Source of the DNA: an uncultured Cohaesibacter sp.
Lineage (GTDB): Bacteria > Pseudomonadota > Alphaproteobacteria > Rhizobiales > Cohaesibacteraceae
DNA: 64,000 nucleotides
Assembly: GCF_963666525.1 (NCBI RefSeq)
Contig: NZ_OY762905.1
Location: 1,054,001 to 1,118,000, forward strand
Reading direction: 5' to 3'
Positions 1-64,000 of the stretch are shown one piece after another (the stretch's first letter is position 1; every line of letters starts with the position of its first letter). The translations under genes were made by a program, and so were the position numbers. The notes under the pieces were generated by a model. It saw only the letters and a program-made list of their open reading frames with translations. It was not told the origin of the DNA and did not search any database.

Positions 1-1130
1 CGGAACTTGGCCGAACCAGTCACGTTGGTGCGCTCACCGATGTTGACGAAATTCGTCTCCGGCGTCAGCGTGAAGGGCTCAAGACCGGAAAGGCGCATAT
101 AGGGCTTGATCTCCGGGATTTTGCGCGTCGGGTATTTCCGGACCGTATCGGCAATCGCCTTGATATGCGGCGGTGTCGTACCGCAGCAACCACCGACGAT
201 ATTGATCAGACCATCGCGCGCAAAGCCGTCGATGATGCTGGCCATATGGGCCGGGCTCTCGTCATATTCACCGAACTCGTTGGGCAACCCGGCGTTGGGA
301 TAGGTCGAGATCCGCGTTTCAGCCACCCGTGACAGGGCATCGATATGCTGACGCAGCTCAGCCGCACCAAGCGCACAGTTGAGCCCCACGGCAAACGGTT
401 TGACGTGACGGACGGAATGATAGAAGGCTTCCGCAGTCTGGCCCGAAAGGGTACGGCCGGACTTGTCGGTAATGGTGCCGGAAATGATAACCGGCCAGCG
501 CATGCCGCGTTCTTCAAACTCTTCCTCGATCGCATAGAGCGCTGCCTTGGCATTGAGCGTATCAAAGATGGTCTCGACAGCCAGCGCATCAGCACCACCA
601 TCAAGCAGCCCCTTGGCCGCTTCGCGATAGGCCTTCCTGAGATCATCAAAGCTGATGGCACGATATCCGGGGTTGTTCACATCCGGCGAAATGGAGGCCG
701 TGCGGTTGGTTGGCCCCATGGCGCCGAGCACGAAACAATGACGACCGGGCTGCTTGGCCTCGATCTCGTCAGCAGCCTCGCGCGCGATCCTGGCGCTCTC
801 GAAGTTGATCTCATATGCCAGTTGCTCCATGCCATAATCGGCCTGCGCAACGGTGGTGGCCGAGAAGGTATTGGTGCCAGCAAAGTCTGCTCCGGCCTCG
901 TAATACTGCCGGTGAATGTCACGAATGGCCTCGGGCTTGGTGATCGAGAGCAGGTCGTTGTTGCCCTTGAGGTCCTTTTTCCAGTCCTTGAAGCGTTCCC
1001 CCCGGAAATCCTCTTCCGTCAGGCCAAGGCGCTGGATCATCGTCCCCATGGCACCATCAAAAATCAGAATGCGCTCGGATGCCACTCGGTTCAAACGCTC
1101 ATAAGAAGGGCTGATTGGCAGGTTCGACAT
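1..1130 (-). CDS. metH: Methionine synthase, cobalamin-dependent (N-terminal part)
   Basis: Reverse-strand reading from the ATG at 1130 gives about 376 residues and stays open to the window edge, so only the N-terminal homocysteine-binding region is present. It opens [13 protein letters not shown] and contains the DGAMGTMIQ motif, an NCALG motif and a GGCCGTTP motif. Their three Cys are the known zinc/homocysteine ligands of this domain. The last visible stretch ([13 protein letters not shown]) begins the pterin-binding domain. The enzyme transfers the methyl group of 5-methyl-THF to homocysteine through cobalamin. It lies about 140 bp downstream of metF on the same strand and is probably co-transcribed with it. 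Confidence 0.96.
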
Positions 1131-1160
1131 GATCAGGGTTCCTTAAACATCAACGGGAAG

Positions 1161-1181
1161 GAGCGGGCAACTGGCCCGCTC
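1161..1181 (-). other. Hairpin between metF and metH
   Basis: GAGCGGGC (1161-1168) pairs with GCCCGCTC (1174-1181) around a 5-base loop. A second, longer GC-rich hairpin lies at 1232-1265. Neither is followed by a T tract on the minus strand, so mRNA processing or partial attenuation is as likely as termination. The region does not match the SAH or SAM-II riboswitch cores I know. Confidence 0.35.
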
Positions 1182-1269
1182 GACTGGTCCCGACAGGGAT
1201 TGGGTCTTTCAAGATTGCTTTGGCCTGTCGGCCAGCAGCCCCGGGATAGGCGCTCCGGGGGCTGGAACA

Positions 1270-2187
1270 CTAGGCCTTGACCGGCCTCATGCCGAGCATG
1301 TGGCAGATCGCATAGCACAGGTTGGCCCGGTTCATCGTGTAGAAGTGGAAATCATCCACCCCGCGCGAGCGCAGGTCCTCAACCTGTTCGGCGGCAATCG
1401 CTGCTGCCACCAGACGATGGGTTTCGGGATCGTCTTCCAGACCTTCAAACCGGTTTGCCAGCCATTGCGGCACACTCGCTCCGGCCTTGCCCGCAAAGCC
1501 CGCAACCTGCGTGAAGCTGTGGATCGGCAGGATGCCAGGTACGATGGGAATGAAGATCCCGGCCCGGCGAACCCGTTCAACATAGGCTTCATAGAGGTCA
1601 TTGTCGAAAAAGAATTGCGTGATCGCACGGGTCGCCCCGGCATCCACCTTCTGACGCAGCATCTCGATGTCGGTGGCAAAGTCCGGGCTTTCCGGATGTT
1701 TCTCCGGATAGGCGGAAACGGAAACCTCGAAATCGCCGATCCGCTTGATGCCGGCCACCAGATCGGCCGCATTGATGTAGCCACCTTCGTGGGGCACGTA
1801 TTTCTCGCCGATTCCGGCAGCCGGATCGCCGCGCAGGGCCACGATATGCTTGACGCCGATTTCGGCGTAGGAGCGGATGACGGCATCGACTTCCTCGCGG
1901 GTGGCGCTGACGCATGTCAGATGCGCCGCAGCCGGAATCCCGGCCTCGGTGATGATGCGTTTGACCGTGGCATGGGTGCGCTCACGGGTAGAACCGCCAG
2001 CCCCATAGGTCACCGACACGAATTCGGGGCGCAAGGGAGCAAGACGCTCGACGCTCGCCCACAGGCTCTCTTCCATCTTCGGCGTCTTTGGCGGGAAGAA
2101 CTCGAAGGAGATGTTGAGCTTGTGCGTTTCCTTGCTGCGGCGGCCGCTGCGTTCTGCATTATGGATCATTGTTTTTCTCTCATTCAC
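1270..2187 (-). CDS. metF: Methylenetetrahydrofolate reductase
   Basis: A 305-residue protein, normal length for bacterial MetF. It reduces 5,10-methylene-THF to 5-methyl-THF using a flavin and supplies the methyl donor to MetH. Seen in the sequence are the FEFFPPKTP motif near residue 30 (its Glu is the catalytic acid in the family), VSVTYGAGGSTR, the flavin-region ALRGDP motif and TQFFFD. The GTG at 2187 has GGAG eight bases upstream; an in-frame ATG at 2169 also has a purine-rich leader, so the exact start is open. It sits between the ArsR-methyltransferase gene and metH on the same strand. Confidence 0.96.
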   Translation of the reverse strand: MNERKTMIHNAERSGRRSKETHKLNISFEFFPPKTPKMEESLWASVERLAPLRPEFVSVTYGAGGSTRERTHATVKRIITEAGIPAAAHLTCVSATREEVDAVIRSYAEIGVKHIVALRGDPAAGIGEKYVPHEGGYINAADLVAGIKRIGDFEVSVSAYPEKHPESPDFATDIEMLRQKVDAGATRAITQFFFDNDLYEAYVERVRRAGIFIPIVPGILPIHSFTQVAGFAGKAGASVPQWLANRFEGLEDDPETHRLVAAAIAAEQVEDLRSRGVDDFHFYTMNRANLCYAICHMLGMRPVKA

Positions 2188-2280
2188 GCAGGCATCTCCG
2201 GGAGGCAGAGCGCCGCGTTGTTTCTGCGTTGGGAAGGCACCTGCGGAGCAGCACCCTCAATCGGTTTGTATATCCATCGA

Positions 2281-3246
2281 CTATTCCGGCTTTTCGGCAA
2301 GCCAGATCGTGACGGTCAGGGCATCATCATGCTGATCGCATTCCAGCCCTGTCGGTTCCAGATCCCGTGCTACGGTCACCTCGAACCCGGCGTCATGCAT
2401 CCAGCGGCGCATGGCATCATGGGAGAATCCCAACCGCCGGTGCGCGTGGTCCTTTCGTAAAAACTCATGATCATGCGGGGCAAAATCGACGACAAGAATA
2501 CGCCCGCCGGGCAACAACACCCTCCCCGCTTCCTGCAGGGCTGCGGACGGGTCATCCAGATAATGCAACACCTGATGAATGGTGATCAGATCGAATTTGC
2601 GATCCAGGGTCGCCAGATCCAAAAGGTCCCCTTGCTGCACATGCAGATGGCCATGGTTTGGACCATCCAGACGGGAGCGGGCCACCGCCAGCATCGAGCG
2701 GTTTGCATCCAGCCCCAAACCGTCGCGACAACGGTCGGCCAGCAGCGACAGGATGCTGCCGGTTCCCGTTCCAAGATCAAGCAACTGTCGGATGGGCCGA
2801 TCGCCGAGCGTTTCCAGCACTGCCTGTTCAACAGCGCTCTCAGGTACATGCAGAACGCGCAATTCATCCCACCGCTCCGCATTCTGACGGAAATAGTCGG
2901 CCGCCTGCTGGGCATTGGCTTCCTTGATCTGGCGCAGCCGCTCGAGATCTCGCACGATCATTGCATCGTCGCGGTCGAGGTGACGCAGCGTTGCCGAAAT
3001 CAGATCGCCCTTGGCCTCGTCCCGCGTCAGGCAATAATAGACCCACGCCCCTTCGGGCAACCGCTCGACCAGACCAGATTCATAAAGCAGCTTGAGATGG
3101 CGGGAAATGCGCGGCTGGCTCTGATGCAGAATGGCTGTCAGATCCTTGACCGACAGATCCCCTTCGGCAAGCAACGCCAACAGGCGCAGACGGGTAGGTT
3201 CCCCACTTGCTTTCAACAATCCGACGATTTCATCCAATGACAGCAT
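2281..3246 (-). CDS. ArsR-family regulator fused to SAM-dependent methyltransferase
   Basis: A 321-residue two-domain protein. Residues about 1-95 form an ArsR winged helix-turn-helix (GEPTRLRLLALLAEG, then QSQPRISRHLKLL). From about residue 140 there is a class I methyltransferase fold with motif I LDLGTGTG near residue 153 and a later IHQVLHYL segment. In Hyphomicrobiales this fusion commonly precedes metF and metH and is thought to sense SAM or SAH, as proposed for SahR-type ArsR regulators. Being first in the metF-metH operon with a perfect palindrome just upstream, it probably represses itself and both downstream genes. Whether the methyltransferase domain is catalytic or only a sensor is not decided by the sequence. 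Confidence 0.9.
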   Translation of the reverse strand: MLSLDEIVGLLKASGEPTRLRLLALLAEGDLSVKDLTAILHQSQPRISRHLKLLYESGLVERLPEGAWVYYCLTRDEAKGDLISATLRHLDRDDAMIVRDLERLRQIKEANAQQAADYFRQNAERWDELRVLHVPESAVEQAVLETLGDRPIRQLLDLGTGTGSILSLLADRCRDGLGLDANRSMLAVARSRLDGPNHGHLHVQQGDLLDLATLDRKFDLITIHQVLHYLDDPSAALQEAGRVLLPGGRILVVDFAPHDHEFLRKDHAHRRLGFSHDAMRRWMHDAGFEVTVARDLEPTGLECDQHDDALTVTIWLAEKPE

Positions 3247-3263
3247 ATGACCACCTCAAAGAT

Positions 3264-3279
3264 ATAAAGATATCTTTAT
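3264..3279 (-). promoter_or_regulatory. 16-bp perfect palindrome, likely ArsR/SahR-type operator
   Basis: ATAAAGATATCTTTAT is its own reverse complement. It lies 18 bp upstream of the ATG of the ArsR-methyltransferase gene, where it would cover the promoter or transcription start. Size and position fit an ArsR dimer site giving autoregulation and control of metF and metH. The assignment to this regulator is inferred from position. Confidence 0.65.
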
Positions 3280-3429
3280 GACATAAAAAATCAAAACACA
3301 AGGGTGATCATCCCCCGCTATCCACCATTTCGATGAACAGAACAGCCGCTATGCCTTTGCCACGCAGACGATATCGCGAGCAAGGAACCAACAGGGATTG
3401 ACTTGAGGGAAAAAACAGCTTGAACGGGA

Positions 3430-3870
3430 TCAGGCTTCGAGCGCCGCGTCGAAGGCCATCTGCGCCACACGGGGCACATTCTCACAGGTCGCCAGATCGT
3501 ACCATGGCAGATCGTCTGCATCATACCAGGCAACTTCCAACGCATCGTCACCGGCAACCGCTTCGCCTTCCTGCCATTCACACAGGATAGCGATCAGCAC
3601 ATAGTGGAACTGCAAGCGGCCGGACTGGCCTTTGGAAAAGGTCTCAAGGGTCGTCAGGATCCGGTCAGCCCGTCCGCGGACACCGGTTTCCTCGAACAAT
3701 TCCCGCTGGGCAGCCATTTGCAGGGTCTCGCCAAACTCGACCTTGCCGCCAGGGAAACCCCATTTGCCCGCATCAGGCGGATTAGCCCGCTTGACGAGCA
3801 GCACCCTGCGCTCCCTTACCACAAGGCTGAGCACAGCAACCACAGGCTTTTGCTTTTGATTGTCATTCAT
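3430..3870 (-). CDS. Nudix hydrolase (ADP-ribose/NTP pyrophosphatase type)
   Basis: A 146-residue protein starting MNDNQKQKPV at the ATG at 3870; a TTG extension to 3918 has no better ribosome site. It contains a complete Nudix box, G-x5-E-x7-REL-x-EE-x-GV, at about residues 41-63, with the Glu residues that bind Mg. The family cleaves nucleoside diphosphates linked to another group; the GFPGGK run before the box is frequent in MutT/NUDT1-like and ADP-ribose members. The substrate cannot be told. It is on the same strand as gapR and separated from it by a strong hairpin, so it is probably transcribed on its own. Confidence 0.92.
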   Translation of the reverse strand: MNDNQKQKPVVAVLSLVVRERRVLLVKRANPPDAGKWGFPGGKVEFGETLQMAAQRELFEETGVRGRADRILTTLETFSKGQSGRLQFHYVLIAILCEWQEGEAVAGDDALEVAWYDADDLPWYDLATCENVPRVAQMAFDAALEA

Positions 3871-3921
3871 GAGACTGGACGCCAGCGGAAAGGACGCGGG
3901 AAAGACAAGGAGAGGCAAGAT

Positions 3922-3947
3922 GCGGCCGACCCCGACAGGTCGGCCGC
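3922..3947 (-). terminator. Hairpin terminator after gapR
   Basis: GCGGCCGACC (3922-3931) pairs perfectly with GGTCGGCCGC (3938-3947) around a 6-base loop, ten bases past the gapR stop. The T tract on the minus strand is poor (ATCTTGCCTCTCCTT), so this is a likely but not classic terminator. Confidence 0.6.
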
Positions 3948-3956
3948 CAGATCAAC

Positions 3957-4214
3957 TTATTCAGCGCTCGGAGCCATGCCCAGAGCGTGCAGATACAGAT
4001 CCAGCAAAGCTTCCATTTCCATCCGCTCATTGCTGTCCTGCTTGCGCATGCGCACAACCTGCCGCATCACCTTGACATCGTAACCGTTGCCCTTGGCTTC
4101 AGCATACACGTCCTTGATATCGTCCGAGATCGCCTTTTTCTCTTCTTCCAGTCGCTCGATACGCTCCACAAAAGCGCGCAACTGATCTGCGGCGACACCA
4201 CCAGTATTAGACAT
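3957..4214 (-). CDS. gapR: GapR-type DNA-binding protein (DUF2312)
   Basis: An 85-residue charged, helical protein beginning [24 protein letters not shown], which matches the DUF2312 family restricted to alphaproteobacteria and some phages. In Caulobacter GapR is a nucleoid-associated protein that tracks overtwisted DNA ahead of replication and transcription forks. The sequence shows a long N-terminal coiled coil (about residues 8-40) followed by the conserved [18 protein letters not shown] segment that contacts DNA. It is followed by a strong hairpin and is probably monocistronic. Confidence 0.9.
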
Positions 4215-4950
4215 TCCCTACTCCACGTTTGGGTTCTGAAGCCATCATCCCGCCCTGAGGCAGGGCAGACCGGATTCACATTAACCGCTCTCTAACCAAA
4301 TTCTATTGCGACAAGATTAACGCCACCCATTGTGGCAGCATCAAGCCCGAAGGCGCTTGTCGATCCGGCATCCACATATCAGATACACGTTCGGCACTGA
4401 CACGGACAAAGGGCAGCCGCACAACGGAAATCAAGGACGGCAAGCCCGGGCTTTCCGCCCCGTACCCGCCTCCAGAGGCCTCGCACTGGCGCCTTTCGAT
4501 GCAGACGCCCATCATAGTCAGCGCGCGCCGAGGAACAAGGGGAGAATTTGCCAAATCCGCTTTTTCCCGCAGGGAAAGCCCCCTTGTACCCACCCCGCAC
4601 GAATAAGACGAAAGACGCAACCGGTTCTCCCCTTTTGTACCCTACCATAAAGCCGCCTCCCAAGTCATAATACCGACACCTTTCATGGCTACTCAGACGT
4701 TTATCTTCAGCGGCCCGAGCCGACCATGACATCTGCAAATGGAGACCGGACACCAGACCGACGAAGCCTGGGCAAAATGCCTCTGTTCAAGAACAGGCCA
4801 TCAAGTAGAACAACAGACAAAGAGCTGGATAACTCCCTCTTCATCGTGTCAAAAAAATTCAACTTATGTAGAATATAAACATTGACAATAGATGCACGAA
4901 ACGCGAAACAGTTGGCGGCTCTCCTAGAAGAAAAGACGATACCGAGCCCA
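4215..4950. other. Intergenic stretch of about 735 bp
   Basis: No reading frame here has a family signature or a good ribosome site. It must hold the gapR promoter on the left and the promoter of the DUF1036-pyk unit on the right (AT-rich from about 4840). A hairpin GCCCTG-AGG-CAGGGC lies at 4252-4266. Two similar pyrimidine-rich words occur near 4579 and 4633 (CCCCTTGTACCCACC and CCCCTTTTGTACCCTACC). Nothing else is recognised. Confidence 0.5.
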
Positions 4951-5409
4951 ATGTTTAACTGGAATCAAAAAGCAAAGACTATTGCCCGATGCCTTGCTTC
5001 TTTTCATGGCAAGGAATTGGCTCTGACCATAACGTTCCTGATGGCCGGCAGCATGAACGCCGCGGCTGACCTGCGTGTCTGCAACAAGACTGGCAGTACT
5101 GTTGGCCTGGCCATCGGATATGAGTTGAAGGACGAATGGATCAGCGAGGGCTGGTGGAATCTGGACCCCAACCAATGCGAGACAGTGCTCAAGGGCCTGC
5201 TCGTTAAAACGCGCTATCTCGTTCACGCCATAGACTACGACAAGGGCGGTCAGTGGAACGGTGATTCATTCATGTGTACCCAGGATCTGGAGTTCAAGAT
5301 CAAAGGGACGCAGGAATGCGTTGCAAGAGGATTTGAACGCACCGGCTTTTTCGAGATCGATACAGCCGGAAAACAAGACTATACGGTTCAATTGACCGAA
5401 CAAGAATAG
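4951..5409 (+). CDS. Exported DUF1036-domain protein
   Basis: A 152-residue protein from the ATG at 4951 (MFNWNQKAK); an upstream TTG at 4882 is possible. A basic N-region and a hydrophobic segment (LALTITFLMAGSMNAAA) look like a signal peptide cleaved near residue 39. The mature part begins ADLRVCNKTGSTVGLAIGY, the DUF1036 signature, and has several Cys that could form disulfides in the periplasm. The function of the family is not known. It ends 10 bp before pyk and is probably co-transcribed; this pairing with pyk recurs in Hyphomicrobiales, though no functional link has been shown that I know of. Confidence 0.8.
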   Translation: MFNWNQKAKTIARCLASFHGKELALTITFLMAGSMNAAADLRVCNKTGSTVGLAIGYELKDEWISEGWWNLDPNQCETVLKGLLVKTRYLVHAIDYDKGGQWNGDSFMCTQDLEFKIKGTQECVARGFERTGFFEIDTAGKQDYTVQLTEQE

Positions 5410-5419
5410 GGAAACTGTC

Positions 5420-6862
5420 GTGACTGTAAGACGCAACCGGAAAGTAAAAATCCTGGCCACTCTGGGCCCGGCTTCAGAAAAGAAGGAACAAATCAAGCAA
5501 CTCTTCCTGGCTGGCGCCGATGTTTTCCGCATCAACATGAGCCACTCCGATCACGAAACGCTGCGCAACCGTGTACGCCTGATCCGTGAAGTAGAAAAGG
5601 AAGTTGGACGTCCGATCGGCATTCTGGCCGACCTTCAGGGCCCGAAACTGCGTTTGGGCATCTTCGCCGACACCAAGGTTGAACTGGTCAACGGCACCCG
5701 CTTTTCGCTCGACAGCTCGGACAAGCCGGGCGACACCTCCCGCGTCCAGCTGCCGCACCCTGAAATTTTCGGCTCCGTCAAGGAAGGCGACATCCTGTTG
5801 CTCGACGACGGCAAGGTTCGCCTGAGAACGGTTGGCACCACCGCAGACGCCATCCACACGGAAGTCGTCACCGGCGGCCCGATCTCCAACCGCAAGGGCA
5901 TCAGCTTCCCGGATTCGACCCTGTCCTTCTCGGCTCTGACGCCGAAAGACCGCGCCGACCTCGACGCAGCCGTTGACGCCGAAGTGGACTGGATCGCCCT
6001 GTCCTTCGTTCAGCGTCCGGAAGACGTTGCCGAAGTGCGCAAGCTGTCCCGTGGCCGCACAGGCATCCTCTCCAAGATCGAGAAGCCTCAGGCTGTCGAA
6101 CGCATTCACGAGATCATCGAACTTTCCGACGCCATCATGGTTGCCCGTGGTGACCTTGGCGTTGAAATGCCGCTGGAAAAGGTTCCCGGCATCCAGAAGC
6201 AGATCACCCGTGCAGCCCGTCAGGCTGGCAAGCCGGTGGTGGTTGCCACCCAGATGCTGGAATCGATGATCAACTCGCCGATGCCAACCCGCGCTGAAGC
6301 TTCTGACGTTGCCACCGCCGTGTTCGAAGGCGCAGATGCCGTCATGCTGTCGGCAGAATCCGCAGCGGGCGACTATCCGTTCGAGGCCGTTGCGATGATG
6401 AACCGCATCGCCGAGGAAGTGGAACGCGATCCTTACTACACCAACATCATCTACGCCCAGCGCGCAGAACCGGAAGCAACCGGTGCAGACGCCATTTCGG
6501 CCGCTGCCCGTCAGATCGCAGAAACCCTGCATCTGGCCACCATCGTTTGCTACACCTCTTCGGGCACCACCGGCCTTCGCGCTGCCCGCGAACGGCCGCA
6601 GACCCCGATCGTCGCCATCAGCCCGATCATCGGCACGGCTCGTCGTCTGGCTCTGGTGTGGGGCCTGCACTGCGTGGTCTCCGAGGAAACCGGCGTTCTG
6701 GACGAAATGGTCGACCGCGCCTGCAGCACCTCCTACAAGGTTGGTCTGGCAAAACCGGGTCAGCGCGTGATCATCACCGCTGGCGTGCCTCTGGGCACCC
6801 CGGGCGCAACCAACATGCTGCGCATTGCCTTTGTTGGCAGTGACGGGCTGGGCGGCATCTAA
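5420..6862 (+). CDS. pyk: Pyruvate kinase
   Basis: A 480-residue protein of normal length, starting at a GTG (MTVRRNRKVK). It converts phosphoenolpyruvate and ADP to pyruvate and ATP in the cytosol. Seen are the N-terminal KILATLGPAS motif, FRINMSHSDH, the catalytic-Lys signature SKIEKPQAVERI near residue 217, the Mg-binding MVARGDLGVEMP near residue 239 and VVATQMLESMI. The C-terminal allosteric domain is complete. It follows the DUF1036 gene closely and ends 27 bp before a strong terminator. Confidence 0.98.
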   Translation: MTVRRNRKVKILATLGPASEKKEQIKQLFLAGADVFRINMSHSDHETLRNRVRLIREVEKEVGRPIGILADLQGPKLRLGIFADTKVELVNGTRFSLDSSDKPGDTSRVQLPHPEIFGSVKEGDILLLDDGKVRLRTVGTTADAIHTEVVTGGPISNRKGISFPDSTLSFSALTPKDRADLDAAVDAEVDWIALSFVQRPEDVAEVRKLSRGRTGILSKIEKPQAVERIHEIIELSDAIMVARGDLGVEMPLEKVPGIQKQITRAARQAGKPVVVATQMLESMINSPMPTRAEASDVATAVFEGADAVMLSAESAAGDYPFEAVAMMNRIAEEVERDPYYTNIIYAQRAEPEATGADAISAAARQIAETLHLATIVCYTSSGTTGLRAARERPQTPIVAISPIIGTARRLALVWGLHCVVSEETGVLDEMVDRACSTSYKVGLAKPGQRVIITAGVPLGTPGATNMLRIAFVGSDGLGGI

Positions 6863-6889
6863 GCTCCGGCGTCGCGTCAGGAAAACACG

Positions 6890-6917
6890 AAAAGGCCGGT
6901 TTTAAACCGGCCTTTTT
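6890..6917 (+). terminator. Bidirectional rho-independent terminator between pyk and the chemoreceptor gene
   Basis: AAAAGGCCGGTTT and AAACCGGCCTTTT form a long perfect stem followed by TTTTTTAT on the plus strand. The other strand also carries a T run, so it can end both convergent transcripts (pyk, and the receptor gene ending at 6944). Confidence 0.93.
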
Positions 6918-6943
6918 TATTGCGTTTCCTTCGGTTCAGACGC

Positions 6944-8884
6944 CTACATCGCACGAACGCGCGCAATGAAGCCGGTCACCTTGTCCTTGAGCAGATCGGA
7001 CTGGTCGCTCAATGTCTTCACCGCGCTGACGACATCCTCCGATGCCAGTCCGGCATTTCTGGAGGCATCGGAAACCTGAGCGACATTCTCGTTCACAAGT
7101 CCGGTTCCCTGAGCGGCCTGATGAATATTGCCGGAGATCTCCTGCGCCGTCGCATTCTGTTCATGGATGGCGTCGGAAATCGCGGAGGAAATCGCCTCCA
7201 CCTTCTGAATGACCTGACTGACATCCTCGATGGAGTGGGACGCCTCGCTGGTTGCGGCCTGAATCTCGGCAATCTGTCGCGAGATCTGTTCCGTCGCCTT
7301 CGAGGTCTGCCCGGCCAGAGCCTTCACCTCTCCGGCCACCACGGCAAAGCCCTTGCCTGCCTCGCCGGCACGCGCAGATTCAATGGTGGCATTGAGGGCA
7401 AGAAGGTTGGTCTGTTCGGCAATCGAGGAAATCATCTCGACCACTTCCCCGATCTTGCTGGCCGTTACTGCCAGGCTCTGCATCTGCTTGTTGGTGCTGC
7501 CGACCTTGCCGACCGCTTCCTGGGCAGACAGGGAGGCAAAGCCGATCTGCTCACTGATCTCCGCAATGGAACAGGTCATCTCTTCGGTCGCCGAAGCGAT
7601 AGTCTGGACGCTGCCCATGGTCTGTGTTGAGGCCGCCGAGGCGGAGGCTGCTTGCGTAGCCGTCTGTTCGGCCACCGCCGCCATGGCTTGCGCCGAGGCA
7701 CTCAGCTGACGGGAAGACTGGGAAACTGCATTAACGATGCCACTTACCTGGCTGTCGAACTCGTCAGCCAACCGCATCATCATTTCGCGCTTCTCTTTTT
7801 CGGCCCGCTGCTGCTTGGCTCCCTCTTCCGCTTCCAGATCCTTCTGTGCCTTCACATTGCGATGCAGGATGGCAGCGATGGCACAGAGGGCACCGATCTC
7901 GTCGTCCTGCTTGCTGACCGGGATCGTCGTATCGAGATTGCCCTTGGCGATTTCACTCATTGCATCGGTGACATCATGGATGGGGCGGGTGATGGAGCGA
8001 ATAACCAGCATGCCACCACCCAGTAGCACAAGCGTCGTACCAATCAGGATACCCAGGGCTATCGCATCTACCTGTGCCTCGATGGAGGCTCGCTCCTTGA
8101 GCGCCAGCTCCAGCTGCGCATCGGCAGAATCCTTCAGTTGAGCCAGCTCATTCGCTACATCATTGGTGTGGCCACGATAGGCATCCACCTTGGCCAGGAC
8201 ATCCTGGTTGGCTTCGACCCACTTGAGAAACTTCTCATGATAGTTCTCCATCAGCGGCAGGATTTCGCCCTTGACGCTCAGAGGTACCATAGAGGCAGCC
8301 AGAACCGTCTGGAATTCACCGGTCCGCTTGTTGAAGGTTTCAACATACTTGGCTTCCTGCCGCAGCATGTAATCCTTCTCGTGCCGCCTGAGCATCAACA
8401 TCTTGACCATGATGGCATCGACGGAAACGGAAGCATCGGCAGCAGCAACCTCTTCCAGCTTGGCCTCGACGGTCTTCACAGAGGACCTGAGTTCGCCCTT
8501 GAGCCCCTCATTCTCATTGAGCCCTGCCACCGTGCGAGAGGCGACAATCGCCTTGGCACCGGCAAGGGCATCATCAATGTAGCCAAACAACCTGTTCGAC
8601 TGATCGCCAAGCCCCGTCAATTCATCCTTGCTGTGCGCAGCGATATCCTCCATACGCCCGACGATGGCAGGATCCCCTTTCTGGAGGAACTGCTCTGACA
8701 GCGAAGCAATCTTGCCAATCCCCACTTCGGCCAGACTGAACGCGGCAACATTCTCTTCACCAAGTGCAGTCGCCTGCATGACCCGGTTCTTCTTGGCTTC
8801 ACCCCAATAGAAAGCGCCAGACAGGACCACCAGACCAACGAGGCCCAACAACAAGACCCCCCAAATACGAAACTTCAATTTCAT
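6944..8884 (-). CDS. Methyl-accepting chemotaxis protein
   Basis: A 646-residue chemoreceptor. A first membrane helix ([18 protein letters not shown], residues about 9-26) and a second at about 273-293 bracket a roughly 245-residue, mainly helical periplasmic sensor region. A HAMP segment follows ([19 protein letters not shown]), then a long coiled-coil signalling domain. The CheA/CheW-contacting hairpin tip is clear ([23 protein letters not shown]) near residues 480-500. The ligand is unknown. No che genes are nearby, so it is an orphan receptor gene. It has an AT-rich upstream region and ends at the bidirectional terminator. Confidence 0.94.
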
Positions 8885-9173
8885 GGATCACTCACCGTGT
8901 GTGGAGAATTGTACTCTGATCGCGTGTCTTACGGGATCTTCACGGCAAATTTCACATATAATAATTAGGTTTTTATTACTAATTATTGGACACTATAGTA
9001 AAAAACTATAATCAAGACGGACCTTTACTTATACGCGCCCCGTCTTTACATGCATAAATCAAAATTCACGAATATAACTTGATTCCACCCTAAAAACCGG
9101 CACCCAACATGCTGGTATGAAAAGATAAATCAATGAAATCGGGCAGGTTTCGCAAATCTATACTGTAGAAAAC
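8885..9173. other. AT-rich intergenic region upstream of the chemoreceptor gene
   Basis: About 290 bp with marked AT richness at 8950-9080, consistent with the promoter of the chemoreceptor gene on the minus strand. I see no gene and no clear repeat beyond the rpmJ terminator at its right end. Confidence 0.5.
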
Positions 9174-9209
9174 AAAAAACGCGCCAGAGAGAAACTCTCA
9201 AGCGCGTTT
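9174..9209 (-). terminator. Rho-independent terminator of rpmJ
   Basis: AAACGCGC (9177-9184) pairs with GCGCGTTT (9202-9209), with an inner AGAG/CTCT pairing. On the minus strand the stem is followed by a T run (complement of the A tract at 9174-9179). It lies 36 bp past the rpmJ stop. Confidence 0.88.
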
Positions 9210-9244
9210 GTTGTTTCGTCAACCAAAAATGGCCCGACGTTCAA

Positions 9245-9370
9245 TTAGCCCTGACGAGCTTTAAAACGTGGATTCTTTTTGTTGATGATGTATACACGAC
9301 CCTTGCGGCGAACCATGCGGTTATCACGGTGACGCTGGGCAAGTGCTTTCAGAGAATTTTTGATTTTCAT
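9245..9370 (-). CDS. rpmJ: 50S ribosomal protein L36 (cysteine-free form)
   Basis: The 41-residue frame from the ATG at 9370 ([17 protein letters not shown], then [17 protein letters not shown]) is the L36 type common in alphaproteobacteria. It is longer than the 37-38-residue zinc-binding form and lacks its Cys/His zinc ligands. An in-frame upstream extension to 9463 is arginine-rich but unlike any L36 and is not used here. L36 sits on the large subunit near the peptidyl-transferase region. The gene stands alone, far from the ribosomal operons, and has its own terminator. Confidence 0.93.
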
Positions 9371-9760
9371 TGTCCCAAGCCTCGGCCAAAATCTGCGAAA
9401 CAAAAAGCGCGCCGAGGCGCGCAAATTCGACCGGAAACTACGATTCCTGCCTGCCATTGTCAACCGGGAAAACGCTTCCTGCGGAAGGAATCCTGCAAAT
9501 CCTTGTCATTTCCAGAACTTGTTGATTGAATCGGCCGCTCCATCATGCGGAAAAGCCCCGATTGTGGCCGATTGCGACTGGAAAGACGGACTCGTGAGGT
9601 CAACAAACGGCATAATGCCCCTGCCCCGGTCCTGAGAATCGCCTTCAGACTTGCGAAGCCAGCATTGTTTACAACAAGGTCGGCTTCCGACATAATCCCG
9701 GCAAAGCCGTCAGGCAAAAGACTGGCATCACAAGAAAAGACGACAGCGGGGAGAGAGACA
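9371..9760. other. Intergenic stretch of about 390 bp
   Basis: It lies between divergent rpmJ and the small plus-strand gene at 9761 and should hold both promoters. No frame here is convincing. A minus-strand frame contains the words VVNNAG, reminiscent of a short-chain dehydrogenase motif, but nothing around it supports a gene. Confidence 0.4.
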
Positions 9761-10075
9761 ATGCCTTTCGAACGGACCGGAGACCTCAACTGGCATCACA
9801 AGGAAGTGGTGCTGCTCGATCTCAAATGGGTCGACAAGACGATTGTGGTTTACGTCGAGATGAAGCAGTTCGGTGATCAGGAGCACCAGGGGCATGCCCC
9901 CGCCATTGTCCTGACCCGGGAAAGCAAGGCCCGCAAGGAAGACATTCTGGTGGTTTCCGGGCGGGCAACGGGACAGGTCATGGTGAGCCTTGGCAAGGAG
10001 GACCGGCTGGTCGGACGGATCAACCAGTCCAATCCCCATTCTGCCGGCACGGTCAAATGGCAGATCATGTGCTGA
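9761..10075 (+). CDS. Hypothetical protein, 104 residues
   Basis: Not recognised. The ATG at 9761 follows a good purine-rich ribosome site (GGGGAGAGAGACA). The product, MPFERTGDLNWHHKEV onward, has no signal peptide or membrane segment. It alternates hydrophobic and charged residues (VVLLDLKWVDKTIVVYVEM) and looks like a small beta-rich cytosolic protein with a single C-terminal Cys. It has no close operon partner. Confidence 0.6.
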   Translation: MPFERTGDLNWHHKEVVLLDLKWVDKTIVVYVEMKQFGDQEHQGHAPAIVLTRESKARKEDILVVSGRATGQVMVSLGKEDRLVGRINQSNPHSAGTVKWQIMC

Positions 10076-10254
10076 CAGCATAGGCGCTTGCAACACGGTT
10101 TCTGGGCGCAAGGTCAACACAACCAGACAAAACCTTTGCGAGCAAATTTTAAAATCACTACTGGACAATTCGGTGTCTTGCTTTAGGATCCCAACCATCC
10201 GGAAGCGACGGTTCCGGCGTTCAATCCATCCCCGTTTTCAAGGGAGACTGTTCT

Positions 10255-10467
10255 TTGTCTGATCAACCATTGCACACCGCTAGCGCACTTGAAGGCAAGC
10301 GCCTGATAGAGGCCTTTTTTCACGGCGACCTTGATGCCTGCATGCGCATGTTGATCGATGAGGCGCAGAAGAGAAATTACAGCTTCTCGGAAGAGACGCG
10401 GCGACTGTCACGCGACAGCCTGTTTGCCGGAGCGCAAGACGGCCAGTCAGCCACGGACGCCTGCTGA
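10255..10467 (+). CDS. Small hypothetical protein, 70 residues
   Basis: Not recognised. It begins at a TTG at 10255 preceded by AGGGAG at a suitable distance. The product (MSDQPLHTASALEGKRLIEAFFHGDLDACMRMLIDEAQKRN) looks helical and charged, and the last third is low in hydrophobic residues. An alternative is that only the first 45 or so residues are real; no homology is known to me. Confidence 0.4.
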   Translation: MSDQPLHTASALEGKRLIEAFFHGDLDACMRMLIDEAQKRNYSFSEETRRLSRDSLFAGAQDGQSATDAC

Positions 10468-10635
10468 ACGCAGCGTTGGCGAGAGCAAAGCTTCACTTCG
10501 CCTGCAATCAAGCCAGAGGGGTGACGCCCGCCTTGCCAGTCCCCGCCTGCCAGTCCCCGCCTCGTCAATCGCTGCCCTGACAGACAACAACGCGGCTCCC
10601 GGGGGACACATCCTTGCTGACATTTCCAGACAATG

Positions 10636-10667
10636 AAAAACCCTGTTGCCGACAGCGACAACAGGGT
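10636..10667 (-). terminator. Rho-independent terminator of the ArsB/NhaD-type transporter gene
   Basis: On the minus strand ACCCTGTTG and CAACAGGGT form a 9-bp stem followed by TTTTTCATTG. It sits about 40 bp beyond the transporter stop at 10709. Confidence 0.88.
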
Positions 10668-10708
10668 CAATGCATTTTTGAGCGCTAGCGCGCCTTGTGA
10701 GGCTATCC

Positions 10709-12052
10709 TCAGAAGTAGACGAAGTAGGCAAAGATCGCCGACAGCAGGGTCGTGAAGAGCATCAGCGGGAACGCCAGCTTCATGAAGTCCATGAAGGAGA
10801 TGCGCTGCCCGGCACGCTCTGCGAAGCTAGCCACCATCACGTTGGCGCTGGCACCAATCAGCGTGCCGTTACCGCCAAGACATGCGCCCAGCGACAGACA
10901 CCACCACAGTGGTTCAATGGCCTGAGGCCCGCCCAGATCGGCCTGCATCGCCTTGATCAACGGGATCATCGTGGCAACAAACGGAATGTTGTCAACGATG
11001 GCCGACAGCACGGCAGAGGCACCGAGAATAATCATGCCTGCCAGTTCGACGTTGGTGCCGGTCAGACCGAGCATCTTTTCAGCCATGATTTTCAGAAGGC
11101 CGGTGTGCTCCACACCGAACACCAGAACGAACAGGCCGAGGAAGAAGAAGATGGTTTCCCATTCGACCTGCTGGAAGGCGCTGTGAACGTTGTGAGACTG
11201 TTCTTCAGGCTTGCCACCGAAGCTGCGCAGCAGCAGCAGGAAGGCAGCACCGGTCAGGGCGATCGTGCCCGGTTCCCAGCCCTGGCCATGGCCCCAGATG
11301 AAGCCAGCAAGCACCAGAGCAAGCGTCAGCATGGATTTGGCGAGAAGTACCTTGTCTTCGATGGCTTCGAAGGCATTGTATTTCATCATCGCTTCCTTGT
11401 CTTCCTGCGCCGCAGTCATCTTGCGACCCCAGATGAAGTCGAAGAACAGAAGACAGATGATCAGAATGATCAGGGAGATCGGGCCAACCCACTCAACGAA
11501 GTCCATGAAGCCCAGACCAACGGCGGAACCGATCAGGATGTTCGGCGGGTCACCGATCAGCGTCGAGGTGCCGCCGATGTTGGACGCAAAGATCTGCGAG
11601 AACAGGAAGGGATAGGCCTTCAGATTGAGCTGGTCAGTCAAGAGAAGAGTGACAGGCACAACCAGCAACACGGTCGTCACGTTATCGAGCAAGGCAGAGA
11701 AAACAGCCGTCACGGTTGCCAGAGCAGCAAGCAGCATCCGCGGATTGGCCTTGACCGCCTTGGCGGTATAGATTGCAACGAACTGAAAGACCCCGGAATC
11801 CTTGGTAATCGCAACGATCACCATCATCCCCACAAGAAGGAAGATCGTATTGAAGTCGATACCTTCAACGACGAGTTCGAAGTTCAAAACACCGAGCAAG
11901 ACCAGAAGGCCGGCCCCCAACAGGGAGACGATGGCGCGGTTGATCTTTTCAGAAATAATGAAGAAGTAGGCAGCAATCAGAATTACCGTTGCCACAACAA
12001 GAGGCGACCATCCGAAGACCGCGCTCGTGGCTATTCCACTGGCGTGTTCCAT
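10709..12052 (-). CDS. ArsB/NhaD (ion transporter superfamily) membrane permease
   Basis: A 447-residue integral membrane protein with about 11-12 hydrophobic helices. It carries two symmetrical signatures typical of ArsB/NhaD/P-protein members: DNVTTVLLVVPV with NIGGTSTLIGDPPNIL in the first half, and DNIPFVATMIPL with GGNGTLIGASANVM in the second. Families with these repeats export arsenite, exchange Na+ for H+, or move dicarboxylates; the substrate here cannot be fixed. It starts 95 bp downstream of the CBS-domain gene on the same strand, suggesting a transporter plus nucleotide-sensing regulator. A clear terminator follows. Confidence 0.9.
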   Translation of the reverse strand: MEHASGIATSAVFGWSPLVVATVILIAAYFFIISEKINRAIVSLLGAGLLVLLGVLNFELVVEGIDFNTIFLLVGMMVIVAITKDSGVFQFVAIYTAKAVKANPRMLLAALATVTAVFSALLDNVTTVLLVVPVTLLLTDQLNLKAYPFLFSQIFASNIGGTSTLIGDPPNILIGSAVGLGFMDFVEWVGPISLIILIICLLFFDFIWGRKMTAAQEDKEAMMKYNAFEAIEDKVLLAKSMLTLALVLAGFIWGHGQGWEPGTIALTGAAFLLLLRSFGGKPEEQSHNVHSAFQQVEWETIFFFLGLFVLVFGVEHTGLLKIMAEKMLGLTGTNVELAGMIILGASAVLSAIVDNIPFVATMIPLIKAMQADLGGPQAIEPLWWCLSLGACLGGNGTLIGASANVMVASFAERAGQRISFMDFMKLAFPLMLFTTLLSAIFAYFVYF

Positions 12053-12147
12053 TGATAAACTAAGGCTCTTCTCATTATCTATATGGATGTGGGCAATCGT
12101 GCGCAGTCCACATCCAATAGAAGGTTATCTACTTCGCTGAGCCTACT

Positions 12148-12615
12148 TTAGCGGGATGAATACTCGGCACGTTCCAGTTCAGCAATGGCGGATTGCTCCG
12201 TCACGATCCCCAGAAACCTGTTCGTACCCTTCTCCACGACGGACAGTGGACTGCCGTGTTTGGCCAGCTTGCGAATGCCCTCCCAAACCGACAGGTCGGG
12301 GCTGAGGACCATGGGATCCCGGTTCATTGCTTCGGTCACCGGCTTGTCCCGCAACGCACGCAGACGACGCGCGATATCAGGTTTGGCGCCACGCACAAAA
12401 CCAAGTCGTTCAAGCCCGGACGGCATCCTGACGGAGACGGGAAGCATTTGTTTCAAAAGCGACTCGTACCCAAACATTCCCAAGAAAATGTTGTTTTCAT
12501 CAAGAACCGGGGCAGTACGTATTTGCCGTGTTTCGAGAACAGCCATAGCCTCCTCGACAGTCTGATCGGGGGTCAAACTAACAACTTTATCGACCATTGC
12601 GTCTATGCAGGGCAC
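12148..12615 (-). CDS. CBS-pair domain protein
   Basis: A 155-residue protein made of two CBS motifs (about residues 1-60 and 95-150) and nothing else. The GTG at 12615 is chosen because GGGAGG lies at the right distance; a TTG further out at 12657 has none. CBS pairs bind adenosine nucleotides and usually tune an attached or neighbouring channel, transporter or enzyme. Typical pieces are DQTVEEAMAVLETRQIRTAPV and LGIVTEQSAIAE. It precedes the ArsB/NhaD transporter and may regulate it; that link is inference from order. Confidence 0.85.
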   Translation of the reverse strand: MPCIDAMVDKVVSLTPDQTVEEAMAVLETRQIRTAPVLDENNIFLGMFGYESLLKQMLPVSVRMPSGLERLGFVRGAKPDIARRLRALRDKPVTEAMNRDPMVLSPDLSVWEGIRKLAKHGSPLSVVEKGTNRFLGIVTEQSAIAELERAEYSSR

Positions 12616-13260
12616 GGTAAACCTCCCTATGCTCTTTGGCGGTACGAACGACCGCAAATTTGGATGAGTATAGACTATACCCGATTTTCACGACATCCAA
12701 GGTTCATGCATGGTGTCGCCAGCGGCCTGGTTCAACTTATTCGAGCAAACCGGCAGCCACCCGATCTTCACAGCTCATGGCAACGGACCCTATTCAAGAC
12801 CACAAAAATCCACAAGCTGTCTCTTAGGCGCAGTTTTTATCCCACTAAAGTTGCAGACAAAGAACCGCGGCAACCCTGACAATCCCATATTTCATCAGCC
12901 CGGACCGATCCATGCCGGACAGTCAGGGCAGGCGCCTTATAGACGGAGAGTCAAAAAGGTGCAATCGCGACCCTTAAGTTTTTTTACCCACCAAAGTATT
13001 TAGTCGAAAGGTGTGGATGATCCGATTTCAACCGACAGGTTGCCCCATCTACGGCGAAAAAACGGCAAACATCTGAAACAAAAAGGAAAGAATCGCAAGT
13101 CGGACGCAACAGACGTTCGGGGATCGGCCACGGGGCAGAAAACGCGAAATCCACATTAGCTGTAGAGAAAGTCCCTCAAACAGTCCCCGACCTCCTTTCA
13201 TCTTGCTGCCATGCTACGCTAACAAGGATGAGATAAAGTAGATCTGAAGGAGTTCTTGCC
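12616..13260. other. Intergenic stretch of about 645 bp
   Basis: It lies between the divergent CBS-domain gene and the KdsB-like gene and must hold both promoters; AGATCTGAAGGAGTTCTTGCC just before 13261 is the KdsB-like ribosome site. I saw no convincing gene, repeat or RNA hairpin. Its length is large for two simple promoters. Confidence 0.4.
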
Positions 13261-14043
13261 ATGTCAGTCGCGATCGTCATTCCAGCCAGGTACGGATCAA
13301 GCCGACTTCCCGGCAAGCCAATGTTGCCCATTCTCGGAACCAGCATGCTTGAGCGCGTCTGGCGAATCGCCAAGGCCACCAAGGGCTGCAGCCGAATCGT
13401 TATCAGTACCGAAGATGAGCGAATCATCGATCACGCCAGAAGCTTTGGCGCCGAAGCCATTCTGACTCCGGAAAGCTGCCGCAACGGCACCGAACGATCC
13501 TTTGCCACCATCAAGGCTGCAAACATCACCGAAGAGGCGATCATCAACTTTCAGGGCGATGCCGTCCTGACACCGCCATGGGTCATTCAGGCCATGATCG
13601 ACGAGTTTGAAAAATCGCAGGATGCTTTCGACATCGTCACCCCGGCGACCAGAATGAGCGAAGAGGCGATCCAAAGCCTTGCCGAAAGCAAGAAGATCAA
13701 CCCGGCCAGTGGCACCACCGTCGTCTTCGACAAGAAATACAACGCTCTCTATTTCTCCAAGAACATCCTGCCCTTCGTCCGCGCCAAGGGCTTTTCCTCG
13801 ACCTACCGCCACATCGGCCTTTATGGCTATCGCCGCGAGGCACTGGAACAGTATGTTGCGCTTGAGCCCTCGCCGCTCGAACTGACCGAAGGGCTGGAGC
13901 AGTTGCGCGCCCTCGAATATGGCATGACCGTGCGCGTCGTGATTGTCGATTACCAGAACCGGACCCACGCCTCCGTCGACGCACTTGAGGACATCGGCAT
14001 TGCCGAGGAGATTATCCGCCGTGAGGGAGAGCTGGTGCTTTAG
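13261..14043 (+). CDS. KdsB-like CMP-sugar synthetase (3-deoxy-manno-octulosonate cytidylyltransferase family)
   Basis: A 260-residue nucleotidyltransferase starting MSVAIVIPARYGSSRLPGKP, the KdsB N-terminal nucleotide-binding motif. The family activates Kdo with CTP for lipopolysaccharide. The fold signatures are kept (NGTER at 75, NFQGD at 96-100, RHIGLYGYR, SPLELTEGLEQLRALEYG). However, the QGDE of classical KdsB is QGDA here (Ala101), SGTER is NGTER, and GVDTPED is SVDALED. It may be a paralogue acting on another keto-sugar acid rather than the housekeeping KdsB. A histidine-phosphatase relative follows after 9 bp. Confidence 0.82.
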   Translation: MSVAIVIPARYGSSRLPGKPMLPILGTSMLERVWRIAKATKGCSRIVISTEDERIIDHARSFGAEAILTPESCRNGTERSFATIKAANITEEAIINFQGDAVLTPPWVIQAMIDEFEKSQDAFDIVTPATRMSEEAIQSLAESKKINPASGTTVVFDKKYNALYFSKNILPFVRAKGFSSTYRHIGLYGYRREALEQYVALEPSPLELTEGLEQLRALEYGMTVRVVIVDYQNRTHASVDALEDIGIAEEIIRREGELVL

Positions 14044-14052
14044 GAGGCCATC

Positions 14053-14661
14053 ATGAAACTTGTGCTGATCAGGCATGGCAATACATTCGCAGCCGGCGAC
14101 AAGGTCGTCTGGGTTGGCGCCCGAAGCGACCTGCCGCTGGTGGAGAAGGGCAAGGAGCAGGCCGAGGCCGTCGGCAAGGCACTCGCCAACAGCGACCTCA
14201 CACCGTCGGCCATCTACTGCGGCCCGCTCAAACGCACTGTCGAGACCGCCGACATCGCCATGAAGACTGCCGGCTGGACCGACATCCGCGTCACCATCAG
14301 TGACGCCTTGAGGGAAATCGACTACGGCCTCTGGGAAGCCAGATCCAACGATGACATCCGAAAGGACCACGGCGATGACGCCATCGACGGCTGGCAGAAA
14401 AACAGCATCTGGCCGGAAGGCTTCGGATGGAGCCCCGATCCGGCAACGATCCTTGCCAACTGGAACGCCATGATCGCCGAGATCGAATCCGCCCATGGCC
14501 CGGACGCCACGGCAATCATCGTCACCAGCAACGGCATTCTGAGGGTTGTCTCGCCGCACTATGGCGTCGCAGCCAGCCAGGCCAAGGTCGGCACCGGCTC
14601 CATGTGCCTCATCGAAGGAGGCAAGGTGAGGATCTGGAACGCCAAGGACCTCAAAGGCTGA
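14053..14661 (+). CDS. Histidine phosphatase superfamily protein lacking the second His
   Basis: A 202-residue member of the phosphoglycerate-mutase-like superfamily. The phospho-accepting RHGN motif is at residues 7-10, the pocket segment CGPLKRTVETA is present, and REIDYGLWE supplies the acidic residue. The usual late SHG(G) is replaced by TSNG, so the second catalytic-pocket His is Asn160. It overlaps nothing but follows the KdsB-like gene by 9 bp and is surely in one transcript with it. It could be a sugar-phosphate phosphatase of altered mechanism that works before the cytidylyltransferase. An inactive relative is the alternative. Confidence 0.85.
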   Translation: MKLVLIRHGNTFAAGDKVVWVGARSDLPLVEKGKEQAEAVGKALANSDLTPSAIYCGPLKRTVETADIAMKTAGWTDIRVTISDALREIDYGLWEARSNDDIRKDHGDDAIDGWQKNSIWPEGFGWSPDPATILANWNAMIAEIESAHGPDATAIIVTSNGILRVVSPHYGVAASQAKVGTGSMCLIEGGKVRIWNAKDLKG

Positions 14662-14725
14662 CAGCCCCTGCCCTGCGGCAGGTGGGCGCGACCATCGCGG
14701 CGCAAAGGCCATCCCATTGACAGAG

Positions 14726-14756
14726 AAGAGCGAAGTGACAGGCATCTTTCGCTCTT
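14726..14756 (+). terminator. Hairpin after the KdsB-like/phosphatase pair
   Basis: AAGAGCGAA (14726-14734) pairs perfectly with TTCGCTCTT (14748-14756). No strong T run follows, so termination is plausible but unproven. It lies in the 338-bp gap (14662-14999) that otherwise holds only the importer promoter. Confidence 0.45.
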
Positions 14757-14999
14757 ATCCTACCCCAAAGTGTGGCAACAGCTCAAAATGGCTGTTCCAT
14801 ACTGGACATGCCCCCTCAAATTGTTTCATCTAATCCCATAGCGCCTCCTAGCCGGCTCGAAGCATGTGAGATCGATTGAGATCGGACCGCAACGGGCGAG
14901 GAACGGCGGATGCGCTACGGCACCAGACGCTCCCTGACGCTCAAGGATGCCCGCCAGTCAAAACCGCAACTGCCACACGCGAGGAAAAAGGAAGCCCTC

Positions 15000-15833
15000 A
15001 TGATATCGCCGTTGAAACTCATGGCACTTGCTGCCGCCCTATCAGTCAGTGTCAGTGCCAGCACCGCATTCGCCGCCGGACCATGCGCAACCGGCAAGAC
15101 CCTTCAGGACGGCACCTTGACCATCGCAACCGGCAATCCGGCCTATTTCCCATGGGTCATCGATGATGCACCGGAAAGCGGCAAGGGCTTTGAAGCCGCC
15201 GTCGCCTATGCGGTTGCGGACAAGATGGGGTTTGACGCCGACCATGTCAGCTGGGTGCGCGCCTCCTTCGACGAGTCGATCCAGCCCGGTGCCAAGAATT
15301 TCGACGTCAACATGCAGCAGTTTTCGATCACGGCCGATCGCGACAAGGTCGTCGATTTCTCCGAACCCTATTACACATCTGCCATGGCCGTACTGACCAC
15401 CAAGGCGATTGTTGAAGGCGGGGCCAAGCCGACACTGGATTCGCTAAGAAAGCTGAAATGGGGGGCGCAGGCCTCCACCACAGCGGTTCCGATGCTCGTC
15501 GGTCTGGTCGACCCTGACAGCGACCCGATGCTCTACAATGACAATGCCGACGTCTCCGCCGCCCTTCAGGCAGGCCAGATCGATGCAGCCCTGTTCGATT
15601 TGCCGACAGCGCTGTTCCTGGCCGCGGTTACCGTCAACGACGGCGTCGTGCTGGGCCAGTTCCCGGCAGAGCGCTCGACCAACCCGGACCAGTTCGGCAT
15701 GTTGATGGAAGAAGGCAATCCGCTGAAATCCTGCCTTGACGAAGCCATCACGGCGCTCAAGCAAGATGGCACTCTGGCCAAACTGGAAGCCACCTGGCTT
15801 GCCGAAAGCACTGGCGTACCGGTCATCAAGTAA
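15000..15833 (+). CDS. Amino-acid ABC transporter substrate-binding protein
   Basis: A 277-residue periplasmic protein starting at the ATG at 15000, preceded by AAAAAGGAAG. The signal peptide MISPLKLMALAAALSVSV runs to AFAA near residue 26. The body is of the SBP_bac_3 (polar amino acid) family: GTLTIATGNPAYFPWV, GKGFEAAVAYAVADKMG, DKVVDFSEPYYTSAMAV, QIDAALFDLPTALFLAA. It is the first gene of a three-gene importer unit whose stop overlaps the permease start. The ligand cannot be told. Confidence 0.93.
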   Translation: MISPLKLMALAAALSVSVSASTAFAAGPCATGKTLQDGTLTIATGNPAYFPWVIDDAPESGKGFEAAVAYAVADKMGFDADHVSWVRASFDESIQPGAKNFDVNMQQFSITADRDKVVDFSEPYYTSAMAVLTTKAIVEGGAKPTLDSLRKLKWGAQASTTAVPMLVGLVDPDSDPMLYNDNADVSAALQAGQIDAALFDLPTALFLAAVTVNDGVVLGQFPAERSTNPDQFGMLMEEGNPLKSCLDEAITALKQDGTLAKLEATWLAESTGVPVIK

Positions 15834-16663
15834 TGTCGGAAAGTAAAAAGGGGCCAACCCGTCGGCAGCTTCATGAGCGCAAGCTCAAACGCCGTTCGAT
15901 GATCCTTGCCGCCATTTCCACCAGCGTCGTTGTAGCGGCGCTGGTGATCCTCATCCCGCTGACACCGGGCTGGGAACGGGTCAAGCAGAGCTTCTTCAAC
16001 TGGGACATCGTCGTCCGCACCTTTCCCAAGCTGCTCAACGCCTTCCTGCTGGATGTGGCGATCTTCGCCTGGTCCGTGCCACTGATTGCCGCCCTCGGCC
16101 TTGCCATTGCCCTTGCCCGGGACGTACGCGACCCCGTTTTCTATCCGCTGCGCCTGTTCGGCATTCTCTATACCGACATTTTCCGCGGCGTGCCCGTGGT
16201 GCTGGTGGTCTATCTCATCGGCTTTGGCATCCCCGGTCTCGGCCTGCAGCGTCCGTTCAACTCCCCCTATCTGTGGGGCACCGTGGCGTTGGTTCTGACC
16301 TATGCCGCCTATGTCGCCGAGATCTTCCGCTCAGGCATCGAAAGCATCCACGCCTCCCAGCGCAACGCCGCCCTGTCGCTTGGCATGTCGCCCTCGGACA
16401 CCATGCGCTTTGTCATCCTGCCACAGGCAATCCGGCGCGTGGTCCCGGCGCAGATGAATATTCTCATCGCCCTGCAGAAGGACGTGGCGCTGCTGTCCTT
16501 CATTGGACCGGTGGAGATTTTCCGTCAGGCCGGCGTGTTCAAGTCGCTTCTGGCCAGCTTCACCCCGTATGTAGTTGCCGCCGCGATTTTTCTTGTTGTT
16601 ACCATCCCGGCAACGCGGCTGGCTGACCATATGCTCGCCAAGCAAAATCGGGCCCGCTCATGA
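15833..16663 (+). CDS. Amino-acid ABC transporter permease
   Basis: A 276-residue inner-membrane protein of the HisM/GlnP type. After a basic cytoplasmic leader there are about five hydrophobic helices. The coupling-loop EAA motif reads [24 protein letters not shown], and [12 protein letters not shown] matches the conserved early helix. Its ATG shares a base with the stop of the binding-protein gene, and its end overlaps the ATPase start by four bases, so the three genes are translationally coupled. Confidence 0.94.
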
Positions 16664-17394
16664 AACTGCAAGTCAAGAATGTCCATAAATCCTTCGGCCA
16701 CACCAAGGTGCTCAACGGCATTTCGCTGGATGTTGCCGAAGGCGAGATGACCTGCCTCATCGGCGCATCCGGCTCGGGCAAGTCGACCCTTCTGCGCTGC
16801 ATCAATCTGCTCGAACCGGTCGATGATGGGGAAATCTGGCTCGACGGTGCCGAGATTGCCGACCCGGCGCTCGACCCTCAGCCGATCCGCCAGCGCATCG
16901 GTATTGTTTTCCAGTCATTCAACCTCTTTCCGCACATGACTGCGGAGGAGAATGTGATGCTCGCTCCGCGCCGGATCTTCAAGACGTCCCGCGACGCCTT
17001 GCGCCCCGCCGTTGAAGAGTTGTTCGACCGCTTCGGCCTCAAGGACCGGATGCACCACTATCCCGACCAGCTCTCCGGCGGACAACAGCAGCGCGTCGCC
17101 ATCGTCCGGGCTCTGGCCATGAAACCGGAGATCATGCTGTTTGACGAGATCACTTCGGCGCTCGATCCGGAACTGGTCAATGAGGTTCTGCAGGTGCTCA
17201 AATCGCTCAAACAGGACGGCATAACCATGGTGCTGGCCACCCATGAGATGGCATTTGCCCGCGATGTGGCCGACAAGGTCTGCTTTCTGGACAAGGGCAG
17301 CATTCTGGAACAGGGGACGCCCGCCGACATCTTCTCCAATCCCAGACAGGAACGCACCCGCGATTTTCTGGCCCGTGTGCTGGGGCCGCGTTGA
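16660..17394 (+). CDS. Amino-acid ABC transporter ATP-binding protein
   Basis: A 244-residue ATPase of the GlnQ/HisP type. Walker A is [11 protein letters not shown], the Q-loop is [12 protein letters not shown], the signature motif is [11 protein letters not shown], and Walker B is [14 protein letters not shown], followed by the H-loop ATHEMAFA. It powers uptake with the preceding permease and binding protein. It is convergent with the LysR gene that follows, with only 20 bp between the stops. Confidence 0.96.
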
Positions 17395-17414
17395 GCAGCC
17401 CGCAAGCGCAGCCC

Positions 17415-18302
17415 TCAGCCCGCTTCGTGACACAGTTGCAGAAACTCGCGGGCAGCAGGGCTCAATGTGCGCGCACGATGGCTGAGTGCCATGAAATCTC
17501 TTGGTGGAAACGGAATGTCGGCAAAGGTGATCTCGCCCGTAGCCACCAGCGGCCGGGCAGCCATTCGGGAAACAGCACCCGCATAGGCACTGCCCACCAG
17601 AGCCGACAACACCGCCTCGTTACTGGGAAATTCCATCGCCAGCTTCAGACTTTCCGGTGCCACCCCGAGGCGCTTTATTGCCGTCTCGAAGGTAGAGCGG
17701 GTTCCAGACCCTTGTTCGCGCATGATCCAGTAGGTTTTTCGGATGAGGGGCAGACAGTCAGGCGCTGTGGCGCGTGCCAAGGGATGATCCGGCGCAATGA
17801 CAATGGCAATTTCATCGTCTATCAGCTTGTCGGACCGCAACAATGGTGCATCGACGTCCCCCTCCACAAAGCCGATTTCCGCCTGCCCCTCCTCCACGGC
17901 ATGCGTCACGGTCTGCGTGTTGCCCACTGTCAGATGCAGACTGATATCAGGATAGAGATCATGAAAATGTACCATCCGCGAAGGCAGCCAATAGCTGGCG
18001 ATGGTCTGGCTGGCGTGGATATTCAACACACCCCGCTTCAGCCCGCCAAGCTCGCTCAGTACGAGAGCCGCTGCATTGGCCCGCGCAAGGGTCGCCCTGG
18101 CTTCTTTCAGAAACAGCTCCCCGGCCACGGTCAGCTCGATGCCGCGCCCGACCCGGTCGAACAACTTCACATTGTGAAAGCCTTCCAGCGCCTTGATCGA
18201 CGCACTGACCGCCGACGGCGTCAGACCGATCGCATCCGCAGCCCGGGTGATATGTTGGCGCTCGGCCACGGCCACAAAGATCGCCAGTTGTTCAAGAGTC
18301 AT
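17415..18302 (-). CDS. LysR-family regulator next to yeiH
   Basis: A 295-residue regulator read from the ATG at 18302 (MTLEQLAIFVAVAERQHITRAADAIGLTPSAVSASIKALE); an ATG ten codons earlier is also possible. The N-terminal winged HTH is followed by a LysR effector domain. It is divergent from a YeiH-type exporter gene, as in the enterobacterial yeiE-yeiH pair, so it probably controls that gene from the shared AT-rich region at 18303-18408. The inducer is unknown; sulfite or a related sulfur compound is suggested only by analogy with YeiE/YeiH. Confidence 0.9.
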   Translation of the reverse strand: MTLEQLAIFVAVAERQHITRAADAIGLTPSAVSASIKALEGFHNVKLFDRVGRGIELTVAGELFLKEARATLARANAAALVLSELGGLKRGVLNIHASQTIASYWLPSRMVHFHDLYPDISLHLTVGNTQTVTHAVEEGQAEIGFVEGDVDAPLLRSDKLIDDEIAIVIAPDHPLARATAPDCLPLIRKTYWIMREQGSGTRSTFETAIKRLGVAPESLKLAMEFPSNEAVLSALVGSAYAGAVSRMAARPLVATGEITFADIPFPPRDFMALSHRARTLSPAAREFLQLCHEAG

Positions 18303-18408
18303 CCAACCATCCAATTCTACTTCACAAAACATACTATATTATTCGATATTTTTGAAAGAAAAATTGTGAGATGGTTTTGCCAATTTCAAGAATTCAAAAG
18401 AGACTTCA

Positions 18409-19440
18409 ATGCGTATCTGGCAATATATTCAATCAGTTCTCCCCGGCTTCCTGCTTTGTGGGCTCATCACCATTCTCGCCTATGGAGCGGAGTGGCTTGA
18501 GGTCCAGCTAACCGGCCACTGCTTTATGGATGCCTTGGTATTTTCAATCATTCTGGGCACCGCCGTCCATTCGATTCTGGGGATGAACCCGGTGTTTCGC
18601 AAGGGCGTCAACTTCTCCGCAAAATATCTGCTCGAACTGGCCATCGTGCTGCTGGGCGCCTCGGTCAGCCTGACCATCATCCAGACCCTCGGCCCGCTCC
18701 TGCTACTGGTGGTAATCATCATCGTGGCGCTTGCCATCACTGCCAGCTACACCATCGGCCGCCTGCTGGGGCTGCCGGAAAAGCAGGCGATGCTGGTCGC
18801 CTGTGGCAACTCGATCTGTGGCAACTCGGCCATTGTCGCCATCGCCCCGGTGATTGACGCCGATTCCGAGGACATCGCCTCAGCCATCGCCTTTTCCGCC
18901 ACCCTCGGCATCATCGTGGTGCTGGCGCTGCCCGCCTTTGCCAACAGCTTTGCCATCGACCCGCACCGCTTCGGCATCTTCGCCGGGATGACCGTCTATG
19001 CAGTCCCGCAAGTGCTGGCAGCCACGGCTCCGGTCAGTACCATCAGCGTCCATTTCGGCACGCTGGTAAAACTGATGCGCGTCTTGATGCTTGGGCCGGT
19101 CATTCTCATCCTCGGCGTTCGGGCCGGCAGAAAGGCCGAAATCGAGGCGGAAAAAAGCACCGGCAAGAGCCTCAGACTCAACCAGCTGGTGCCATGGTTC
19201 ATCATTGGCTTTTTCCTGATGATCGCCCTGCAGTCCGTCGGCGCCATCCCCGAAGCCGCCATGCCTCCGATCAAGAGCGCCACCACCCTTCTGACCATCC
19301 TCTCTATGGCCGGGCTCGGCCTGATGGTTGACGTCAAGTCGGTTTTTGCCTCAAGCGGCCGGGTTCTGGCAACGGGCACCCTGTCCATCCTGTTCCTCGG
19401 CGCTCTCGGTGCCTCGGCCATCGCCCTCCTGTCACTCTGA
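18409..19440 (+). CDS. yeiH: YeiH-family putative sulfate exporter (UPF0324)
   Basis: A 343-residue membrane protein with about ten helices. Family marks are LVFSIILGTAVHSILG, the LLELAIVLLGASVSL helix, the CGNSICGNSAIVAIAPV motif and the MTVYAVPQVLAA segment. YeiH proteins are annotated as putative sulfate or anion exporters, with little direct biochemistry. It is divergent from a LysR gene, as in the yeiE-yeiH arrangement, and is followed by a GC-rich hairpin that separates it from the convergent aminotransferase gene. Confidence 0.92.
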   Translation: MRIWQYIQSVLPGFLLCGLITILAYGAEWLEVQLTGHCFMDALVFSIILGTAVHSILGMNPVFRKGVNFSAKYLLELAIVLLGASVSLTIIQTLGPLLLLVVIIIVALAITASYTIGRLLGLPEKQAMLVACGNSICGNSAIVAIAPVIDADSEDIASAIAFSATLGIIVVLALPAFANSFAIDPHRFGIFAGMTVYAVPQVLAATAPVSTISVHFGTLVKLMRVLMLGPVILILGVRAGRKAEIEAEKSTGKSLRLNQLVPWFIIGFFLMIALQSVGAIPEAAMPPIKSATTLLTILSMAGLGLMVDVKSVFASSGRVLATGTLSILFLGALGASAIALLSL

Positions 19441-19455
19441 AGGCCACACCTGAAA

Positions 19456-19482
19456 GGGAGAGCGGCTTTCCGCCCCTCTCCC
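19456..19482. terminator. GC-rich hairpin between convergent genes
   Basis: GGGAGAG (19456-19462) pairs with CTCTCCC (19476-19482), with further CGG/CCG pairing inside. It lies in the 49-bp gap between yeiH and the class V aminotransferase gene and may end both transcripts. It lacks a T tract. Confidence 0.45.
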
Positions 19483-19489
19483 GCTGTCG

Positions 19490-20632
19490 TCAGCGGCACA
19501 GGGCCGAAAGAGCTTCCTCAAGCCTGCCAAGATCCGCTTCCGTGACATGCAGGTGCGGTGCAAACCGCAGGGCATTGCCACGGCGGCTGATAAAGACATT
19601 CCGTGCCGCCAGATCGGCAGTGATCGTCGGAGACAGGGGCTTCGCACTTGCCGCCCCCAGAATGTGCGGGCTGCGAAAAGCCTCTGGCACAGGCTCGAAC
19701 CCGACCGCTTCGAGCATCCCTGCAATCCGGCCATTGATGCCCTTCAAAGCCGAAGCAATCCGCTCCACGCCCCAGTCCCCCAACTGGCGCAAGCCGACGA
19801 GGCCTGCTGGCAAGAGAGTCGGAATGGACTTCTGCCCCATGTCGAACCGGCGCGCACCGGGCTGATAGTCATCGGTGTAGTTGACCAGGTTTTCGAACAC
19901 TTCCGCTCCCGCCCGGCCCAGCCATGTCTCTTCAAGCGGACGGGCATCATGCCACTGCGGGGCAGCATAGAACAGGCTGAGACCATAGGGAAAGAGCAGC
20001 CATTTATAGCCCGCCGCAATCATGAAATCCGGACAAACCCGATCAAGATCCAGTGGCATGGCGCCAAGGGACTGGGTCACCTCCACGACCAGCGAAGCAC
20101 CACAGGCCCGTGTCGCATCGGCAATCGCAGCAAGATCCAGAACCGCACCGTTGGTCCAGTGACAGTTGGGCACGGCGACCAGGCGGGTGTTGGAGGTGAT
20201 CCGCTCAAGGACCGCCCGTGTCCAGTCATGGTCATCCGGCGTCGCAACAATCACCAGCCTTGCTCCACTCACCCGGCTGGCGCGCAACCACGGCAGATAG
20301 TTCGAGGGAAAGGCCTCGTGCAAGACAACGATCTCGTCCGACGGCGACAGCAGCTCCTCGTATATCCGCCCCACCGTCGCGGTTCCGTAACTGGCCGATG
20401 GAATGACCGCGTAGCAGTCCGCTGCCCCGCCAAGAGCTCGGGCCGCCAACTGGCGAAACGCCTCTGCCGGCGCGAAGAAATCGCCCGGCGTCCGCTGCCA
20501 GGGATGGCATTTGGTAAGCGCACCTTCGACCAGCGCCTCTGCGGCTTCCCGCAGCAGCGGGGCGTTATAGGCGCAGTTGAAATAGGCGATATCCGGCGGA
20601 ATATCGAATAGCTGTCTTTGAGCTTGCAACAT
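19490..20632 (-). CDS. Class V aminotransferase-fold PLP enzyme
   Basis: A 380-residue PLP-dependent enzyme of fold type I (cysteine desulfurase/kynureninase-like). The Schiff-base Lys is in AAGYKWLLFPYG, and the QSLGA segment and PGARRFDMG lie where expected. The Asp that normally pairs with the pyridine nitrogen (V-D-x-T-Q) appears as Glu in VVEVTQSLG, which is unusual. The substrate is unknown. It is divergent from a MocR regulator, and such regulators often control a neighbouring PLP-handling gene, so the pair probably forms a unit. Confidence 0.87.
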   Translation of the reverse strand: MLQAQRQLFDIPPDIAYFNCAYNAPLLREAAEALVEGALTKCHPWQRTPGDFFAPAEAFRQLAARALGGAADCYAVIPSASYGTATVGRIYEELLSPSDEIVVLHEAFPSNYLPWLRASRVSGARLVIVATPDDHDWTRAVLERITSNTRLVAVPNCHWTNGAVLDLAAIADATRACGASLVVEVTQSLGAMPLDLDRVCPDFMIAAGYKWLLFPYGLSLFYAAPQWHDARPLEETWLGRAGAEVFENLVNYTDDYQPGARRFDMGQKSIPTLLPAGLVGLRQLGDWGVERIASALKGINGRIAGMLEAVGFEPVPEAFRSPHILGAASAKPLSPTITADLAARNVFISRRGNALRFAPHLHVTEADLGRLEEALSALCR

Positions 20633-20683
20633 GGTGATGACGTCCTCCTTGTTTCACATGCGGACCCGACGTCCTCCATGTGA

Positions 20684-20701
20684 GACAATCTTTAAATTGT
20701 C
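20684..20701. promoter_or_regulatory. Inverted repeat 1 of the MocR/aminotransferase promoter region
   Basis: GACAAT-N6-ATTGTC, arms perfect, 52 bp upstream of the aminotransferase ATG. It shares the ACAAT/ATTGT core with two further repeats in the same intergenic region, as expected for sites of one dimeric regulator. Confidence 0.6.
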
Positions 20702-20724
20702 CCAAGGCAACGGAGCAACAGCAA

Positions 20725-20743
20725 CATTGTATATGAGACAATG
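20725..20743. promoter_or_regulatory. Inverted repeat 2 of the MocR/aminotransferase promoter region
   Basis: CATTGT-N7-ACAATG, arms perfect and in the opposite order to the other two repeats. The right arm is part of a second copy of TGAGACAAT, which also occurs at 20681-20689, so direct and inverted repeats are mixed here, as reported for MocR-type operators. Confidence 0.55.
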
Positions 20744-20803
20744 AATGGCATAACTTGTCGGATTTCAAAAGATCTGCTCTCAACAAGGGGGTATTGATCT
20801 GAT

Positions 20804-20818
20804 ACAATCTGCCATTGT
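20804..20818. promoter_or_regulatory. Inverted repeat 3 of the MocR/aminotransferase promoter region
   Basis: ACAAT-N5-ATTGT, within GATACAATCTGCCATTGTTC, about 50 bp before the MocR start. Its position suggests autoregulation of the MocR gene. Confidence 0.55.
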
Positions 20819-20869
20819 TCAGGCATACAGAGCCGTTGGGTGCAGCCCAAGACGGCAGGAGAGAAAGCC

Positions 20870-22222
20870 ATGCGTACCAAGTTCCGTCAGGTCGTCTCCA
20901 CGCTGGCCGAGCAGATCCAGTCCGGCACCCTGGCTCCGGGAGACCGACTGCCAACCCACAGGCAGCTTGCCTATCGCCATGGCCTGTCGCTGGGAACTGC
21001 AACACGGGTGTTTGCCGAACTCGAAGCCATGGGATTGACCGTTGGCGAGGTCGGACGCGGCACCTTCGTGCGCATGAATGGCGAGGCGCGCGCTGTCGAC
21101 TTCGCCTTGTCCGATCCGGATCGGCAACTGGTCGACTTCAGCCTCAACCGTTTTATTCTACCAGAGCAGGACGCCCTTTTTGCCGATACGGTTGCCAAAG
21201 TGCTCGACAATCCCGACGGCAGCATGCTCGACTACCGGAACAACGCCGGATCAGGGTCCGACCGCCGCAGGATCACCTGCTGGCTCAACGACGACCGGGA
21301 TGAAGCGCAAGCTGATCCTGACCAACTCACGATCTGTGCCGGTGGCCAGCATGCCCTGATGCTGACCCTGCTCGCCGTCTGCCGTCCCGGCCAGATTGTC
21401 GCCGTCGAGCGTTTTACCTATCCCGTTGTACGGCTGGTGTGCGAGATGCTACATCTGGAGGTCGTCACCGTCAAAAGCGATGCGGAGGGGATTTGCCCCG
21501 CAGACCTCGACGCCCTGTGCGCCCGTTTGCCAGTCCGCCTTCTGTTCACCATGCCCAACATCCAGAACCCGACTTCGGTGACAATGCCCCTTGCCCGGCG
21601 GCAGGCCATCGCCCGCATTCTCAAGGACAGAAACGTCCTTGCGCTCGAAGATGATGCCTTCGGCTTCCTGATCGAACAGCCCGCGACGAGCCTGTCCGAA
21701 CTCGCCCCCGAGCATGTCTTTTACAGCCGAACCCTCTCCAAAAGCTGGGCTCCGGGTTTGCGGATCTGCTATCTGCTCGCACCAAAGGCATTTGTTGCCC
21801 GCATTGACAAGGCACAGCGCGCGACCATCTGGGTTGCCACGCCCCTGATGGCCTCAGTCGCCAGCCATCTGGTGGCAAGCGGACACTATGAGGCTGTGAC
21901 GAGCCTCAAACGACGCGAAATTGCCAAGCGGCAGAGAATTGTCGAAAAAATATTCGCCGATCTCGATCTGACCACGGATCCACGCAGCATGCATGTACTG
22001 CTGGCTCTACCGTCCGGTCTGCGCAGTGGCGAGATACTGGCGCTGCTGAGGGAACAGCATGTACTGGCATCCCCGATCAGCCAGTTCGAGGCCAGTGACG
22101 ACAGCCCCGGAACCGAAGAGGGCCTGCGCCTGTGCATCGGCTCTCCATCGTCGCGCAAAACCTTTGAAGATGCGCTGGGTCGTATCCGGCAGACTCTTGA
22201 TCCGTTTCTGCCGTCTCGATGA
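20870..22222 (+). CDS. MocR/PdxR-type GntR regulator with aminotransferase domain
   Basis: A 450-residue protein from the ATG at 20870 behind CAGGAGAG. Residues about 1-75 are a GntR winged HTH (LAEQIQSGTLAPGDRLPTHRQLA). The rest is an aspartate-aminotransferase fold with the PLP Lys in YSRTLSKSWAPGLRICY. Such proteins use PLP or a PLP adduct as effector and often activate a neighbouring gene. It is divergent from a class V aminotransferase gene, with three related inverted repeats between them, so it probably controls that gene and itself. Confidence 0.92.
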   Translation: MRTKFRQVVSTLAEQIQSGTLAPGDRLPTHRQLAYRHGLSLGTATRVFAELEAMGLTVGEVGRGTFVRMNGEARAVDFALSDPDRQLVDFSLNRFILPEQDALFADTVAKVLDNPDGSMLDYRNNAGSGSDRRRITCWLNDDRDEAQADPDQLTICAGGQHALMLTLLAVCRPGQIVAVERFTYPVVRLVCEMLHLEVVTVKSDAEGICPADLDALCARLPVRLLFTMPNIQNPTSVTMPLARRQAIARILKDRNVLALEDDAFGFLIEQPATSLSELAPEHVFYSRTLSKSWAPGLRICYLLAPKAFVARIDKAQRATIWVATPLMASVASHLVASGHYEAVTSLKRREIAKRQRIVEKIFADLDLTTDPRSMHVLLALPSGLRSGEILALLREQHVLASPISQFEASDDSPGTEEGLRLCIGSPSSRKTFEDALGRIRQTLDPFLPSR

Positions 22223-22231
22223 AGGCACATC

Positions 22232-22261
22232 GCTGCCCGCCCCATGGAAGGAACGGGCAGC
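22232..22261. terminator. Hairpin between convergent MocR and M24-like genes
   Basis: GCTGCCCG (22232-22239) pairs with CGGGCAGC (22254-22261). It sits 10 bp after the MocR stop and 20 bp from the end of the convergent operon. There is no T tract. Confidence 0.45.
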
Positions 22262-22280
22262 GGTCGCACGTCACAGTCAC

Positions 22281-23408
22281 TCAGGCTTGGCTGCTAAGAA
22301 GCCTGCGTTCAAACTGTGTCAGGCGTCTGCCACCATCCTCTGTCACCACCACGGTTTCGGAAAATCCTAGACCCTGCGCGGAGGCATAGAGATGGAACAC
22401 CATGCCGGTTTCAAGCGGCCAATCCGACGTTGGCAGCAAGACCCTGGAAAAATCGCTGCTCCGTGGCGTCCGGTTGTAGATCCCCAGCGTATAGGCGGTG
22501 ACATTCGGGAAGGCATCGCGCAGGCCGGACTTGAGCAGCCCCTGCCGCAAGATGGCATCAACCTGAGAGGCAATGGCACCGCTTTTCATTTCCGCGATCT
22601 GCTGATCCTGAAGCGAGATCAGCATCCGTGCGGTCTCATCCATCTCCCGTGAGGGCTGGCCGATGAAAATCGGGCGCATCAGGCGGGCGCAATAATGGGC
22701 GATCTTGGGGATCAGTTCCACATGCAGGATGTCACCATCCTGAAGACGGTCATTGCCGAGACCGCCATGGAGAAACTCATGACCGCCGCTGGAGCAAACG
22801 ATAGGTCCAACCTCGCCAGTATCAGCCCCTTCCAGCAGATAGGTGCGGGCGGCAATGGCAGCAGCATCGCGCGGTGACATGCCAGCCCGGATGTCATGCG
22901 CAATCGCTCCCATGGCCTTGTCGGCGATGGCGGCAGCGGCGGCCAACTGCTCCACCTCGCGCCCGGACTTGATCCAGCGGAGGGCATCGGAGGCATCGGG
23001 CAAGTCGACGAACACCGCCTGCGGCAACAGCTCCATCAGACGGCGATAGCTACGGACAGTGAAGCTGTAGGAGTTGAAATCGACGCCAATGCGCGCCTTT
23101 TCCATCCCCAGGAGCCGCAGGACACCGGCGATTGCCAGCTGCGGCTCTTCATGATCCTCGAAGGTCACGATCCGCGCCACCAGATTGTTGCGGCGGCAGG
23201 GATCCTCATCGAGCTTTCTGAGCACATACACCGGCTCGCCGTCTTTGGGCAGCAGAACAACCCGGTACATCGTCTCGGACGGCGCATAGCCCGTCAGCCA
23301 TGTCATCAGCTCGGCGCAGTCGGCCAGCACGATGTCCACACCGTGGGTGTTCATCAGCGCCCGGGCCTTGCCCAGACGCCAGTCATATTCCTCACGCGGG
23401 AAGGCCAT
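22281..23408 (-). CDS. M24-fold (pita-bread) protein, creatinase/ectoine-hydrolase-like
   Basis: A 375-residue protein read from the ATG at 23408, which has GAGG upstream and lies just inside the end of the preceding M20 gene. The N-terminal creatinase-like domain and C-terminal pita-bread domain are complete. The usual five metal ligands are mostly missing: the first Asp is Glu in ILHVELIPK, the second Asp is Ala in CARLMRP, and the H-x-x-G-H segment reads TAYTLGIYN. Only a late Glu (FSETVVV) is kept. It may hydrolyse a C-N or amide bond without metal, like creatinase, or resemble ectoine hydrolase; the substrate is unknown. It is last in a peptide-uptake operon. Confidence 0.85.
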   Translation of the reverse strand: MAFPREEYDWRLGKARALMNTHGVDIVLADCAELMTWLTGYAPSETMYRVVLLPKDGEPVYVLRKLDEDPCRRNNLVARIVTFEDHEEPQLAIAGVLRLLGMEKARIGVDFNSYSFTVRSYRRLMELLPQAVFVDLPDASDALRWIKSGREVEQLAAAAAIADKAMGAIAHDIRAGMSPRDAAAIAARTYLLEGADTGEVGPIVCSSGGHEFLHGGLGNDRLQDGDILHVELIPKIAHYCARLMRPIFIGQPSREMDETARMLISLQDQQIAEMKSGAIASQVDAILRQGLLKSGLRDAFPNVTAYTLGIYNRTPRSSDFSRVLLPTSDWPLETGMVFHLYASAQGLGFSETVVVTEDGGRRLTQFERRLLSSQA

Positions 23409-23409
23409 C

Positions 23410-24630
23410 TCAGGCAACCTCGCAGATATCGAGAATGGTCAGCATGTATATGCGGATCATGTCGAGGAAGTCGGCAATGTCCACCCGCTCGTCCGGCATG
23501 GTGTTGTAGCGGCCGCCCGGACCACAGACGATGCCTTCCATGCCCAGTTCATGATAGAGATGGCCGGCATCGCTGCCATAGAAGCCGGTCGGCGTGATGG
23601 CACCGGTCGGCTGCGGTTCGCCACGCACGGTCTCATAGGCCTTGTTGATCGACTTGACGATCAGGGACTCCCTCGAGACCTCGAAGGCAGGCATGGTCAG
23701 GCGACCCTCGGCGCTTTCGGGCAGAATGACTGCCTTGAGGCCGGGGAAGCGGCTTTCCAGCCCGTTCAACTCGGCCCGAAGGTCGGCAAGAACACCCTCG
23801 CGGGTCTGACCGGGAGCATAGCGTGCAGTGCCCTTGAGACGGGCGAAGTCGGCAACCTGCGGCGGGCGCCATTCGACGAGATCCTTGCCCAGCGCCCCAT
23901 GCACGACGCCGATGTGACCCCGGTTGATTCCCCTGTGCTCATCGCTGAGAGCCCCCGAGAAGGTCATGGCATTGATCCGCGGAATGATGTCACAGGCAGC
24001 TGCGATGGCGTCAACGGCTTCCTCGCGCTTGGACAGATGGCGGGTATTGCCAGTGAGCTCGATGGTGAAGGTCAGCGCTTCGGCATGCATTGTCACGGCC
24101 TGCAGGTCGCTCGGCTCGCTGTTGACGAAATAGTCCGCCTTGTAGCCGGCCCGGATCGCTGCCACGGTGCCCGGACCGCCCTGCAATTCGCCGACCACAA
24201 AGGTCAGGATCACATCGCCCTTGAGCTTGACGCCAGCATCTATCAGGGTCTTGACCGCGCAGAAATAGGCCGCGTCGCCCGACTTCATGTTGGAGACACC
24301 AATGCCATAGATGAACTTGTCATCGATCAGGCCGCCCCATGGATCAACGGTCCAGCCTTCCGTAACGGGATTGGTATCGAGATGGCCATTGAACAACAGG
24401 CTCTTGCCACCACCTTCGCCCTTCCATGTGCCGATCGCGTTGTAGCGACGGCCTTCATCGAACGGCTGAAGGTCGCTGATGAGGCCCAGCTTTTCGAGCT
24501 CTTCGGCCATATAGCGGGCCAGCGCAACCTCGCCCTCGGTTTCCGAGTAGCTCTTGTGACGAACCATGCTTGCCAGAAAGTCAAGACAGGCCTTCTCGTC
24601 AACATTTCCGATCAGTTCCCTGGGATCCAT
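23410..24630 (-). CDS. M20-family peptidase homologue with altered metal site
   Basis: A 406-residue protein of the ArgE/DapE/ACY1 fold. GHLD (His83, Asp85) is kept and the general-base Glu148 is present. However, the bridging Asp of the DMKG motif is Asn114 (VSNMKSG), the next metal Glu is Leu149 (GELQGG), and the C-terminal His is replaced at about residue 376 (RYNTMPDERV). Three of the five zinc ligands therefore differ from the family. It overlaps or abuts the M24-like gene and follows the ABC ATPase gene by 11 bp, so it belongs to the peptide-type importer operon. It could be a binding, lyase-like or non-zinc hydrolase variant. Confidence 0.88.
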   Translation of the reverse strand: MDPRELIGNVDEKACLDFLASMVRHKSYSETEGEVALARYMAEELEKLGLISDLQPFDEGRRYNAIGTWKGEGGGKSLLFNGHLDTNPVTEGWTVDPWGGLIDDKFIYGIGVSNMKSGDAAYFCAVKTLIDAGVKLKGDVILTFVVGELQGGPGTVAAIRAGYKADYFVNSEPSDLQAVTMHAEALTFTIELTGNTRHLSKREEAVDAIAAACDIIPRINAMTFSGALSDEHRGINRGHIGVVHGALGKDLVEWRPPQVADFARLKGTARYAPGQTREGVLADLRAELNGLESRFPGLKAVILPESAEGRLTMPAFEVSRESLIVKSINKAYETVRGEPQPTGAITPTGFYGSDAGHLYHELGMEGIVCGPGGRYNTMPDERVDIADFLDMIRIYMLTILDICEVA

Positions 24631-24641
24631 TTCATGTCCTT

Positions 24642-26321
24642 CTATGATCTCGCTTCACCTTGGTGAGATCCGTTGCTCCCTAAAGGAGCGCTGCGGGCAA
24701 CCGGCACGGGGACAGCCTCCAGAAGCTGCCGGGTATAGTCGGCTCTCTGAGGGGCGGTGATGTCCCGGGTGGGGGCAATTTCGATAAGGTCGCCGCGATA
24801 CATGACGGCAATCCTGTGAGCAATCTGACGCACGAGGTTGAGGTCGTGGGTGATGAACAGATAGGCGGTGCCGAATTCCTCGCGCAGCTCCATCAGCAGC
24901 TCGATCACCGAAGCCTGCACCGACACGTCGAGCGCCGAGGTGATCTCGTCACAGATGACCAGCTTGGGCTGAGAGGCAAAGGCACGGGCAATCGCCACAC
25001 GCTGCTTCTCGCCGCCGGACAACTGGTGCGGATAGCGTGACGCATAGGAGGCGGGCAGCTTGACCTGTTCGAGGAGGCGGGAGATCTCGTCCCGCATCGC
25101 CTTGCCGGAATATTCCGTATAGAGCCGATAGGGACGCGAGAGGATGTCGCCGATGGTCTTGCGCGGATTGAGCGAGGCGTCCGGGTGCTGGAAGATGATC
25201 TGCACATCCCGGCGATAGGAGTCACTCATGTCGGCGATGCTATGGATCGGGCGCCCTTCGAAGCGGATCTCGCCCTCGAATTTGTTGAGCCCCGTCATGG
25301 CCTTGGCCAGCGTCGACTTGCCCGAGCCGCTTTCCCCGACGATCCCGAGAATCTCTCCCGGCTGGATGGCCAGATTGACGGCCCGGTTGCCGGTCACATG
25401 GTTGCCAGCCTTTTTGGAGAAGCGCCCGAAAAATGGCTTGCGGCCGTAGATGACGCTGACATTCTCGACCTCGGCCAATGGCTTGGCCGCATAGTCCGGC
25501 TCGCTGCCTGCAAGGCGAACGGAAGGATCTGGCACGGCGGCAATGAGCTTTTTGGTGTAGGGATCCTGTGGCCGAATGAAGATTTCACCCACCTTGCCTT
25601 GCTCGACGATTTCACCCCGGTTGATCACCGACACCCTGTGCGCGGTGCTGGCCACCAGCGCCAGATCGTGGGAGATATAGAGCGAGGCGACGCCCGTTTC
25701 CTGCTGCAGCGACTGGAACAGCTCGAGGATCTGCCGCGAGGTGATGACGTCCAGCGCCGTGGTCGGCTCATCAAAGATGATCAGTTCCGGATTGCAGGCA
25801 AAGGCGGTTGCGATAACAACACGCTGCTTCTCACCCCCCGAAGCTTCATGCGGGTAGCGATGCATCATCTGCGCCGGGGTCTTCAGGCCCACATGGGCAA
25901 GCCGCGCTTCCGCTTCGGCCCAGGCCTGCTTCTTGCTCAGCCCCTGATGACGGATCAGCACTTCGCTGATCTGACGGCCAAGCGAAAGGGTCGGATTGAG
26001 CGAGGTCGCCGGATCCTGAAAAACCATCGAAATGCGTTTGCCGCGAATGGCCTCGATCTCGCTGTTCGAACGCGCCATCAGATCCGAGCCATCAAAGCGG
26101 ATGGCACCGGAAACCTCATGGGCGTTGCCCGGCAGATAGCGCATGATCGACCAGGCAAGCGACGACTTGCCCGAGCCGCTTTCGCCCACGAGCCCGACAA
26201 TCTCGCCTGCCCCGATGCTCAGGCTGATATCCTTGAGCGCATGAAACGGGCCTTTGGCGGTGAGATAGTCGAGGCTGTAGCCTTCGACCGAGAGCACCGG
26301 AGCTGCTGTATCACTGGTCAT
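24642..26321 (-). CDS. Peptide-type ABC transporter ATP-binding protein, two fused ATPase domains
   Basis: A 559-residue protein from the ATG at 26321 behind GAGGAG. It carries two complete nucleotide-binding domains, equal to DppD and DppF fused as in GsiA or YejF. Each half has Walker A (GESGSGKSSLAWS and [13 protein letters not shown]), a signature (SGGEKQRV) and Walker B (LIIFDEPTTALD and [12 protein letters not shown]). Each domain ends with an oligopeptide-type C-terminal segment. It powers the adjacent two permeases. The preceding permease gene ends 10 bp upstream. Confidence 0.96.
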   Translation of the reverse strand: MTSDTAAPVLSVEGYSLDYLTAKGPFHALKDISLSIGAGEIVGLVGESGSGKSSLAWSIMRYLPGNAHEVSGAIRFDGSDLMARSNSEIEAIRGKRISMVFQDPATSLNPTLSLGRQISEVLIRHQGLSKKQAWAEAEARLAHVGLKTPAQMMHRYPHEASGGEKQRVVIATAFACNPELIIFDEPTTALDVITSRQILELFQSLQQETGVASLYISHDLALVASTAHRVSVINRGEIVEQGKVGEIFIRPQDPYTKKLIAAVPDPSVRLAGSEPDYAAKPLAEVENVSVIYGRKPFFGRFSKKAGNHVTGNRAVNLAIQPGEILGIVGESGSGKSTLAKAMTGLNKFEGEIRFEGRPIHSIADMSDSYRRDVQIIFQHPDASLNPRKTIGDILSRPYRLYTEYSGKAMRDEISRLLEQVKLPASYASRYPHQLSGGEKQRVAIARAFASQPKLVICDEITSALDVSVQASVIELLMELREEFGTAYLFITHDLNLVRQIAHRIAVMYRGDLIEIAPTRDITAPQRADYTRQLLEAVPVPVARSAPLGSNGSHQGEARS

Positions 26322-26331
26322 TCCGGTCTCC

Positions 26332-27156
26332 TCACGTTTTCGGGTTGAGTACATCGCGCAGACCGTCGCCGAGCAGGTTGAACCCGATGGCGACCAGTGC
26401 GATGGCTAGGCTTGGCCAGACCAGAATCCAGCTGGAGATATGCATGTAGCGGCGCGCCTCGGAAACCATCAGCCCCCATTCCTCGGAGGGCGGCTGCGCC
26501 CCAAGACCAAGGAAGCTGAGCGTCGCGAACAGCATGATGGCGAAGGACACGCGAATGGTCATCTCAACGATGATCGGCGCAACGGTGTTGGGCAGCATTT
26601 CCGACAGGACGATGAAATTCGGCTTCTCTCCGCGTGCAATGGCGGCGCTGACGAAATCCTGCTTGCGAGCCGACAGGGCAACCGCACGGCTGATACGGGC
26701 CATGCCGGGGGCAAAGGCGATGGACACGGCCAGAAGTGCATTGATGTCGGAAGACCCGAGCAGGTTGACGATAATCAGCGCAAACAGCAGGCTCGGGATC
26801 GACATCACTGCGTCGACGGTACGCATGATGACCTCATCGGCCCGGCCACCAAGAAAGGCCGACGTAACCCCAACCAGAGCACCGACAACAGTGCCGATCA
26901 GGGTGGCCACCACTGCCATGATGACGGTGGAGCGGGCGCCAATCATCAGCCGTGAGAAAATGTCCCGGCCATATTGATCGGTTCCCAGCAGGAAGTCCGC
27001 ACTCGGCCCCTTGAAGCGCGCCAGAATGGACATCGCCTCAGGATCGTGCGGAGCCAGATAGGGGCCAAAGGCCACGGCAATGAGCACCAGAAAGACGATG
27101 GTGGTGCCGATCGCACCTTGCGGGGATCGCATCAGACGTTTGATAAAGTCAATCAT
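26332..27156 (-). CDS. Peptide/opine-type ABC transporter permease (DppC family)
   Basis: A 274-residue membrane protein from the ATG at 27156 behind AAGAGGAT. The DppC marks are HDPEAMSILARFKGPS, LLGTDQYGRDIFSRLMIGAR and the coupling loop near RKQDFVSAAIARGE. It has about six helices. It overlaps the end of the DppB-type gene by eight bases and is translationally coupled to it. Confidence 0.95.
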   Translation of the reverse strand: MIDFIKRLMRSPQGAIGTTIVFLVLIAVAFGPYLAPHDPEAMSILARFKGPSADFLLGTDQYGRDIFSRLMIGARSTVIMAVVATLIGTVVGALVGVTSAFLGGRADEVIMRTVDAVMSIPSLLFALIIVNLLGSSDINALLAVSIAFAPGMARISRAVALSARKQDFVSAAIARGEKPNFIVLSEMLPNTVAPIIVEMTIRVSFAIMLFATLSFLGLGAQPPSEEWGLMVSEARRYMHISSWILVWPSLAIALVAIGFNLLGDGLRDVLNPKT

Positions 27157-28120
27157 ACTGGATCCTCTTGTCGAGCAGGGAATAGAGGATATCGGCAATG
27201 AAATTGACCACACAATAGGTCGCAGCCATGATCAGAACACCCGCCTGAATAGACGGCAGGTCGCGGGCCTGAATGGCAATGATCAACTGGCGGCCAATGC
27301 CGGGAATGGCAAAGATCTCTTCCACAACGATGACACCGCCGAGCAGATAGCCCACATCCAGAGCCACGATGGTGATCGTGGGCAGCAGCGCGTTGCGCAA
27401 GGCATGCCCCCAGAGAACCTGCCGTGAAGAAAGACCCTTGAGACGCGCCGCACGGATATAGTCAGCATGCAACACATCCACCATTTCCGAGCGCACCATG
27501 CGCGAGACATGGGCCACCAGAATGATGGAAATGACCGCAGCCGGCATGATCAGATGGGCGACTCCATCCCAGAAATTCTCGGTGAGCGGCACATAGCCCG
27601 TCGGAGGCAGAAGCTTCCAGCGGTCGGCAAGGAACAGCAGCGCCAGCGTGGCCGTAACGAACTCTGGCAGAGACACGCCAACATAGGAAATGAGGCTGAC
27701 AGCCATGTCGACAATCTTACCACGACGCACCGCAGCGAGAATGCCCAGCGGCACGGCGATAAACAGCATCAGGCAGATGGAAAAGAGTGCGAGAAGCAAC
27801 GAGCGGCTGAGAGCCTCAACCATGACAGGCCCGACTGACAGACCGGTGCGCAGCGAGGTTCCGAAATCACCCTGGAAGACACCGGCGATCCAGTGCAGAT
27901 ACTGCGTCCAGACCGGATCGTTCAGCCCCATCTGCTCCCGAAGCGCTGACAGCGCTTCTTCGGTCGCGTTCTCGCCCAGCATCATCACTGCCGCATCGGC
28001 AGGCAGAATCTGGGTCATGGCGAAAACGATCAACGACACGATCAGGAGCGTATAGAAAATCAGGGCCACCCGCTTTGTGAGATAGCTGGCAGACAACGTT
28101 TTGTTCCTGTTGTTTGTCAC
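27149..28120 (-). CDS. Peptide/opine-type ABC transporter permease (DppB family)
   Basis: A 323-residue membrane protein starting at a GTG. The DppB pattern is clear: an N-terminal helix, GLNDPVWTQYLHWIAGVFQGDFGTS in the periplasmic part, and the coupling segment HADYIRAARLKGLSSRQVLWGHALRNALLPT. It has six helices. It lies 76 bp downstream of the binding-protein gene; that gap has short GC-rich inverted repeats, common after highly expressed binding-protein genes. Confidence 0.95.
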   Translation of the reverse strand: MTNNRNKTLSASYLTKRVALIFYTLLIVSLIVFAMTQILPADAAVMMLGENATEEALSALREQMGLNDPVWTQYLHWIAGVFQGDFGTSLRTGLSVGPVMVEALSRSLLLALFSICLMLFIAVPLGILAAVRRGKIVDMAVSLISYVGVSLPEFVTATLALLFLADRWKLLPPTGYVPLTENFWDGVAHLIMPAAVISIILVAHVSRMVRSEMVDVLHADYIRAARLKGLSSRQVLWGHALRNALLPTITIVALDVGYLLGGVIVVEEIFAIPGIGRQLIIAIQARDLPSIQAGVLIMAATYCVVNFIADILYSLLDKRIQYD

Positions 28121-28196
28121 CGGCAGCCCGACAGCTCCAAGAGAGGGGACCTGGAACCGTCGGACCGTCGGCAGCAGTTAACTTGCTACGGGAAGA

Positions 28197-29756
28197 TTAG
28201 GACCGCGTCGGGGCCTTGTCGGTCAGCCAGGCATGGTCGAAACGGAACACGGAAGCACGCGGATGGATATCATAGGCGGCAACCCAGCTCCGTTTGGCAC
28301 CCAGCACATCGAAGAAGGTCGGGATGATGGACGGAACACCTTCATACTGAAGCTTCTGAGCCTCGGCATAAAGCTTGGCGCGGGTCGCATCATCGGCTGT
28401 CACACGTGCAGCATTGACCGCCTTGTCGAAGTCCGAATTATCCCAGCGCGTTTCGTTCCAGGCAGCATCGGAGGTGTAGAGCAATTTGAAGATACCGTCT
28501 TCGGTCGGCTGCATGTTGTAGAAGCCAACGTAGAAATTGCCCTTCTTCCAGACCTGATCGAGATAGGTGGCGTGCGGCATCGTCTGGACTTCGATATCGA
28601 AGCCAGCCGGTTTGGCCATTTCGCGCAGGGCAACAGCAAGCTGCGTGCGCAGGGCAGGCTTTTCGGAAGCCACCAGCGTGATCTTGATGCCATCGGCATA
28701 GCCGGCATCAGCCAGCAACTGCTTTGCCTTTTCAATGTCCGGCTTGCGCATCGGCTGTTCGGAATAGAAGCGATAGGCATTGTTGATCGGGGTATCGTTG
28801 CCTGCCGTGCCGAAGCCTTCGGTGACGAACTGGATCATGGCATCACGATCCACGGTAAGCGCAAGGGCCTGACGAACGCGCGGATCATCAAACGGCTTGA
28901 CGTCGCACCGCATGTTGACGTTGCAGAACTGACCGGAAGCGACGCGCTGCAGGTCAACGCCGTCGGTGCCGTCAAGACGCATATACTCGGTTGGATCCAG
29001 AGTGGAAATCAGGTCGATCTCGCCAGCAATGAGCGCCGAGCTCTCTGCGGTGGAATCCGGATAGACATTCAGCACGACCTTGTCGAGATAGGGCCGTTCC
29101 GGATCATAATAGTCCGGGTTGCGTCCAACCACGACCTGACGGTCCGGCTCGAAGGAAACCAGCTTGAACGGGCCGGTACCAACAGCTTCGCTGGAGAGTT
29201 TGTCGAGGCCACTCTCGATGATGGCAGCTGGAACGATCTTGGCATTCATGTAAGCGGTTGCTACCGGCATGTCGGCATAGGGGCCCGTCAGCTTGAAGAC
29301 AACGGTGAGCTCATCCTTGGCAACGACGTCCTCGATCGGCCCAACGTTCTTGCGGCCGGGAGAGGCGGTATCCGGATTGAGAATTGCCTTGTAGGAAGCG
29401 ACCACGTCAGCAGCGGTCAGCGCCGAGCCATCGTGGAACTTGACGCCCTTGCGCAGGGTGAAGGTCCATTCGGTCAACTCTTCGTTGGCGCTCCAGCTTT
29501 CGGCCAGATCGGCTTCCGGGCTCATGTCCACCTTGAGACGGGTCAGGCCGCTGTAGAGCAGTTCGGCCAGCATGTATTCCGGGTTGACGCGGACAAGCAG
29601 CGGGTTGAGCACGCTGGTTGCCTGATCGATGGCCACACGCAGGGTGCCGCCTTTTACCGGAGCCTGCGCGAAGGCGGGCATGGAAAGAGAAAGGGTCGCC
29701 GAAGCTGCCACAAAGGCAGTTCCGAGGAGAAAACGTCTGCGGGTTGTTTCAAGCAT
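28197..29756 (-). CDS. Peptide-type ABC transporter substrate-binding protein (SBP_bac_5)
   Basis: A 519-residue protein from the ATG at 29756, which has a GGAGG ribosome site. The N-terminus TRRRFLLGTAF followed by a hydrophobic stretch ending AFAQ looks like a Tat signal peptide, so it may be exported folded. The mature body is SBP_bac_5 (GGTLRVAIDQATSVLNPL, LAESWSANEELTEWTFTLRKGVKFHDGSALTAADV). This family binds peptides, opines, nickel or acylated sugars and amino acids. The neighbouring M20-type hydrolases suggest an N-acylated amino acid or short peptide. Confidence 0.94.
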   Translation of the reverse strand: MLETTRRRFLLGTAFVAASATLSLSMPAFAQAPVKGGTLRVAIDQATSVLNPLLVRVNPEYMLAELLYSGLTRLKVDMSPEADLAESWSANEELTEWTFTLRKGVKFHDGSALTAADVVASYKAILNPDTASPGRKNVGPIEDVVAKDELTVVFKLTGPYADMPVATAYMNAKIVPAAIIESGLDKLSSEAVGTGPFKLVSFEPDRQVVVGRNPDYYDPERPYLDKVVLNVYPDSTAESSALIAGEIDLISTLDPTEYMRLDGTDGVDLQRVASGQFCNVNMRCDVKPFDDPRVRQALALTVDRDAMIQFVTEGFGTAGNDTPINNAYRFYSEQPMRKPDIEKAKQLLADAGYADGIKITLVASEKPALRTQLAVALREMAKPAGFDIEVQTMPHATYLDQVWKKGNFYVGFYNMQPTEDGIFKLLYTSDAAWNETRWDNSDFDKAVNAARVTADDATRAKLYAEAQKLQYEGVPSIIPTFFDVLGAKRSWVAAYDIHPRASVFRFDHAWLTDKAPTRS

Positions 29757-29794
29757 TGGAGGTTCCTTCTTGAAGTGATTTTTGGCTGATATTC

Positions 29795-31111
29795 TTATTT
29801 TTGATCCGGATTCATATCCGGTTCGAAATCTGCGGCCAGATAGGACAGCACGCTCTTGGCAAGCGCGATGATATCTGGCGAAGTCGTATGTTCGTCCGGG
29901 CCATGGACATTGCTGGAAGGCCTCCCCAGCCCTCCCAGCAGGATTTCCTGCATCACACCGGCCTGCTGGACATATCCGAAGTCCGAACAGCTGGCCGCAC
30001 CCCATTTGGCAAAGTCCTTCTTGCGATAACCAAAGCCCGCGCTGAGCGCCTTCTGCCAACGTGGCCAGTGGGCCCCGTCCGGGTCAGCTGTCGGGGTCAG
30101 ATGGGATGTCTGCTCGATGCCATAGGTGATCATGTCGAGATCATCGAGAGCAGCATGAATGCATGCCTCGATCTCGGCGCGGGCGTCCGCGTAGGATTCT
30201 TCGGGCGCGTAGCGCCGCCCGATCAGCAACTCGAAACGCCCCGGCACCTGACCGGGTGCCGTCCCGCCATTGGCAGCTGCGATATAGAGCTGGGGCCGCA
30301 AGGGACCGCTTGCACCGGGAGCCGGCGCCAGCTTGGAGGCGCGCGCACCAACCTTTTCCTTGAGTGCCATAAGCGCATTCATCAGCGGGATGCTGGCTTC
30401 GATGGCATTGGCCCCTGCCCCGCTGCGGTTGCCGTCGCCCGCATGCACGGGCACGCCGCGAATGGTCAGCGTGAGCGCAAAGACGCCAAAGCATCCGGCC
30501 CAGACGCGCGGCGCCGCAGAGCCGTTGAAATTGAGAATATGGCCCTTGAGATAGCCCTGTTCCGCCAGATAGCGGATACCCGGATAGAGGCCGGATTCCT
30601 CGTCCGTGCAAAACAGCAGCATCGGGTCATAGGCGAGCGGAACAGCATGATCCTTGGCCACCTTAAGCGCCAGATAACAGGCAGCCATGGTGCCCTTCAT
30701 GTCCGCAGCGCCCAGCCCGTAGAGCCGATCATCCATCTTGGTCATGGCAAATGGCTCGAAGGTCCATCCCGGTGCAACGGGAACCGTATCGACGTGGAAA
30801 TAGAGCCCACAGACCGGCTTACCCGTTACACGCTCACCAATAAGATTGATCCGTTCGCCGGACGCCTTGCCCGAACGGGTCTTCCAGAGACCTTCGGGCA
30901 CCGACACCCGTTCAAAACCGAAAGACAGCGGTTCAAACAGCGATTGCGCCAGATCCGCAAACGCTCCATAGCCCTCTCCCGGGGGGAAAGTGGTATCGAC
31001 AGCGATCATCCGAGCCAGTGCATCCTCTGCAGAATTGACAGACTTCTCAATGGCTTCAAATGCCGGTTGCAAAGCTTGATGCGAGCGTAGAGAGTAACTT
31101 TTGTCTGACAC
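29795..31111 (-). CDS. M20-family peptidase/deacylase
   Basis: A 438-residue enzyme of the ArgE/DapE/ACY1 class, the first gene of the operon. The zinc-site motifs FHVDTVPV, GAADMKG, TDEES and the C-terminal NVHGPDEHT are all present; only the position of the third acidic ligand looks unusual (NFNGSA). It should cleave an N-acyl or peptide bond of the imported compound in the cytosol. It is close upstream of the binding-protein gene (38 bp) and starts about 88 bp from the divergent GntR gene. Confidence 0.92.
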   Translation of the reverse strand: MSDKSYSLRSHQALQPAFEAIEKSVNSAEDALARMIAVDTTFPPGEGYGAFADLAQSLFEPLSFGFERVSVPEGLWKTRSGKASGERINLIGERVTGKPVCGLYFHVDTVPVAPGWTFEPFAMTKMDDRLYGLGAADMKGTMAACYLALKVAKDHAVPLAYDPMLLFCTDEESGLYPGIRYLAEQGYLKGHILNFNGSAAPRVWAGCFGVFALTLTIRGVPVHAGDGNRSGAGANAIEASIPLMNALMALKEKVGARASKLAPAPGASGPLRPQLYIAAANGGTAPGQVPGRFELLIGRRYAPEESYADARAEIEACIHAALDDLDMITYGIEQTSHLTPTADPDGAHWPRWQKALSAGFGYRKKDFAKWGAASCSDFGYVQQAGVMQEILLGGLGRPSSNVHGPDEHTTSPDIIALAKSVLSYLAADFEPDMNPDQK

Positions 31112-31146
31112 CTTGTTGCCTCTGGATAGTGGACGGCGACGAATGT

Positions 31147-31167
31147 TTTCTATAAACTATATAGAAA
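31147..31167. promoter_or_regulatory. 8-5-8 inverted repeat between the peptide operon and its GntR regulator
   Basis: TTTCTATA-AACTA-TATAGAAA has perfect arms and lies in the 87-bp divergent gap, 36 bp from the operon start and 32 bp from the regulator start. Its position would let a GntR dimer block both promoters. Assignment to this regulator is inferred. Confidence 0.65.
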
Positions 31168-31198
31168 TATATGCGAGCAAAAGAGATAGATTGTCAAT

Positions 31199-31993
31199 AT
31201 GAAAGATGACGAGACACTGATGGCCCTTTTCCCCAAGGCGACGCAGGAAGATGATTTTTCACCGTCCATGGCTGACAGGGCCCAACCCCTCTACCTCGTG
31301 GTCAAGAGACAAATCTTTGAAGCTATCATGATGGGAAAATGGCCCGCAGGCACCGTCTTGCCCAGCGAAGTCGAACTGGCGCGGATGCTGCGCGTCTCTG
31401 TCGGAACCATCCGCCGGGCCCTCAGCGAACTGACGAATGAAGGCATGCTCAGCCGCCGTCGCAAGACCGGCACTGTGGTAACTGGTCGCACCCCCCAGCA
31501 CAGCCTCCGCTTCTTCTTTCAATATTTCCGCCTGCACGGACTGGACGGATCCCTGCAGCATTCGCAGGCCAGAAACCTGTCGCTGGTTTTCGGAGAGGCT
31601 ACGGATATCGAATCAGAAAATCTAAGCGTTGAACCAGCCACCCCGGTCATGCGCCTGTCGCGTGTGCGCAGCGTTCACGACAAGCCCGTAATGGTTGAAA
31701 CCGTAACGATGCCATCGGAACATTTGACGGATTTCCCGCGCAATGCGGAGGACGTCCCGGCCCTGCTCTATCTGTATCTGCTTGAGCATTACGACATTCG
31801 CATCTCGGCCGTGCGGGAAAAGATCGCGGCGGAATTGGCAAATGAGGATGACCTCGTCCATCTGCAACTGGAAGCCCCGAGCGCCGTCTTGACGATCGAG
31901 GAAGTGGCCTATGATCAGACCGGCACCCCGGTGCTTTTCACCAAACACCGGGCGACCACCCGCAGCCATCGCTACATCAACGAATTGCAGTAG
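31199..31993 (+). CDS. GntR-family regulator with UTRA domain
   Basis: A 264-residue regulator. After a 27-residue leader a GntR winged HTH spans about residues 28-100 (YLVVKRQIFEAIMMGKWPAGTVLPSEVELARML). A UTRA ligand domain follows to the end (LSRVRSVHDKPVMVE, VLTIEEVAYDQTGTPV). It is divergent from the peptide/acyl-amino-acid uptake operon and most likely represses it until an imported compound binds. It converges on a frameshifted GNAT gene. Confidence 0.93.
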   Translation: MKDDETLMALFPKATQEDDFSPSMADRAQPLYLVVKRQIFEAIMMGKWPAGTVLPSEVELARMLRVSVGTIRRALSELTNEGMLSRRRKTGTVVTGRTPQHSLRFFFQYFRLHGLDGSLQHSQARNLSLVFGEATDIESENLSVEPATPVMRLSRVRSVHDKPVMVETVTMPSEHLTDFPRNAEDVPALLYLYLLEHYDIRISAVREKIAAELANEDDLVHLQLEAPSAVLTIEEVAYDQTGTPVLFTKHRATTRSHRYINELQ

Positions 31994-32023
31994 GTCGTCG
32001 CCGCACAACAGGAAGACGGGCTC

Positions 32024-32742
32024 TTACGCCTTGGCTGCCAACGTCTGCCTGATGTCCTCCAGCCGCCTTGTCTGCCGATTCCCGGCATCGAAATTGTCAG
32101 GGGCCAGCCAGAGCTCGAATGCCTCTTTGAGGAGAGGCCATTCCTTGTCGATGATCGAGAACCAGGCAGTGTCCCGAGACCGGCCCTTGTAGATGATCGC
32201 CTGCCGGAAATGCCTTCAAAGCTGAAGCCAAGTCGCTCCGCAGCCTTGCGCGAAGGCGCGTTGAGGCTGTCACATTTCCATTCATAACGGCGATAGCCAA
32301 GATCCCCGAAGACATAGCCCATCAGCAGGAACTGCGCCTCGGTCGCTGCAGTCTTCTGTTTGAGCAAGGGAGAAAAGGCGACGTTGCCAACCTCGATCAC
32401 GCCATTGGCCGGATCGATTCGCATCAGCGAGAAGGTGGCAACAGCCTTGCCTAGCGCCAGATTGATGATGGCATAATGTTTGGGATCCGGGCTTTGGGCC
32501 GCCGCTCGCAGATAGGCATCGAACCCATCGCGACAGAGAAACGGACCACCGGTCATATAGGTCCAGTCGCGGCCGTCTGGCGCCGTCGCATAAGCCTCAT
32601 AAAGATCACGTCCATGCCGGTCGGCATCAAGTGGCTCCAGCCGACAATGCTGGCCTGTAAGCACGACATCTCCGGGGCGTGGGCGAGCCGACCAGTCCGG
32701 CAGGGCATCACCGATCGGTTGTCCGTATTGATTGACCGTCAT
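32024..32742 (-). pseudogene. GNAT N-acetyltransferase with a one-base frameshift
   Basis: From the ATG at 32742 (MTVNQYGQPIGDALPDW, ribosome site GGGGAG) the protein reads as a RimJ/RimL-type acetyltransferase up to KAAERLGFSFEGI, then loses sense. Shifting frame at the A run at 32208-32210 restores FRQAIIYKGRSRDTAWFSIID and onward, ending at a stop at 32024. The total of 719 bases is one short of 240 codons, so a single base is missing from a T run on the coding strand. This is either a true pseudogene or a homopolymer sequencing error. The family acetylates protein N-termini or small amines; the substrate here is unknown. Confidence 0.85.
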
Positions 32743-32916
32743 CTTGAGAACTCCCCGTTGGCAACACACTGCTTCGGCGCAACCATTCTTGCGGCTCATG
32801 CGCGGCATAGTAAGGCAGAATGGCGAAAACAAAAGACCCTTTCTCCCCTCACCCCCAGAGGAGAGCCGGTCACATCCGCCACTTCATGGTCTCTCCAGAC
32901 AGATATCAACGCCCAT

Positions 32917-32942
32917 GAAAAGAATGCCCGCAAAGCGGGCAT
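32917..32942 (-). terminator. Rho-independent terminator of the DapA-family operon
   Basis: ATGCCCGC (32924-32931) and GCGGGCAT (32935-32942) form a perfect 8-bp stem with a 3-base loop. On the minus strand it is followed by TCTTTTC. It lies 30 bp after the stop of the DapA-family gene. Confidence 0.85.
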
Positions 32943-32971
32943 CCCAACTGGTCAGATCGGTGTGGCACCTC

Positions 32972-33883
32972 TCAGCTCAGCACCAGCTTGCGGTTCTGCG
33001 TGTAGGCGGTGAAAATCTCCATCAGCTTCTTGCGGGCATCAGGAGAGACCGGCGCCAGCGGCCCCCGCACATATTCCAGTACCGAATTCTGCATCCCCAG
33101 AACACATTTGACGGGTGCCGGGCTGTTCTCGATGAACAGCGCCTCGGCGAAGGGACGCAAGGTATCATGCAGACGCAGGGCCGTCTGATAGTCACCAGCA
33201 ACCCACGCATTGTAGCAGGCAACACAGATTTCCGGATCATAGTTGGCCAGCACCGACGTCAGCCCGCTGGCGCCCAGCGCGTAGAAGGCCAGCGCCAGAC
33301 CGTCATCGCCACAATGGATGACAAAATCCTCGCCGCATCGGGCCCTGAGATCGGAAACCCGCTCGGCGCGTCCACCGGCTTCCTTGATGGCCACGATATT
33401 CTTGTTTGAATGACACAGGGCCGCCGCTGTCTGGGGGGCGATTTCAATGCCCGTGCGGCCCGGCACCGAATAGAGCATGATGTCGATGGAAACCGCATCG
33501 GCAATCGCTTCATAATGATTGATCAGGCCGGTCTGCGAGGGCTTGTTGTAGTAGGGCGTCACGATCAGAGCACAGTCGACGCCCCAGTCTTCGATCCGCC
33601 GGGTCCGTTCGACCGTCTTGGTCGTTACATTGGTGCCGCTACCGGCCAGAATGACCGCCTTGCCCTTGGCCCGCTCGACGGTTTTCTTGACGACCTGCTC
33701 ATATTCCTCGTCGGTGAGGGTCGAGGCCTCGCCAGTGGTGCCAACCGTCAGAAGGCCGGTCACGCCAGCTTCGAGCTGGCGGTCGATGAGGCGCTCATAG
33801 GCTGGCCAGTCGATGGCTCCGGTTTCGGTGAATGGGGTGATCAGGGCGGTGATGACACCGTCATACTGCTTGGATTTGCTCAT
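32972..33883 (-). CDS. DapA-family class I aldolase/lyase
   Basis: A 303-residue protein of the dihydrodipicolinate synthase/N-acetylneuraminate lyase family. TVGTTGEAST, VTPYYNKPSQ, the Tyr of YSVPGRTG (near 138) and the Schiff-base Lys of AIKEAGG (near 166) are all present, so it should be active on a 2-oxo acid. It closely resembles true DapA, but its place at the end of a catabolic operon suggests a degradative lyase or deaminase. One candidate is the role of HypD/LhpC in hydroxyproline breakdown. It follows an aldehyde dehydrogenase and a three-subunit dehydrogenase and precedes a strong terminator. Confidence 0.88.
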   Translation of the reverse strand: MSKSKQYDGVITALITPFTETGAIDWPAYERLIDRQLEAGVTGLLTVGTTGEASTLTDEEYEQVVKKTVERAKGKAVILAGSGTNVTTKTVERTRRIEDWGVDCALIVTPYYNKPSQTGLINHYEAIADAVSIDIMLYSVPGRTGIEIAPQTAAALCHSNKNIVAIKEAGGRAERVSDLRARCGEDFVIHCGDDGLALAFYALGASGLTSVLANYDPEICVACYNAWVAGDYQTALRLHDTLRPFAEALFIENSPAPVKCVLGMQNSVLEYVRGPLAPVSPDARKKLMEIFTAYTQNRKLVLS

Positions 33884-33919
33884 GATACTCTCCGATAAAT
33901 CAGTTTCTGGTGTGCACGA

Positions 33920-35320
33920 TCAGTCGATGACGACCTTGGATTCGCTCATTTCGCGGATGGTGATCCGAATGCCTTCCCGGCCCAGACCCGATGACTTGAT
34001 GCCACCAAACGGCACATGCTCCGCCCGGAAATCCGGGCCTTCATTCACCATCACGCCGCCAACCTTGAGCGAACGGGTTATCTTGCGGATCACCGCGTGG
34101 TCATTGGTGAAGATGCCTGCCTGCAGGCCATAGATCGAGTCGTTGACCTCCTCGACGGCGCTGTCGAGATCATCAAAGCCGCGCATGGCCAGAAGCGGCC
34201 CGAAAGTTTCCTCACGATAGATCTGCATGTCATTGGACATGCCGGTCAGCAGGGTCGGGGCAAAACGGGTCTTCTCGATCCAGCCACCAGTGCGGAGCGT
34301 TGCTCCAGCGGCAACCGCCGCCCGCACCCGCTTGTCGACTTCCTTTGCGGCAGCTTCATCGATCACCGGCCCCATGATGGTGCTGTCCTCGATCGGGTTG
34401 CCCAGCTTGATCCTGGAGATCCGCTCCAGCAGCATGTCGGTAAAGGTCTCTTCAATGTCCTTGTGCACATAAAGCTTCTTGACGGCGGCGCAGCTCTGAC
34501 CGGCGATTTCGAACCGCTGGCCGATTGCCGTATCGGCAGCCGCTTCAAGGTCGGCATCCGGCATGACAAACAGCGGATCGTTGCCGCCAAGCTCCATCAG
34601 GCAGCGGACAAGACCACTGGCATTTTTCAATGCCAGCCCAGCCTTGGCACCACCGGTAAAGGACAACAGATCGATCGGACCACGGGCCAGAGCGATGGCC
34701 GGGTCGGCAAAACCATGGACAATCTGCACCAGTCCTTCCGGCGCGCCAGCCAATTGGCAAAGCTCAACCACCCGATTGGGAGACAGCGGAGCCTTGGGCG
34801 ATGGCTTGACAATCACCGCATTGCCAGCCGCGATCGCCGGGCCAAGCTTGTGGCACAACAGGTTCACCGGATAGTTGAACGGGGTGATGGCCGCGATGAC
34901 CCCTACCGGCTCGTAGGTGACCGTCGCGAGTTTGTTGGCGCCGCCCTTGACGATGCCGCAATGCATGGTTTCACCATTGATGAAGGTGGCCGCATCGCCG
35001 GAAAGGCGCAGCGTGTTGCCGGCGCGACGGATTTCGTTACGGGCCTCGGTTATGGTCTTGCCAACCTCCTTGCAGACGGTCTGGGCAAGGCTTTCGGCTT
35101 CCTGCGCGATCAGTTCGGCGAGTTTGTCAAGGATGGCGCGTCGTTCCGACGGCATGGAAAAGCGAAAGGCAGCCGCCGCCTTTTTGGCGCGCGTGATCGC
35201 GGCAAACACATCGGCACCAGAAGCCTGAGGCAACTGGCCGATGACTTCGCCATCATAGGGGTTGGTGATAGTGAAACTGGCTGTTTCGGTAACAAGGGAG
35301 GGACTGGTCAGTGATGTCAT
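33920..35320 (-). CDS. NAD(P)-dependent aldehyde dehydrogenase
   Basis: A 466-residue aldehyde dehydrogenase. The cofactor and catalytic parts are present: ITPFNYPVNLLCHK, FTGGAKAGLAL, MELGGNDPLFV and the nucleophilic Cys in EIAGQSCAAVKKLYV, with EETFGPLLAM near the end. Its place between the DapA-family gene and the HcnABC-like dehydrogenase genes suggests a semialdehyde made by that route, such as 2-oxoglutarate or 2-aminoadipate semialdehyde. Glycine before the Cys and NDP in place of NAP make it look closer to glyceraldehyde-3-phosphate or lactaldehyde-type members; the substrate stays open. Confidence 0.9.
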   Translation of the reverse strand: MTSLTSPSLVTETASFTITNPYDGEVIGQLPQASGADVFAAITRAKKAAAAFRFSMPSERRAILDKLAELIAQEAESLAQTVCKEVGKTITEARNEIRRAGNTLRLSGDAATFINGETMHCGIVKGGANKLATVTYEPVGVIAAITPFNYPVNLLCHKLGPAIAAGNAVIVKPSPKAPLSPNRVVELCQLAGAPEGLVQIVHGFADPAIALARGPIDLLSFTGGAKAGLALKNASGLVRCLMELGGNDPLFVMPDADLEAAADTAIGQRFEIAGQSCAAVKKLYVHKDIEETFTDMLLERISRIKLGNPIEDSTIMGPVIDEAAAKEVDKRVRAAVAAGATLRTGGWIEKTRFAPTLLTGMSNDMQIYREETFGPLLAMRGFDDLDSAVEEVNDSIYGLQAGIFTNDHAVIRKITRSLKVGGVMVNEGPDFRAEHVPFGGIKSSGLGREGIRITIREMSESKVVID

Positions 35321-35374
35321 GATGCTATCCTTGTCGCAATTGGCTGCGATCTATCTATTTGATGAATTGATTGG

Positions 35375-36679
35375 TCAGATGGTCGACGTATGGTCTGTGG
35401 CTTCCGTGAAGGCGGAAACCGAAATGGGAATGGTGGGCCATCGCTCTCCGACGAGATCGGCCTCTGGCGATGCGCCGGACACAAAGTCCGAGACCCAATG
35501 GAGGCAGAAGCGCCCTTGGCAGGAGCCCATGCCGAAACGACCGCGCAGACGCAGCGCCCGCACGCTTTCGCCATCCTTGTCCTGCAACCGACGCAGGTCG
35601 CCTACCGTGCGGTTCTCACAGCGGCAGAGGACGGTCTCTTCGGGCAGATCAAGGACATCCGGCACCTTGACCGGTGCATAGAGAGTCTTGATCAGGGCTT
35701 GCGCCTGCTGCTCCCTCTCATGACGGACAACAGCATCCTTGGGCAATGCCACGTCTCGGCCCAGCCTTTTCATCAGACGGCAAGCCGCCAGAACACCGTC
35801 CGCCTCGGACGCAGCAGCACCGAGCACCTGAGCGCAATCACCAGCCTTTTCTGCCGGAATGACCGAGAGATCCCCCAGCCCGCTGGCGTTCGGCACGATG
35901 CCATCATGCAAGCCGACATGATCGGCAGAGATGGTCTTTCTTGCGCCATTGGCCGTTTCCACTTCCAGACAGAAAGCACCGTCCCTGTCCTTGCCGATAG
36001 AGACAAGACCGGCCCCCGTCATCACCGGCACACGATGGCGCAGCAGGGTGGCAATCAGCTCCACAGCTTCCAGCTTGTAGGAAAGCGGCAGCCCCATGCC
36101 TTTCAGCGGACTGGAAAACGGACGGCCTGCCTCGATGACGGCGGCGGGTGGATTGCCAAGCCGTGCCAGCTGGGCGGCGGCGACCAGCAGCAGCGGGCCA
36201 GACCCGGCCAGAACGATCCGGCCAGCAGGCGCGAACCCCGTTGATTTCATTCCGATTTGTAGCGCTCCAACCGTCGTGACGCCAGCTTCGGTCCAGCCAA
36301 TCCGCGGACGCACCAGTTCCCGAGCGCCCGTGGCCAGAATCAGGCCACCGGGGATCATGATTTCCGATTGACCTGAGTTCTCCGAGGCCAGAAAGATCGC
36401 GCCGCGCCAGTCGGTTCCGGCAAAGCGGGTCTCGGGGCGGAAGTCGACCTTGTCAGCACAGGCTTTCAGCCCGGCCTTCAACTGCGCCCACCGTTTCTCG
36501 TGGGCGCGGGTCAGCCGCAGTTTCTTTTCTCCCAGCTGGTTCTGACGGTAGATAGCGCCACCGATCGTCGAGGCCCGATCGACCAGCGTAACCGGCAGAT
36601 CGTGGCGCGCAAGGGTAATGGCTGCTGCAAGACCGGCAGGTCCGGCGCCGACGACGACAACGCGCTGTTCATGCGACAT
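35375..36679 (-). CDS. HcnB/OoxA-like FAD subunit of an amino-acid or opine dehydrogenase
   Basis: A 434-residue flavoprotein from the ATG at 36679 behind GAAGGAGA. The N-terminal VVVGAGPAGLAAAITLA binds FAD, and an ATGARELVRPR segment typical of this family follows. The C-terminus carries a BFD-like iron-sulfur motif (CRCENRTVGDL with SCQGRFC). In hydrogen-cyanide synthase, opine oxidases and D-hydroxyproline dehydrogenase this subunit works with a small 2Fe-2S subunit and a DadA-like subunit; both are encoded just upstream. It overlaps the 2Fe-2S gene by 11 bases. Confidence 0.92.
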   Translation of the reverse strand: MSHEQRVVVVGAGPAGLAAAITLARHDLPVTLVDRASTIGGAIYRQNQLGEKKLRLTRAHEKRWAQLKAGLKACADKVDFRPETRFAGTDWRGAIFLASENSGQSEIMIPGGLILATGARELVRPRIGWTEAGVTTVGALQIGMKSTGFAPAGRIVLAGSGPLLLVAAAQLARLGNPPAAVIEAGRPFSSPLKGMGLPLSYKLEAVELIATLLRHRVPVMTGAGLVSIGKDRDGAFCLEVETANGARKTISADHVGLHDGIVPNASGLGDLSVIPAEKAGDCAQVLGAAASEADGVLAACRLMKRLGRDVALPKDAVVRHEREQQAQALIKTLYAPVKVPDVLDLPEETVLCRCENRTVGDLRRLQDKDGESVRALRLRGRFGMGSCQGRFCLHWVSDFVSGASPEADLVGERWPTIPISVSAFTEATDHTSTI

Positions 36680-36944
36680 GATGGTCTCCTTCGGCTTCTG
36701 ATTGACGCAAGGCAACGGCGGCCTTGCCCTTGAGAGAGGCAACCTTCAGGCCTGGCTCACATTTTGAAAGACAGGCTTCCCGGACCCCTCTGCCTTCGAT
36801 CAGCACCAGACAGTTCTGGCACTGGCCGATGCCGCAGAAGATCGGAGCGGCAGCAAAAAGGCCATGCCGCCGCAGCGCATCGGAAATGCTTTCACCCGGG
36901 TTGAAAGCGACGGGCAGGCCGTCCCAGAGAATGATGTTGCTCAT
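36669..36944 (-). CDS. HcnA-like (2Fe-2S) subunit
   Basis: A 91-residue ferredoxin-like protein from the ATG at 36944. The four cluster Cys lie in CGIGQCQNC and the later ACLSKC, the pattern of small 2Fe-2S subunits of hydrogen-cyanide synthase and opine oxidases. Its start overlaps the end of the DadA-like gene by four bases, and its end overlaps the FAD-subunit gene, so all three are coupled. It carries electrons between flavins or to the respiratory chain. Confidence 0.92.
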   Translation of the reverse strand: MSNIILWDGLPVAFNPGESISDALRRHGLFAAAPIFCGIGQCQNCLVLIEGRGVREACLSKCEPGLKVASLKGKAAVALRQSEAEGDHHVA

Positions 36945-38152
36945 GCGAGGAGACCTTTCTTCGCCGCCGCAGCAATCCCGGTCGCCGTCTCGGATGGAAA
37001 GACACCCGCCGCGAGAAACCGGGAAGGCGAGAGGGCAGCAAGACTTGAATCCAGAGCTCCTCCACAAAGGCTCCTGGAAACTTCCCTGCCGATGAGGGCG
37101 GACAGGCAGATGCCATCCCCCTCGAAACCCGTTGCAATATGGATGTTCGGCATGTCAGGCACGGCGCCGACAATGGGAAGCCCGTCCTCGACCGCAGACC
37201 GGGCACCCGCAAAAACGCGAATGACGCGGCGCATGGCCAAAGGCGGATAGGCTTCCGTTGCAGATATCAACAGCCGCTTGACAGTGGAGAAATCGGTCTG
37301 CCGCGTCGTACGGTTCCTCTCTCTGGAAGAACCGATCAAAAGCTGTCCGGTCTCGACCGGATCCAGCACCACCGGCACATGAGCCTTCTGGCTGTCAGCC
37401 TTTATCTTGCTCATCAGGTAGGCGGCCGAGGTCAGGGCACCGGGCAATTCCGCACCATCTCCCCCCCCGCGATCCGTCACGATGATCTGCCCGACATGGG
37501 AATAGATCGGCAAGGCAGGAAAGAAACGCGCCGTCCCCAGCCCGGCCGCAAGGACGAGCTGGTCGCAGTCGATGTCACAACAGGACATGTGTACTCTGAC
37601 CGATCCTGTCGGACTTTGGTCCCAGCCTTGCAAGTAGGCCGGAAAGATCTTCTCGATACGTTCATCATTGAGATAATTGAAGGTTGCATCATATCCGAGC
37701 ATATGGCCCTCACCATGCACCTCCAAAAGGCGGGAAATCGACGCCGAAAGGCCTCCGATCACGGAGCCCGGCTCAGAGTGATCCCTGTGCACCCGCACGG
37801 CTCCCCTTGCCAGTTCGAGACGGGAAGCCAGATCGCCGACAACGGCGTCCTCTTCCTCTCCCCGGGCAAAAATGAAGGACGGGCGTTCCCTGAAAACAGA
37901 GCGCAAGGGGCCGCCCATGCCGGCAAGGGCCTTGGTTATGCCAAGCGATTCATGCGCCAGCGAGGCCATCAGCCCGGGGCGCTTTGAACACACCGACACA
38001 GCACCATCTGATGCACCGGAGGCGGCTGCTGCCGGGCCGGTGCTGTCTACTACACAAACTGTCTTGCCTTGCCGGGAGAGATGCCAGGCGATGGAGGCGC
38101 CGATAATTCCGGCGCCAACAATGACCACTTCAAATTTTCGCAAGCGTTTCAT
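36941..38152 (-). CDS. DadA/HcnC-like FAD-dependent amino-acid dehydrogenase subunit
   Basis: A 403-residue flavoprotein of the DAO family. The N-terminal VVIVGAGIIGASIAWHLSRQG is the FAD-binding fold, and the C-terminal GLPIVGAVPDMPNIHIATGFEGDG is the family's end motif. It should hold the site that oxidises a C-N bond of a secondary or primary amine. With the two following subunits it forms a likely membrane-linked dehydrogenase, related to opine oxidase or D-hydroxyproline dehydrogenase. It is first in its operon, and its promoter lies in the gap shared with a divergent importer operon. Confidence 0.9.
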   Translation of the reverse strand: MKRLRKFEVVIVGAGIIGASIAWHLSRQGKTVCVVDSTGPAAAASGASDGAVSVCSKRPGLMASLAHESLGITKALAGMGGPLRSVFRERPSFIFARGEEEDAVVGDLASRLELARGAVRVHRDHSEPGSVIGGLSASISRLLEVHGEGHMLGYDATFNYLNDERIEKIFPAYLQGWDQSPTGSVRVHMSCCDIDCDQLVLAAGLGTARFFPALPIYSHVGQIIVTDRGGGDGAELPGALTSAAYLMSKIKADSQKAHVPVVLDPVETGQLLIGSSRERNRTTRQTDFSTVKRLLISATEAYPPLAMRRVIRVFAGARSAVEDGLPIVGAVPDMPNIHIATGFEGDGICLSALIGREVSRSLCGGALDSSLAALSPSRFLAAGVFPSETATGIAAAAKKGLLA

Positions 38153-38469
38153 GGCTGCTCCTGTCGTTCTGGAGCAAGACTACGGAGGAGAGAAGCGAAA
38201 TACGATCCAAAATTTATAGGTGGAGCTGTAAGAAAAATTGCATTTTCTATGTCATCCTCCGAAAAACTGCCAAGTTTTCAACGACAAAGACATTGAGTTA
38301 CAAACAATTTTGTATGATCGACATGTAATGTTGTATTGCAAATCCCTTCGGTTCAGCGTTGGCTTGTAATTAAGATTTCCCTCCGGATGTCCTGTCCGGG
38401 AAAGCGGGGTCGCACATATAAGCCGGGGAAAAATCCCGGCACTCAATCATCGACCAGGAGTTAAAATTC
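38153..38469. other. Shared promoter region of two divergent catabolic operons
   Basis: A 317-bp AT-rich gap between the DadA-like gene and the importer binding-protein gene. It holds the inverted repeat at 38299-38314 and, near 38455, the ribosome site CAGGAG for the GTG at 38470. No gene is seen. Confidence 0.7.
38299..38314. promoter_or_regulatory. Inverted repeat in the divergent promoter region
   Basis: TACAAA-CAAT-TTTGTA has perfect 6-bp arms and lies about midway between the two operons. It also fits the T-N11-A outline of LysR sites. A LysR gene (41961) ends the right-hand operon and is the best candidate to bind it. Confidence 0.5.
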
Positions 38470-39297
38470 GTGTTTAAAAAGACAATTGGAGCTATTTTGA
38501 TAGCAGCTGCTGCCATTGCCTTGGCACCGGCCGCTCAAGCACAAAGCAAGCTGGATGAAATCCGCAGCCGTGGCACATTGCGCATGGCGGGCATCCTGAA
38601 TGAGGACCCCTATTTTGCCAAGGATCCTCGCACCCAGGAATGGCGCGGATTTGCCGTCGAAATGGCACGGGACATTGCCAATACCATCGGCGTCAAGCTT
38701 GAAGTCGTAGAATCCAGCTGGGCCAACTCGATCCTCGACGTCCAGTCCAACAAGGTTGACCTCGCTCTGGCCCTGACCGCCATGCCAAAGCGCGCCATGT
38801 CGATCTATTTCAGCTCACCGACCTACTATAACAGCTTCGTCCTGCTCTCGCCCAAGAATGATGTGGCCAACAAGACATGGTCCGAAATCAATGACATGGG
38901 CCTGACCATCGCCGTCGATCTGGGCTCCGCACAGGACCAGATTGCAACGCAGTATCTGACGAAAGCCAACATCCTTCGTTTCAAGACCCGTGACGAAGCC
39001 CTGATGGCCCTTGCTTCCGGCAAGGCCGACGCCGTGATCAACACCGTGCTCAACGCCATGGTCATGGTCAAGAAGAACCCGGCCTTCGGCACCGTATACG
39101 TTCCCAAACCAATCCTCTCATCGCCGTCCGTCATCGGCGTCAACTACAATTCCGATGAAGTCTGGAAAAAGTTCATTTCCGCGTGGGCCGATTACAATCG
39201 TCGCGTGGGCAACAACCAGACCTGGATCGTCAAGGGTCTGGAGCCTTTCGGCATCACCCTTGATGACCTGCCCGACGGATTTGACATCGGCGGCTGA
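38470..39297 (+). CDS. Polar amino-acid ABC transporter substrate-binding protein
   Basis: A 275-residue protein starting at a GTG with CAGGAG upstream. The signal peptide MFKKTIGAILIAAAAIALAP ends at AQAQ near residue 25. The SBP_bac_3 pattern is clear: IRSRGTLRMAGILNEDPYF, WRGFAVEMARDIANTIGVKLEVVE, KVDLALALTAMPKRAMSIYF. It opens the operon that goes on with permease, ATPase and a saccharopine-dehydrogenase-family enzyme, and is followed by an internal terminator-like hairpin. A basic or zwitterionic amino-acid derivative is the likely ligand. Confidence 0.94.
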   Translation: MFKKTIGAILIAAAAIALAPAAQAQSKLDEIRSRGTLRMAGILNEDPYFAKDPRTQEWRGFAVEMARDIANTIGVKLEVVESSWANSILDVQSNKVDLALALTAMPKRAMSIYFSSPTYYNSFVLLSPKNDVANKTWSEINDMGLTIAVDLGSAQDQIATQYLTKANILRFKTRDEALMALASGKADAVINTVLNAMVMVKKNPAFGTVYVPKPILSSPSVIGVNYNSDEVWKKFISAWADYNRRVGNNQTWIVKGLEPFGITLDDLPDGFDIGG

Positions 39298-39312
39298 TTT
39301 AAACCTCTGACT

Positions 39313-39343
39313 GGTGCCGGACACTGCTCCGGCACCTTCTTTT
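39313..39343 (+). terminator. Intra-operon attenuator-like hairpin after the binding-protein gene
   Basis: GGTGCCGG (39313-39320) pairs perfectly with CCGGCACC (39329-39336) and is followed by TTCTTTT. It lies 15 bp after the binding-protein stop and before the permease, where partial termination or mRNA protection would raise binding-protein levels over the membrane parts. Confidence 0.75.
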
Positions 39344-39402
39344 CAGAGCGGATTACGAATTTTTTATTTGAGTGGGTTGTCCAACTCAAAATGAGGATCT
39401 GA

Positions 39403-40065
39403 ATGTATACTTGGGATTTTTCCATGGTCATGCAGTCCTTCGATCTATTCATCGATGGGCTGGAAATGACATTTCTCTATACCGTAGGCTCCATTGCAAT
39501 CGGCATCGTGATTGGCCTCTTGGCGTGTTTCGCCCGGATTTCGGGCAACCCGATCCTGAGCATCATCTCAAGAACCTATCAGGAGATTTTTCGCTGCACG
39601 CCCCTGCTCGTCCAGATCATGTGGGCCTACTATGCCCTGCCCATGCTGCTGGGCATCTCCATTCCCAATAATGTGGCCGGTCTGGCAACCCTCTCCCTCT
39701 ATGTCGGATCCTTTTACGCAGAAACATTTCGCGGTGGCATTGCCGCAGTGGACCGGGGACAGCGTGAAGCCGCACAAGCAATCGGCATGAACAGCGCCCA
39801 GATCATGCGCCACATCATCATGCCGCAGGCCATCAAGAACATGTTGCCCGCCTTCATCAACCAGTCAGTGATCCAGGTGAAGAACACGTCCCTGCTCTAT
39901 GCCATTTCCGTTGCCGAACTGACCTACATGACCGCCGTCGTCAACTCCGAAACCTACAGACCGATGGAAAGCTACACGATCGCTGCAGTCATGTATTTCG
40001 TCATGCTGTTCCCTCTCACCCAGATTGCCGATCGCTTTGAACGCAGAATGCGCCGGTCTGACTAA
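39403..40065 (+). CDS. Polar amino-acid ABC transporter permease
   Basis: A 220-residue membrane protein of the HisMQ/GlnP type with about five helices. [18 protein letters not shown] is the conserved helix and the coupling loop reads [26 protein letters not shown] single permease gene suggests a homodimer. It stands between the binding-protein and ATPase genes, with 20 bp to the latter. Confidence 0.94.
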
Positions 40066-40085
40066 TCTTCGAAGGAAAAGAAGCA

Positions 40086-40853
40086 ATGGAATCCGAAATC
40101 AATACAGTCATGTCCATTCGCAGTCTGTTCAAGCGATATGGTGAGCACACGGTTCTGAACGGCATCGATCTGGATATCGAGCAGGGCGAGGTCGTAGGGA
40201 TCATCGGCCCGTCCGGCTCGGGCAAGTCGACATTCATCCGCTGTCTCAACCTGATGGAAGAGGTCAGCGACGGCACCATCCGCTATCGCGGCAAACTCGT
40301 CTCCGACAAGTTCAAGGACAACGGCAACAAGATCGGCATCGGCACCCTGCGTCGCCACGTCGGCATGGTCTTTCAGCATTTCAACCTGTTCCCCCATCTC
40401 ACCGCCCTTGAAAACATCACCAAGGGGCCGATCGTCGTGCTGGGAGAAAAGAAGGAGGAAGCCGAAGCGCATGCATTGGAGCTGCTCGACAGGGTCGGCC
40501 TGAAGGACAAGGCTGGCAACTACCCGTCGCGCCTGTCCGGCGGTCAGAAGCAGCGTGTTGCCATCGCCCGCGCACTGGCCATGCGACCGGACATGCTGCT
40601 GCTTGACGAAGTGACGTCCGCTCTCGATCCGGAGCTCGTGGGCGAAGTGCTGACGGTGGTCAAGGATCTGGCGATGGGCGGCATGACAATGGTACTTGTC
40701 ACCCATGAAATGGCATTTGCCGCCGATGTGTCCGATCGCGTGATCTTTCTCGATGGCGGCGTGATTGCCGAACAGGGCTCACCGGACGATATCATCCGCA
40801 ACCCGCAGTCGGACCGCTTGCGCAGTTTCCTCTCCCGTTTCAATCAGCAGTGA
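40086..40853 (+). CDS. Polar amino-acid ABC transporter ATP-binding protein
   Basis: A 255-residue ATPase of the GlnQ/HisP type. Walker A is [12 protein letters not shown], the Q-loop is [12 protein letters not shown], the signature is [11 protein letters not shown], Walker B is [14 protein letters not shown], and the H-loop is [11 protein letters not shown]. The LysDH-like gene follows 13 bp later. Confidence 0.96.
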
Positions 40854-40866
40854 AGGGTACGCCATC

Positions 40867-41964
40867 ATGGCAAAGACGATTGTCATCGCCGGCGGTGGCC
40901 GGATTGGAGAAGAGCTGGCCCGTCAGCTCGCCGCTGTTTCCGACTATGAGTCGCTGATCGTCGAGGTGAACCACCAGCGCAGTCGCGCGCTCAAGGATGA
41001 AGGCCTCAGCGTCGTTGAAGGCGACTGCCTCAGTCAGACGGTCATGGTGCCGCTTCTGCTCAAGGCCGATGCCCTGATTGCGGCGGTCACATCCGATCTC
41101 GTTCCCCGGTTGGCGGAGTTCGCCTGTCAGTATGACTGCCACTTTCTCGATTTCTCAGAAGAGGCTGGCATAAGGCAGCAGATCTCCGACATGCTCGACA
41201 CATGCGGCAAGGGCGAAGCGCTATCCTTTGCGTCTGGCTGCGGACTGGCCCCCGGCTTTGCTGGCGCCCTGACCGAAGATGTCATCCGGAAATGCAACAG
41301 GGATGACGAAGTCACCGTATTCGTCGGCGTGCTGCCTCAGCAGCGCACCAACCGTCTTGGCTACTGCAACATCTGGGGCGTCTCGGGACTGGTGGACGAA
41401 TATTTCAACGACTGCATGGCCATCAGGGACGGTGTGCCTCAGACCATTGCGCCATTGTCGCTATTTGAAACCATCATGATCGGCAGACAGTCCTACGAAG
41501 CCTTCACGACCTCTGGGAGCCTCGACAACCTGGTTGCCCGCTATCAGGGACAGCTCAAAGGGCTGGTTTTCAAGACGCTGCGCTACCCCAAGCATCTCGA
41601 TTACATGCTTTTCCTGCTTGATGACCTGCAACTTCGCAAGAGGCCCAGCTCTCTCTCGAACCTGATGCTCAACACACTCCCCAAAACCAGCTTCGATCGT
41701 GTTATCATAGCCATCGAGACCACGCGAAACGGCAAGAAGGGACTTCCTGTTCTGAAGATATTCGAAGGCGATGAGACGGCAGCAGCCTCCACCCGGCTCT
41801 CGGTAGCCCATGCCGGCTGCGTGCTGGATTTGATTTTTGCGGGAGATCTGTCAAAAGGCAGTGTGACGGAGGCAGGTGACCTGTCGCTTGAACATCTGTC
41901 CCGCAGCCCCTTCTCCGGCCTTTTCCAGAGTGAAGGACATTTGCAAAAAGCTTTGGCGACATGA
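40867..41964 (+). CDS. Saccharopine-dehydrogenase-family protein, L-lysine 6-dehydrogenase-like
   Basis: A 365-residue protein from the ATG at 40867 (MAKTIVIAGGGRIGEELARQLAAV), an NAD(P)-binding Rossmann start. The middle segment GCGLAPGFAGALTEDVIRK and the later SYEAFTTSGSLDNL and KTLRYPKHLDYMLFL follow the pattern of bacterial L-lysine 6-dehydrogenases within the saccharopine-dehydrogenase family. Those enzymes oxidise the epsilon-amino carbon of lysine to 2-aminoadipate semialdehyde, which cyclises. Fusion to an importer operon suggests the imported compound, or a product of the divergent three-subunit dehydrogenase, is its substrate. The exact substrate is inference. Confidence 0.82.
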   Translation: MAKTIVIAGGGRIGEELARQLAAVSDYESLIVEVNHQRSRALKDEGLSVVEGDCLSQTVMVPLLLKADALIAAVTSDLVPRLAEFACQYDCHFLDFSEEAGIRQQISDMLDTCGKGEALSFASGCGLAPGFAGALTEDVIRKCNRDDEVTVFVGVLPQQRTNRLGYCNIWGVSGLVDEYFNDCMAIRDGVPQTIAPLSLFETIMIGRQSYEAFTTSGSLDNLVARYQGQLKGLVFKTLRYPKHLDYMLFLLDDLQLRKRPSSLSNLMLNTLPKTSFDRVIIAIETTRNGKKGLPVLKIFEGDETAAASTRLSVAHAGCVLDLIFAGDLSKGSVTEAGDLSLEHLSRSPFSGLFQSEGHLQKALAT

Positions 41965-42893
41965 CGAATAAATCAGGAAAAGCAAAACCCAAGTTCGAGC
42001 TCTCTCTGTTGCAGACATTCTATCTGGTCGCACAGCATGGCTCCTTTTCATCGGCCTCACGCAAACTGAACATTTCCTACCAGTCTGCAGCGAACCATGT
42101 CCGGCGCCTCGAGAGCATGTATGGTGCGCGTCTGGTCGAAGCGGAAAAGGGATCCCGCTCGGTCAAACTGACCCCGCAGGGAAAGGCACTCTACGCCATC
42201 TTCGGCACCGAGCTGGAAACGATCTTCGCCCGCATATCGGTGCTCATGCAGGAAGAACGCTCCGTCCTGCGCATCGGTGTACCACAGGCAATCTTCCACC
42301 ACTTCTTCCCGCGCATCATCGCCCAGTTTCAGGAACAGCAGCCGGACATAGCGCTCGATTTCTTCGAGCGCGATACCCAGCTTGAAGACATGATGCTGAA
42401 CGGCGAACTCGATGCCTGCGTCTCCGAGCGTTACTTCGGCGAAGCGGCAATCTCACAGATCCTGCTGGGAGAATATCCGCTCAGCCTGATCTATCCAAGA
42501 GAGTGGCGCTATGGCGAGATCACCAAGGACAACATGGAGATTCTGCTCGAAGCACCGTTCATTACCTATGAGCCCGGACAGACCATCCGCTCCCGTGCGG
42601 TGGACTTTCTCAAGGCGAGGCTGGGAGCCGACCCGAAGATTCTGGTCACCTCGTCCGGCTCGACCAGCCTCAAGAAGATGATCGCCGAAGGGCTGGGCTT
42701 TGCCTTTGTTCCCGACTGGCTGGTGCCCGACGATGATCCCAAGATCGGCAAACTGCGCATTCAGTCCCTCAAGAAAATGAAGGTTTATCTGGGCTACTCG
42801 GCCTTTCTGGCAGACAACGACCACCTCTCGGTCTTTGACAAGATCTGCCGCAAACAGATCGGCATGCATCTGGACAACGCGCAGGAAGGCTGA
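41961..42893 (+). CDS. LysR-family regulator
   Basis: A 310-residue regulator. After a short basic leader the HTH reads LSLLQTFYLVAQHGSFSSASRKLNISYQSAANHVRRLE, followed by a LysR effector domain. It overlaps the preceding LysDH-like gene by four bases (ATGA), so unusually for LysR genes it is co-transcribed as the last part of the operon it probably controls. The divergent operon at 32972-38152 is a likely second target. Confidence 0.92.
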   Translation: MTNKSGKAKPKFELSLLQTFYLVAQHGSFSSASRKLNISYQSAANHVRRLESMYGARLVEAEKGSRSVKLTPQGKALYAIFGTELETIFARISVLMQEERSVLRIGVPQAIFHHFFPRIIAQFQEQQPDIALDFFERDTQLEDMMLNGELDACVSERYFGEAAISQILLGEYPLSLIYPREWRYGEITKDNMEILLEAPFITYEPGQTIRSRAVDFLKARLGADPKILVTSSGSTSLKKMIAEGLGFAFVPDWLVPDDDPKIGKLRIQSLKKMKVYLGYSAFLADNDHLSVFDKICRKQIGMHLDNAQEG

Positions 42894-42972
42894 CACCGTT
42901 ACCTGTCAGGGCCTGTCGCTGGCAGGCAGAATTGTTGATACATGCAATAATGAACAAATGAAGGTTTGACGA

Positions 42973-43671
42973 ATGGAAAAAGTAGCGATCCTCACAGCAG
43001 CAGGAAGCGGAATGGGGGCAGCTGCGGCCCGGAAAATGGCAAGCGAAGGCTACAAGGTTGCCATCCTTTCCTCCTCGGGAAAAGGCGAGGCGCTGGCAAA
43101 GGAGCTTGGTGGCATCGGCGTGACCGGTTCGAACAGGAACCCCGATGATCTCAAGGCACTGGTTGACCGGACCATGGCAACATGGGGACGCGTCGATGTG
43201 CTGATCAACAGTGCCGGACATGGCCCCAAGGGACCGTTGCTGGAGATTTCCGACGAAGACTGGGTCAACGGCATGGAAGTCTACCTGATGAACGCCATCC
43301 GCCCGACACGGCTGGTCACACCGATCATGCAGGCCCAGAAGTCTGGCTCGATCATCAATATTTCCACCTATGCAGCCTTTGAGCCCGATCCGCTGTTCCC
43401 AACGTCCGGTGTATTCCGCTCGGGCCTTGCCGCCTTCACAAAGCTGTTCGCCGACCGCTATGCCGCCGACAATATACGCATGAACAACGTGCTCCCCGGC
43501 TTCATCGACAGCCTGCCGGAAAAGGAAGATCGCCGGGCACGCATCCCCATGGGGCGGTATGGCTCCGTCGAGGAAGTGGCCGCAACCATCGCATTCCTCG
43601 CCTCTGAAGGGGCTGCCTATATCACCGGGCAGAACATCCGCGTTGATGGTGGCATCACCCGGTCCGTCTGA
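42973..43671 (+). CDS. SDR-family protein without the Tyr/Lys catalytic pair
   Basis: A 232-residue Rossmann protein of the short-chain dehydrogenase fold. It has a modified dinucleotide motif TAAGSGMG, an INSAGHGP segment and the catalytic-region Ser (INIST). The usual Y-x-x-x-K is S-x-x-x-R (Ser145 and Arg149 in TSGVFRSGLAAFTK), although the fold beyond it (NNVLPGF, YITGQNIRVDGG) is complete. Reduction by the standard mechanism is doubtful; I have a recollection of the same variant in other alphaproteobacteria. It lies 79 bp after the LysR gene and may belong to that operon. Confidence 0.87.
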   Translation: MEKVAILTAAGSGMGAAAARKMASEGYKVAILSSSGKGEALAKELGGIGVTGSNRNPDDLKALVDRTMATWGRVDVLINSAGHGPKGPLLEISDEDWVNGMEVYLMNAIRPTRLVTPIMQAQKSGSIINISTYAAFEPDPLFPTSGVFRSGLAAFTKLFADRYAADNIRMNNVLPGFIDSLPEKEDRRARIPMGRYGSVEEVAATIAFLASEGAAYITGQNIRVDGGITRSV

Positions 43672-43703
43672 CAGCCCACAACATTTTTCAAGGCAGTTTG
43701 AAG

Positions 43704-43734
43704 AGCCGACAGCGTCAAAGTCTGTCGGCTTCTT

Positions 43735-43735
<1 letters not shown>
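43704..43735 (+). terminator. Rho-independent terminator between the SDR gene and aspA
   Basis: AGCCGACAG (43704-43712) pairs with CTGTCGGCT (43722-43730), followed by TCTTTCATT on the plus strand. It overlaps the end of the convergent aspA gene and ends the importer operon. Confidence 0.75.
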
Positions 43736-45153
<1,418 letters not shown>

Positions 45154-45320
45154 GCGCTTTGCGGGATGGGCGCACAGCGGCTGAATTTAGATGAGAGGTC
45201 TTATTTGCGGGCACAGGATAGCGGCCCTTCAGCCGGGGCAAAATGCAAAATTAGGCCGCCAAATTACAAAGCAGGCAGCAGCGATGATCCCATCCCCTCT
45301 TTCCTGCCGCATGGGGGCCG

Positions 45321-45917
45321 TCAGCCAGCCTCAAGAGCCAGCCTTTCGACCAGAAAGTCCAGTTCCTGTTCCAGTTGATCACTCTTGAGACCGATAAAGC
45401 GCCCTTCCATGCTGAAAGTCACCATCCCGTGCACGGCAGCAAAGCAGGTTCTGCTGCGAACAGACAACATCTCGGAGCCAAGCTGCGGATTGAGCGCCGC
45501 GATTTCCTGCCCAATCAGGTCCAGCAGTTTGACATTCTGCGTTCTGTGCTCTTCGGGAATGCTCGCATTGCCGGGAAGGTGATGATCAAACAGCCCACGC
45601 CAGAGGTTCGGCTGTTCAACCGCGAAATGCAAATAGCTGCGAGCCAGAATTTTCAACCGATCAAGCGGCGTCCCCGGTTCCCGGATGGCCTCGACCATTC
45701 GTTGCCGTATCTGGTCGAGCGTCAGACTGTTCACTGCAATGATGAGCGCATCCACGTCAGGATAGTGCTTGTAAACGGACCCGACCGAATATCCCGCCTT
45801 GGCCGCAATCGTCCGGATCTGCAGGGCCTTCAGCCCTTCCTCCTGCATCAGTGACACGGCCGCTTCCAGCACCCGCCGCCCTGTTTCCAGCCTTTTGGCC
45901 TCTTGTACGCCCGCCAT
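45321..45917 (-). CDS. TetR-family regulator
   Basis: A 198-residue regulator. The N-terminal HTH (RRVLEAAVSLMQEEGLKALQIRTIAAKAGYSVGSVYKHYPDVDALI) is typical of TetR, and a helical ligand domain with a conserved C-terminal part follows. It is divergent from yiaA and the LplT-PlsC-Aas gene, with two copies of a 13-bp palindrome in between, so it probably represses itself and those genes. A fatty-acyl or lysophospholipid signal is plausible from its neighbour. Confidence 0.92.
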   Translation of the reverse strand: MAGVQEAKRLETGRRVLEAAVSLMQEEGLKALQIRTIAAKAGYSVGSVYKHYPDVDALIIAVNSLTLDQIRQRMVEAIREPGTPLDRLKILARSYLHFAVEQPNLWRGLFDHHLPGNASIPEEHRTQNVKLLDLIGQEIAALNPQLGSEMLSVRSRTCFAAVHGMVTFSMEGRFIGLKSDQLEQELDFLVERLALEAG

Positions 45918-45940
45918 TAACCACGCTCCGGCTTAAAAAT

Positions 45941-45953
45941 TGAACATTGTTCA
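45941..45953. promoter_or_regulatory. TetR operator copy 1 (TGAACA-T-TGTTCA)
   Basis: A perfect 13-bp palindrome 24 bp upstream of the TetR start. It is identical to copy 2 at 45998 and is followed by the same TTTTTA run. Confidence 0.8.
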
Positions 45954-45997
45954 TTTTTAAATTGACTTTGCCAGAGAGATATGGCTTTGTCAAATAG

Positions 45998-46010
45998 TGA
46001 ACATTGTTCA
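45998..46010. promoter_or_regulatory. TetR operator copy 2 (TGAACA-T-TGTTCA)
   Basis: Identical to copy 1, 57 bp centre to centre, and 40 bp before yiaA. A TTGACT at 45962 is a likely -35 box for the rightward promoter, which would place this site at the transcription start. Confidence 0.8.
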
Positions 46011-46049
46011 TTTTTACAAATCGATCGCGAAACTGGAAAGGAAACGATC

Positions 46050-46325
46050 ATGCAGACCAACAGCATCAAACATTCGGAAAGCTGGCACATCTTCACCATG
46101 GCGTCCTTCGCCATCGCGGTTGCGATGATGGCAGGCGGCATCTACTTCCTCGAAGCCAGCTTCTCGGCCAAGGGCTTTTATGCAATGGCAGCCATCATGC
46201 TCGTCCATACGTCAATCACCCTGACCAAGACATTGAGAGACAGGGAAGAGGCAGACAAGTTGCACAACCGGATAGAAGATGCCAAAACCGAAAAACTGCT
46301 GATGAATGCAGGCGCGTCCGATTGA
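46050..46325 (+). CDS. yiaA: YiaA/YiaB two-helix inner-membrane protein
   Basis: A 91-residue protein from the ATG at 46050 behind GGAAAGGAAAC. Two hydrophobic helices lie at about residues 16-34 and 40-59, and a charged C-terminal tail follows. The FAIAVAMMAGGIYFLEASFSAKGFYAMAAIMLVHTSITLTKTLRD stretch matches the YiaAB domain. Function is unknown; the family is linked to envelope stress in some bacteria. It lies 108 bp before the LplT-PlsC-Aas gene and directly behind the TetR operators, so it is probably in the same regulon. Confidence 0.85.
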   Translation: MQTNSIKHSESWHIFTMASFAIAVAMMAGGIYFLEASFSAKGFYAMAAIMLVHTSITLTKTLRDREEADKLHNRIEDAKTEKLLMNAGASD

Positions 46326-46433
46326 TCGCAACCGACCCGGAGCCATTGGCGGGAAGATCTGATCCCCTGATGGTCACGATCACAGAAATTCCGGGACTGT
46401 CCCGACAGCCCGACGTTTTCAGGGAAATATGTT

Positions 46434-49400
46434 ATGTCACAGCCATTGATGAAAAGCCGGCGGTTCGCACCTTTGTTCTGGACGCAGTTCCTGTCCGCCT
46501 TCAACGATAACTTCCTCAAGAATGCTCTGGTTTTCCTGATCCTGTTCCGGGTATCGGACGGCTCGGCCACGCTCATTTCGCTGGCGGGCGGCATTTTCAT
46601 TGCTCCCTTCCTGTTCCTCTCCGCTCTCGGAGGCCAGATTGCAGACCGACACGACAAGGCTTCCGTTGCGCGAAAGCTGAAGCTGGCCGAGGCCGGAGCC
46701 GCCGTGTTGGCTGTCGTCGGAATGGCCCTGCATTCAATCCCGGTTCTGTTCGTTGCCCTGTTTCTGTTCGGCCTGATTTCCGCGCTGTTCAGCCCGATCA
46801 AATACGGCCTGCTGCCCGACCATCTTGAACCCTCCGAGTTGCCCGCCGCCAACGCCTGGGTCGAGGCTGGCACATTCCTGGCCATTCTGGGCGGCACCAT
46901 CAGTGCGGGTCTGCTGTTCACACAGGGGGCGGCAACCATGATATTCGGCCCGGTGATGATCCTTCTGGCGATCGGTTGCTACGGCTTCAGCCGCTTCATT
47001 CCAGCCACGGGAATCGCAGCCCCCGATCTCACGATCGATCGCAACATTCTGAAGTCGACCCGCAATATCCTACGAGACCTCTACCGCGAGGAGCGCCTGA
47101 TCAAGGCGGCTGCAATGAACAGCTGGTTCTGGCTGACGGGTGCCGTCATCATGTCGATCCTGCCCATATTGGTCAAAGACATACTTGGCGGCGGCGAGCT
47201 GGCCGTGACCTTCTTTCTGACCGTCTTTGCCCTGTCCATCGGCATCGGTTCATCTCTTGCAGCCTGGTTGAGCTCGGGTCGGGTCAATCTTCTGCCCTCC
47301 CTCATCGGCACCGCTCTGATCGGCATCCTCTGCTACGATCTCTACACCGTGCTCGATAGCCTGCCGACCTTTGTTGCCGTGGAAAACCTGAGCGACTTTG
47401 TTGTTCGGCAAGGCGTCCTTCACGTGGCCTTCGATCTAGCGGGCCTTGCAATTGCCGGGGCACTGCTGGTGGTTCCCACCTTTACCGCACTTCAGACATG
47501 GGCCAAGCCGGAGCGCCGCGCCCGCACCATTGCCGGAGCCAATGCGCTTGGTGCGGCTGTGATGGTTGCCGGATCGCTTCTGCTTGCCGTCGCCCAGAAT
47601 TATGGCGCTTCGGTCGCCAATATCATGCTGGCGTTGAGTGGCCTTAACGCACTGGCCCTGCTCGCAATGATCAAGCTGACACCAACCAGTCCCTTCCGCG
47701 ACCTTGTCTCGATCATCTACCGCTGTTTCTTCCGCATGGAGATCAAGGGCCTCGAGAATCTCGAGAAGGCAGGAGAGGCTCCGATCCTGGCCCTCAATCA
47801 CGTCAGCTATCTGGACGCAGCCGCAGCACTGACCCTCACCGACAAGGCCCCGACCTTCGCCATCGACTATCAGATTGCCAGAATCTGGTGGGTACGACCC
47901 TTCCTCAAGCTTGCCAATGCCCTACCGATCAACCCGGCCAAGCCGATGGCGACGCGGTCCCTGATCAAGGTCGTCGAGTCCGGAGAACCCATGGTGATTT
48001 TCCCTGAAGGTCGTCTCACAGTCACAGGTTCCCTCATGAAGGTCTACGACGGGGCTGCGATGGTTGCCGACAAGACCGGAGCAAAGGTCGTCCCGATCCG
48101 CATCGATGGTCTGGAGCGCACCCCCTTCTCCTATCTCAACCCCAGCCAGATCCGCAAAAGCCTCTTTCCCAAGCTCAGGATCACTATTCTGGAGCCTCGC
48201 AGCCTTTCGGTCGACGCAGCCCTCAAAGGCAGGAAACGTCGCGTGGCGGCTGGAACGAAGCTGTACGAGATCATGTCGGACCTGATGTTTCACACGTCGA
48301 TGAATGAAAACGCCACGATCGTCGAGAGGGTCATCGAGACAGCGCACGAACGCGGAGTGTCGAGCATCGCCCTGCAGGATCCGGTCAGCGGCAATCTCTC
48401 CTACAAGAGGCTGCTGACGGGAACCCGTGTTCTGGCGAGAAAATTCGCCCACCTCCTGGCAACGGAAGACACGGTCGGCGTGATGCTGCCCAACGCAAAT
48501 GGCACGGTCGTCACCACCCTCGCCCTCATGTCAGCGGGCAAGGTGCCTGCCATGATCAACTTCACCGCCGGCACCAAGAATGTGCTCTCGACCTGCCAGA
48601 CCGCCAAGGTCACGAAGGTGCTGACCTCCCGCGCCTTCGTCACGCAGGCCAAGCTCGACGGTCTGGTTGCGGAACTCGGCAAGGAAATCGAGTTCATCTG
48701 CCTCGAAGACATCCGTGCCGACATTTCCATCCTCGAAAAGATCCGTGGCTATCTGGGTCGCAACCGCCCGCTGACCAGTCGCTCCATCGACGACGTGGCG
48801 GTCATCCTGTTCACCTCCGGCTCCGAGGGGCGTCCCAAGGGCGTGGTGCTCAGCCACCGCAATATTCTGGCCAATGCCACCCAGGCCGCCGCGCGCATCG
48901 ACTTCACACCGACCGACAAACTGTTCAACGTGCTGCCGATGTTCCATTCTTTCGGGCTGACCGCCGGCACCATACTGCCTCTGGTCTCGGGCGTTCCCGT
49001 CTATCTTTACCCCTCGCCCCTGCACTATCGCATCGTGCCCGAACTGATCTACGCATCAAACGCAACGATCCTGTTCGGTACGGACACATTCCTGTCCGGT
49101 TATGCCCGCACCGCCCATGCCTATGACTTCCGCTCGCTGCGCTATTGTTTTGCCGGTGCGGAGCCGGTCAAGACCTCAACCCAGATGACCTATATGCAGC
49201 GCTTTGGCCTGCGCATTCTGGAAGGCTATGGCGTCACAGAAGCAGCCCCCGTCATCGCCATCAACACACCGATGTTCAACAAGGCCGGCTCGGTTGGCAA
49301 ACTCATGCCCGGCATCGAATACCGGCTTGAACCGGTGCCGGGGATCGACAACGGCAAACGCCTGAGCATTGCGGGACCGAATATCATGATGGGCTACCTG

Positions 49401-49832
49401 CTGCATGACCAGCCCGGCCAGTTGGTACCGCTCGAAGGCGGCTGGCATGATACCGGCGACATCGTCGAGATTGATGACGAAGGATTTGTCACGATCAAGG
49501 GACGTGCCAAGCGCTTTGCCAAGATCGGTGGAGAGATGGTTTCCCTGGCAGCAGTCGAGGAACTGGCCGGTGAATTGTGGCCAGGAACCCTGTCTGCAGT
49601 TGCCAGCGTCAAGGATGACCGCAAGGGTGAAAAGCTGGTGCTGATCACCGAGCGGCCAGACGCCACACGGACGGAATTCCTCGATTTTGCCAAACAGAAA
49701 GGTGCGCAGGACCTGATGATCCCTGCCGATGTGCGGGTTGTAGCCAAGGTTCCGGTTCTGGGATCAGGCAAGCTCGATTTCGCAGCCGTCAACAAGCTCG
49801 TTGAGGATCTGGAGCAGGAAAAAGCCGCCTGA
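46434..49832 (+). CDS. aas: LplT-PlsC-Aas triple fusion (lysophospholipid transporter/acyltransferase/acyl-ACP synthetase)
   Basis: A 1132-residue protein that joins three steps of lysophospholipid recycling. Residues about 1-410 are an MFS transporter with 12 helices (LplT-like, SAFNDNFLKNALVFLIL). Residues about 430-620 are a PlsC acyltransferase with NHVSYLD (H-x4-D, near 455) and FPEGRL (near 522). Residues about 640-1130 are an AMP-forming acyl-ACP/CoA synthetase with FTSGSEGRPKGV near 792. In E. coli LplT and Aas are separate but adjacent. The protein would flip lysophospholipid inward, activate a fatty acid and reacylate it. TetR control is likely from the operators upstream of yiaA. 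Confidence 0.93.
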   Translation: MSQPLMKSRRFAPLFWTQFLSAFNDNFLKNALVFLILFRVSDGSATLISLAGGIFIAPFLFLSALGGQIADRHDKASVARKLKLAEAGAAVLAVVGMALHSIPVLFVALFLFGLISALFSPIKYGLLPDHLEPSELPAANAWVEAGTFLAILGGTISAGLLFTQGAATMIFGPVMILLAIGCYGFSRFIPATGIAAPDLTIDRNILKSTRNILRDLYREERLIKAAAMNSWFWLTGAVIMSILPILVKDILGGGELAVTFFLTVFALSIGIGSSLAAWLSSGRVNLLPSLIGTALIGILCYDLYTVLDSLPTFVAVENLSDFVVRQGVLHVAFDLAGLAIAGALLVVPTFTALQTWAKPERRARTIAGANALGAAVMVAGSLLLAVAQNYGASVANIMLALSGLNALALLAMIKLTPTSPFRDLVSIIYRCFFRMEIKGLENLEKAGEAPILALNHVSYLDAAAALTLTDKAPTFAIDYQIARIWWVRPFLKLANALPINPAKPMATRSLIKVVESGEPMVIFPEGRLTVTGSLMKVYDGAAMVADKTGAKVVPIRIDGLERTPFSYLNPSQIRKSLFPKLRITILEPRSLSVDAALKGRKRRVAAGTKLYEIMSDLMFHTSMNENATIVERVIETAHERGVSSIALQDPVSGNLSYKRLLTGTRVLARKFAHLLATEDTVGVMLPNANGTVVTTLALMSAGKVPAMINFTAGTKNVLSTCQTAKVTKVLTSRAFVTQAKLDGLVAELGKEIEFICLEDIRADISILEKIRGYLGRNRPLTSRSIDDVAVILFTSGSEGRPKGVVLSHRNILANATQAAARIDFTPTDKLFNVLPMFHSFGLTAGTILPLVSGVPVYLYPSPLHYRIVPELIYASNATILFGTDTFLSGYARTAHAYDFRSLRYCFAGAEPVKTSTQMTYMQRFGLRILEGYGVTEAAPVIAINTPMFNKAGSVGKLMPGIEYRLEPVPGIDNGKRLSIAGPNIMMGYLLHDQPGQLVPLEGGWHDTGDIVEIDDEGFVTIKGRAKRFAKIGGEMVSLAAVEELAGELWPGTLSAVASVKDDRKGEKLVLITERPDATRTEFLDFAKQKGAQDLMIPADVRVVAKVPVLGSGKLDFAAVNKLVEDLEQEKAA

Positions 49833-49861
49833 TCACCCTCTCCGACAACATATAGACGATC

Positions 49862-49893
49862 GACCTCTCGGCTGGCGCTGCTGGCCAGAGGTC
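49862..49893 (+). terminator. Hairpin after the LplT-PlsC-Aas gene
   Basis: GACCTCT (49862-49868) pairs with AGAGGTC (49887-49893), with GGC/GCC pairing inside. It lies 30 bp past the stop and is followed by GGTCTTGATG, a weak T region. Confidence 0.5.
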
Positions 49894-49965
49894 GGTCTTG
49901 ATGAAAGACGCCGAAAATGCCGCAAGACATGGCCTGCGGCGCCCGAAAGGTCGGGGCAAAGACCA

Positions 49966-51306
49966 TCAGATCTGTGCCGGGTGCGCCAGTCTGGCCAGCA
50001 CGAGACGGATCATCGCGTCGGCACTGTCAAGCGGCCCTTTGGCACTCAACAGCTCCGCCGGAAATGTTATCCCGCTCTCGGCCTCGAGAACCCAGCCGAT
50101 CTCCTCGCCGGTTGTCTCTATGCGCCGCGCCACCTTCTGCAGGATATGATGGGCCTCCAGCCGTCCAAGCTCTCTGGATAGATGCATCATGATGGCCTCG
50201 GAATGAATGAGGCCATGGGTGAGGTCCAGATTGCTTTTCATCTGTGCCACATTGACGTCCAGCCCTGAGAGAAGATCCGAGCTCAGCGAAATGATCCCGG
50301 CCAGATGCATCACGGCTTCACACAAGGCCACCCGTTCGCGATAGCCATGGCCGATGCCTCGCTCGTATTCCTGCAACATTGCATCAAGCAGAACGCCGGG
50401 AACATGCTGAATGGAGCGGGCCGATTCCACAATCGCTTCACAGATGACGGGATTGCGCTTTTGCGGCATTGTTGACGAACTCCCCCGGCCATCCGCTGCC
50501 GGCTCGACGAGCTCCCGCACCTCCGTCGACATCATGAGAGCAATATCCATCGCCATCTTGCCAAAGGCTGCAGCCAGTGTGCTGACAGCCGCGGCCAACT
50601 GGACCATCCGGTCGCGGCTGACATGCCAGGAGATATCCGGGCAGGCAAGTCCGAGGCGTTCGGCCAACTCTTCCCTGACCGCAACCCCGCTGTCGCCGAG
50701 GGAAGCCAGCGTGCCAACAGCACCGCCGAACTGCAACACCGCAGCCTCCCTTGACGCCCGTATCAGCGCCTGCCCGGTCCGCTCGATCTGATCCAGCCAG
50801 ACGGCAACCTTGTAGCCGAACGACAAGGGAACCCCGTGCTGGATCTTGGTCCGCCCCGGCATCGGCGTGGCACGATACCGGTCCGCGAGCGCAGCCAGCA
50901 TCTGTTTGACTGCCTCCAGATCGGTCACGACCGCATCTGTTGCTTCGACGAGCTGCAGCACCTGAGCTGTGTCCATGGCGTCCTGCGTGGTGGCTCCATA
51001 GTGCACCCACTGGCCATGTTCGCCGACCTTTCCGGCCAGTTGCGCAACCAGCGAGACAATGGGATATCCAACCACAGCAGCCCCTTGCCGCAGACTGTCG
51101 AGATCAATGGCTTCAATGACGCAGCTGGCAGCAATCGGGGCGACAGCCGCCTCGGGAATGATCCCCAACGCTCCCTCGGCTTCTGCGAGTGCAGCTTCAA
51201 AGCGCAGGTATGCATCGACCGTTCCTTCCTCACTGAAAATCTGCAAGGAACGGCGATAACCTGTTGTTTTGGTAACAAGGCCTGGATCGGTCGATGCGAG
51301 GCTCAT
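49966..51306 (-). CDS. Lyase of the adenylosuccinate-lyase/PcaB family
   Basis: A 446-residue member of the fumarase/aspartase superfamily. The conserved regions are seen in order: VHYGATTQDAMDT, TKIQHGVPLSFGYKVAVW and the catalytic loop GSSTMPQKRNPV with its Ser. It is closest to 3-carboxy-cis,cis-muconate cycloisomerase (PcaB) and adenylosuccinate lyase, but no protocatechuate or purine genes are nearby. It lies 11 bp behind a TAXI-type TRAP binding-protein gene, so it probably acts on the imported compound. That would be a C-N or C-O adduct of fumarate, or a muconate-like acid. Confidence 0.88.
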   Translation of the reverse strand: MSLASTDPGLVTKTTGYRRSLQIFSEEGTVDAYLRFEAALAEAEGALGIIPEAAVAPIAASCVIEAIDLDSLRQGAAVVGYPIVSLVAQLAGKVGEHGQWVHYGATTQDAMDTAQVLQLVEATDAVVTDLEAVKQMLAALADRYRATPMPGRTKIQHGVPLSFGYKVAVWLDQIERTGQALIRASREAAVLQFGGAVGTLASLGDSGVAVREELAERLGLACPDISWHVSRDRMVQLAAAVSTLAAAFGKMAMDIALMMSTEVRELVEPAADGRGSSSTMPQKRNPVICEAIVESARSIQHVPGVLLDAMLQEYERGIGHGYRERVALCEAVMHLAGIISLSSDLLSGLDVNVAQMKSNLDLTHGLIHSEAIMMHLSRELGRLEAHHILQKVARRIETTGEEIGWVLEAESGITFPAELLSAKGPLDSADAMIRLVLARLAHPAQI

Positions 51307-51317
51307 GGACTTTTTCC

Positions 51318-52286
51318 TTAAGGGGCAATGGCTTCTGGAATGGCGATGCCGATTTCCTTGTAGTAGCGGGCGGCACCAGGATGCAGAGGAATGAAGGTGT
51401 CCTTGACGATATTCTCTGCAAGGCTCTGTTTGGCAGACGAGTGGGTGGCCACCATCCGGTCGTTGTTCTCAAGAACCGCCTTTGTGATTTCATAGGCCAC
51501 ATCATCCGACATGGAAGCATCGGCGACGATGAAATTCCACATGGCGAGCGTGTCGATATCGCCGGTCGGGGTCTTGTAGGTGCCCTTCGGAATGGTAAAA
51601 TTCACCGCATAGGGATTGGCTTTCAGAATGCCCTTGAGCGCCTTCTCGGACATACCGAAGAAGGTAACCGCCTGCGTGTTTTCCAGCTCGGAAAGCGCCG
51701 GATGCGGGATACCGCCCGCCGTCACGATGGCATCAAGCCGACCGTCGGCAAGCTGGCTCGCCTGATCGCCGATGCCACCATATTGCAGGCGGGAATTGAT
51801 ATCGAGCGACTTGAGCCAGCGCGTCCAGAAGGTCCCGCCCGTACCGGCACGCGGACCGGCTCCAACACGCATGCCCTCGAGTTGCTCAAGGGAGGCGATG
51901 CCGTTGCTGGCAAGCGCGACCATCTGGAACGGTGTGGGATACATGGCGAACAGAACCCTCAGGTCCTTGTATTCAACGCCCGGCGCCAGTTCCAGCATCC
52001 CATGCATGGCTTCATAGGCTGGCCCGGATGTGGTCATGCCAAGCTCGACCTGCCCCGCCTTCAGAAGAACCAGATTCTGAGCCGGTCCCTGTGTCTGCCT
52101 CGTCGAGGTGGCAACGCCGACCTTGTCGGTGACAAGCTGTGCAACGCCTTCACCATAGATGGCGTAGACGCCACCGGGCGATGCGGTTGAAATCGTCATT
52201 GACTTGGGGCGCTCCTGTGCCGCGAGCGGCAGGCTGAAGCAAACCGTCAGGGCGGCTGCCGTGAAACTTTTTAGCAAGATGGACAT
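51318..52286 (-). CDS. TAXI-family TRAP transporter solute-binding protein
   Basis: A 322-residue periplasmic protein with a signal peptide (MSILLKSFTAAALTVCFSLPLAAQ, cleaved near residue 24) and a GAGGAGGAA ribosome site. The body is of the TAXI class: TISTASPGGVYAIYGEGVAQLV, TQGPAQNLVLLKAGQVELGMTTSGPAYEAM, VGAGPRAGTGGTFW. TAXI proteins feed a fused 4TM/12TM permease, encoded just upstream. Known ligands of the class are few (glutamate, glutamine and some dicarboxylates). Confidence 0.95.
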   Translation of the reverse strand: MSILLKSFTAAALTVCFSLPLAAQERPKSMTISTASPGGVYAIYGEGVAQLVTDKVGVATSTRQTQGPAQNLVLLKAGQVELGMTTSGPAYEAMHGMLELAPGVEYKDLRVLFAMYPTPFQMVALASNGIASLEQLEGMRVGAGPRAGTGGTFWTRWLKSLDINSRLQYGGIGDQASQLADGRLDAIVTAGGIPHPALSELENTQAVTFFGMSEKALKGILKANPYAVNFTIPKGTYKTPTGDIDTLAMWNFIVADASMSDDVAYEITKAVLENNDRMVATHSSAKQSLAENIVKDTFIPLHPGAARYYKEIGIAIPEAIAP

Positions 52287-52334
52287 GAAATTCCTCCTCT
52301 TTCATGGGTCTCGTAAACTGGTGACAGGATATGA

Positions 52335-54440
52335 CTAGGCTGCAAATTCCGGCTGGCGGTCTCCCCGTCGCCGCGCCCAGAAGACCAGCCCCACAGCCAG
52401 CACGCCGCCAGCTATGTCGGTTGATGTGCTGGACCACAGCAGCAACAGGGCGGCAACAGCCGCGATCACGCGCTCGGGAATACTGCAATCCCCGAACAAC
52501 TGGCCCTCTCCGGCAACGGCGATCAGATAGACGGCAACTATGGCTGTCGCGAAGACGAACACGGTCGTCATCCAATTGCCCTGCAACAGGATTTCCGGGC
52601 TGGTGTAGAACATGAAGGGCAGCACGAAGGCAGCTATGCCAAACCGCATTGCCCGGATTGACGTTGGCCAGGGCTTGCCGCCCGCAATCGCAGCGCCTGC
52701 AAAGGCGGCAATGGCTACCGGTGGCGTGATCGCCGAGATCACGGCGCAGTAGAAAACGAACATATGGGCGGAAAGTGCAGAAATACCCATCTGCATCAAG
52801 GCTGGAGCAACGACCGCAGCCGCGATGGCATAGGCCGCAGTGGTCGGCATGCCCATGCCGAGGACCACGGAAATCAGCATGGCAAGCAGGAAGGCAATGG
52901 CTTCACTTTCGCCAGCAGCCGACAACAGCACCGACGAAAAACGTCCACCAAGCCCGGTGAGACCGAGAACCCCCACGACGATGCCAGCACAGGCCATGAC
53001 GCTGATAAGCTGCAGCGACTTGCGCGAGGAATCTGCCAACCCCACCCAGATCGTCTGCATCATCACGCGCAAGACGGATGGCACCCTGTCGGCCTTGCCC
53101 TTGACCACGGCCAGCCCCGACATCAGTACGATGCTTGAGAGGAATGCGATCACTCCAGCATAGTTCACCTGCATGCCAGTCAGCGGCAGAACAACGAACA
53201 GCACCAGCGGCAGAGCCAGAACGACCGAGGCAAACTCCAGCTCGCGACAAAGCAGCACCAACAGCGCAGATGCCAGCCCCCATGTACCGGCTGCGATGAT
53301 CGAGAAGCCAGAAAGAAGCAGATAGAGCAGCACGATCAACGGCAGCAGCATGAAGGCATCGCGCCCAAGCTCCCTGAATTTTGGCAGTTCTTCGCGCGGC
53401 ACGCCATTCAACCCCAGACGACGGGCCTGCAGATCAACCGTCAGATAGATCGCCAGATAGAACAGCAGGCAAGGCAAAGCCGCAGCAACAACGATTTCCG
53501 AATAGGGAATGCCGGTGATTTCGGCCATGATGAAGGCCCCTGCTCCCATCACGGGTGGCGCCAGCTGGCCACCGGAAGACGAAGCCGCCTCGATGGCCCC
53601 GGCACTTTCTCTCGGGTAACCGACCCGGCGCATCAGAGGAATGGTGAAGGTGCCCGAAGCAACCACATTGGCAACTGCGGAGCCGGAAACCGTCCCGAAC
53701 AAGAGACCCGAGAACACCGAAACCTTTCCCGGACCACCGCGTGCTGACCCGAACAGGGCCATGGCCAGGCGCATGAAGTAGTCGCCAGCCCCTGAGGCCT
53801 GCAAGAATACCGCAAAGGCGACAAACAGGATGATGTAGCGAGAAGAGGCCGCCACGGTCATGCCGAAAATGGCATCCTGACTGTAGAGATAGGACGCGAA
53901 ATTGGCTGCCTCGAAACCGGAGTGGTGCAGGATGCCCGGCAGCCACGGACCGACGAAGACATAGGCCACGAAGACAAGAGCGATGACAGGCAGAATGATG
54001 CCGGCAACACGGCGGGCGAACTCCAGCACGATCAGGCTGCCAACGACACCGCAGATATAGTCGCCAGTGGTGGTGATCACGCCGGTCCGCATGATCAACT
54101 GTTCCAGATTGATCGCCACATAGGCGGTACAGCCGAAGGCACCGGCGATCAGCAGCCAATCGATCGGACTGACACTGCGCCCCTTTTCACCCGCCCAAAC
54201 CTTGATTCCGATGAACCCGAGCACCGCGCCCATATTGACGTGAATGACACGATAGACCCATTCATCAATCGCCCAGAAATTCAGAACGGCCAGATGAAAC
54301 AGCGCATAGAGCGCAGACAAAACCACCAGAACGCTCACCAACGTCCCGGAAAGAGTTCTGTCCTGCCCTTCGCTGTCCAGCTCCTGCGCTTTTTCGAGAT
54401 CAGTGGCTTTTTCCACTGCCTCCGCTGTCTCGGCACCCAT
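52335..54440 (-). CDS. TRAP transporter fused 4TM/12TM permease
   Basis: A 701-residue membrane protein from the ATG at 54440 behind GGGGGAGG. It has a charged cytoplasmic leader, about four helices of the small subunit type, then the DctM-like large part (GTVSGSAVANVVASGTFTIPLM, SSSGGQLAPPVMGAGAFIMAEITG, GMGMPTTAAYAI). The small and large permease parts are one polypeptide, as is normal with TAXI systems. It uses an ion gradient for uptake. It is the first gene of the operon, with the TAXI protein and a lyase downstream and a GntR gene divergent. Confidence 0.95.
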   Translation of the reverse strand: MGAETAEAVEKATDLEKAQELDSEGQDRTLSGTLVSVLVVLSALYALFHLAVLNFWAIDEWVYRVIHVNMGAVLGFIGIKVWAGEKGRSVSPIDWLLIAGAFGCTAYVAINLEQLIMRTGVITTTGDYICGVVGSLIVLEFARRVAGIILPVIALVFVAYVFVGPWLPGILHHSGFEAANFASYLYSQDAIFGMTVAASSRYIILFVAFAVFLQASGAGDYFMRLAMALFGSARGGPGKVSVFSGLLFGTVSGSAVANVVASGTFTIPLMRRVGYPRESAGAIEAASSSGGQLAPPVMGAGAFIMAEITGIPYSEIVVAAALPCLLFYLAIYLTVDLQARRLGLNGVPREELPKFRELGRDAFMLLPLIVLLYLLLSGFSIIAAGTWGLASALLVLLCRELEFASVVLALPLVLFVVLPLTGMQVNYAGVIAFLSSIVLMSGLAVVKGKADRVPSVLRVMMQTIWVGLADSSRKSLQLISVMACAGIVVGVLGLTGLGGRFSSVLLSAAGESEAIAFLLAMLISVVLGMGMPTTAAYAIAAAVVAPALMQMGISALSAHMFVFYCAVISAITPPVAIAAFAGAAIAGGKPWPTSIRAMRFGIAAFVLPFMFYTSPEILLQGNWMTTVFVFATAIVAVYLIAVAGEGQLFGDCSIPERVIAAVAALLLLWSSTSTDIAGGVLAVGLVFWARRRGDRQPEFAA

Positions 54441-54464
54441 ATTGTCCTCCCCCGACTTGCCATA

Positions 54465-54480
54465 ACTTGTTCGAACAAGT
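54465..54480. promoter_or_regulatory. 16-bp perfect palindrome, likely GntR operator
   Basis: ACTTGTTCGAACAAGT is fully symmetrical and lies 25 bp upstream of the TRAP permease start. A degenerate second copy (ACTTATTCGTACATAT) begins at 54483, 18 bp away centre to centre, so two dimers could bind the same face of the helix. The GntR gene is divergent. Confidence 0.7.
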
Positions 54481-54562
54481 AAACTTATTCGTACATATTG
54501 ATCCAAGTCTCTTCTTGTGTCAAGACTAGGACACGTCAGAATCAGGAAATGAAGCCGAGGGC

Positions 54563-55285
54563 ATGATGGGCAAACGCTATCTGGATGTCGCAGCACAGAT
54601 CACTAAAGAATTGAAATCAGGAGCATTCCAGGTAGGAGATAACCTGCCAAGCGAGGCCTCTCTTTGCGATCGCTTTCAGGCCAGTCGATCCACAGTGAGA
54701 GCGGCCATGGCCGAGTTGCAGCGGTTGGGCATGATCGAACGCAAGCAGGGAGCAGCAACCCGCGTACGATCCATCGAACCGCCAACGACCTATGTCCATT
54801 CGATGTCGGTCACTGGCGATCTGATGCAGTTTGCCGGTCCATCCTGGCGTGAAGTGCAGGAAATCGTGCCGCTGGTTGCGGACGAGGAATTGGCCGGGCG
54901 TCTTGGCGATCGTCCCGGGCGACGCTGGGTTCTCATCCGCCAGACCAGAAACATCGAGGCTCAATCAGCCCCTGTTGGCTGGACCGATATTTATCTCAGC
55001 GAGGAATATGGACAGATCGCCGAACAGGTCAAAGAGTATCCTGGGCTGATCTACATGTTGCTGGAAAAGGAAACCAACGTGATCATTCACGAAATTGAAC
55101 AGACCATTCGGGCAGTCCCCGTTCCGGTCGATCTGGCGGATGCGTTGCAGGTTGCCGCAGGAGATCACGCTCTGGAGCTGCGCCGCCAGTATCGCGATGC
55201 CAACGGCAGCAGCCAGATCATAACGCTCAGCATTCTGCCTGCCCAAAGCTACACTTACGAGATCACGCTGCGCCGACAAGCCTGA
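54563..55285 (+). CDS. GntR-family regulator with UTRA domain
   Basis: A 240-residue regulator. The GntR HTH is at about residues 6-70 (LDVAAQITKELKSGAFQVGDNLPSEASLCDRFQASRSTVRAAMAEL), followed by a UTRA ligand domain (WVLIRQTRNIEAQSAPVGWTDIYL). It is divergent from the TAXI-TRAP-lyase operon with a perfect palindrome in the gap, so it most likely controls that operon. Two start codons in tandem (54563 and 54566) are both possible. A GC-rich hairpin follows the gene. Confidence 0.93.
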   Translation: MMGKRYLDVAAQITKELKSGAFQVGDNLPSEASLCDRFQASRSTVRAAMAELQRLGMIERKQGAATRVRSIEPPTTYVHSMSVTGDLMQFAGPSWREVQEIVPLVADEELAGRLGDRPGRRWVLIRQTRNIEAQSAPVGWTDIYLSEEYGQIAEQVKEYPGLIYMLLEKETNVIIHEIEQTIRAVPVPVDLADALQVAAGDHALELRRQYRDANGSSQIITLSILPAQSYTYEITLRRQA

Positions 55286-55320
55286 CGTCATGGTATTCAA
55301 TGACAATGATTGAGAGAACC

Positions 55321-55351
55321 GTCGCCCCGTGAACAATCGTTCCGGGGCGAC
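55321..55351 (+). terminator. Hairpin after the GntR gene
   Basis: GTCGCCCCG (55321-55329) pairs perfectly with CGGGGCGAC (55343-55351), 35 bp past the stop. There is no T tract, so termination is likely but not classic. Confidence 0.55.
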
Positions 55352-55438
55352 ATTCCGATGCCGGACAGATTGAACCGTCGGCAGGCAACACCTAGTCTCT
55401 GCCAACGCCAACTGGCTTGAGGGAGCTCGTACTGCGGA

Positions 55439-55855
55439 TCACATATCGAACAGGTAGAACCCAAGAAGGCCCAGAATGCCGAAAGTGATCACATAGAACG
55501 CGAGGATGCTGAGGACGGATTTGCTGAAAGCCTTGTCCAGCTCATTGAGCTTGTCCTTGCCAAAAATCTGAAGAAAATCACTTTTGGACAGTTTTCCATG
55601 AACATTCGTTGCACCCTTTTCGCCGGCAGACAAAAGGCAAATGCCATGTTTCGACACGGGAACATGGAATAAGGCACCGCAACGATATCCAAACCAATAC
55701 CCTGACAGATCGGGATCTGTCACCATGCCGACCAGCCTGTGACCGATCCCCTTGATCGTCACAAAACGTCCAGAGTCCTGCTGGAGCGTTGCGTTGAGTG
55801 CGTCAATTTTTTCCCGCTGATTCATTACAGTATCTTGCATGCTCTTTATACCCAT
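55439..55855 (-). CDS. Hypothetical protein with C-terminal membrane helix
   Basis: Not recognised. A 138-residue product from the ATG at 55855, with further ATGs at 55840 and 55825 also possible. The first 110 residues are soluble and mixed (FVTIKGIGHRLVGMVTDPDLSGYWFGYRCGALFHV). The end is one hydrophobic helix (VLSILAFYVITFGILGLLGFYLF), so it is probably a tail-anchored or inner-membrane protein. It has no operon partner, and the upstream region is AT-rich. Confidence 0.6.
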   Translation of the reverse strand: MGIKSMQDTVMNQREKIDALNATLQQDSGRFVTIKGIGHRLVGMVTDPDLSGYWFGYRCGALFHVPVSKHGICLLSAGEKGATNVHGKLSKSDFLQIFGKDKLNELDKAFSKSVLSILAFYVITFGILGLLGFYLFDM

Positions 55856-56522
55856 TCTTGTAATATTGACTTGTCATTTCAAATAATTGCCCGCTAACGG
55901 ATCCAAAGTGCAATTTGGCGCCCGCGACAGAATAGATGGCGACCGGATTGGGCGGGCACGCCATCTGAAGGTGGCGCGCAACCGCTGAACCGATCTCATT
56001 TCAAACAAGGACCCGAGCCACTGGCCACCCCATGGCAATAGAATATTTCCGGGGCATTGCTTCATCGAAATTGACGGATTGTCCGGGATCAGAAAGGGAT
56101 TTTCTGCAACACCATTTTCTCCACATTTCTATCCAGAAAATTATCAGTAATATTCCGTATAGTCAATTTCCTGCTGTATCCGTCAGGACAGTCCCCTGAC
56201 CATAAAGTGGCCACCTGCCAAAGGTTTGAGGCAGGAGCCACCACGCTCTTCGATGGAATTGGCAGATCTGGCCATTATAGAGACCTCCAGCGGCCGATAA
56301 AGCGCAACGCCCCTCACCCGCATCATCGCGCACCCGAGCTACCAGCTTGTCCTGCGGGATGACCTGCATCTGGCTGCTACCCTTCCGACTGAACAGGACA
56401 TCAGTCCCGCAAGCTCCTATCAGCCCCTGATAAACAGATACGGCCCCGGAGCTGTCGAGCACCGGGGCCGTATGAGAGACGCATCCGTCTGGAGCGTCCA
56501 TGGTCTGCAAAGCCGGGATGGA
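55856..56522. other. Intergenic stretch of about 665 bp
   Basis: AT-rich at 56040-56170, which suits the promoter of the small gene at 55855. Apart from the strong hairpin at 56439-56472 no element is clear. A 115-codon minus-strand frame (56163-56510) runs through that hairpin and has no recognisable content, so it is not called. Confidence 0.4.
56439..56472 (-). terminator. Strong hairpin after the DoxX gene
   Basis: TACGGCCCCGG (56439-56449) pairs perfectly with CCGGGGCCGTA (56462-56472). On the minus strand it lies 50 bp past the DoxX stop and is followed by TCTGTTTATC. Confidence 0.65.
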
Positions 56523-56954
56523 TCAGGCCGTCAGGGCCAGCGCGCCACCACCGAGCAGAACCTGTACAAGCAGTGCAACTGCCCAGAAGGCGGGATATTC
56601 CCAGCCGCCATTTGCGTTCGTGAACCAGAAACCGTTTTTGCCGTGTGCGAGAATGGCAGCACCAAGCAGCGTCGGGATCAACAGCAGAGCAACGAGGCTG
56701 GTCTGGAAGCCAAGGATCAGGGCAATGCCACCCAGGGTCTCAGCTGCGATGGTCAGGTAGGCAAACCAGCCGGGAACGCCCAACGATGCGAAGAAGCCAG
56801 CGGCGCCCTTGGGCGTGAAGATGAAGTATTTCAGATAGGCATGCGCCAGAAAAAGGCCACCGAGTGAAACCCGCAGCAACAGGGCGGCAAGGGCGATAGC
56901 GTTTTCAGAACCAGCTCCAGCGAAGCCGAGGAAATTGGAAGAAAGGTCGATCAT
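56523..56954 (-). CDS. DoxX-family membrane protein
   Basis: A 143-residue protein from the ATG at 56954, which has GAGGAC at a good distance; an earlier in-frame ATG at 56972 is less likely. Four hydrophobic helices and the family marks LLRVSLGGLFLAHAYLKYFIF, ETLGGIALILGFQTSLVALLLIP and the NANGGWEYPAFWAVALL end are seen. DoxX proteins are associated with respiratory or redox complexes, but the role of most is unknown. It lies downstream of hpaR on the same strand, 245 bp away. Confidence 0.88.
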   Translation of the reverse strand: MIDLSSNFLGFAGAGSENAIALAALLLRVSLGGLFLAHAYLKYFIFTPKGAAGFFASLGVPGWFAYLTIAAETLGGIALILGFQTSLVALLLIPTLLGAAILAHGKNGFWFTNANGGWEYPAFWAVALLVQVLLGGGALALTA

Positions 56955-57199
56955 TTGTTTTGTCCTCATCATTGCCGCAGGTCGCGGCGTTTCGTTAAAA
57001 CAAAGATAGATCTTTCTTATTGAGATTAAAATGTTGAAAATATGGAATTACTATCATCAATTTATTCTCAATTTACCAACGCAAACATATCCGATTGCGA
57101 ACACCGTGCGACTGCCGAAAACTGCAGGTCCGCATCGCGCTCGCGATCATCCCCTATTCGTCAGGATGCCTCGGTCAGACTGTATGATCACAGCAACGG

Positions 57200-57664
57200 T
57201 CAGCTTTGCTTATTGAGCGCAGCCAGCAGGATTTCCAGTTCATCGAGCAGAAGCCCGATACGCTCATTGCCAACCTTGCTTTCAATGTCTTCGTAAATCT
57301 TTGCGCTTGCAGGTGCTAGCTTCCGTATGAACAGACTGCCTTCCTCGCTCAGACACACCAGCGCACGGCGACCGTCCTTGCTGTCCCGATTCACCTCCAC
57401 AAAGCCCCGCGCTTCCAGAGTTCTCATGATGCGGGTAAGCGATGGAGCCAGAATGCAAGCTTGCCGCGCCAGAAAACTCGCGTCGACAGTCCCGACTTCA
57501 TCCAGCACACGCATGACACGCCATTGTTGTTCGGTGACATCATTTTCGGCCAGCAAGGGTCTGAAGTAGTCCATCACGGCTTCCCGTGCGCGCAGTAGGG
57601 CGATCGGCAACGTTCTTTGTGTCTGGCTTAGTTCGGTGCCAGCACGGGACGGTAGTTTTGTCAT
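57200..57664 (-). CDS. hpaR: MarR-family regulator HpaR of homoprotocatechuate catabolism
   Basis: A 154-residue MarR protein starting at the ATG at 57664 behind AAGGAG. The winged HTH core (VTEQQWRVMRVLDEVGTVDASFLARQACILAPSLTRIMRTLEARGFVEVNRDSKDGRRALV) matches HpaR, the repressor of 4-hydroxyphenylacetate genes released by the aromatic acid. It is divergent from hpaF-E-D and should act on the operator region at 57780-57820. Confidence 0.93.
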   Translation of the reverse strand: MTKLPSRAGTELSQTQRTLPIALLRAREAVMDYFRPLLAENDVTEQQWRVMRVLDEVGTVDASFLARQACILAPSLTRIMRTLEARGFVEVNRDSKDGRRALVCLSEEGSLFIRKLAPASAKIYEDIESKVGNERIGLLLDELEILLAALNKQS

Positions 57665-57800
57665 CTCCCTGGAACTCCTTGGGCGTAATTCTTCCTGGTG
57701 GTGAGCAGTATTCAGAAATCGATGCACATTCGCAAATTCCGCGAGTTTGTAACACTAGACTAAAATTGAATAGTGGCCAGATTGACAATAGCAGATAAAT

Positions 57801-57812
57801 TTAACATGTTAA
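57801..57812. promoter_or_regulatory. 12-bp palindrome between hpaR and hpaF
   Basis: TTAACATGTTAA is perfectly symmetrical, lies 20 bp before the hpaF start and follows a TTGACA box at 57782. It is placed where HpaR would block the rightward promoter. Assignment is inferred. Confidence 0.6.
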
Positions 57813-57832
57813 GTATTATCTGGGAGGAAATC

Positions 57833-58222
57833 GTGCCACACCTTAAAATCGAATATTCAGCGGGGCTGGAGAGCCGTGCTGACATGGCGGAGCTATGTCA
57901 GACTGCCTATCAGGCGATGCTAAACACCGGGATCTTTCCCAAGGCGGGGATACGCGTTCGCGCCTACAAGGCCGACTATGCCATTGTCGCTGACGGGCTG
58001 CCACAAAATGATTTTGCGGCGCTGACCTTGTCCGTTGGCTCTGGACGCTCGACCGAACAACTCAAGTCCGCAGGGGATGAGATTTTTGCAGCGGTCAGAG
58101 CAGCCCTCGCGCTCCCTTTGGCCACGACGCACTTCGCGCTCTCCCTCGAAATCCGTGTCATCAACCCAGACCTGAGCTGGAAAGACACCCCTATTCATGC
58201 CCGCCTATCAGGCCAGAATTAA
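57833..58222 (+). CDS. hpaF: 5-carboxymethyl-2-hydroxymuconate delta-isomerase
   Basis: A 129-residue protein. The GTG at 57833 (GGGAGGAAATC upstream) is chosen because it gives M-P-H-L at the N-terminus, placing the catalytic Pro directly after the processed Met, as in all members of this tautomerase. A longer in-frame start at 57773 would bury that Pro. The rest matches HpaF (GIFPKAGIRVRAY, LSVGSGRS, LALSLEIR). It isomerises 5-carboxymethyl-2-hydroxymuconate in the lower pathway. The next gene starts 10 bp on. Confidence 0.92.
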   Translation: MPHLKIEYSAGLESRADMAELCQTAYQAMLNTGIFPKAGIRVRAYKADYAIVADGLPQNDFAALTLSVGSGRSTEQLKSAGDEIFAAVRAALALPLATTHFALSLEIRVINPDLSWKDTPIHARLSGQN

Positions 58223-58232
58223 AGGAAGACCT

Positions 58233-59741
58233 ATGAGCGCTCTTGATGAGAACCTATCCAAAGCCCAAGGCTATCTTGCCAAATTCCGCAAGACCGGTGT
58301 GATGAACCATATCGCCGGGGCCAGTGTGCCCGCAAACTCGGGTGCGACCTTCGAAACGATCTCGCCCGTCGACGGATCTGTTCTGGCACAGGTTGCCAAG
58401 GGGGATGCGTCCGACATTGACGCCGCTGTTGCAGCAGCCAAGGCAGCTTTTGCCAGCTGGTCCAGGATGCCAGGCAAGGACCGCAAGGCCATTCTGATCA
58501 AGGTGGCGGAAGCCATTGAGGCCAGGGCCGAGGAAGTTGCTTTTACCGAATGCATGGATACGGGGCAGGCGCTGCGGTTCATGTCGAAGGCTGCCGTACG
58601 TGGTGCTGCAAATTTCCGCTTCTTTGCCGATCAGGCTCCTTCAGCCGAAGATGGTCTGGCGCTGCGCAATCCAAACCAGATGAACGTCACGTCCCGCCGC
58701 CCGATCGGGCCGATCGGTGTCATCACGCCGTGGAACACGCCGTTCATGCTGTCGACTTGGAAGATCGCCCCGGCTCTGGCAGCAGGCTGCACCGTAGTGC
58801 ACAAGCCCGCCGAATTCTCGCCCATGACGGCCAAGCTGCTTGTCGAGATCGCGGAAGAGGCCGGTCTGCCAAAAGGCGTTCTCAACCTCGTCAACGGATT
58901 TGGCGACAGCGCCGGCAAGGCGCTTACCGAACATCCCGACATCAAGGCCATTGCCTTCGTTGGTGAAAGCCGCACCGGGTCGCACATCATGCGCCAGGGG
59001 GCCGACACACTGAAGCGGTTCCACTTCGAACTTGGCGGCAAGAACCCGGTGATCGTGTTTGACGATGCCGATCTTGATCGTGCCGTGAACGCTGCGACCT
59101 TCATGATCTATTCGCTCAATGGCGAGCGCTGCACCTCGTCCTCGCGTCTGTTGGTGCAGGAAAGCATCTACGAGGAGTTCACCGCCAAGGTTGCTGAAGT
59201 TGCCAAGAGCATCAAGGTCGGACATCCGCTCGACCCTGAAACGGTCGTCGGCCCGCTCATCCATCCGGTACACGAGGAAAAGGTGCTGTCCTACTTCGCC
59301 AAGGCGCGAGAAGAAGGGGCAACCATCGCCGCGGGAGGCCAGAAGGTGGGTGAAGAAGGCTGCTATGTCAGCCCTACCCTCTTTACCGGAGCAACCAACA
59401 ACATGGCCATCGCGCAGGAAGAGATCTTCGGCCCCGTTCTGACGGCCATTCCTTTCAAGGACGAAGACGAGGCCTTGGCGCTAGCCAACAACGTCCAGTA
59501 TGGCCTCGCTGCCTATCTCTGGACGAGCGATCTCGACCGCGCCATGCGCATGACCGACAATCTCGAAGCCGGCATGATGTGGGTGAACTCCGAAAACGTA
59601 CGCCATCTGCCATCCCCGTTCGGGGGCGTCAAGGCCTCGGGTATCGGCCGTGACGGCGGCGACTGGTCGTTCGATTTCTATATGGAAACTGTCAATGTTT
59701 GCTTCCCAAGGCAGCATCACAAAGTGCCTCGGCTGGGCTGA
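58233..59741 (+). CDS. hpaE: 5-carboxymethyl-2-hydroxymuconate semialdehyde dehydrogenase
   Basis: A 502-residue aldehyde dehydrogenase from the ATG at 58233 behind AAAGGAAGACC. Motifs are ITPWNTPFMLSTWK, FELGGKNPVIVFDDADLD and the catalytic Cys in NGERCTSSSRLL, as in HpaE. It oxidises the ring-fission semialdehyde to the dicarboxylate with NAD. It sits between the isomerase and the ring-cleaving dioxygenase, as in known hpa clusters. Confidence 0.93.
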   Translation: MSALDENLSKAQGYLAKFRKTGVMNHIAGASVPANSGATFETISPVDGSVLAQVAKGDASDIDAAVAAAKAAFASWSRMPGKDRKAILIKVAEAIEARAEEVAFTECMDTGQALRFMSKAAVRGAANFRFFADQAPSAEDGLALRNPNQMNVTSRRPIGPIGVITPWNTPFMLSTWKIAPALAAGCTVVHKPAEFSPMTAKLLVEIAEEAGLPKGVLNLVNGFGDSAGKALTEHPDIKAIAFVGESRTGSHIMRQGADTLKRFHFELGGKNPVIVFDDADLDRAVNAATFMIYSLNGERCTSSSRLLVQESIYEEFTAKVAEVAKSIKVGHPLDPETVVGPLIHPVHEEKVLSYFAKAREEGATIAAGGQKVGEEGCYVSPTLFTGATNNMAIAQEEIFGPVLTAIPFKDEDEALALANNVQYGLAAYLWTSDLDRAMRMTDNLEAGMMWVNSENVRHLPSPFGGVKASGIGRDGGDWSFDFYMETVNVCFPRQHHKVPRLG

Positions 59742-59864
59742 CCTGCCCGGACCGAGTGCACTTTGGGGCGGGCAAGCCCGCCCCATCGACCTTCAATCAA
59801 GAGCTCCAGCGAGAGCCGCAAACAGGATTTTCGACACCTGATGGTGTCCATGGGAGAGAGAAAC

Positions 59865-60845
59865 ATGCCAATTCCAGCACCCAATCTATACCCGCCCTTC
59901 AATATTCTACGCCTTAGCCATGTTGTGTTCGGCGTCAAGGATCTGGCTGCCAGCCGCCGTTTCTATGTCGACATTCTCGGCCTGCAGATTACCGATGAAA
60001 CGGATGACGCCGTCTATCTGCGCGCGCTTGAAGAGCGTGGACATCACTGTCTGGTCCTGAGCAAAGCGGACAAGAGTGAAGTCCAGAGTTTGTCGTTCAA
60101 GGTATTCGCCGAGGAAGAACTCGACAAGGCATTCGACTGGTTCAAACAGAAGGGCCATCCGGTCGCCTGGGTCGAGCGGGCCTATCAGGGACGCACACTG
60201 GCAACCGTCGACAATTTCGGCATGCCGATCGAGTTCTATTTCAAGATGGACCGTCTGGCACCCATCCACCAGAAATACGAGCTCTACAAGGGTGTGAAGC
60301 CGCTGCGCATCGATCACTTCAACTGCTTCTCCTCTTCGGTCGATGACAGCGTGGCATTCTACAATGAACTCGGCTTCCGGGTGACCGAATACACCGAGGA
60401 CGAAGAAAGCGGCAAGCTGTGGGCTGCCTGGACGCACCGCAAGGGCGGCGTCCATGACATCGCCTTCACCAACGGTCTGGGGCCGCGACTGCACCATACG
60501 GCATTCTGGGTTCCGACGCCGCTCAACATCATCGATCTGTGTGATCTGATGGCAACCACCGGCTATGTCAGCAACATCGAGCGCGGGCCGGGCCGACACG
60601 GCATTTCCAATGCCTTCTTCCTCTACATCCTTGATCCGGACGGACACCGCATCGAGATCTATTGCTCCGACTATCAGACGGTTGATCCGGACCTTGAGGC
60701 AATCAAGTGGGATCTGAAGGATCCGCAGCGCCAGACCCTCTGGGGCGCACCGGCCCCACGCTCCTGGTTCGAGCATGGCTCGCTGTTCGATGGCCTTGAG
60801 CCGAAACAGAGCGATCTGGCCGCAAGTCCGATCATCGCCCCGTGA
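59865..60845 (+). CDS. hpaD: 3,4-dihydroxyphenylacetate 2,3-dioxygenase
   Basis: A 326-residue extradiol dioxygenase with two vicinal-oxygen-chelate domains. The first, non-catalytic domain covers about residues 1-140. The second holds the metal ligands: His in LRIDHFNCF, His in RLHHTAFWV and Glu in HRIEIYC. It cleaves homoprotocatechuate with O2 and Fe or Mn to the 2-hydroxymuconate semialdehyde. The ATG at 59865 follows GGGAGAGAG. A GC-rich inverted repeat lies in the 120-bp gap after hpaE (about 59744-59785). Confidence 0.95.
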   Translation: MPIPAPNLYPPFNILRLSHVVFGVKDLAASRRFYVDILGLQITDETDDAVYLRALEERGHHCLVLSKADKSEVQSLSFKVFAEEELDKAFDWFKQKGHPVAWVERAYQGRTLATVDNFGMPIEFYFKMDRLAPIHQKYELYKGVKPLRIDHFNCFSSSVDDSVAFYNELGFRVTEYTEDEESGKLWAAWTHRKGGVHDIAFTNGLGPRLHHTAFWVPTPLNIIDLCDLMATTGYVSNIERGPGRHGISNAFFLYILDPDGHRIEIYCSDYQTVDPDLEAIKWDLKDPQRQTLWGAPAPRSWFEHGSLFDGLEPKQSDLAASPIIAP

Positions 60846-60907
60846 GTTGATGGTTCGGGATGGGCCACTAAGGCCCTTCCCGGGCAGTTCGAAACAAGGA
60901 AAGTCTG

Positions 60908-62356
60908 ATGTTCAAAGATCCGGAATTGCTCAAACAGGCAGCGCTCGTGGGAAGCCAGTGGATCCCAGCCAATGAAACGGGGATCAAAGTCACCAACCCG
61001 GCGACGGGCGAGACCATTGGTCATGTGCCAAGCCTTGGCGCCACTGAGACGGAGGCTGCCATCAAGGCGGCAGATGATGCGCAGAAGCAATGGGCAGCCA
61101 GAACGGCCAAGGAACGGTCTGTCATCCTGCGGCGCTGGTACGATCTGATCATCGAGAATGTGGACGACCTGGCTCTGATCCTGACGTTGGAACAGGGCAA
61201 ACCACTGGCGGAAGCGAAGGGCGAAATCCTCTATGGCGCATCTTTCATCGAATGGTTCGCAGAGGAAGCCCGCAGGGTCTATGGCGATGTGATCCCCGGT
61301 CATGCAGCCGACAAGCGGATTGTCGTCATCAAGCAGCCGATTGGGGTCGTTGCGGCGATTACGCCGTGGAACTTCCCCAATGCCATGATCACCCGCAAGG
61401 CGGGCCCTGCGCTTGCTGCCGGATGTGCCATGGTGCTCAAGCCTGCAGAGCAGACGCCCTTTTCCGCCATTGCGCTGGCCGTTCTGGCGCAGCGAGCAGG
61501 GCTTCCTGACGGTTTGCTGTCGGTCATTACCGGGCCTGCACGGGCCATTGGGGCGGTGATGACCGGCAGTGAAACGGTTCGCAAGCTGACCTTCACCGGC
61601 TCGACGCAGGTCGGGGTGGAACTGATGCGGCAGTGCGCACCAACGGTCAAGAAACTGGCGCTGGAGCTTGGGGGCAATGCACCTTTCATCGTGTTTGATG
61701 ATGCGGATCTGGATGCGGCTGTCGAAGGAGCGATCATCTCCAAATTCCGCAACAACGGTCAAACCTGCGTCTGCGCCAACCGGATCTATGTCCAGTCCGG
61801 CGTCTATGATGCCTTCGCGCAAAAGCTTGGAGCAAAGCTCTCGACCCTGAAGGTCGGCAACGGCCTTGAGCAAGACACCGTCTTCGGACCGCTGATTGAC
61901 GACAACGCCATAGCCAAGGTCGAAGAACACATCGCCGACGCCACAAGCAAAGGGGCAAGCGTCATGTGCGGCGGCTCTGTCCATGCGCTGGGGGGAACGT
62001 TCTTTGAGCCGACAGTCTTGACCGGTGTCACACAGGATATGGCCATCGCATCCGAGGAAACCTTCGGCCCGGTCGCCCCGCTTTTCCGCTTTGAAGAAGA
62101 CGCAGACGTCGTCGCGATGTCCAACGATACCGAGTTCGGTCTGGCGTCCTATTTCTACACCCGAGATCTGGCGCGTGCCTGGAAGGTCGGGGAACAGCTG
62201 GAATACGGCATGGTCGGAATCAACACCGGCCTGATCTCGACGCCGGAAGCCCCGTTTGGCGGCATCAAATCCTCAGGTCTCGGCCGGGAAGGATCCCGCT
62301 ACGGCATCGAGGAATTCACTGAAATCAAATATCTCTGCTTCGGCGGAATAGCCTGA
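60908..62356 (+). CDS. gabD: Succinate-semialdehyde dehydrogenase
   Basis: A 482-residue aldehyde dehydrogenase of the GabD class, with TPWNFPNAMITRKAGPALAAGC, LELGGNAPFIVFDDADLD and the catalytic Cys in NNGQTCVCANRIYVQ. Within the hpa cluster its job is to turn the succinic semialdehyde released by the pathway's final aldolase into succinate for the TCA cycle. It is placed between hpaD and hpaG, which is not the enterobacterial order. Confidence 0.94.
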   Translation: MFKDPELLKQAALVGSQWIPANETGIKVTNPATGETIGHVPSLGATETEAAIKAADDAQKQWAARTAKERSVILRRWYDLIIENVDDLALILTLEQGKPLAEAKGEILYGASFIEWFAEEARRVYGDVIPGHAADKRIVVIKQPIGVVAAITPWNFPNAMITRKAGPALAAGCAMVLKPAEQTPFSAIALAVLAQRAGLPDGLLSVITGPARAIGAVMTGSETVRKLTFTGSTQVGVELMRQCAPTVKKLALELGGNAPFIVFDDADLDAAVEGAIISKFRNNGQTCVCANRIYVQSGVYDAFAQKLGAKLSTLKVGNGLEQDTVFGPLIDDNAIAKVEEHIADATSKGASVMCGGSVHALGGTFFEPTVLTGVTQDMAIASEETFGPVAPLFRFEEDADVVAMSNDTEFGLASYFYTRDLARAWKVGEQLEYGMVGINTGLISTPEAPFGGIKSSGLGREGSRYGIEEFTEIKYLCFGGIA

Positions 62357-62367
62357 GGAGGCTGACC

Positions 62368-63246
62368 ATGAAATCCATTCCCGCTCGCGTTGCGGCCTTC
62401 CGCGCCAATGGTGCCGATCGCTACGGCCTTGTAACCGACAACGGCATCGTCGATTTGACGCCCGAGTTCGGAGCCCGCTTTTCAAGCCTCAAACAGGTGA
62501 TCGAGGCTGGTGCCCTCGAAGAGATCATCAAGGCCGCCGAGGGGCGTTCCGCCGCCTATCGCGAAGAGGACGTCGACTTTCTCATCCCCATCGACAAGCC
62601 GGAAAAACTGATTTGCATCGGTGTCAATTTTCCTGACCGCAATGCCGAATACAAGGATGGCCAGGCCGCGCCGTCGAAACCGTCCATGTTCATCCGCTTT
62701 CCGCGCAGTTTCACCGGCCATGGCGGCAATCTTGTGCGCCCGCCGGAAAGCCCGCAGCTTGACTATGAAGGCGAAGTCACCATTGTCATTGGCAAGGGTG
62801 GACGCCGTATTGCCGAGGCGGATGCCTATGATCACATCGCCGCGCTGACCCTGTGCAACGAGGGAACAATCCGCGACTGGGTGCGCCATGCCAAATTCAA
62901 TGTCACCCAGGGCAAGAACTGGGACCAGTCCGGCGCCATTGGCCCCTGGCTTGTTCCGTTCCGCTCGGCAGACCAGCTTGACGACATCGAACTGGTGACG
63001 CGGGTCAACGGTGACATCCGTCAGCAGGACCGCACGTCCCGCATGATGTACAGCTTCCGCTACATCATCGCCTATGTATCCACTTTCTGCACGCTGGTTC
63101 CCGGCGATGTCATCGTCTGCGGCACGCCCACGGGAGCCGGAGCACGGTTCGACCCGCCAATCTGGTTGCAGCCGGGGGACGTGGTCGAGGTGGAAGCGGA
63201 AGGCATCGGCCTGCTGCGCAATGGTGTGGAGGACGAACAATGCTGA
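62368..63246 (+). CDS. hpaG: Fumarylacetoacetate-hydrolase-family enzyme of the hpa pathway (HpaG type)
   Basis: A 292-residue FAH-fold protein. KLICIGVNFPDRNAEY, LDYEGEVTIVIGKGGRRI (Glu metal ligands) and GDVIVCGTPTGAGARFDPP are seen. It should decarboxylate 5-oxopent-3-ene-1,2,5-tricarboxylate. In E. coli HpaG is a duplicated 429-residue protein covering decarboxylation and isomerisation; this one is a single unit, so it may do both as a dimer or only one. Its last codons overlap the hpaH start. Confidence 0.88.
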   Translation: MKSIPARVAAFRANGADRYGLVTDNGIVDLTPEFGARFSSLKQVIEAGALEEIIKAAEGRSAAYREEDVDFLIPIDKPEKLICIGVNFPDRNAEYKDGQAAPSKPSMFIRFPRSFTGHGGNLVRPPESPQLDYEGEVTIVIGKGGRRIAEADAYDHIAALTLCNEGTIRDWVRHAKFNVTQGKNWDQSGAIGPWLVPFRSADQLDDIELVTRVNGDIRQQDRTSRMMYSFRYIIAYVSTFCTLVPGDVIVCGTPTGAGARFDPPIWLQPGDVVEVEAEGIGLLRNGVEDEQC

Positions 63247-64000
63247 GTGCAAACGAGATTCAAACCGCAGCCGCAGACTTGCTGAAGGCGGAACAAACAC
63301 GGCAGCAGATCGGTCTGCTCTCCGTGCGTCACCCGGACATCACACTGGATGATGCCTATGCCATTCAGGCCGCGCAGATGCCGCACAAGTTGGCTCAGGG
63401 CAGATCCATCATCGGCTGGAAAATCGGTCTGACATCCAAGGTCATGCAGGATGCCCTCGGGATTTCCACCCCGGACAGCGGTGTCCTATACGACGACATG
63501 GACTTTGCAGACGGGGCCGTCATACCGGCGACGCGCTTCATCCAGCCGCGCATCGAGGCGGAAATTGCCTTTATCATGAAGGCTCCACTGGAAGGCAAGG
63601 TCAACCGCGAGGACGTTCTGGCGGCGACAGAGTATGTCGCACCTGCCCTTGAAATTCTGGACACCCGGATCACAAGGCAGGACGCCAGCACCGGCCAGAC
63701 CAGAAAGATCTTCGACACGGTCTCCGACAATGCTGCCAATGGGGGCATTGTTTTGGGAAAACAGCGCCATGCCCCAGAGGTGTTTGACCTCAGGTGGGTG
63801 GGAGCGATCCTGACCAAAAATGACGAAGTCACCGCCACGGGTCTTGGTGCTGCAGTGCTGAATGATCCGGTCATGGGCATCGTCTGGCTGTCGGAACGGA
63901 TGGGGCACTATGGGCAACGCATCGAGGCGGGACAGGTCGTTCTGGCCGGGTCCTTCATTGCGCCCATCGAGTGCCCGTCCGGCACATACATCCATGCTGA
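63240..64000 (+). CDS. hpaH: 2-oxohept-4-ene-1,7-dioate hydratase (partial)
   Basis: It reads from the ATG at 63240, inside the end of hpaG, to the window edge, about 253 residues of a protein usually near 267 long. The MhpD/HpaH pattern is clear: GWKIGLTSKVMQ, SGVLYDDMDF, PRIEAEIAFIM, YVAPALEILDTRI and a terminal GQVVLAGSFIAPIEC. It adds water to the dienoate so that the following aldolase (HpaI, not in the window) can split it. It is coupled translationally to hpaG. Confidence 0.95.
   Translation, partial: MLSANEIQTAAADLLKAEQTRQQIGLLSVRHPDITLDDAYAIQAAQMPHKLAQGRSIIGWKIGLTSKVMQDALGISTPDSGVLYDDMDFADGAVIPATRFIQPRIEAEIAFIMKAPLEGKVNREDVLAATEYVAPALEILDTRITRQDASTGQTRKIFDTVSDNAANGGIVLGKQRHAPEVFDLRWVGAILTKNDEVTATGLGAAVLNDPVMGIVWLSERMGHYGQRIEAGQVVLAGSFIAPIECPSGTYIHA

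Follow-up and report, generated by a model that had tools for sequence, protein, structure and literature searches.

A divergent gene island at positions 32972 to 43671 of the window, by which we mean the whole 64,000-nucleotide stretch of DNA from an uncultured Cohaesibacter sp. analyzed here, carries a conserved ten-gene set that is tentatively read as a catabolic module. In the reading that we prefer, with a probability of about 40%, an aldolase of the DHDPS type would run in reverse, cleaving a diaminopimelate-related C7 imino-dicarboxylate to pyruvate and aspartate semialdehyde. The presence of an importer, a regulator, and an aldehyde dehydrogenase (ALDH) in the set argues for the catabolic role. 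If correct, this reading shows a biosynthetic aldolase put to catabolic use, corrects the lysine-biosynthesis annotation of the module's dapA, and provides a recycling route for an abundant nitrogen compound of cell walls or spores.

Gene content of the island

The island is made up of two divergently oriented gene groups. All of the open reading frames named in the original prediction are in place, and Pfam and NCBIfam bear out its families (DHDPS, Aldedh, Pyr_redox_2, Fer2_4, DAO, SBP_bac_3, a HEQRo-type permease, an amino-acid ABC ATPase, Sacchrp_dh_C, LysR, and SDR). The features are as follows.

32972-33883, minus strand: DHDPS-type (DapA-like) aldolase/lyase with the full DHDPS catalytic set (PF00701, TIGR00674)
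33920-35320, minus strand: ALDH, in the conserved set (Aldedh)
35375-36679, minus strand: alpha subunit of the three-subunit flavin dehydrogenase, with FAD and four Cys, CxC-x32-Cx4C (Pyr_redox_2)
36669-36944, minus strand: gamma subunit, 2Fe-2S, Cx4Cx2Cx12C (Fer2_4)
36941-38152, minus strand: beta (catalytic) subunit, DAO family, with R-x-F (DAO)
38153-38469, no strand: divergent promoter region, containing sequence blocks that two congeners share
38470-39297, plus strand: family-3 periplasmic solute-binding protein (SBP_bac_3)
39403-40065, plus strand: polar amino-acid ABC permease (HEQRo-type model)
40086-40853, plus strand: amino-acid ABC ATPase (NCBIfam/Pfam)
40867-41964, plus strand: lysine-6-dehydrogenase/saccharopine-dehydrogenase-like NAD(P) enzyme (PF16653, 3abi match)
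41961-42893, plus strand: LysR-type regulator, in the conserved set (Pfam)
42973-43671, plus strand: SDR, non-core, with S-x-x-x-R at the usual YxxxK place
43735-45153, minus strand: aspartate ammonia-lyase family gene, adjoining the island

Likely start codons are the ATG at 36679 for the alpha (FAD/BFD) subunit, the ATG at 36944 for the gamma subunit, overlapping the DAO stop, and the ATG at 40867 for the lysine-6-dehydrogenase-like protein. The intergenic region between the two groups is 317 bp long and part of it is conserved in the two congeners; a simple scan of it revealed no palindromic LysR box.

Conservation and distribution

The two operons had been predicted to form one unit, and the synteny search agrees: all ten core genes lie together, within 8.7 to 10.8 kb and in three arrangements, in 67 of the 80 named loci, a degree of clustering far above chance. 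The loci were collected with the binding protein (SBP) family as the query (80 of 81 relatives), and a copy of the same set with another importer would fall outside this sample. Gene presence was scored by identity thresholds; the locus counts include two doubles (L049 = L100 and L055 = L107) and two near-identical Celeribacter loci, and some of the proteins in the family counts below are cut by contig ends. Many alphaproteobacteria carry the module, among them Rhodobacteraceae, Devosia, Bosea, Ciceribacter, Martelella, and Pannonibacter. It is sometimes plasmid-borne, and the three annotated plasmid records label it only as loose parts, with its dapA assigned to lysine biosynthesis. Just 3 of the 18 Cohaesibacter genomes examined carry the island, our own included, so it is variable within the genus. 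Among the literature matches listed for the gene set and its possible substrates, no description of such a pathway was found.

A Sinorhizobium trio, linked to an oligopeptide-type transporter and not to the genes of this set, was rejected as a member, as were five further DAO matches of a class-wide search (L155 to L159) that do not have it. Locus L073, which has a Rieske oxygenase beyond the trio, was first read as a variant pathway; that reading was dropped because an unrelated acylphosphatase-like frame, read by eye, lies between.

The SDR, originally counted as part of the island, is a bystander outside the core, since close copies occur in two congeners alone (L047 and L048) and 77 of the 80 named loci have no match at all; the other three (L083, L085, and L124) have a 26 to 31% match somewhere in the stretch. 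As a stand-in for DapB it was rejected because close copies are absent from all 80 named loci and because it closely resembles a solved SDR (4o6v, 377 bits). The aspartate ammonia-lyase family gene also adjoins the island in genome G016 and was not found in the G003 island stretch or at the other loci; it is possibly a product-side accessory. Twelve of the 67 complete sets have a gene of the aspartate/glutamate racemase family at their edge.

DapA-like and DapB-like proteins

The island DapA scores 302 bits with TIGR00674, against a cut-off of 206, and has the motifs GTTGE, YYNKP, and YSVPGR. Residues T49, T50, Y112, Y138, R143, and K167, whose roles we take to be those of their counterparts in E. 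coli DapA, show no variation in 74 of 74 sequences (which include two loci twice); the conserved residues include the Arg that should bind aspartate semialdehyde. The genome encodes a DapB above cut-off away from the island, as well as a second DapA-family match at G000:C1:732400 (40% identity), which makes the island DapA an extra copy.

The earlier description was incomplete with respect to the wider family: 45 of the 67 complete sets also have a DapB-like gene, placed between the ALDH and DapA. This gene is missing from the remaining 22 and from the window; it seems to have been lost repeatedly and is dispensable. The family profile matches a solved DapB at 2e-41, and the two of 48 members tested with TIGR00036 score 108.7 and 116.7 bits, below the cut-off of 122. 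When the family is aligned to E-x-H-H-x-x-K-x-D-A-P-S-G-T-A of the genome's own DapB, the first of the paired His residues is Tyr in 46 of 48 sequences, whereas the Lys (46/48), Ser (47/48), Gly (47/48), and Thr (46/48) are kept. The Tyr, together with the sub-cut-off scores of the two members, suggests that this is probably not an ordinary DapB.

Importer and dehydrogenases

The binding protein retains its carboxylate-binding Arg (Arg108) in 84 of 84 sequences, and in all 84 a Thr or Ser (Thr192 in the window) occupies the usual place of the Asp that contacts the alpha-ammonium group; Glu45 is invariant in 33 aligned sequences. The Thr/Ser favors a ligand that is N-substituted or cyclic rather than free diaminopimelate, consistent with the N-substituted amino acid proposed originally.

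Both its sequence and its AF2 model (pLDDT 92) place the lysine-6-dehydrogenase-like protein in the L-lysine 6-dehydrogenase family. The best fold match is the lysine dehydrogenase 3abi, to which the profile match is 1e-43, followed by saccharopine and carboxyspermidine dehydrogenases; the first meso-diaminopimelate dehydrogenase stands no higher than rank 26. Carboxyspermidine dehydrogenases handle aspartate semialdehyde adducts. A first scan of the genome contigs with this protein as the query gave no match. For the ALDH, the top NCBIfam models are the sulfoacetaldehyde dehydrogenase SafD and lactaldehyde dehydrogenase, and the best 25 of 45 all score below cut-off.

PMC4575208 describes flavin opine dehydrogenases (OdhABC / NoxBA, OoxBA) with a three-subunit plan and a linked ABC transporter, and with the motifs Cx4Cx2Cx(11-12)C in the gamma subunit, CxC-x(15-20)-Cx4C in the alpha subunit, and, for FMN, Arg-X-Trp in the beta subunit. 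The gamma motif is present in 81 of 81 sequences of the island family. The published alpha spacing is found in none of 81; a spacing of 30 to 36 residues fits 77 of them, and the hydroxyproline control (22 residues) also departs from the published range. In the beta subunit the Arg is present in 82 of 82 sequences and is followed at the Trp position by Phe in 81, with one gap; the hydroxyproline control reads RAW there.

Alternative explanations

These features bear on an opine-type catabolism, in which the trio would split an N-substituted amino acid (a carboxyethyl or 3-amino-3-carboxypropyl amine, for example) to give an amino acid plus an oxo acid, the lysine-6-dehydrogenase-like protein and ALDH would oxidize the amine part through a semialdehyde, and the DapA-like and DapB-like proteins would process the released pyruvate and aspartate semialdehyde. 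We regard this as possible but unlikely. The subunit plan and gamma Cys motif (PMC4575208), the missing alpha-ammonium Asp of the binding protein, and the carboxyspermidine dehydrogenases among the fold neighbors are all in its favor, but opine splitting offers no obvious role for a DHDPS-type aldolase, and R-x-F stands where R-x-W is reported for opine dehydrogenases. The specific lysine-opine or glycation substrate first suggested is not supported; it leaves without an evident function both this aldolase and the DapB-like gene, which relate to enzymes acting on C7 intermediates of lysine biosynthesis. Another candidate substrate is a pyridine or piperidine 2,6-dicarboxylate, for instance spore dipicolinate, which would be reduced or oxidized to dihydrodipicolinate before the DapA-like enzyme cut it. 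This could account for a ligand without an alpha-amino group and for relatives of two lysine-pathway enzymes that recognize 2,6-dicarboxylates. Dipicolinate requires reduction, however, while the trio looks oxidative, and 22 of the 67 complete sets lack the obvious reductase, the DapB-like protein, so we consider this quite improbable. The DapA-like protein, with its catalytic residues intact, could also work in the forward, biosynthetic direction, making dipicolinate or a similar chelator out of pyruvate and aspartate semialdehyde together with the flavoprotein. Against this stand two members of the conserved set, the importer and the ALDH, the latter of which would use up the precursor, and this has very little likelihood.

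Hydroxyproline catabolism employs the same superfamilies as the island (PMC4113996). In this reading the trio would be a D-hydroxyproline dehydrogenase, the DapA-like protein a Pyr4H2C deaminase, and the ALDH an alpha-ketoglutarate semialdehyde dehydrogenase. A plasmid hydroxyproline cluster of Caballeronia sp. M1242 (L162) also matches the island in the order of its genes for DAO, 2Fe-2S, FAD, and DHDPS-superfamily proteins; the L162 stretch shown is without an ALDH. The doubt originally voiced about plain hydroxyproline catabolism is nonetheless strengthened, and on sequence grounds we rejected this unlikely reading, to which we assign scarcely any probability. The DapA-family proteins of two hydroxyproline-cluster controls (L162 and L050), which appear from their clusters to be Pyr4H2C deaminases, have GSMGD and YYGF and lack YYNKP and VPGR, and by this comparison the island motif is wrong for a deaminase. 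A 4-hydroxyproline epimerase gave no match in the fetched stretches of 79 of the 80 named loci, and the one in L111 has its own HypD-like gene and lies about 2 kb away, adjacent but separate. The genome moreover has a separate hydroxyproline-type cluster, and the sole PF05544 match of the genome lies at 2988638, far from the island. The two large subunits of the trio are only 27 to 29% identical to those of the control.

Proposed pathway

In the preferred reading, the reversal of lysine-pathway steps, the ABC importer would take up a carboxylated compound with its amine substituted or in a ring, and the flavin dehydrogenase and the NAD(P)-dependent lysine-6-dehydrogenase-like protein would oxidize its C-N bonds, giving a C7 imino dicarboxylate of the tetrahydro- or hydroxytetrahydro-dipicolinate kind. 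The DHDPS-type enzyme, in the retro-aldol direction, would release aspartate semialdehyde and pyruvate, and oxidation of the semialdehyde to aspartate by the ALDH would pull the pathway; the DapB-like protein, where present, may act on a related 2,6-dicarboxylate intermediate or side product. We infer this direction and these intermediates, and a substrate class that is likeliest to be diaminopimelate-related (meso-diaminopimelate, or a derivative that is cyclic or carries an N-substituent), from the gene set, conservation, and catalytic residues that we observe.

Reverse DHDPS action is suggested by the DHDPS score and invariant catalytic residues of the island DapA, set against controls without YYNKP and VPGR, by the position of the DapB-like gene where it occurs, by the retention of the ten core genes together, and by the lysine dehydrogenase 3abi as best fold match. 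Aspartate as a product is consistent with the aspartase-family gene of the window and G016 and with the racemase-family gene of 12 sets. Several observations argue the other way: the Thr/Ser of the binding protein is unsuited to free diaminopimelate, with its two amino-acid ends, the DapB-like protein is probably atypical and often missing, the closest relatives of the lysine-6-dehydrogenase-like protein act on lysine or saccharopine and not on diaminopimelate, no aspartase lies beside the G003 island, and the literature matches listed hold no such pathway. The DHDPS and DapB steps in reverse are expected to be uphill unless strongly pulled, which also weighs against the reading.

A more specific form, which we hold to be doubtful, is a dedicated module of 10 to 11 genes for eating cell-wall diaminopimelate or a derivative by reversal of the dehydrogenase version of lysine biosynthesis, yielding pyruvate and aspartate. 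The lysine-6-dehydrogenase-like protein and flavin dehydrogenase would act before the DapB-like and DapA-like proteins, and the ALDH last.

Comparison with known systems

Compared through their published descriptions, OdhABC, NoxBA, and OoxBA resemble the island trio in subunit plan, gamma Cys motif, and linked ABC transporter. The island differs in the replaced R-x-W of its beta subunit, in an alpha-subunit Cys spacing that exceeds the published one, and in its linkage to DapA, ALDH, and the lysine-6-dehydrogenase-like protein. With trans-4-hydroxy-L-proline clusters (Lhp type, L162) it has in common a three-subunit dehydrogenase and a downstream DHDPS-superfamily protein; unlike them, it has no epimerase, its DapA has the DHDPS rather than the deaminase motif, its beta subunit has R-x-F where the control has R-x-W, and it adds the lysine-6-dehydrogenase-like protein and often, in the wider family, a DapB-like protein. 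The former shares its fold and Rossmann motif with the L-lysine 6-dehydrogenase 3abi and with saccharopine and carboxyspermidine dehydrogenases, although identity to 3abi is just 19% in the fold alignment. The DapB-like protein keeps the SGT motif and catalytic Lys position of DapB, with Tyr replacing the first paired His, and the island DapA keeps the catalytic residues of its lysine-biosynthesis counterpart; both island-type proteins differ from the biosynthetic DapA and DapB in being extra paralogues in an importer-linked operon.

Gene content and layout

The original prediction of open reading frames and protein families at 32972-43671 was borne out by ORF translation and family profiles, with slightly revised starts. 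The genome, a single contig of 5.18 Mb whose positions 1054001-1118000 make up the window, carries the genes in the following arrangement.

Island of the window, minus strand: DapA-like protein, aldehyde dehydrogenase (ALDH) and three flavin dehydrogenase subunits
Island of the window, divergent from the minus-strand group: binding protein, permease, ATPase, lysine-6-dehydrogenase-like protein, LysR and SDR
43735-45153, opposite strand to the SDR group and following it: aspartase-family gene

The SDR (42973-43671) has S-x-x-x-R at the position of the usual Y-x-x-x-K; the substitution is kept in two congeners, and the solved SDR 4o6v likewise aligns with Ser and Arg at these positions. The adjoining stretch, 22281-31993, may be a unit for peptide uptake and cleavage: read by eye from translations, it encodes a peptidase of the M24 type, an oligopeptide-type ABC transporter, a hydrolase of the ArgE/DapE (M20) family and a GntR regulator. 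Genes for the last two also adjoin the island in the congener G003.

Conservation and history of the gene set

The island is present in 3 of the 18 genus genomes examined, its own (G000) and the congeners G003 and G016. The same genes occur together in rearranged order in G046 and G180, from another family, and in G304, where a contig end interrupts them. A scan of named genomes with the binding-protein alignment gave 80 loci out of 81 relatives; since the binding protein was the bait, the figures describe the set around it rather than every relative of each enzyme. All ten core genes (the SDR is not one) lie within 8.7-10.8 kb in 67 of the 80. The 13 incomplete loci comprise ten that reach a contig end (in one, L061, the lysine-6-dehydrogenase-like gene is also absent from its usual place), L127, limited by the fetched flank length, and L073 and L074, where some core genes were not found within the fetched stretch. 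Three gene orders account for 30, 22 and 15 loci, the window's being the last; five loci set apart by start coordinate were merged in these counts, their order being the usual one. Across an evenly drawn class-wide sample, the DAO subunit matched at E <= 1e-50 in 7 of 385 genomes and exceeded 230 bits only in G000 and G436. G436 holds the full set, which was not found in the other five.

In a tree of five concatenated proteins (73 tips, two loci entered twice), the window clusters with its congeners and next with Celeribacter baekdonensis (support 0.997), inside an 18-tip clade of the same gene order (support 1.0). This position is consistent with horizontal acquisition in the window's genus and loss there of the DapB-like gene described below. 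One contig assigned to an Arenimonas MAG (L109) has the island and clusters with Ciceribacter loci; it is probably misbinned.

A DapB-like gene lies between the ALDH and DapA genes in 45 of the 67 complete loci, and two plasmid records annotate it as a dihydrodipicolinate reductase C-terminal domain protein. Among solved structures, the profile of its family hits a DapB at 2e-41; the two members scored both fall slightly below the family cut-off. The first of the paired His residues is Tyr in 46 of 48 sequences, and the Lys is retained in 46 of 48. Loci lacking the gene have an ALDH-DapA gap of 18-175 bases, too small to hold it, and are scattered over about seven places in the tree, so that the gene looks dispensable. 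Across the whole of the near-complete genome G016, TIGR00036 (dapB) found nothing at E <= 1e-3, which may reflect either a missing contig or a real absence.

Chemistry and imported compound

The DHDPS-superfamily protein is the decisive comparison on the question of chemistry. Two hydroxyproline-type clusters served as controls: a Caballeronia plasmid cluster with an epimerase, a three-subunit dehydrogenase and a DHDPS-family protein, and a cluster of the island's own genome, whose epimerase was assigned by PF05544 and whose remaining genes (single-subunit DAO-type oxidase, ALDH, HypD-like lyase, TRAP transporter) were assigned by eye from translations. The latter is a separate trans-4-hydroxyproline-type cluster (G000:C1:2979500-2999000). 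In one of the 80 loci (L111, 1-1751), about 2 kb separates the island from a hydroxyproline-epimerase and HypD-like pair. The control lyases, mutually 63-64% identical, have GSMGD and a YYGF segment, with YYNKP and VPGR replaced; the island protein shares GTTGE, YYNKP and YSVPGR with the DHDPS control. All 74 island sequences carry Thr49, Thr50, Tyr112, Tyr138, Arg143 and Lys167 unchanged, and we take these residues to correspond to Thr44, Thr45, Tyr107, Tyr133, Arg138 and Lys161 in E. coli numbering. Arg138 of E. coli DapA contacts the carboxylate of aspartate semialdehyde. These motifs and residues make pyruvate, aspartate semialdehyde and HTPA (the DapA product) the likeliest reactants of the island enzyme, rather than the hydroxyproline-pathway intermediate Pyr4H2C.

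All 84 aligned sequences of the binding protein retain the Arg that holds the ligand's carboxylate; at the position aligned with the Asp that contacts the alpha-ammonium group in the ancestral amino-acid binder, 83 have Thr and 1 has Ser. SAR11_1068, among its sequence and fold neighbors and solved with a sulfobetaine, has Ser at the Asp position in alignment. Together these features suggest that the ligand lacks an ordinary free alpha-amino group, being N-substituted, cyclic or quaternary, and the residue pattern is the main evidence arguing against free diaminopimelate. The predicted structure of the binding protein has a mean pLDDT of 82 and is weak over 1-15 and 105-111, so no pocket is read from it.

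Our favored reading, in which both direction and substrate are inferred, is that the island is a catabolic module. The flavin dehydrogenase and the lysine-6-dehydrogenase-like protein would oxidize C-N bonds and supply the DapA-like step, a DHDPS-type retro-aldol cleavage would yield pyruvate and aspartate semialdehyde, and the ALDH would convert the latter to aspartate. Support from the product side comes from two neighbors. In the window and in G016 an aspartase-family gene adjoins the island; none was found beside it in G003 or any of the 80 named loci. Racemase-family genes occur in G016 and in 12 of the 67 complete loci, there as an aspartate/glutamate racemase family gene at the set's edge, 11 of the 12 lacking the DapB-like gene.

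Comparison with known systems

Among the matches listed in the open-licence literature, we found no paper describing the gene set or such a pathway, and exact phrases for diaminopimelate or dipicolinate breakdown or use likewise returned none in that literature. The island combines known enzyme families in a conserved set for which no description was found, a negative that, confined to open-licence papers, is weak evidence. On Sinorhizobium meliloti LMB1 plasmid pB (L147), a related three-subunit dehydrogenase is accompanied by a LysR, a transporter of the oligopeptide type and an arginase-family gene; its beta subunit shares 60% identity with the nearest island probe and 37% with the window's. 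In the island enzyme, the alpha-subunit Cys spacing is 32 in the window and 30-36 in 77 of 81 family sequences. According to PMC4575208, opine and hydroxyproline dehydrogenases have the subunit plan and gamma-subunit Cys motif of the island enzyme; the beta subunit differs, with R-x-F in the island and R-x-W in that account, and the island's alpha-subunit Cys spacing exceeds the 15-20 published there, a range outside which the hydroxyproline control falls too.
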